Under the pieces are notes generated by a model. It was given only the letters and a program-made list of their open reading frames with translations. It had not been told where the DNA came from and made no database searches. From the IMG/VR virus record IMGVR_UViG_3300032753_000206, positions 1 through 20,229 of that record: a stretch of DNA of 20,229 nucleotides. The stretch is one strand, 5' to 3'. The DNA is from a virus. The first letter of the stretch is position 1, and the number at the start of each line of letters is the position of its first letter. This document shows, one piece after another, positions 1-20,229 of this stretch. The translations under genes were made by a program, and so were the position numbers.

Positions 1-717
1 ATCTTTGGAGACGTGCCTGCGATCCACCAGACCCACTGGGTGAAGATGTCCGGTCTTCAGAAGGAGGCCTACGACAAGTTTGAGAGGGATGCCATTCTGG
101 AGTTGGAAAGGGTCTTTCTGGACGGATCAATGCCTGGGGTGAACTTGATTCGGTCTCGTCAGATCCTCTCCTGCCCTGAGATCTATGACATCAACAAGGG
201 AGAGCAGACTGCGAGGGATGCTCTGTTGGAACTCCAGGCTGCCGATCATATCCAAAGCGGCGACCCTTGGATGATCGGCTCGGCCTGCGTTCCTGAACAG
301 GAGAGGGTCGCCCGCTTTCTCAAGAAGCTCGGAATCGAAACTGGTCTGATGAACGGATCAACCTCTCAACCCCAGCGAGGCGAGCTGGATCGGAAGTTCC
401 GAGAGGGAATCCTCCAATGTCTCGTCGTCTCCTTCGAGGTCGGTTCCATCGGCTTCAACTGGCCGCACTGTAACCACGTAACCAACTTACATCAGTCGTA
501 TTTCCATGACGACTATGAGCAATTCTGGAAGCGAACCACCCGTGGAAAACGGACGCGACCAGTATTGATTGATAACATCGTCTACGAAGACACAATAGAG
601 GAAGCTGTCCTCGGTGTCTTGGTCAAGAAGATGGTGCTGTCAAACTCGGTTGATCCTACCAAACAGATAATCAATCTGTTTGGTAGGAAATCGAGGTTCT
701 CTGAGTTTACCAACTGA
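1..717 (+). CDS. SNF2-type superfamily 2 helicase, C-terminal part (5' end outside window)
   Basis: The frame is open from base 1, so only the C-terminal half of the gene is present (238 codons); a GTG at 13 is not a convincing start. The visible part is the second RecA-like helicase domain. The segment GIETGLMNGST (after WMIGSACVPEQ) matches the helicase C region. SFEVGSIGFNW (about 430-462) is motif V. QFWKRTTRGKR (520-552) is the arginine-finger motif VI, followed by VLIDNIVYEDTIEEAV, the usual SNF2 ending in which a TIEE element follows the last strand. Family knowledge: phage SNF2-like ATPases act as replication or recombination helicases on duplex or branched DNA. Its place at the head of the replication block supports that. 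The Walker A/B half lies upstream and cannot be checked. A strong hairpin lies in its last codons. Confidence 0.85.
   Translation: MFGDVPAIHQTHWVKMSGLQKEAYDKFERDAILELERVFLDGSMPGVNLIRSRQILSCPEIYDINKGEQTARDALLELQAADHIQSGDPWMIGSACVPEQERVARFLKKLGIETGLMNGSTSQPQRGELDRKFREGILQCLVVSFEVGSIGFNWPHCNHVTNLHQSYFHDDYEQFWKRTTRGKRTRPVLIDNIVYEDTIEEAVLGVLVKKMVLSNSVDPTKQIINLFGRKSRFSEFTN
654..688 (+). other. Perfect 15-bp inverted repeat inside the 3' end of the helicase gene
   Basis: Bases 654-668 (TCCTACCAAACAGAT) are the exact reverse complement of 674-688, leaving a 5-nt loop AATCA. The hairpin ends 29 nt before the helicase stop. No T-run follows directly; a short CTTTTCT lies about 30 nt further on. It could be an atypical terminator, a 3'-end stabiliser or an RNA processing site. 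Function is inferred; the repeat itself is certain. Confidence 0.75.
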
Positions 718-781
718 GACTTTTCTCGGTGGAAATCAGAGCGCATTCTACCTGAATCACTAACTGATAGGAACACGCATT

Positions 782-1423
782 ATGTCTGTGATTAACAATG
801 CTATTGCCCTCGCCGAACAATCTGCTCAAGCTGCTACCTCGACTCCCCCTCCCGCCGTCGTCCCCGTCACCGGAACCGCCGTGGCTGTCCCCGGTAAGCG
901 TCTGACGACCGATCAACGTATCGACGCCGGGTTCAGAGTGACGTTCGTGTCGTTCTCCGATTTGGGGACGATGACCTTGGGTAAGGAAAAGAAGCAGTTC
1001 GAGAAGCTGCATCTGATGCTCGAACTGTCTCAAGTCGAGGCTGGATGGGGTTTCCGCCTGGGTGACCCCGTGCGTTACATCCGTACCAGTGACGGCGTCC
1101 TGACCGACGATGGTCGGGTATTCGAGGACGAACTGGCCACGGCGAAGAAGATCGACCCGAAGTTGAAGGTCTACAACTCCTGGCGCATCCCGTTCACGCT
1201 GCTGACCGCAGTGCCGGATCATGCTCAAGGCGAGATGCTCGGGTTCACCACCAACTGGTCGTCCTTCAAGGAGTTCCAACCGTTCTTCGACAAGCTGGTC
1301 GAGAAGTTCGGTAAGGACGCCTCTGTTGAACTCAACCTGACCTGTCGGGTTGCCAAGAACAGCAAGGGCGATGAATACGGTGTTCCCGTGTTCGAACTGA
1401 TCGGCGAAGTCTCGCAAGACTAG
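782..1423 (+). CDS. Unrecognised 213-aa protein; ssDNA-binding protein candidate
   Basis: I do not recognise a family motif. The ATG at 782 is preceded by AGGA at 769-772 (9-nt spacing). The first 40 residues are Ala/Pro/Thr/Val-rich and look like a flexible arm. The rest has alternating hydrophobic strands and loops, with aromatic and basic residues (VTFVSFSDLG, NSWRIPFTLL, TNWSSFKEFQPFF), ending in an acidic tail (GEVSQD). A beta-rich core with a short acidic tail, between a helicase and the exonuclease/polymerase genes and followed by its own terminator, would suit a highly expressed ssDNA-binding protein. That is inference from position and composition only. The 64-nt gap before it (718-781) shows no convincing -35/-10 pair. 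Confidence 0.6.
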   Translation: MSVINNAIALAEQSAQAATSTPPPAVVPVTGTAVAVPGKRLTTDQRIDAGFRVTFVSFSDLGTMTLGKEKKQFEKLHLMLELSQVEAGWGFRLGDPVRYIRTSDGVLTDDGRVFEDELATAKKIDPKLKVYNSWRIPFTLLTAVPDHAQGEMLGFTTNWSSFKEFQPFFDKLVEKFGKDASVELNLTCRVAKNSKGDEYGVPVFELIGEVSQD

Positions 1424-1431
1424 CTCTCAAT

Positions 1432-1468
1432 CCAGGCCTCTTGTCCCACAAGAGGCCTGGACTCTTTT
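1432..1468 (+). terminator. Intrinsic terminator after the 782-1423 gene
   Basis: A perfect 13-bp GC-rich stem (1432-1444 with 1448-1460, CCAGGCCTCTTGT and its reverse complement), a 3-nt CCC loop, and then ACTCTTTT. It starts 9 nt after the stop at 1423 and ends 20 nt before the exonuclease ATG. It should separate expression of the upstream gene from the replication run; some read-through is likely because I see no clear promoter in the 20 nt that follow. Confidence 0.85.
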
Positions 1469-1487
1469 CAGAGTGCGAGAAATTACA

Positions 1488-2249
1488 ATGCTTAAGGTAA
1501 TAGACGCAAACAATTACATTCGCAGATTGATAGAGGCCGATGCTTCCGGTCTGCCCATGCGGAATCTTCTCACCGAAATAAAATCCTCCAAGGACGTTTG
1601 GGTCTTTGTCTGGGACGGTCGTAACGGCAACGAGCGCCGACGCAAACTCTATCCTGAGTACAAGATGAAGCGGAAGCTGCCCACGGAGGATATCTGGAGG
1701 GCAATGGATCTTTTCCGAGAGGTGCTCAGGCACTCCAAGGCAATTCAAGTCACCGTCCCCGAATATGATGCTGATGATGTCATCGCATCCCTGGTTCAGA
1801 ACTATGTGCAGCAAGTTCCTATTGAGATTCATTCAACTGATCGTGACCTTACTGCTCTCGGCGTTCATGTGGTTGGCTGTATTAACCCTAAAGCTCCTCC
1901 TGAGCTTATTCGTTTATACAAAGCAACGGTTGGAGACCCCTCGGACAACATCCCCGGCATCAAAGGCTTCGGGGAAAAGGCTTGGGCGTCCTGCGACAAG
2001 GACGAACTGCTAGAGTGGTACACCCGAGGCGTCACCTTAGCTTGCTCCGACCCAGAGGTTATCTCTGAAGCCTTCTCCATCGGCAAGGCTCACACCAATT
2101 GGCTGATAGAGAACGAGCAGCTCGCTCGAACCTTCTATGACATTGTCGGGTTCTTCCCCCCATCCCTTGAGCTCATCGAGCGTTATACCACGACTGGTAT
2201 TCCGAACGACACGGAGGTCTCGTCCATTCTCAGGAGCTTCCTATTATGA
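1488..2249 (+). CDS. 5'-3' exonuclease (PIN/FEN-type, T5 D15-like)
   Basis: A 253-residue nuclease of the flap endonuclease/5'-3' exonuclease family. It removes RNA primers and flaps during replication and resects ends. Metal-binding acidic residues are in the expected order: D6 (MLKVIDANN), D43 (VWDGRNG), the D94-A-D96-D97 cluster (PEYDADDV), D118/D120 (STDRDL) and D150/D153. GDPSDNIPGIKGFGEKAW (149-166) is the DNA-binding helix-3-turn-helix. The basic stretch ERRRKLYPEYKMKRK is the typical helical arch. I chose the ATG at 1488 over the in-frame GTG at 1473 because the protein then begins directly with the conserved MLKVIDANN; the SD (GAGA, 1477-1480) is weak. It ends in an ATGA overlap with the next gene and sits two genes before a polymerase that lacks its own 5' nuclease domain, so it probably supplies that activity in trans. 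Confidence 0.92.
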   Translation: MLKVIDANNYIRRLIEADASGLPMRNLLTEIKSSKDVWVFVWDGRNGNERRRKLYPEYKMKRKLPTEDIWRAMDLFREVLRHSKAIQVTVPEYDADDVIASLVQNYVQQVPIEIHSTDRDLTALGVHVVGCINPKAPPELIRLYKATVGDPSDNIPGIKGFGEKAWASCDKDELLEWYTRGVTLACSDPEVISEAFSIGKAHTNWLIENEQLARTFYDIVGFFPPSLELIERYTTTGIPNDTEVSSILRSFLL

Positions 2250-2719
2250 GTTACCCTGGATACAAGCCTGCCATGACCTTGGCGCAACGTCAGGAGAGGC
2301 ATCAGCAGTTCATCGCCGACTACCTCGCAGGCATGGACGCCCCGGAGATCGCCGCCAAGCACAAGGTTGTCGTCAGCCTGATCTACACCGTCCTGCGGAA
2401 CAACAAGGTCCAGATGCGCCCGAAGGGTTCGCACCCTCGTAAGCTCACGTCAGACAACGTGATTGAGATCCGCACGGCTTGCAAAGACTTGGACCTCTTG
2501 GCCAAGAAGCTGGGCATCTCCAGGCAATACCTTGTCCAGGTGCGAGCCAAGCAGGCTTGGGCCAAGCTCGATGTTCCAACCAGCCCTGGTAAGCGCGGGA
2601 AGCTCTCTGAACAGGACATCTCCGAGATTGCCCGATCCCAGGAAGATGCCAAGGAAGTCGCCCTCAAGTATGGAATCACCAGGGATTATGTCGTTCGGTT
2701 ACGGAGGATTGCAGCATGA
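2246..2719 (+). CDS. Small protein with three tandem helix-turn-helix units
   Basis: 157 residues with no catalytic motif that I can see. Three similar units are visible: about 21-53 (FIADYLAGMDAPEIAAKHKV, then VSLIYTVLRNN), 66-104 (KLTSDNVIEIRT, then LAKKLGISRQYLVQVRAK) and 119-157 (KLSEQDISEIARS, then ALKYGITRDYVVRLRR). Units 2 and 3 align almost position for position, with the LGISRQYL/YGITRDYV recognition-helix signature, so they look like an internal duplication. Basic Lys/Arg/Pro linkers separate them. It overlaps the exonuclease by ATGA and the polymerase by ATGA. Similar HTH arrays occur as the DNA-binding tails of phage homing endonucleases, so this could be a decayed or co-opted remnant, a regulator, or an origin- or DNA-binding accessory protein. 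No function is assigned. Confidence 0.8.
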   Translation: MSYPGYKPAMTLAQRQERHQQFIADYLAGMDAPEIAAKHKVVVSLIYTVLRNNKVQMRPKGSHPRKLTSDNVIEIRTACKDLDLLAKKLGISRQYLVQVRAKQAWAKLDVPTSPGKRGKLSEQDISEIARSQEDAKEVALKYGITRDYVVRLRRIAA

Positions 2720-5364
2720 CTTCGGTTCTTATCGATGCTCGGAATATCGAGATAAGCCTCCCAGGCTTGATAGCCTCAATGGCTTCGGCGAACATTGTGG
2801 GCATTGACCTGGAAACCGAGGACTCCAATCGACACGAAGGCTTGAATGCCTTCATGAAGACGGACTCCGAGGGGCACAAGGCAGGCAATCGACCCCTTGT
2901 GTTCGATACCCAGCGGACGACGATCTGCGGCTTGTCCATCTTCATTGATGGGAGCACGGAGGCCTATTACTTCAATCTCAACCACCTGGATGTCGAGAAT
3001 CGTATTCCTTGGCCCAAGGTTCTGATGGTCCTGGAAGCCATAAATCCTTCTGCTTGCTGGGTCGCCCACAATGCCATGTTCGAGCGGACGATGTTGAGGA
3101 ATTCCCTGGGCTTCGAATTCAAGAACCCCGTGATCTGCACCCTTCAGATGGCTGTGTCCGCCTACGGCTCCGATGAATACGACCCCAATGATTTCCAAGC
3201 CCTTCCCTTGGGACCTGTGTCAGCGCTCCTGGGCGACATCAACGTAGCCTTCTCCGATTATGACGGCAATCGTCAGACCATGACGGCTCAACAAGGCGAG
3301 CTGTTCCAGAAGTTCCTGGGTAAAGAGTCCGACGCCGCTCATTCCTACAACGGTTGGACCAAGACGATTGGTCGCCCCTATGGCTTGAAGCAGGCAGTCA
3401 AATACTGGTTTGGTTATGACATGCAGACCTTCGAGGAGACCTTGGCGGGTCGAGCACATATGGGTCAGCTCACAGGTGAGGAGACGTTGTCCTACGGCGC
3501 TGATGATGCTGTCTGGGCCGTCCAGCTCTATCACAAGCTCCTTGAATATATGCTGGCCACGAACCCAAAAGTGGTGAAAGCTTTCTTCCAGCAGGAGCTG
3601 CCTTGCGTTGAATATTACTCCGACGTTTGGTCGAAAGGTCTGCGGGTAAACCTTGAAGCCATCCAGGCCAAGCGCATTGAGGAACGTCACCTCTATGCCG
3701 AGACGTTGAGATCGATGCGGGCCTCGATCCGCTCGCTGTTGCCTTTCAAGTCAACACCTCACGAAGGTTTGATGAAGTACGACGCCCATTGGTATGAGAA
3801 GGGCTTCACCAAGTACCGGGACTCCATCACCAAATGGGCGACCCTTCCCGAGACCGAGGATGACACCATCGAGATTCTCAGGGTTCGTGGAGCAATTCCA
3901 ATCGCTCTTGCCAATGATCTAGGCAAGCCTGAACCAAAAGGTCTCTCGATTGCGCATTACATGCCAGTGCGGGTGTTGTTCTACGACCTCCTGGATCAGA
4001 AGCTGATCACCGACAAGGGCAAGACCCAGAGTGATGGTGAAGCCCGTGGAAAATTGATCGATAGGTTCCAGTCGCTCGACTCGGGTGCGAATACAAAAGA
4101 GCTTGGGCTTTCCCTATTGAGGGCCATGGGTGAACTCGCGTCCGTCGAACAACGCGCCAAGCTTTATCTGAACCCCTACAGTCAATTGACCGATCCCGAG
4201 ACGCAACGGATCTATCCCGTGATCTCCTCCAAGTTGGCGACACGTCGGACCTCGATCTCAACACCTAATGGTCAACAATTGGCCAAGCGTGGTGAAAGCA
4301 AATATGTTCGAGGCTTCTACCTGCCCGACCATGATGATCATGTGATCATCTCCGCAGACTGGTCGTCCATCGAACTGGTCATGCTCGCTGAACTCTCGCA
4401 AGACCCAGAGTTCAGGAAGGCTTTCGGCCAATTGCCCTACCAAGATTTGCACCTGGGCGCGACAGCAGCCTGTCTGGGTGTTGTCTGGGAATTCGTCACC
4501 GAGGATTACCTCAAGGGTCTCAAGAGCATGGACCCCAAGGATGTCGATCCCAGGATCTTGACTGATCTCAAGGGTGCAACGATGAAACCCTCGGCGGCGC
4601 TCAAATACTGGCGTACCGAGGTTGGAAAGAAGGCGAACTTCGGTTACTGGTATTCCGGCGCTCTGTCCGACGTGGGACAATCACTGGGCTGGACTTCCGA
4701 CCAGATGTGGGCAGCCGTCGAGGCTTATCGTGAGAGGTTCTCCGTCGCCGAGGAATGGCGCACGGACACCATCAGGTTCGCCCAGGAACATGGTTACATC
4801 CAACTCCCCGATGGTCATCGTCGGGTCAAGTATGAATGCACCCAGAAATGGGCCGAAGCTTTCCTGACCAAGTTCAACTGGTATGACCTCCGGGGTGTGT
4901 CGAACTTCGCTCGGACAGCAATGAAGTCGATCCAGACGAGGTCAGGCAACCAAACGGTCAATGCCATGATTCAAGGGTCATGCGCGGCGATGATGAAGCG
5001 TTCGATCCTTCGCATGAGGGATGCCATCAAGGCCAACGGCTGGACTGATCGGGACGTTCGGACCTTGATCCCCATCCATGATGAAATGCTCCTGTCGGTC
5101 CACAAGTCCTTGGTGGTCCCCGCCATCCAGATGATGCGTGAATGCATGTGCAAACCCGACATCATCTCAACGATGCCCTTGACTGTCGCGCCTGCCGTAG
5201 GCCGCACGTTCGAGCCTTACATCAAAGGCAACAAGAACACCCAGATCGAACTCGGCGAGTTGTCCGATGTCGGCTGCGTCTCCGAGACCCGTTGGGGTCA
5301 GGAAGCAAATGACGACGAGATCAAGCAAATCGTCGAGTGGATTTTTGAGAAGGAGGCTGCGTGA
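2716..5364 (+). CDS. DNA polymerase, family A, with 3'-5' proofreading domain
   Basis: The 882-residue replicative polymerase. N-terminal exonuclease: Exo I is GIDLETED (D31, E33), Exo II is HNAMFERT (E123 where Pol I has D424), Exo III is YGADD (Y260, D264). Polymerase: motif A is SADWSSIELVMLAELSQD (D548), motif B (O-helix) is WRTEVGKKANFGYWYSG (K638, F642), motif C is IPIHDEMLL (H788, D789, E790). Pol I has R712 after IEL in motif A; here it is Val. The leading O-helix Arg is one residue further from the Lys than in E. coli Pol I. F642 sits at the position of E. coli F762, which usually means discrimination against dideoxynucleotides. There is no N-terminal 5' nuclease domain; the separate gene at 1488 replaces it. 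It is coupled to its neighbours by ATGA upstream and TGATG downstream. Confidence 0.96.
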   Translation: MTSVLIDARNIEISLPGLIASMASANIVGIDLETEDSNRHEGLNAFMKTDSEGHKAGNRPLVFDTQRTTICGLSIFIDGSTEAYYFNLNHLDVENRIPWPKVLMVLEAINPSACWVAHNAMFERTMLRNSLGFEFKNPVICTLQMAVSAYGSDEYDPNDFQALPLGPVSALLGDINVAFSDYDGNRQTMTAQQGELFQKFLGKESDAAHSYNGWTKTIGRPYGLKQAVKYWFGYDMQTFEETLAGRAHMGQLTGEETLSYGADDAVWAVQLYHKLLEYMLATNPKVVKAFFQQELPCVEYYSDVWSKGLRVNLEAIQAKRIEERHLYAETLRSMRASIRSLLPFKSTPHEGLMKYDAHWYEKGFTKYRDSITKWATLPETEDDTIEILRVRGAIPIALANDLGKPEPKGLSIAHYMPVRVLFYDLLDQKLITDKGKTQSDGEARGKLIDRFQSLDSGANTKELGLSLLRAMGELASVEQRAKLYLNPYSQLTDPETQRIYPVISSKLATRRTSISTPNGQQLAKRGESKYVRGFYLPDHDDHVIISADWSSIELVMLAELSQDPEFRKAFGQLPYQDLHLGATAACLGVVWEFVTEDYLKGLKSMDPKDVDPRILTDLKGATMKPSAALKYWRTEVGKKANFGYWYSGALSDVGQSLGWTSDQMWAAVEAYRERFSVAEEWRTDTIRFAQEHGYIQLPDGHRRVKYECTQKWAEAFLTKFNWYDLRGVSNFARTAMKSIQTRSGNQTVNAMIQGSCAAMMKRSILRMRDAIKANGWTDRDVRTLIPIHDEMLLSVHKSLVVPAIQMMRECMCKPDIISTMPLTVAPAVGRTFEPYIKGNKNTQIELGELSDVGCVSETRWGQEANDDEIKQIVEWIFEKEAA

Positions 5365-5795
5365 TGTCAAACACGGGCAAAGACTCCGAGGCGTTCTTCG
5401 AACGCCACATTCAATCCCTGGGTAAGGAAGCTTATCTGGAGAGGAGGATCGACCTTGCACATGTTCGAGGTCTCAACCCTGGCATCAAGAACCTGCGGTT
5501 TCCTCCGCAGCCCTCGGATTACATCCTCACCTTGTACAAGGTGACGCATTACGTCGAGGTCAAGTCCTCGGTGAACAAGACAAGTTTTCCCTTCAGCCAA
5601 ATAGAACCCGAACAGCGGGCTGCGGCAAAGAAGGTGACGGCAGCGGGAGGAAGCTACATCTTCTTCCTTCATGCCCTAATAACCAACAGTTGGTACTGCG
5701 TCCCAGCGAAGTACATTCTGGACCTGATCAATGAAGGCAAAGGCTCTGTTAAATGGGAGGACCTAGAACGGTTTCTAGGAGATCCTTTATGGTAG
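5364..5795 (+). CDS. RecU-like / PD-(D/E)xK Holliday-junction-resolvase-type nuclease
   Basis: A 143-residue protein with the full PD-(D/E)xK pattern: E13 (SEAFFERHI), PSDYIL (D52), YVEVKSS (E65, K67), then FPFSQIEPEQ (Q84 in the RecU/Hjc position) and a strand-helix tail GGSYIFFLHAL. RecU-family enzymes cleave four-way junctions; related phage enzymes also act as general recombination or repair nucleases. The start is the ATG at 5364, with AAGGAGG at 5350-5356 and 7-nt spacing, the strongest SD in the block; a GTG at 5361 is too close. The stop of the polymerase overlaps it (TGATG). Context with gp46/47-like genes suggests recombination-dependent replication or branch resolution before packaging. 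It could instead be a restriction-like nuclease of the same fold. Confidence 0.75.
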   Translation: MSNTGKDSEAFFERHIQSLGKEAYLERRIDLAHVRGLNPGIKNLRFPPQPSDYILTLYKVTHYVEVKSSVNKTSFPFSQIEPEQRAAAKKVTAAGGSYIFFLHALITNSWYCVPAKYILDLINEGKGSVKWEDLERFLGDPLW

Positions 5796-6343
5796 ATAAG
5801 TATTATTCGGAATGCATGGTGGATATTGAGACGACGGGTTTGTTTCCTGATCGCTCGGCCATGATTCAATTGGCCGCAGTGCGGTTTGATCTTGAGACCA
5901 AAGAAGTTGACACTCGGTTCTTCTATCGCGCCTTGAAGATGCCACCTTGGCGCTTCTGGCAGGAGTCAACCTGGGACTGGTGGTCGGACAAACCTGAAAT
6001 CCTGACGGACATCGTTAGCCGGATGGAAGACCCCGCCGTCGTGATGCAAGACTTCTTCAACTGGTCAGTCGCCCAAGACGGTCCTGCTCCTCGGTTTTGG
6101 TCCAAGCCGCTTTCCTTCGACTTCCCTTTTGTCTCCTCGTACTTCCGAGATTTCGGTCTGAGCATGCCTTACAACTATTCCCAGGCGATGGACATGCGGT
6201 CCTTCATGCGGGGACGTTTAGGACTCAAGCAGTTCAAGGAACCAAAACCGGAATTCGTCGGCAACGCACACAACGCGCTCTCAGACACCATCCATCAGAT
6301 CAAAGTGCTCTTTGAGCATGAGGAGACCCTCAATGACCGTTAA
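5789..6343 (+). CDS. DnaQ-fold 3'-5' exonuclease (T4 DexA / Rv2179c-like)
   Basis: 184 residues with a complete DEDDh active site: D12 and E14 (MVDIETTGL), D111 (PLSFDFPFV), H161 and D166 (HNALSDT). The MVDIETTGL opening, the FWSKPLSFDFPF block and the Trp-rich middle (WRFWQESTWDWW) resemble the exonuclease A (DexA)/Rv2179c subgroup rather than polymerase epsilon-type subunits. Substrate could be ssDNA or RNA; some relatives are 3'-5' exoribonucleases. I chose the ATG at 5789 because AGGAG (5777-5781) lies 7 nt upstream; the upstream frame back to 5753 lies inside the previous gene. It overlaps that gene by 7 nt, so translation is probably coupled. Confidence 0.88.
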   Translation: MVDKYYSECMVDIETTGLFPDRSAMIQLAAVRFDLETKEVDTRFFYRALKMPPWRFWQESTWDWWSDKPEILTDIVSRMEDPAVVMQDFFNWSVAQDGPAPRFWSKPLSFDFPFVSSYFRDFGLSMPYNYSQAMDMRSFMRGRLGLKQFKEPKPEFVGNAHNALSDTIHQIKVLFEHEETLNDR

Positions 6344-6548
6344 GATTTCCCTCTACCTTCATGGAAAACAGGAGGCCATCTGCTTGGACCTCCCAATTCA
6401 AGCGGACTCCGAGAGCCTCCTCCAGTTTCGGAAGAAGCTCCTCGACAGCGAGAACATCACCTTGATGTCTTCGTCGGGAGACGTTCTCTGGGTCGATACA
6501 TCAGCCCTCGTGGCTTTCCAATTAACAACTGCTCAAGGGAGCGCATGA
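6333..6548 (+). CDS. Small hypothetical protein (71 aa)
   Basis: I do not recognise it. The ATG at 6333 follows AGGAG (6321-6325) by 7 nt and overlaps the end of the exonuclease gene by 11 nt. The stop overlaps the next ATG (ATGA at 6545). The protein opens with MTVKISLYLHGKQEAICLDL. It has alternating strand-like segments and one amphipathic helix around LLQFRKKLLD, and looks like a small alpha/beta or beta-barrel domain with no cysteines beyond one and no signal or membrane segment. The exact overlaps on both sides make it very likely a real gene. Position before the Mre11/Rad50 pair hints at an accessory role, but nothing in the sequence proves it. Confidence 0.7.
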   Translation: MTVKISLYLHGKQEAICLDLPIQADSESLLQFRKKLLDSENITLMSSSGDVLWVDTSALVAFQLTTAQGSA

Positions 6549-7489
6549 TGAAAATCAACATCCTCGGTGATGTTCACCTTGGCCGAGTTTTCAAGAACGG
6601 CGTCCCGCTTCACCGTCGTGGTGAGCGGGAGAAGTCGATCTTCGACCAATTCTGCCTTGAACTCCAAACCGACTGCGATGTCCTGATCCAGGTCGGTGAC
6701 ATCTTCGACAAGCATCGAGTCGATCTCAATGTGGTACTCGACACATCCATTGCCATTGGGGTCTACGCCAAGGCTCAACCCCAGAAGCAGTTCTATTTCC
6801 TCCGAGGCAACCATGATGCCTCCAGGGACATGGAGAAGGTCAGCAGCTTCGATGTGCTGAGACACCTCTGCGCTGGCAACTCGAATGTCTTCTTCATCAC
6901 GGACAAGCCGACCTATGTGGTCCTTGATCCCGAGACGACCATTCTGATGTTGCCTTGGCACCCCGTGAAGTCCTCGGTCGAGATGATCTCCACCTGTCTA
7001 GGCCCTGCTGAGATCGTCGTTGGTCATTGGGATCACATGGTCGTCAAGGATGACCACAACATGATCCCACTGGACCACCTGAAACAACTCACCAAGTGTG
7101 TCGCTTCAGGACATGACCATGTGGCTCGTGTCTATAAGCACGAGAAGATGGTGGTCAATATCGTTGGCTCCATGCAACCTCTGACCCATGCGGAAGACCC
7201 CAATGGCAACCTATATATCACCAGGACCTTGGCTGAGTTCTCGGCCCTTGACCCGGGAGACTATCGAAACAAATGTGTCCGAATCCTCCTGGCTGATGGG
7301 GAGCTACCCCCATCAGACGTTGACTGTCTCCAACTTACCTTCAAGAAGGTCGGGCAGGACGAAGGACTCGAGGTTGATTTCGATGACGCCTTCGACATGA
7401 ATAAGCTCTTTGATGAGGTCACCACAGGTCTGGATGCTGACACCATCGAAGCTTTGAACGCCAAATGGCAAGAGGTCCGACATGCTTAA
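6545..7489 (+). CDS. Mre11/SbcD-type nuclease subunit (T4 gp47-like)
   Basis: A 314-residue calcineurin-like phosphoesterase with all Mre11 metal motifs in order: GDVHLG (D9, H11), GDIFD (D52), GNHD (N89, H90, D91), GHWDH (H161) and SGHDH (H190, H192). It is the nuclease half of the gp46/gp47 complex, which processes DNA ends to load recombinases in recombination-dependent replication; it works with the ATPase encoded next. The start ATG at 6545 overlaps the previous stop (ATGA); a second ATG follows at 6548. The C-terminal acidic region (about 260-314: VDFDDAFDMNKLFDEV) is where the family caps and binds the Rad50 partner. It overlaps the partner gene by 8 nt, giving coupled, near-equal synthesis. 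Confidence 0.95.
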   Translation: MMKINILGDVHLGRVFKNGVPLHRRGEREKSIFDQFCLELQTDCDVLIQVGDIFDKHRVDLNVVLDTSIAIGVYAKAQPQKQFYFLRGNHDASRDMEKVSSFDVLRHLCAGNSNVFFITDKPTYVVLDPETTILMLPWHPVKSSVEMISTCLGPAEIVVGHWDHMVVKDDHNMIPLDHLKQLTKCVASGHDHVARVYKHEKMVVNIVGSMQPLTHAEDPNGNLYITRTLAEFSALDPGDYRNKCVRILLADGELPPSDVDCLQLTFKKVGQDEGLEVDFDDAFDMNKLFDEVTTGLDADTIEALNAKWQEVRHA

Positions 7490-9398
7490 GAAACTGAAGT
7501 TCAACGTCACTTTCCCCACAGGCAAACACATAACACAGGACATCATCTTCGATGGCGGCACGACAGCAATCACCGGCAAGAACGGCAAGGGTAAGAGCCT
7601 CGTCTTGGAAATGGCCACCTATGCTCTCTTTGGATCGGCAGCAGCTCGAGGACCTTCTGGCGACTATTCCAAGTGCGACGTGTCACTTGAGCTTTCGATC
7701 CGAGGGGAGGATTACACAGTCGCCCGCAGCAATGGAACCAAAGCCAGTCTCTCTCGTGGGAATGACATCCTCGCCACTGGGACCACTCCGGTCAACGCCA
7801 AAGTCGTAGAACTCCTCGGCTACGACTTGAGCGTCTTCAAGGTCGGCAACCTCGTCGGCCAGGGAGAGATCGAAGCCCTGACGACCATGAAGCCATCGGA
7901 ACGCAAGCGGCTGATCGACACCACCATTGGTTTGGACGCCCTGGACGAAGTGGCTGCCTGGGCTTCCAACGAAGCTGCCTTGTTCCGTAAGGAAGCCGAA
8001 ACCTTGGAAAGGTTCATGCAAAAGCCAGTGAGGCCCGAGCAGCCTGAGAATTATCGGGAGTCCTCGATTGTTATCCCCCTCTTGGACCAAGCCGTCGCGG
8101 ATCGATCTGAACGCGACACTCTGCGCGGATGGCTCCAACGGGGCCAGTCAGCTCCCAACAAGCCTGCTTGTCCTGTGGAGACGCCCTCCGAGGAGCTTGC
8201 CAAGGAGGTCGAGGCCTTCCAGACGAAGTCCGCGATCCTCCAAAGGTGGTTGAAGCTGCCCGAAGCCATCTGGACCAAGGCGCAGGTCGAGAAGGTGGAG
8301 AAGCTCTGGGCCAAGTATGACGAGTGGTTGGTTTGGGAGGCTCTGCCGCCATACCTGGATACCAACATGGCTCATATCAAGGACCTGCGCCAACAGTGGG
8401 CGGATTGGAAGGCCTACCAGAAGTTTGCACAGCATAAGACGAGTTGCCCCAAGTGTGAGCACGAATTCATCCCTGGACACGCCGTCGCTGAAGTGGAGCG
8501 GCCTGTGCTGTCCCTGGAGGCTCTGGATGAACAGGAACGTGTTCTGAAGGCTTGGGAAGGTCGCAATCCCAAGAACAAGCCTTCGCCCGCGCTTAAGCCT
8601 GATAATTCCAAGGCCGAACTGGAACAAGCCAAGGCGGCGCTCCTTGTCCAATCGGAACGGGAGGAACTGTTCAAGCAGATTGAGGGCTTCACACCAGACA
8701 ATGACCCCACTCCCGCCTACAAAAACCGTCTGGCCTATGAAGCCCAGATGGTTCAGTACGCAAAGGCATTGGAAGCTTTTGAAGCTTGGGAAGCGGAAGC
8801 GTCGATCAAGCGTACACGTTTAGAGAACCTGTCGAATGTTGACGAAGTTTTCGACAAGTTGAACGCCGAGAAGGCCTCATCGCTGGCTTATGAGCGTATG
8901 ATGTTGGGCTACGACAACGCCCTGATCGAATACGAGGAGCAGCTCGAACAACACAGTGAAGCGGTCCATAGGGCTGAACAACTTAAGTTAGGGGCCGCTG
9001 CGATGAAGGAGCTGAAGCTCCGCATCAAGACCTACCTTGTTCCGTCCTTGAGCAAGGTCGCAACTCACCTGATCCAACAGATGACGCTGGGTCAGGAGCA
9101 GGAGTTGACCTCGGTCCAGGTGAACGAAGAGTTTGAGATCACCATCGATGGTCAACCCGTGGAGACTCTCAACGGTTCTGGTAAGACTGTAGCCAACCTT
9201 GCTGTCCGCATTGGTTTGGGTCAAATCCTGACCAATAAGATGTTCTCGGTGCTGATGGCGGATGAAGTGGACGCCGCCTGTGATGATGAACGTGCCGCAG
9301 CCATCGCTGGCTGCCTGCAAGGCCTGACACCCAACATTCAGCAAGTGTTGATCGTATCCCACAAAGACATTGCTGCGGACAATCAGATCGAACTCTGA
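7482..9398 (+). CDS. Rad50/SbcC-type ATPase subunit (T4 gp46-like)
   Basis: A 638-residue SMC-like ATPase, the partner of the preceding nuclease. Walker A is GKNGKGKS (32-39), a zinc hook CPKC lies almost exactly in the middle (C322, C325), the ABC signature region reads LNGSGKTVANLAVRIGL (about 565-581), and Walker B is VLMADEVDA (D594, E595), followed by the H-loop SHKD near the end. It is much shorter than E. coli SbcC and near T4 gp46 in size, so the coiled-coil arms are short. Proline-rich breaks interrupt the arms (around 184-190, 224-233, 364-376 and 402-408), which is unusual for a stiff coil. The known role is to hold and open DNA ends for the nuclease. It is the last gene before the 9399-9464 junction. 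Confidence 0.95.
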   Translation: MLKKLKFNVTFPTGKHITQDIIFDGGTTAITGKNGKGKSLVLEMATYALFGSAAARGPSGDYSKCDVSLELSIRGEDYTVARSNGTKASLSRGNDILATGTTPVNAKVVELLGYDLSVFKVGNLVGQGEIEALTTMKPSERKRLIDTTIGLDALDEVAAWASNEAALFRKEAETLERFMQKPVRPEQPENYRESSIVIPLLDQAVADRSERDTLRGWLQRGQSAPNKPACPVETPSEELAKEVEAFQTKSAILQRWLKLPEAIWTKAQVEKVEKLWAKYDEWLVWEALPPYLDTNMAHIKDLRQQWADWKAYQKFAQHKTSCPKCEHEFIPGHAVAEVERPVLSLEALDEQERVLKAWEGRNPKNKPSPALKPDNSKAELEQAKAALLVQSEREELFKQIEGFTPDNDPTPAYKNRLAYEAQMVQYAKALEAFEAWEAEASIKRTRLENLSNVDEVFDKLNAEKASSLAYERMMLGYDNALIEYEEQLEQHSEAVHRAEQLKLGAAAMKELKLRIKTYLVPSLSKVATHLIQQMTLGQEQELTSVQVNEEFEITIDGQPVETLNGSGKTVANLAVRIGLGQILTNKMFSVLMADEVDAACDDERAAAIAGCLQGLTPNIQQVLIVSHKDIAADNQIEL

Positions 9399-9402
9399 GT
9401 TT

Positions 9403-9412
9403 GTCAATTGAC
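9403..9412. other. 10-bp perfect palindrome GTCAATTGAC
   Basis: It lies 5 nt after the stop of the gp46-like gene, in the only real intergenic gap (66 nt) in this part of the block. Its right half contains TTGACG, but no good -10 lies 16-18 nt downstream, so I do not call a promoter. It could be an operator half of a regulated site; evidence is position and symmetry only. Confidence 0.4.
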
Positions 9413-9419
9413 GCTCACA

Positions 9420-9455
9420 CCTTCGCTTCCAAACAAATAGAATTGGAAGCGAAGG
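9420..9455 (+). promoter_or_regulatory. 13-bp hairpin that overlaps the Shine-Dalgarno of the 9465 gene
   Basis: Bases 9420-9432 (CCTTCGCTTCCAA) pair perfectly with 9443-9455, loop 9433-9442. The 3' arm contains the first four bases of the ribosome binding site AAGGAG (9452-9457), which is 7 nt from the ATG at 9465. There is no U-tract after the stem, so termination is less likely than translational control of the next gene or protection of the upstream mRNA end. The structure is seen; the control role is inferred. Confidence 0.6.
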
Positions 9456-9464
9456 AGAGAGTTA

Positions 9465-9827
9465 ATGCCCCTCACAAAAGAACAAGTTGAAGCCTTAGAC
9501 CAAGAACTGGCAAACAACGGCGGTCAGTTGACCAAAGCTGCTGGGCGTCTGAGTCTTGATCTGGGTGAAGCAATCACTCATGTCCGTCAGAAAGGGATCA
9601 ACAACATTAAGATCCCAAGAAAGGAACTTGAGAAATACATCGTGGCACACCGCAAAGGTGTTGGAAATTGGATTGCCACCGAGGCAATGATTGTAGCTCG
9701 CGCCAAATACGACGCTGGTCTTGTCGAGATGTGTACCTACCGTTTCGAAGACATCTTCTACCTGTTGTCCATCCCCCGGAAGCATCGTGCTCGCCGTCGC
9801 CCTTATTTCGGACGCTTTGAAGACTAG
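9465..9827 (+). CDS. Hypothetical 120-aa protein, possible N-terminal HTH
   Basis: I do not recognise a family. Residues 5-45 (KEQVEALDQELANNGGQLTKAAGRLSLDLGEAITHVRQKG, read in two parts) resemble a Fis- or HTH-like element in which a first helix is followed by QLTKAAGRLSL. The C-terminal tail is strongly basic (IPRKHRARRRPYFGRF), which suggests nucleic-acid binding. The start at 9465 has AAGGAG 7 nt upstream, partly locked in a hairpin. It is followed after 13 nt by thyX. A DNA- or RNA-binding regulator is the simplest reading, but this is inference. Confidence 0.65.
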   Translation: MPLTKEQVEALDQELANNGGQLTKAAGRLSLDLGEAITHVRQKGINNIKIPRKELEKYIVAHRKGVGNWIATEAMIVARAKYDAGLVEMCTYRFEDIFYLLSIPRKHRARRRPYFGRFED

Positions 9828-9840
9828 GAGAACCCCAAAA

Positions 9841-10566
9841 ATGGGTAGCAACAACTATGCAGACGTTCTGGATCACGGATTTGTGATCCTCCGTAACATT
9901 GCCGGTCCCACTCGTCGGCTCGACGCTGAGTTCGACGCAGACGATATTGACCCCGCCAATGTGGCCCGTATCAGCTTCGACGGCTTGGACAAGGCTCGCA
10001 CCCGCGATCAGGACCTAAAGCTTGCCGACTTCTTGATGAAGAACAAGCACAACACGCCTTGGGAGATGATCGAGGTTTGGCTCGAGATGAAGCTGCCGAT
10101 TTTCGTGGCGAGGCAGTTCGTCAGACACCGGACGGTTTCCCTCAATGAGGTCTCCGCTCGCTATGTCACCCTGCCCAAGGAATGGTATATCCCGGAGCTG
10201 AAGCATATCGGCGTCAAGCCCGAGAGTGTGAAGCAAGGTCGTTCTCTTGAGGAACACAACCCCGAGATGGCTCAGATCTTCATCGACAAGCTCCAAGCCA
10301 CCTGTGATCACTCCTACCAGGAATACGTCGAGGCCATTCGATCTGGAGTTCCCTCGGAACTGGCTCGCTGCTTCCTGCACATGAACCATTACACCCATTG
10401 GGTCTGGAAGCAGAACCTTTCGAACCTGTTCCACTTCTTGAGTCTCCGAGACCATTCGCATGCTCAGTACGAGGCTCAAGCCTACGCTCGGGCAATCGAC
10501 AGCCTGATTCGTCGGGTGCTCCCACATTCCATGGAAGTGTACGACAAGTATCGGAGGTTCGAGTGA
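9841..10566 (+). CDS. thyX: FAD-dependent thymidylate synthase ThyX
   Basis: 241 residues. It methylates dUMP to dTMP using methylene-tetrahydrofolate and NADPH with FAD as hydride carrier. The diagnostic motif RHRxxSxNExSxRY is present exactly as RHRTVSLNEVSARY (95-108). H70 in FLMKNKHNTPWE fits the conserved FAD/dUMP site, and the C-terminal LIRRVLPHS block is also typical. The ATG at 9841 lies 10 nt after AGGAG and begins a normal-length ThyX; longer readings run back into the preceding gene in another frame. Its stop overlaps the next GTG start. It lies upstream of the MazG-like, dNMP kinase and dCTP deaminase genes in a nucleotide-supply cluster. Confidence 0.97.
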   Translation: MGSNNYADVLDHGFVILRNIAGPTRRLDAEFDADDIDPANVARISFDGLDKARTRDQDLKLADFLMKNKHNTPWEMIEVWLEMKLPIFVARQFVRHRTVSLNEVSARYVTLPKEWYIPELKHIGVKPESVKQGRSLEEHNPEMAQIFIDKLQATCDHSYQEYVEAIRSGVPSELARCFLHMNHYTHWVWKQNLSNLFHFLSLRDHSHAQYEAQAYARAIDSLIRRVLPHSMEVYDKYRRFE

Positions 10567-10778
10567 GCTTCATCGTCATCGGTAAAGAGATTCATTACCT
10601 GGGTCAACCTGTGGCCACCATTCATGAAGGACTTTCGGCAACCTTGGAAGACTGCATGATTGCTCGACTCAAAGGTCTCCCATGTGTGGAAGCTGCCCGC
10701 AGGAACCTCGAAGCTGCTCAACAAGCCTTCGAAGACAAGAAAAGGAAACATTTCCATGGTGCTGGTAAGAACAAGTGA
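10563..10778 (+). CDS. Small hypothetical protein (71 aa, GTG start)
   Basis: I do not recognise it. GTG at 10563 lies 5 nt after GGAGG (10553-10557) and overlaps the thyX stop (GTGA), which is strong support for this start. The product begins MSFIVIGKEIHYLGQPVATI, a strand-turn-strand start, followed by a helix AARRNLEAAQQAFEDKKRKH and a basic tail. One Cys pair (C31, C40) is present. It overlaps the next small gene by 23 nt. Confidence 0.7.
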   Translation: MSFIVIGKEIHYLGQPVATIHEGLSATLEDCMIARLKGLPCVEAARRNLEAAQQAFEDKKRKHFHGAGKNK

Positions 10779-10923
10779 TACTCCCGTCAAGGTCATCAAG
10801 ACCAAAGACGGTAAGGTGATCAACATCTACTCTGGCGTTCCTCTTGAACGTCTGAAGCGTAACTTAGCCAATGCCAAGCGCAGCACTGCTGGTCGTTGGT
10901 ATAGCGGGAAGAAGTCATCATGA
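10756..10923 (+). CDS. Very small basic protein (55 aa)
   Basis: A short gene wedged between two others: ATG at 10756 inside the end of the preceding gene, and stop overlapping the next ATG (ATGA at 10920). An AGGA lies about 9 nt before the start. The product is strongly basic (KVIKTKDGKVINIYSGVPLE, then RLKRNLANAKRSTAGRWYSGKK) and resembles a tiny nucleic-acid-binding or ribosome-associated peptide, but no family is recognised. The tight overlaps are the main evidence that it is translated. Confidence 0.6.
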   Translation: MVLVRTSDTPVKVIKTKDGKVINIYSGVPLERLKRNLANAKRSTAGRWYSGKKSS

Positions 10924-11330
10924 AACAAATCAAGACACCCACACACTTTGACCAAATCCGCATTGCAGAAGGCTTCGAAGCCCTCTGCCATGCAGCCCAC
11001 GGAGCGTCCGTCGCTGCCGGATGGTGGACCGATCTGGTCACAGGACAATCCACCATTGGCATTCGGAACAAACCCGAGATGTTGATGCTGATGGTCTCCG
11101 AACTGGCCGAGGCCATGGAAGGTCTCCGCAAGAACCTGAGGGATGACAAATTGCCTCACCGCCCATGGTCGAAGTCGAGCTGGCCGACTGCGTCATTCGC
11201 ATTGCCGACTTCGCTGGTGCCTATGGCTACGACGTGGCCGGGGGCCATCATCGAGAAGATGGCATTCAACGCCCAGCGGGAGGATCACAAGATCGAGAAC
11301 CGCCTGAAAGAGGGAGGTAAACAGTTCTGA
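10920..11330 (+). CDS. MazG-like nucleotide pyrophosphohydrolase carrying two compensating frameshifts
   Basis: The N-terminal part is an all-alpha NTP pyrophosphohydrolase: SELAEAMEGLRK (60-71) supplies the first ExxE metal motif (E61, E64). The second motif should follow at about residue 83. The translated frame instead reads WSKSSWPTASFAL to residue 107, while the +1 frame over 11165-11239 reads MVEVELADCVIRIADFAG and continues AYGYDVA, with the ExxD motif ELAD intact. The original frame then resumes with GAIIEKMAFNAQREDH. One base is thus missing near 11163-11165 and one extra G lies in the GGGGG run 11240-11244. Either these are sequencing errors and the true protein is normal, or a 25-residue core segment has been replaced and activity lost. 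The family cleaves dNTPs to dNMP and PPi. It overlaps both neighbours (ATGA, TGATG). Confidence 0.8.
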   Translation: MKQIKTPTHFDQIRIAEGFEALCHAAHGASVAAGWWTDLVTGQSTIGIRNKPEMLMLMVSELAEAMEGLRKNLRDDKLPHRPWSKSSWPTASFALPTSLVPMATTWPGAIIEKMAFNAQREDHKIENRLKEGGKQF

Positions 11331-11656
11331 TGACCCGCAAAGACTTCTTCGCATGGATGGCGGTACTCTTCGTCATTCTGATCTTCGTTGGAGTGCTCAA
11401 TGGCTTTGGCCTCGGCATGAAGGCTCTGTTTGCTCCTGCTTCTGTGGCCATCGACAACAAGGTCTTCCACGAAAGCCAGCAGTACAACGACAGCATGGCT
11501 CATGACTTGGACGATCTGCGTCTGAGCTATCTTTCGGCCACACCTGAAGGCAAAGCCGTCATTCGTGCCACCATTCTCCACCGCTTCGGTGGCTTTGATG
11601 CATCTCATCTGGCCCCCGATCAACAGTTGTTCCTCACCCAAATCCGGGGGTTCTAA
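11330..11656 (+). CDS. Small membrane protein, one N-terminal transmembrane helix
   Basis: 108 residues. A single hydrophobic helix covers about 7-29 (FAWMAVLFVILIFVGVLNGF and on), preceded by MTRKD (a short positive start), so the bulk probably faces the periplasm. The soluble part (FHESQQYNDSMAHDLDDLRL and then AVIRATILHRF) is helical. From memory, proteins of this shape with an SQ-Y-ND/NDG motif are found in several large tailed phages beside a lipoprotein like the one next door; the function is unknown to me. GGAGG lies about 12 nt upstream and TGATG couples it to the previous gene. Confidence 0.75.
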   Translation: MTRKDFFAWMAVLFVILIFVGVLNGFGLGMKALFAPASVAIDNKVFHESQQYNDSMAHDLDDLRLSYLSATPEGKAVIRATILHRFGGFDASHLAPDQQLFLTQIRGF

Positions 11657-11658
11657 CC

Positions 11659-12156
11659 ATGAAAACCAAGTATCTCTTTGCGCTGCCGTTGATGCTGTTG
11701 ACCGCTTGTAATTCCGAAGCTTCATCTGACAGCATCCAGCGCAAGCAACAAGAATTGATGTTGAAACAAGGAACCCAAGTGGTGGGGATGCCCGACATCA
11801 GCAACTTTGCGGAGCGCAAGCTGCTGAAGGACATTCTGGAGCTGCGTGACAAGATGCCGCCGACCATCACCTACGTGATGGACATGAACGGCCATCTGCA
11901 CAAGCGGTGCGACAGCTTAGGATATGGCATTCCATATGCCACGCAGTTCACAAGCCCCCAAAGGCCTGCGTCCTATAGTGAAACAACCCAACAAGGCAAC
12001 ATTGTCCTGCCACAAGCGGACCCCAACGGTCTATTCAGCCCCGCTTCTGCCGAAGGCACTTGGGTGCTGTGCTTAAACCCGGAAACCAAGCTGGCTGTGC
12101 CGTTGTACATTGAAGACCGCATTACGGTCTCACCCTTTGCGCTGAAGGATCAATGA
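11659..12156 (+). CDS. Phage lipoprotein of the 'YGIPYATQ' type
   Basis: 165 residues with a textbook lipoprotein signal: MKTKYLFALPLMLLTAC, lipobox LTAC with C17 as the lipidated residue. The mature part contains ISNFAERKLLKDILELRDK, ITYVMDMNGHLHKRC, LGYGIPYATQFTSPQ, LPQADPNGLFSPASAEGTWV and ITVSPFAL. From memory this set of blocks recurs in lipoproteins of large phages; no activity is known to me. It lies 2 nt after the membrane protein gene. Both products should sit at the inner-membrane or periplasm face, so they may act together on the host envelope (for example exclusion of other phages or lysis timing), which is inference. Next gene begins 2 nt after its stop. Confidence 0.8.
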   Translation: MKTKYLFALPLMLLTACNSEASSDSIQRKQQELMLKQGTQVVGMPDISNFAERKLLKDILELRDKMPPTITYVMDMNGHLHKRCDSLGYGIPYATQFTSPQRPASYSETTQQGNIVLPQADPNGLFSPASAEGTWVLCLNPETKLAVPLYIEDRITVSPFALKDQ

Positions 12157-12158
12157 AC

Positions 12159-12686
12159 ATGAAACTGATCGCATTCATCGGCAATCAAACCGCTGGAAAA
12201 ACCACGGCTGCCAAAATCCTCGAGACCCACTACGGTTGGCATCGTACCCGCTTTGCTGGACCACTTCGCAGCATGCTCCGAGGCATTGGTCTGGGGGATT
12301 ACGAATTGGAAGGAGAAGGCAAGAACAAGCCTTGCGCTCTCCTTGGTGGTCACACCCCTGTCTATGCTTTGCAGACCTTGGGGACAGAGTGGGGGCGCAA
12401 GCTCATTGGCCCCAACTTCTGGGTATCAGCTTGGGAGCACATCGCCTTGGACATCCTCAATCTTGGTGGCAAAGTCGTCGTCGATGATCTCCGGTTTCCC
12501 AATGAGGCTGAGAAGATCCTTGACCTGGGTGGAACCATCGTTCGCATCAACCGCCCTGGTGTTGGTCGGCAGTCAATGCATGAGTCCGAGGACTTCACTG
12601 AAAAACTGACACCCCATTTCGAGATCCTCAACGATGGATCTTTCAACACCTTGGAAACAAGTTTGCAGGAGCTGCTTGCGCCATGA
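12159..12686 (+). CDS. Deoxynucleoside monophosphate kinase (T4 gp1-like)
   Basis: 175 residues from the ATG at 12159. The P-loop GNQTAGKTT starts at residue 8 after the strand MKLIAFIG. Further kinase features are RFAGPLRSML (substrate-side helix), ALQTLGTEWGRKLIGPNFWV (conserved lid/substrate region of phage dNMP kinases), VVVDDLRFPNEAE (Walker B-like VVDDLRFPNE, diagnostic of the family) and a C-terminal IVRINRPG strand. It phosphorylates dTMP, dGMP and similar to diphosphates. I prefer 12159 over the ATG at 12153 because AAGGA (12145-12149) is 9 nt from the former but only 3 nt from the latter. It overlaps the deaminase gene by ATGA. Confidence 0.9.
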   Translation: MKLIAFIGNQTAGKTTAAKILETHYGWHRTRFAGPLRSMLRGIGLGDYELEGEGKNKPCALLGGHTPVYALQTLGTEWGRKLIGPNFWVSAWEHIALDILNLGGKVVVDDLRFPNEAEKILDLGGTIVRINRPGVGRQSMHESEDFTEKLTPHFEILNDGSFNTLETSLQELLAP

Positions 12687-13150
12687 CTGTTCTATCAGCC
12701 CAGAGCATCCGGCGTCGTCAGGTGATCATGCCGTTCTACGAACGGGAGCAAATGTACGGTCTTTCCTTTGGCCTCAGTGCCAATGGATATGATGTCCGCA
12801 TCGCCGAGGATCGCATCATGTGGCCTGGGCGCTTCTGCCTCGCTTCGACAATCGAAGAGTTCAGGATGCCTGACAACTTGATGGCCATCGTTCATGACAA
12901 GTCCACCTGGGCAAGACGTGGCTTGACCGTGCAGAACACGGTGATAGAAGCAGGCTGGTCAGGTTTCCTGACTCTCGAGCTGACGCTGCATTCCTTCAAG
13001 CCCGTCATAATCTGGGCAGGCAGCCCGATTGCCCAGATCGTGTTTCATCAACTGGATGAACCGACAGAGCAGCCCTATTCTGGAAAGTACCAGAATCAGA
13101 AGCGGGGTCCGCAGGAAGCTATCCTGTTGCGACCACGAAGGGCATTTTAA
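12683..13150 (+). CDS. dcd: dCTP deaminase (dCTP deaminase/dUTPase superfamily)
   Basis: 155 residues. SANGYDVRI is the strand that opens the trimeric beta-fold, HDKSTWARRGL carries the phosphate-binding Ser and Arg, TVIEAGWSGFLTLEL contains the catalytic Glu in LEL (equivalent to E138 of E. coli Dcd), and GSPIAQIVFHQLDEP plus YSGKYQNQKRG form the C-terminal nucleotide lid. The reaction is dCTP to dUTP (or directly to dUMP in bifunctional relatives), giving substrate for ThyX. No separate dUTPase is seen here, so a bifunctional form is possible but cannot be told from motifs alone. AGGAG lies 11 nt before the ATG. Its last 32 nt overlap the end of the opposing tail gene. Confidence 0.92.
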   Translation: MTVLSAQSIRRRQVIMPFYEREQMYGLSFGLSANGYDVRIAEDRIMWPGRFCLASTIEEFRMPDNLMAIVHDKSTWARRGLTVQNTVIEAGWSGFLTLELTLHSFKPVIIWAGSPIAQIVFHQLDEPTEQPYSGKYQNQKRGPQEAILLRPRRAF

Positions 13151-15311
13151 CCGTCTGCTGCGCCACGGTTACCACCTTCGTCTGCAAGACCGTTGCAGAC
13201 GAAGGCCTCCCCCCAAAATAGACCTGCTGACCGCCAATGATGGCCATCTGTGGCACCGAGAGGTTCGGCGCGTTCTTGATGATCTGCATTGACCCATCCG
13301 AAACGAATGGTCCGAAGTTATCATTCGCGGAGCCTTCATCGACGACTCCAATGACCCCACTCGAGATGAAGGGTCCGAAGTTGTCATTCGCACTTCCGAC
13401 ATCAGCTACGCCGATGACACCGTTCGAGATGAACGGGTCCATGAAGTCCATGCCACGGATGGCTTGACTTCCGACGAGACCTTCAGAGATGAAAGGCTCG
13501 ATGAAATCCCAACCACTGGCATTTGCCCCAACCTCGACGACAGCCATGCTGCTGAAGCTCGGGATGCTTGATGCCGCAGTGAAGGCGGCTCCGACGACGA
13601 TCTGTCCTGATGTGCAGGAGAAGTCAGGAGCAATGGTATCTGTCCCCGAGGCTGCTGCCCCCTCCTTCAAGGTTCCAGAGGATGTGAAGCTCCCAAAGGT
13701 GTCATTGCCTACCAGAGCGGATTCCGCGAGCAATGAGGCAGCGGAGACGAAGGTGGGGGCTACATCGGCACCACTGGCGCTGTTACCCACCTCAACGGTC
13801 GCCGCAGACACCATAGCGGAGATGGTGCTTGTGCCCAGAACAATGTCAGCCGCAGCCGTGAAGGTCAGCGAGCCTGAGCTTGCGAACGCCAGAATGCTGC
13901 TCGTGCCGCTCAAGGCGATCTTAACCACCAATGTGGCTGTCGAGACAAAAGCGGGAACCACACTTGCGCCAATGATCGCGTCGTAGTCACCCATAGTCGC
14001 CGTTGAGACGAAGGGGCTGATCATATCAGCTCCAGAGGCGATGTTTCCCTCGGCACCGGTTGCCGTCGAAACAAAGGGACTGATCGTATCGGCTCCAGAG
14101 GAGGAAGCTCCATGAGTACCGGTGGCAGCCGAGACGAATGGGCTGATCGTATCGGCACCAGATGCAGCCGTCTTGGCGACCAAGGTTGCTGTCGAGACGA
14201 AGGGGCTGATCGTATCGGCACCGGACATTGGATCTTGTTGAACAGCAGACGCCGACGAGGTGAACGCCTGAACAGCGTCCGATCCTGAAAGGACCGCGCC
14301 TTCGTTCATGTTGTCCAAGCTTACGAAGGGACTGATCGTGTCGGCACCTGTGATCAAGACCGTCAGAGTGACGGTGCCTGTCGAGACGAATGGGCTGATC
14401 ATGTCGGCACCAGAGAAGGAAGCCCCATGAGCACCGGTTGCTGTCGAGACGAAGGGATTGATCGTATCAGCACCAGACGCAGTCGTCTTGGCGACCAAGG
14501 TCGCCACTGAGGTGAAGACACTGATCGTATCGGCCCCTGTGAGTGCAATATCATGCACCAGGGTTGCCGTCGAGACGAATAGACTGATTGTATCGGCACC
14601 AGAGGAGGAAGCTCCATGAGCACCTGTGGCCGTCGAGACAAAGGGACTGATCGTGTCCGAACCTGTCGCCTGAACTGTCAAGGTGACGACGCCAGCCGAG
14701 ACGAACGGACTGATCGTGTCGGCACCGGACAGAGCATCCTCTTGTGTGACCGTCGCAGCCGAGACAAACGGACTGATCGTGTCGCCTCCAGAGCAGGAGG
14801 CCCCGTGAGAACCGGTGGCTATCGAAACGAACGGACTGATCGTATTGGCACCTGCAAGTGCAGTTTCATGAACCAGTGTTGCCGTTGAGGTGAAGACACT
14901 GATCGTATCGGCACCCGACATTGAGTCCAGAGCTGCCCCAGCGTTCACCACACCACTGGAACTGAAGGCTCCCAAAGCTGTTGGACCATCGGAAATGATG
15001 TTCCCAACTTCAGGTGAGCCTGAGCTGATGAAGTTGGCGACAGAGTCTGGGCCATCGGAAATGGTATTTCCAACTTCAGGTAAGCCTGAACTGATGAAGT
15101 TGGCGAGGACGCTCGAGCCAACCAAGGTGGTGATGACGATCCCCAAGGTCGTCGGATCGAACAACTTGATCACCGTCGCCGTCGTCTGCGTCGGATGCAC
15201 ATAAATATTGGTCGAGACAACAGGGTCGAGAAGCACTGGACGAAGTCTGATCGTCGTTGTGCTTGTCTCCGTCGCAAAGGCCTTGATCGTGCGACTGTTC
15301 GTCATGATCAC
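13119..15311 (-). CDS. 730-aa tail-fibre-like protein made of ~28 tandem 21-residue repeats
   Basis: The last gene of the leftward block. Residues 1-64 form a distinct N-terminal region with many Thr and Val (RTIKAFATETSTTTIRLRPV). Residues about 65-680 are tandem units with consensus SGADTISPFVSTAT plus a variable seven-residue tail (LVAKTA, GAHGAS, VTLTV types). The last 50 residues (from MQIIKNAPNLSVPQM) are unique. The Gly/Asp turn followed by ISPFVS and a short strand in every unit would suit a beta-solenoid or extended trimeric fibre. It is almost devoid of Cys and Trp. The start is GTG at 15311 (overlapping the previous stop) or ATG at 15305; the SD is weak. Adhesive fibre or head/tail decoration is inferred from composition, repeats and neighbours. 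The stop lies inside the opposing deaminase gene. Confidence 0.8.
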   Translation of the reverse strand: MIMTNSRTIKAFATETSTTTIRLRPVLLDPVVSTNIYVHPTQTTATVIKLFDPTTLGIVITTLVGSSVLANFISSGLPEVGNTISDGPDSVANFISSGSPEVGNIISDGPTALGAFSSSGVVNAGAALDSMSGADTISVFTSTATLVHETALAGANTISPFVSIATGSHGASCSGGDTISPFVSAATVTQEDALSGADTISPFVSAGVVTLTVQATGSDTISPFVSTATGAHGASSSGADTISLFVSTATLVHDIALTGADTISVFTSVATLVAKTTASGADTINPFVSTATGAHGASFSGADMISPFVSTGTVTLTVLITGADTISPFVSLDNMNEGAVLSGSDAVQAFTSSASAVQQDPMSGADTISPFVSTATLVAKTAASGADTISPFVSAATGTHGASSSGADTISPFVSTATGAEGNIASGADMISPFVSTATMGDYDAIIGASVVPAFVSTATLVVKIALSGTSSILAFASSGSLTFTAAADIVLGTSTISAMVSAATVEVGNSASGADVAPTFVSAASLLAESALVGNDTFGSFTSSGTLKEGAAASGTDTIAPDFSCTSGQIVVGAAFTAASSIPSFSSMAVVEVGANASGWDFIEPFISEGLVGSQAIRGMDFMDPFISNGVIGVADVGSANDNFGPFISSGVIGVVDEGSANDNFGPFVSDGSMQIIKNAPNLSVPQMAIIGGQQVYFGGRPSSATVLQTKVVTVAQQTVKMPFVVATG
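13175..13205. other. Perfect 13-bp hairpin just past the convergent gene ends
   Basis: CCTTCGTCTGCAA (13175-13187) pairs exactly with 13193-13205 around the loop GACCG. On the + strand it lies 25 nt after the deaminase stop; on the - strand it is inside the last codons of the repeat fibre gene (ATVLQTKVV). There is no T-run on either side. It probably limits read-through between the two opposed operons or shields mRNA 3' ends, but this is inferred. Confidence 0.6.
13270..15119 (-). repeat. 63-bp coding tandem repeat array (about 28 units)
   Basis: The units encode the 21-residue repeat of the fibre protein. Conservation is highest at about 13990-14930, where units such as the one encoding GADTISPFVSTATGAHGAS recur nearly word for word. 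There is a higher-order order of unit types (LVHETA / GSHGAS / VTLTV; GAHGAS / LVHDIA / LVAKT; LVAKTA / GTHGAS), which suggests duplication of several units at a time. The outer units, especially those at 13280-13550 and 14950-15119, have diverged (NDNFGPFISSGVIG and VANFISSGLPEVG types). Confidence 0.9.
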
Positions 15312-15877
15312 TGACTCGGTAAGATGGTCTGAACTGTCGTTCCTGCTACAGGTGTCGCGCCGCCCAAGGAGGCGACGAGGTAGTGATAGCTGGTGTAGAA
15401 TTGAGTGGCGACTTCATAGGTGCCATCGCTATGGCTGACAGTTGACCAGACCATAAGATCCTGGCCAGGGCCTGCTCCGTTGACAACATAGCAATCAATG
15501 GTGGCTCCAGCCACGGGGTTTCCATTGTTGTCAATCACCTGACCACCAATATAATAGGGCCGAAGGGTTCCGCTGTTACCCAAGGCTGTATATTCAAAAG
15601 AATAGTCGTTGCCTGTATGCCCCGTGGACCAGTCCAGACCGACCATACAATTGCCTTCAAGGCCCGAAAGGTCCGGGTCCATGTTGCCGTATCGAGAGCA
15701 AGGCCAAAGGCTGAAGAAGTTCGTCTGCTCATTGGTGCATTGAGCAGACCTTTGCTGGTAGTCCCAGTAATATCTACCCGTATGCCGGTCGTCCTTGATC
15801 TCGTCGGCGATCTGCAAGTACAAACCACCAACCATCCCAGCCATATATGCCGTCGTCGTTCCTATATACTGGCTCAT
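15308..15877 (-). CDS. Tail-block protein with C-terminal transthyretin-like (carboxypeptidase-regulatory) domain
   Basis: 189 residues. The first 105 are unrecognised, with many aromatic residues and Cys at 47, 60 and 77 (QCTNEQ, WPCSRYG, GNCMVG). Residues about 108-180 match a carboxypeptidase-regulatory/transthyretin-like beta-sandwich: YYIGGQVIDNNGNPVAGATI, then TVSHSDGTYEV and YHYLVASLGG. Such domains are common in phage tail tips and surface adhesins as structural or ligand-binding modules. GAGG lies 7 nt before the ATG at 15877. Its stop overlaps the GTG of the repeat fibre gene, so the two are probably translated together. No enzymatic motif is seen. Confidence 0.75.
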   Translation of the reverse strand: MSQYIGTTTAYMAGMVGGLYLQIADEIKDDRHTGRYYWDYQQRSAQCTNEQTNFFSLWPCSRYGNMDPDLSGLEGNCMVGLDWSTGHTGNDYSFEYTALGNSGTLRPYYIGGQVIDNNGNPVAGATIDCYVVNGAGPGQDLMVWSTVSHSDGTYEVATQFYTSYHYLVASLGGATPVAGTTVQTILPSQ

Positions 15878-15886
15878 GACTATACC

Positions 15887-16141
15887 TCAAGCCGGGATGA
15901 TTACGTTGCGCTCGTCAGGTAAGGAGATGTCGTAACCGGGGATGATAACGTGGATACCTGCGGTCATCCGAGCGTGATATTGGCGCACTGCATCCTTGGC
16001 GTGATCGAGCATCGCCAAGGCGTAATTCAGGTCGCCAATATCGCCGCCCGTAGACATGCTCCCATTGCGGCGAACCAGGATATGAATCTGGGCAATGGGA
16101 GCGTCGTCGTAGAGCGCGTCGGGGTCTTGGGCGATTGTCAT
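15887..16141 (-). CDS. Small hypothetical tail-block protein (84 aa)
   Basis: I do not recognise it. The product has an acidic N-terminus (MTIAQDPDALYDDAP), a strand QIHILVRRNG, a helix LNYALAMLDHAKDAVRQYHA, and a C-terminal strand region with two VIIP elements (HVIIPGYDISLP, NVIIPA). The ATG at 16141 overlaps the preceding stop (ATGA), which is why I reject the longer frame reaching to 16327. It is spaced 9 nt from the next gene. By place it could be an assembly or small structural factor. Confidence 0.7.
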   Translation of the reverse strand: MTIAQDPDALYDDAPIAQIHILVRRNGSMSTGGDIGDLNYALAMLDHAKDAVRQYHARMTAGIHVIIPGYDISLPDERNVIIPA

Positions 16142-16569
16142 TCGTCCAACACAGCCCAGTAGTTCATCACCGCCGAGGAAGCCGCGATGTTCCAGTTTAC
16201 CAGCGAGGGGCCTGCGCCGACCAACGTCAAACCACGGGGGAAGGTGAAGATGATACCCGCACCGATGGTCGCCGGAATGAACGGACGCCGCAAATAGACG
16301 CTGGGAACCGTGGGAGCCGTGGACCAAGTTACAGCCGTGGTGGTCTTACCTGCGGGGTCACCAGGGTTTTCAGCCTGGACCAAGACCGTACCTGTCTGCG
16401 TCGGGGTGTTCGCCGAGCGGCCAATGCCATAGGTACATTGGGTCGCCGCGCCGTTGCAATAACCGAGTTCCATGAGCTTCGGGTTGTTACCCGTCGCTCC
16501 CTGGAAATCGAAGGACGGAACCGTCGTGGTGACGACCGTCGTTTGGTTGGATACCGAGTAGATCGCCAT
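16138..16569 (-). CDS. Structural-type protein (143 aa), beta-rich
   Basis: The ATG at 16569 follows GGGAG by about 10 nt and gives MAIYSVSNQTTVVTTTVPSF. The protein is rich in Thr, Ala, Gly and Val with almost no charged stretches. Blocks such as PSVYLRRPFIPATIGAGIIF and LTLVGAGPSLVNWNIAASS suggest a beta-sandwich with a decoration or tail-protein look. It is 4 nt from its upstream neighbour, which has a similar composition; they may form a shared substructure. No family name can be given with confidence. Confidence 0.72.
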   Translation of the reverse strand: MAIYSVSNQTTVVTTTVPSFDFQGATGNNPKLMELGYCNGAATQCTYGIGRSANTPTQTGTVLVQAENPGDPAGKTTTAVTWSTAPTVPSVYLRRPFIPATIGAGIIFTFPRGLTLVGAGPSLVNWNIAASSAVMNYWAVLDE

Positions 16570-16573
16570 GAGA

Positions 16574-16975
16574 TTACGCTCCCGGAGCAGTGATGGTCCA
16601 CGAGGACACAACGATGGGACCGCCCGAGGCGATGGTCGTCGTATTGATGTTCAGGTCGCCGCCAGAGGTGGCGACGGTGCCTTGAGCATACGTGCTCGTC
16701 TGAGCGTTGTTCATCAGACGGAAGAACGTCGCTGTGCCCGAGGCGGCGGCATTGGTCTGGGTGATGGCATTGACGGTCAGGACGCCACCGGAGGCGGCAG
16801 GCGCGAACGTCGCCGAACACGGCAGCGAGACCAGCAAGGTGTTGCCCGAGAGAGCCGCCGCGCAAGACGACGGTTCGGTCCCGGAGTAGATGTTCAAATA
16901 ACCGCTGGAGCCGACCGAGGTGGTCAATTGACCCAGCATGTTGTTACGAGTCGTTGTGTCGAATTGAAGGGCCAC
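16574..16975 (-). CDS. Phage structural protein of the small 'MALQF' type (133 aa)
   Basis: GTG start at 16975, with GGAG 7 nt upstream on the - strand. The order of blocks is typical of a widespread small phage protein that I know from many genomes but without an assigned role: MALQFDTTTRNNMLGQL, SGYLNIYSGTEPSSCAAALSG, TLLVSLPCSATFAPAASGG, ASGTATFFRLMNNAQ and SGGDLNINTTTIASGGPIVV. The fold is predicted to be a beta-sandwich. Two Cys (38, 53) could form a disulphide. It usually lies among tail or fibre genes, as here. The preceding stop is 1 nt away. Confidence 0.78.
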   Translation of the reverse strand: MALQFDTTTRNNMLGQLTTSVGSSGYLNIYSGTEPSSCAAALSGNTLLVSLPCSATFAPAASGGVLTVNAITQTNAAASGTATFFRLMNNAQTSTYAQGTVATSGGDLNINTTTIASGGPIVVSSWTITAPGA

Positions 16976-16976
16976 T

Positions 16977-17324
16977 TTAGATCTCCGTCACAGTGTTTTT
17001 GAGGATGAACTGACCACCAATGATCTTGGTCTTGGTGCCGTCCGGGGCGAGGGTGAGTAAGTCGTAAATATAGATCCCGGCATTCAAGCTGGCAGTCTCG
17101 GTAGGTGTCAGCGAAATAGTGATCTTGCTGAGACCCACGTTGATGATGAGTCCATAGGTCGTATCACTCAGATCAAGAATGAGAACATTCCCCGAAGAAG
17201 TCCTGACCTGCATGTATGCATGGTAATTGGTCAGATCGACAGGCGCACCAGCAGAGGTCTCCCAGAGGATGTCCTGCGAGTACGTAGTATTCTTGTCAAC
17301 TGTGATGTTCATATCTACAGACAT
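16977..17324 (-). CDS. Small tail/baseplate-type beta-sandwich protein (115 aa)
   Basis: Product begins MSVDMNITVDKNTTYSQDIL and has the blocks APVDLTNYHAYMQVRTSSG, TISLTPTETASLNAGIYIYD and a final GGQFILKNTVTEI. This is a pattern seen in many small phage tail or baseplate upper-type proteins with an N-terminal Ig-like sandwich (inferred similarity). There is no Shine-Dalgarno before the ATG at 17324; an in-frame TTG at 17345 and an ATG at 17312 are alternatives and also lack one. A promoter-like sequence ends a few bases before 17324, so translation may be nearly leaderless. Confidence 0.72.
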   Translation of the reverse strand: MSVDMNITVDKNTTYSQDILWETSAGAPVDLTNYHAYMQVRTSSGNVLILDLSDTTYGLIINVGLSKITISLTPTETASLNAGIYIYDLLTLAPDGTKTKIIGGQFILKNTVTEI

Positions 17325-17333
17325 TGTGGCTGC

Positions 17334-17363
17334 AAGATACCACAAATGTCAGAGGCAAATCAA
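17334..17363 (-). promoter_or_regulatory. Candidate sigma70-like promoter reading leftward
   Basis: On the - strand: TTGATT (17363-17358), an 18-nt spacer, TATCTT (17339-17334). Each hexamer matches 4 of 6 consensus bases. The surrounding DNA is the most AT-rich of the right block and sits in its only sizeable intergenic gap (73 nt). A start site about 7 nt downstream would be near 17327, 3 nt before the ATG at 17324. Prediction by eye only. Confidence 0.35.
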
Positions 17364-17372
17364 TACTTGAGG

Positions 17373-17405
17373 TTTACTAGTAGATTTCAGATTTTTACTA
17401 GTAAA
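17373..17405 (-). other. 10-bp inverted repeat over the end of the 17398-17877 gene (possible transcript end)
   Basis: TTTACTAGTA (17373-17382) and TACTAGTAAA (17396-17405) are perfect inverted copies; TTTACTAGTA also recurs as a direct repeat at 17394-17403, because the core ACTAGT is itself palindromic. One arm spans the stop codon of the gene at 17398. The hairpin is AT-rich with no clean U-tract, so it may be a weak terminator or a regulator-binding double site next to the promoter-like sequence. Confidence 0.5.
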
Positions 17406-17877
17406 TCGTGATTGCATTGCTAGGCCAAGAGCCTTGACCATGTTGCGCTAAGAACAGAGCATCCACATAGGCTCCGATGGCTTCGGCGAAGGCAGTGAAC
17501 TGCGCTGTCGAGGGAAAGACATGAACCCCACCGAGGATGTCTGCCCAAACCCTGGTCGTCGAACCATTGGTGAAGAGATCCCTGGTCAGGATCGACACCT
17601 GCTGCGCCTGGATATCGGCAATCGTCGAAGGTGTGATCGAGTAGGTCCCATTCAGAGCAGGCGTCCCTGTTGACGTGATCTGCACTCCAGCGGCAATGGC
17701 GGCATTGTAGGTGGCTTGAGCAACCTCCGCTGCCGTGGGTGCTGGGGGCCAAGAGCCTGTGATCTCAGGCCACTTGGCTGCAATGGCTCGCTCTATGTAA
17801 GGCAACTGGGAGGCAACGGCGCTGTCGTAGCCGTAGACCTTGTTGTCACTGGGGTTCGTGAAATGGCGCATCGTCAT
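17398..17877 (-). CDS. Tail-fibre-associated protein, DUF4376-like C-terminal part (159 aa)
   Basis: ATG at 17877 with AGGAG 6 nt upstream; a second ATG follows two codons later. The N-terminus (MTMRHFTNPSDNKVYGYDS) is followed by a Pro/Ala linker (GSWPPAPTAAEVAQATYNAA), and the second half reads TPALNGTYSITPSTIADIQA, then GGVHVFPSTAQFTAFAEAIG and AYVDALFLA. The layout, a short N-terminal part followed by a compact alpha/beta domain in which a helix block precedes FxSTAxFxAFAxAI, is that of phage proteins with DUF4376-like domains, often annotated as fibre or fibre-assembly proteins. The gene at 19264 has a similar plan, so the two could be distant paralogues. Confidence 0.7.
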   Translation of the reverse strand: MTMRHFTNPSDNKVYGYDSAVASQLPYIERAIAAKWPEITGSWPPAPTAAEVAQATYNAAIAAGVQITSTGTPALNGTYSITPSTIADIQAQQVSILTRDLFTNGSTTRVWADILGGVHVFPSTAQFTAFAEAIGAYVDALFLAQHGQGSWPSNAITIY

Positions 17878-17886
17878 CTTGATCTC

Positions 17887-18834
17887 CTAACCTGCCAGCT
17901 CGGCCCAGCGGCCAAAGGTTCCATTCGTCTGAGTAATCTCGTAGGTCTCTCCAGGAGGTACGACAAAAGAGAAGTGTTGAGGGTTTGAGCCCCCACCAAA
18001 CCCAGAGGATTGAATCATTACACCATTGACATAAACGAAGAAGTTCCCTGCTGACCCCATCGTTCCTGAGCTAAAGCATACCTGCCTGGGGGCTATGTCC
18101 GAGTTGGTGTAGACAGTTCCGAAAGCTCTGGCTCCTCCAGAATTCCAACCAGTCCAGCTTTGGTTGGTGTTCCCCAACATGTGCAAATTTTGCTGGGCAG
18201 TAGAAACGCTCCCCACGTCGCTCAAATTGTTGGAGGCCTGTAAGACTCCTCCTGAAGATGAGGTCAGGAAATCCGATGCGGCATGACTTGCCGCCGAGCC
18301 TAATCCTGCAATCTGCGTCGAGACCAAACTAGTCAGGTTTGCACCGCTTATTGCCGGGAGAGGTCCAGTAAGAGCGGAGGCAGCAATGGTTCCTCCGCTG
18401 ATGCTGACGGAGCTTGAGGACTGCCCAGCCATTGATCCCAGACCTGCGATCTGCGTCGAGGTTATACCAACGAGGGCGCTCCCATCGAGGCCGCTGATCT
18501 GCGTCGAAGTCAGGCCAGTCATTTGCGACATGTTCAAGGTCGCAAGGTCGCTCGCCGAGAAGGTCAGGTAAACAATCGCGCCTCCAGAGAGGTTGATCGG
18601 TGCTCCGCTGTTGGTGCTGTTCAGAACCGTTCGGGTTAGGGTCGTCCCTGTCGCCGAATAGACTCCGTGTCCAATCTCTCGGTTGTTTCCATCGACGATC
18701 CCATAGGTGACTGTCTCACCGTTGGCTACGCCGGAGTCGGCGAAGGATAGGTATCCTGTTGCCGCTGTGGCCAAGGTAATGGTCCCAGTGCCTGTGGTCG
18801 CCGTCGTCATGCATGCAAGGTTATGGAGGGTCAT
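17887..18834 (-). CDS. Tail fibre protein with NNLSD-type repeats (315 aa)
   Basis: N-terminal domain (about 10-97): TTGTGTITLATAATGYLSFA, then GVANGETVTYGIVDGNNREIG, GVYSATGTTLTRTVLNSTN and a hydrophobic strand. This is a module known at the head end of many phage fibre or tail proteins. Residues 105-215 form a low-complexity shaft with three STQIxGL units (STQISGL, STQIAGL twice) and ASNNLSDVGSVSTAQQNL, a hallmark of trimeric fibre shafts. The C-terminus (about 225-315) is a Gly/Phe-rich beta domain (FVYVNGVMIQSSGFGGGSN, then VVPPGETYEI), probably receptor-facing or chaperone-like. ATG at 18834 overlaps the preceding stop (ATGA) with AAGG 9 nt upstream. Confidence 0.85.
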   Translation of the reverse strand: MTLHNLACMTTATTGTGTITLATAATGYLSFADSGVANGETVTYGIVDGNNREIGHGVYSATGTTLTRTVLNSTNSGAPINLSGGAIVYLTFSASDLATLNMSQMTGLTSTQISGLDGSALVGITSTQIAGLGSMAGQSSSSVSISGGTIAASALTGPLPAISGANLTSLVSTQIAGLGSAASHAASDFLTSSSGGVLQASNNLSDVGSVSTAQQNLHMLGNTNQSWTGWNSGGARAFGTVYTNSDIAPRQVCFSSGTMGSAGNFFVYVNGVMIQSSGFGGGSNPQHFSFVVPPGETYEITQTNGTFGRWAELAG

Positions 18835-19262
18835 GTGGGATACCTTACCAGTTGGCTGCTCAAGAGAAGGTCACGAGGTGAGACGCAGTTCAAATGCTCG
18901 GACCTGATCAAGGGCCGACCGACTTGGGCGCAGGCCCAGGCGACCAGCTCGGAGCAGAACCATTTGTCCGTATTGGTCCAATCCCGATGCAGACCAAAAC
19001 CCAAAGCACCTCGGTAATCATAAGGCTTTCCCACTTGGGACATGGCGACATCTATGATCTTGCTGCTCGCCATCTTGACCCTGAAGAATTGGTCCTTCGG
19101 ATCTTCCTTGAACTCACGAACACTGACGCCATGTTCGGGTGTGGAGTCGAGAACCAATCCGCTTGGGAGGACGAAGCCCACATGGGCACACCAGCTCCAA
19201 GTGACTGCTCTGACAAGAGCAGCGGCATGTCCAGTTCCAGGTGAGAAGCGCAGGAGGATCAT
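18831..19262 (-). CDS. Permuted papain-fold hydrolase (YiiX / NlpC-P60-like)
   Basis: 143 residues. The permuted order of the papain catalytic residues is visible: H27 in WCAHVGFVLPSG comes first, and the nucleophile C103 in KWFCSELVAWACAQVG comes near the end; VLDSTPEHG and PYDYRGALGFGL lie between. These are the hallmarks of the YiiX-like group of the NlpC/P60 superfamily, whose members cleave peptide or acyl bonds, often in cell wall or lipid-linked substrates. No signal peptide is seen. Placed among fibre genes, it may be a virion-borne wall or surface hydrolase. The start at 19262 is 1 nt after the preceding stop and has no clear SD, so it probably depends on translational coupling. Confidence 0.8.
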   Translation of the reverse strand: MILLRFSPGTGHAAALVRAVTWSWCAHVGFVLPSGLVLDSTPEHGVSVREFKEDPKDQFFRVKMASSKIIDVAMSQVGKPYDYRGALGFGLHRDWTNTDKWFCSELVAWACAQVGRPLIRSEHLNCVSPRDLLLSSQLVRYPT

Positions 19263-19263
19263 G

Positions 19264-19848
19264 TTACCAAGTCACAGCGATCACCGCCGCTCCCGTCGTA
19301 GCCGCAGCAACAGCAGCCTTCTTCGCCTGCAAATGCTGGAACTGCGTCAGTCCGTTGACGCCAATCGTCTGCGCCAAGCCCTGCATGTCGGCATAGGTGA
19401 ACGGCACTTGGCTGTTGTCTTCGGCCACCCAATAGAACCCTGCCGGGACAGCCGCCGATGCTTGGAACGCCAGGAGCATTTTGGTCAAGTTGGCGACTGC
19501 CGTTTCATCGGCCTGGAAGGTCTTGCCGTTGTAGATCACGGGAGCGACGATGGAAGCAGCGTAGGCACTGTTCAATTCGGCAATTTTCGCACCCTGAACT
19601 TGCTCCAAGGCCAAAGGGGTCGGGGTGCCGTAGGAAACGGTCACCACATCGCCGGTCAGGGTATACGTGACGGGGAGCGAGTAGTAGGCCATGTTGTAGG
19701 CCGGGGGCGGATTCGGGGCAAAACCGGGGAACCAGCCGTTCGCCGCCGCCGTGGTCTGATCGGGGTACTCTACCCCGCCAAAAGGACCGGCGACAATGGC
19801 CCCGTTTTGAACCTGGAACCAAAGTCCCTGATTGGTGTTGTAGGCCAT
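19264..19848 (-). CDS. Tail-fibre-associated protein with DUF4376-like domain (194 aa)
   Basis: ATG at 19848 with AGGAG about 9 nt upstream. Residues 1-75 begin MAYNTNQGLWFQVQNGAIVA and are rich in Gly, Pro and aromatics, like the attachment end of fibre-associated proteins. Residues 85-185 show the DUF4376 plan: a helix KIAELNSAYAASI, then GKTFQADETAVANLTKMLLA, FYWVAEDNSQVPFTYADMQG and a final helix LTQFQHLQAKKAAVAAA. Proteins with this domain are usually encoded beside tail fibre genes and may help fibre assembly. It ends 2 nt before the hydrolase gene. Confidence 0.82.
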   Translation of the reverse strand: MAYNTNQGLWFQVQNGAIVAGPFGGVEYPDQTTAAANGWFPGFAPNPPPAYNMAYYSLPVTYTLTGDVVTVSYGTPTPLALEQVQGAKIAELNSAYAASIVAPVIYNGKTFQADETAVANLTKMLLAFQASAAVPAGFYWVAEDNSQVPFTYADMQGLAQTIGVNGLTQFQHLQAKKAAVAAATTGAAVIAVTW

Positions 19849-19849
19849 T

Positions 19850-20229
19850 TTATAATGCTCCTGTGGTCAAGAAAGGTGTGGTGGGTGGGGTGAAGTTGGC
19901 GGTGTACCGGGCGGCCTTGGTGACGCGCATCCCGGCCATTTTGCCGGTGAAGCCAGCCCAGCCGGACAGAACGGCGGCTCCAAACTGAAGGCCGGTATCC
20001 GAGAGGTTGCCGGAACTTGTCCCGGTGCCGACAAGGAAGCCGTTCACGAACAGATAGACGGTCGTTCCCTGCCGAACGACGGCGACGTGCGACCATGTGT
20101 TTGTGGCCAGGGGCGTTCCGTAGGTCACCACGTTGGTGTTGCTGAGTACGACGATGATATTCGAGGACGTAACGGCCAGCGCGTGACACGTGGAACTGCC
20201 GCCGGAAGATGCGGTGGACCAAGCTCCCG
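19850..20229 (-). CDS. LamG / concanavalin A-like lectin domain protein (5' end outside window)
   Basis: The - strand frame is open from 20229 to the TAA at 19850; the start lies beyond the window. The visible 125 residues are the second half of a LamG/concanavalin-type jelly roll: TNTWSHVAVVRQGTTVYLFV, NGFLVGTGTSSG, then GFTGKMAGMRVTKAARYTAN and FTPPTTPF, a typical ending for phage and environmental LamG domains. Such domains bind glycans or surface polymers and are frequent in tail tips and fibres. The GTG at 20131 is only an internal codon. It feeds directly into the DUF4376-like gene with a 1-nt gap. Confidence 0.85.
   Translation of the reverse strand, partial: GAWSTASSGGSSTCHALAVTSSNIIVVLSNTNVVTYGTPLATNTWSHVAVVRQGTTVYLFVNGFLVGTGTSSGNLSDTGLQFGAAVLSGWAGFTGKMAGMRVTKAARYTANFTPPTTPFLTTGAL

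What the first reader, a model, noticed from the sequence alone, without database searches (positions are those of the whole stretch)
11163..11244. Two compensating frameshifts replace the second metal motif of a MazG-like enzyme
The frame read from 10920 to 11330 has the first ExxE motif (E61, E64) and a normal C-terminus, but residues 83-107 look foreign. The +1 frame over exactly that stretch encodes MVEVELADCVIRIADFAG and then AYGYDVA, the expected ExxD helix. A one-base loss near 11163-11165 and one extra G in GGGGG (11240-11244) explain both ends. If real, the phage has kept the ORF open while destroying the active site; if not, it is a pair of indel errors and the gene should be corrected to about the same length.
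Basis: partly seen in the sequence, partly recalled or inferred. Interest (0 to 1): 0.6.

Follow-up and report, generated by a model that had tools for sequence, protein, structure and literature searches.

The report
Phage MazG-like gene with compensating frameshifts
A common phage enzyme gene that normally breaks down nucleotides carries one lost and one gained base 77 bases apart, which together scramble its catalytic helix; this is most likely a local error in one contig and at best a recently killed ordinary enzyme.

Summary
The 136-codon frame at 10920-11330 is a MazG-like nucleotide pyrophosphohydrolase gene (PHROG 5658) in which residues 83-107 are out of register. The other frame encodes the expected catalytic helix MVEVELADCVIRIADFAGAYGYDVA. 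In 26 relatives this stretch is 70% identical to the displaced frame and 7% to the frame as printed. The second motif (E87, D90) is present in 194 of 194 relatives, and 193 of them read through in one frame. A codon-usage scan that ignores relatives finds the same break (21 bits; other genes at most 10). The displaced frame shows no decay, so the change is either very recent or not biological. The contig is an isolated 20-kb virus record without close relatives or reads here, so error and real compensated frameshift cannot be separated. I favour a local consensus error (about 0.6) over a real, recent double mutation that kills the enzyme (about 0.35). Programmed double frameshifting is very unlikely. 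The enzyme itself is ordinary.

The parts
10920..11330 (+). MazG-like nucleotide pyrophosphohydrolase gene, 136 codons as printed, with an out-of-register stretch
11100..11111 (+). first metal motif E61-L-A-E64, in the main frame
   Evidence: E61 in 193 of 193 and E64 in 192 of 193 aligned relatives
11160..11165 (+). first register change: one base fewer than the family register needs (CGCCCA; probably a CCCC run shortened to CCC)
11165..11239 (+). displaced stretch: its other frame (phase of 10922) encodes MVEVELADCVIRIADFAGAYGYDVA; the printed frame reads WSKSSWPTASFALPTSLVPMATTWP (residues 83-107, codons 11166-11240)
11177..11188 (+). second metal motif E-L-A-D (E87, D90 in family numbering), present only in the displaced frame
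   Evidence: invariant in 194 of 194 relatives
11240..11244 (+). second register change: GGGGG, one base more than the family register needs
11330..11656 (+). next gene, whose ATG overlaps the stop codon of the MazG-like gene (TGATG)

Best explanation
This is an ordinary phage MazG-like (all-alpha) nucleotide pyrophosphohydrolase gene of the PHROG 5658 kind, lying in a nucleotide-metabolism cluster (ThyX, dNMP kinase, dCTP deaminase). In this contig two one-base length changes of opposite sign, 77 bases apart and each next to a short homopolymer (C run at 11162-11164, G run at 11240-11244), put 25 codons out of register. The intact enzyme would bind Mg2+ through ExxE (E61, E64) and ExxD (E87, D90) on two helices and split dNTPs into dNMP and pyrophosphate. 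As printed, the second helix carries no ExxD and several prolines, so the product would be catalytically dead. Shown: the register changes, their position, and the loss of the invariant residues. Inferred: the activity, and the cause. I think it most likely that the two changes are errors of the contig consensus from one poorly covered stretch, since both sites fit in one short read, rather than mutations in the phage.
For: The displaced frame is undamaged: 0.70 identity to relatives, as high as the flanks (0.59, 0.67), with every invariant column kept. This fits a change with no evolutionary age. Both sites are homopolymer-length changes. None of 194 related loci, from viral contigs and from 80 bacterial or archaeal contigs, has the same change. 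[quoted passage not shown] The record is a lone 20,229-base virus contig with no near relative found.
Against: No other gene of the window shows a frame break; a generally error-prone assembly should show more, especially at the longer runs (17 runs of five G or C and two of six C). Under independent errors, two random runs of four or more lie within 80 nt only about 1% of the time, and they compensate half the time. A real pair with selected frame restoration explains the compensation better. The sequencing method and coverage are unknown.
Confidence: 0.6

Rival explanations
1. The two changes are real and recent. One frameshift inactivated the phage enzyme, and a second one nearby restored the C-terminal frame and the normal stop, which overlaps the start of the next gene (TGATG). 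The product keeps its length and perhaps its fold but lacks the ExxD motif, so it is a dead enzyme, tolerated because MazG is dispensable in that host or kept only for translational coupling.
For: The two changes compensate, and the gene is the only one affected in 20 kb. Natural compensated frameshift pairs exist and arise readily in experimental phage evolution (PMC8935012). A related phage contig, L017, has an uncompensated frameshift at almost the same codon, so loss of this gene may be tolerated.
Against: The displaced frame shows no decay at all. The frame hit is the catalytic one. A single change alone would still end only about 12-25 bases before the next start, so coupling gives weak reason for compensation.
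Confidence: 0.35
2. Programmed or frequent recoding: ribosomes slip -1 at CCA (re-pairing on CCC) and +1 at GGGGG, so that some product has the active-site helix and most does not.
For: By inspection both sites allow re-pairing in the needed direction; the displaced frame is undamaged.
Against: Two inefficient shifts would have to occur in one pass. There is no heptameric slippery site at the first shift. No relative uses such an arrangement: 193 of 194 read in one frame. L017 has a change of the opposite sign at the first site.
Confidence: 0.02
3. Residues 83-107 are a normal part of a different family, or a new functional helix.
For: AlphaFold2 still draws a shortened helix there when given the relatives' alignment.
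Against: No relative has the residues. Codon usage rejects the printed frame there. Model confidence drops to 74-78 there, against 98-99 at the same place in the intact relative, and the helix in the model is probably imposed by the alignment.
Confidence: 0.02

Closest known systems
PHROG 5658 phage pyrophosphatase (MazG-like), e.g. Sinorhizobium phage AP-16-3 and the Pseudomonas phage phiPsa374 group
   Same: Family match over residues 6-136 once the displaced frame is read (220 bits); up to 64% identity to named phages; motifs ExxE and ExxD.
   Different: As printed, residues 83-107 and the ExxD motif are missing.
Cyanophage S-PM2 MazG (PMC6850273)
   Same: Same broad class of phage-borne nucleotide pyrophosphohydrolase; that enzyme prefers dGTP and dCTP and does not hydrolyse (p)ppGpp.
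   Different: I did not test direct homology to it; the window protein matches no Pfam MazG model above threshold.
All-alpha NTP pyrophosphatases of known structure (DCTPP1, iMazG, HisE, DR2231)
   Same: The fold of the intact relative L004 has these among its best structural matches.
   Different: Foldseek E-values are weak (1 and above); by sequence only MazZ 7ody is reached, at E 0.22.
Pairs of compensatory frameshifting mutations (PMC8935012, PMC8127213)
   Same: Two short indels of opposite sign close together that restore the frame.
   Different: [quoted passage not shown] here the pair covers the catalytic helix, and reality is not established.

Membership tests
PHROG 5658 / MazG-like nucleotide pyrophosphohydrolase | Full-length match to the family profile | tested here: met
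   220.3 bits over 6-136 with the displaced frame read; as printed 141.9 bits, best stretch 6-82
PHROG 5658 / MazG-like nucleotide pyrophosphohydrolase | First metal motif ExxE | tested here: met
   E61, E64
PHROG 5658 / MazG-like nucleotide pyrophosphohydrolase | Second metal motif ExxD in the printed protein | tested here: not met
   Printed frame has no ExxD at 87-90; it exists only in the displaced frame, while 194 of 194 relatives have it
PHROG 5658 / MazG-like nucleotide pyrophosphohydrolase | Pyrophosphohydrolase activity | not testable with these tools
   No assay
All-alpha NTP pyrophosphatase fold | Four-helix fold as in MazG, DCTPP1 and HisE | tested here: inconclusive
   Intact relative L004: pLDDT 95, four main helices, best structural matches DCTPP1, iMazG and HisE, but no match with E below 1
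Compensatory frameshift pair | Two indels of opposite sign with conserved register outside and foreign sequence between | tested here: met
Compensatory frameshift pair | Present in the organism rather than in the assembly | not testable with these tools
   No reads, no near relative
Programmed ribosomal frameshifting | Conserved frame change at a slippery site across relatives | tested here: not met
   Relatives read in one frame

The most novel reading that the evidence does not exclude
A phage has really replaced the catalytic helix of its MazG-like enzyme by a compensated frameshift and keeps the inactive, correctly sized protein for a non-catalytic role such as nucleotide binding or mixed oligomers with the host enzyme.
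Probability: 0.04. Interest if true: 0.45.

Novelty: new member of a known kind. Interest (0 to 1): 0.15.

Why it matters
Mainly a caution about annotation: an open, normal-length ORF with an ordinary start and stop can hide a pair of indels that removes an active site, and length or stop-codon checks do not see it. If the change were real, it would be a natural example of a compensated frameshift across a catalytic motif in a phage auxiliary metabolic gene.

Tried and rejected
Pfam gave no match for the printed protein or the displaced stretch, nor for the read-through protein. Near-identical DNA was sought in phage records, by an exact 33-base pattern in viral contigs, and through the DNA polymerase, SbcC and ThyX genes: no close relative was found. 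Overlap with a second gene was considered: the displaced frame from ATG 11165 runs 51 codons, but relatives read that stretch as the middle of the enzyme, so it is not a separate gene. Structure models of the printed protein do not decide the matter because the alignment steers them.

Full report
What is there. The ORF at 10920-11330 encodes 136 residues. Residues 1-82 and 108-136 belong to the MazG-like phage pyrophosphatases; residues 83-107 (WSKSSWPTASFALPTSLVPMATTWP) do not. The frame of 10922 encodes MVEVELADCVIRIADFAGAYGYDVA over the same DNA.

Relatives. Thirty-four viral loci were first found with a protein in which the displaced frame was read through, then 80 viral and 80 bacterial or archaeal loci with an alignment. 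Against 26 viral relatives, residues 82-107 are 70% identical on average in the displaced frame and 7% in the printed frame; the left flank is 59% and the right flank 67%. Of 194 loci, 193 give matches in one frame only; E87 and D90 are present in all 194. The one exception, L017, has a single frameshift close to the first site but of the other sign. The count of 194 includes some contigs fetched twice under different ids. PHROG 5658 rises from 141.9 bits in two pieces to 220.3 bits in one.

Evidence that does not use relatives. Codon usage learned from the other genes prefers the printed frame up to about 11145, the displaced frame between 11145 and 11249, and the printed frame again after that (near 10950-11024 another frame scores about as high as the printed one). 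A scan for the best out-of-frame stretch gives 21.0 bits at exactly 11160-11244. Other genes give at most 10.0 bits, apart from two that I had entered in the wrong frame in that call; the one on the + strand scored 2.9 in the repeat, and the fragment at the right end of the window was not re-scanned. In a check of the scan's power, artificial shifts of the same spacing that left the gene open were found in 104 of 130 cases. So the MazG-like gene is the only gene seen with such a break, with about 80% power per event.

Nature of the two changes. At the first site the DNA is CGC CCA TGG; the family register needs one base more before ATG. Many relatives have CCC ATG there, and other genes of the window use CCC 110 times against 40 for CCA, so a shortened C run is likelier than a lost A. 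At the second site a G run has five bases where four fit the family register.

Error or reality. For error: the displaced frame has not decayed, both changes are run-length changes, both sites fit in one short read, the catalytic helix is hit, and no relative shares the change. For reality: the changes compensate, no other gene is affected, and two random runs of four or more lie within 80 nt only 1% of the time. The last point weighs against independent errors but not against a single bad read in a thinly covered stretch. Published compensated pairs tend to lie in poorly conserved regions (PMC8935012). I put error at 0.6 and reality at 0.35. This is a judgement: neither the reads nor a near relative could be seen.

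Function. The intact relative L004 folds with high confidence (pLDDT 95), and its best structural matches are DCTPP1, iMazG and HisE (weak E-values). That ExxE and ExxD hold the metal ions rests on established knowledge of this superfamily, not on a test here. A cyanophage MazG was shown to prefer dGTP and dCTP and not to hydrolyse (p)ppGpp (PMC6850273), so a role in the nucleotide pool is more likely than control of the stringent response. The neighbours fit: ThyX, dNMP kinase and dCTP deaminase.

Source. The window resembles Caulobacter phage Seuss and Achromobacter phage JWF in gene order (DNA polymerase, Holliday junction resolvase, exonuclease, SbcD, SbcC, dNMP kinase) at 31-45% protein identity. 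Neither has a recognisable copy of this MazG-like gene in the compared 31 kb, although both carry other genes annotated as related to pyrophosphohydrolases or MazG. L082, a viral contig with a 44% identical polymerase fragment nearby, has the gene in one frame.

Noticed in passing
L017:3139-3146: A related phage MazG-like gene has a single uncompensated frameshift (after HRKM, at GGGCC) at almost the same codon as the first change in the window, of opposite sign; its frame then ends at a stop after RGRAC.
   Followed up: partly
L015, L016, L035, L036 (about 3001-3580): MazG-like relatives with an in-frame insertion of about 60 residues after the second metal motif, followed by a second copy-like helix and the normal C-terminus; perhaps an internal duplication.
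   Followed up: no
L044, about 1841: The MazG-like ORF has an in-frame stop a few codons before the normal C-terminus (ENRNK*GGKEF), possibly a recoded stop or a late nonsense change.
   Followed up: no
10960-10993: A 34-base near-perfect inverted repeat inside the MazG-like coding sequence (88% match to its own reverse complement).
   Followed up: no
13119-15311, - strand: A 730-residue protein made largely of repeats of the type GADTISPFVSTAT, next to tail or structural genes.
   Followed up: no
window 13-13150: Gene order matches the replication modules of Caulobacter phage Seuss and Achromobacter phage JWF at 31-45% protein identity; no near relative was found in the searches made.
   Followed up: partly
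PQ438181.1 29120-31653 (Acinetobacter phage Mystique): The DNA polymerase relative is annotated in four pieces, which suggests frameshifts or split genes in that record.
   Followed up: no
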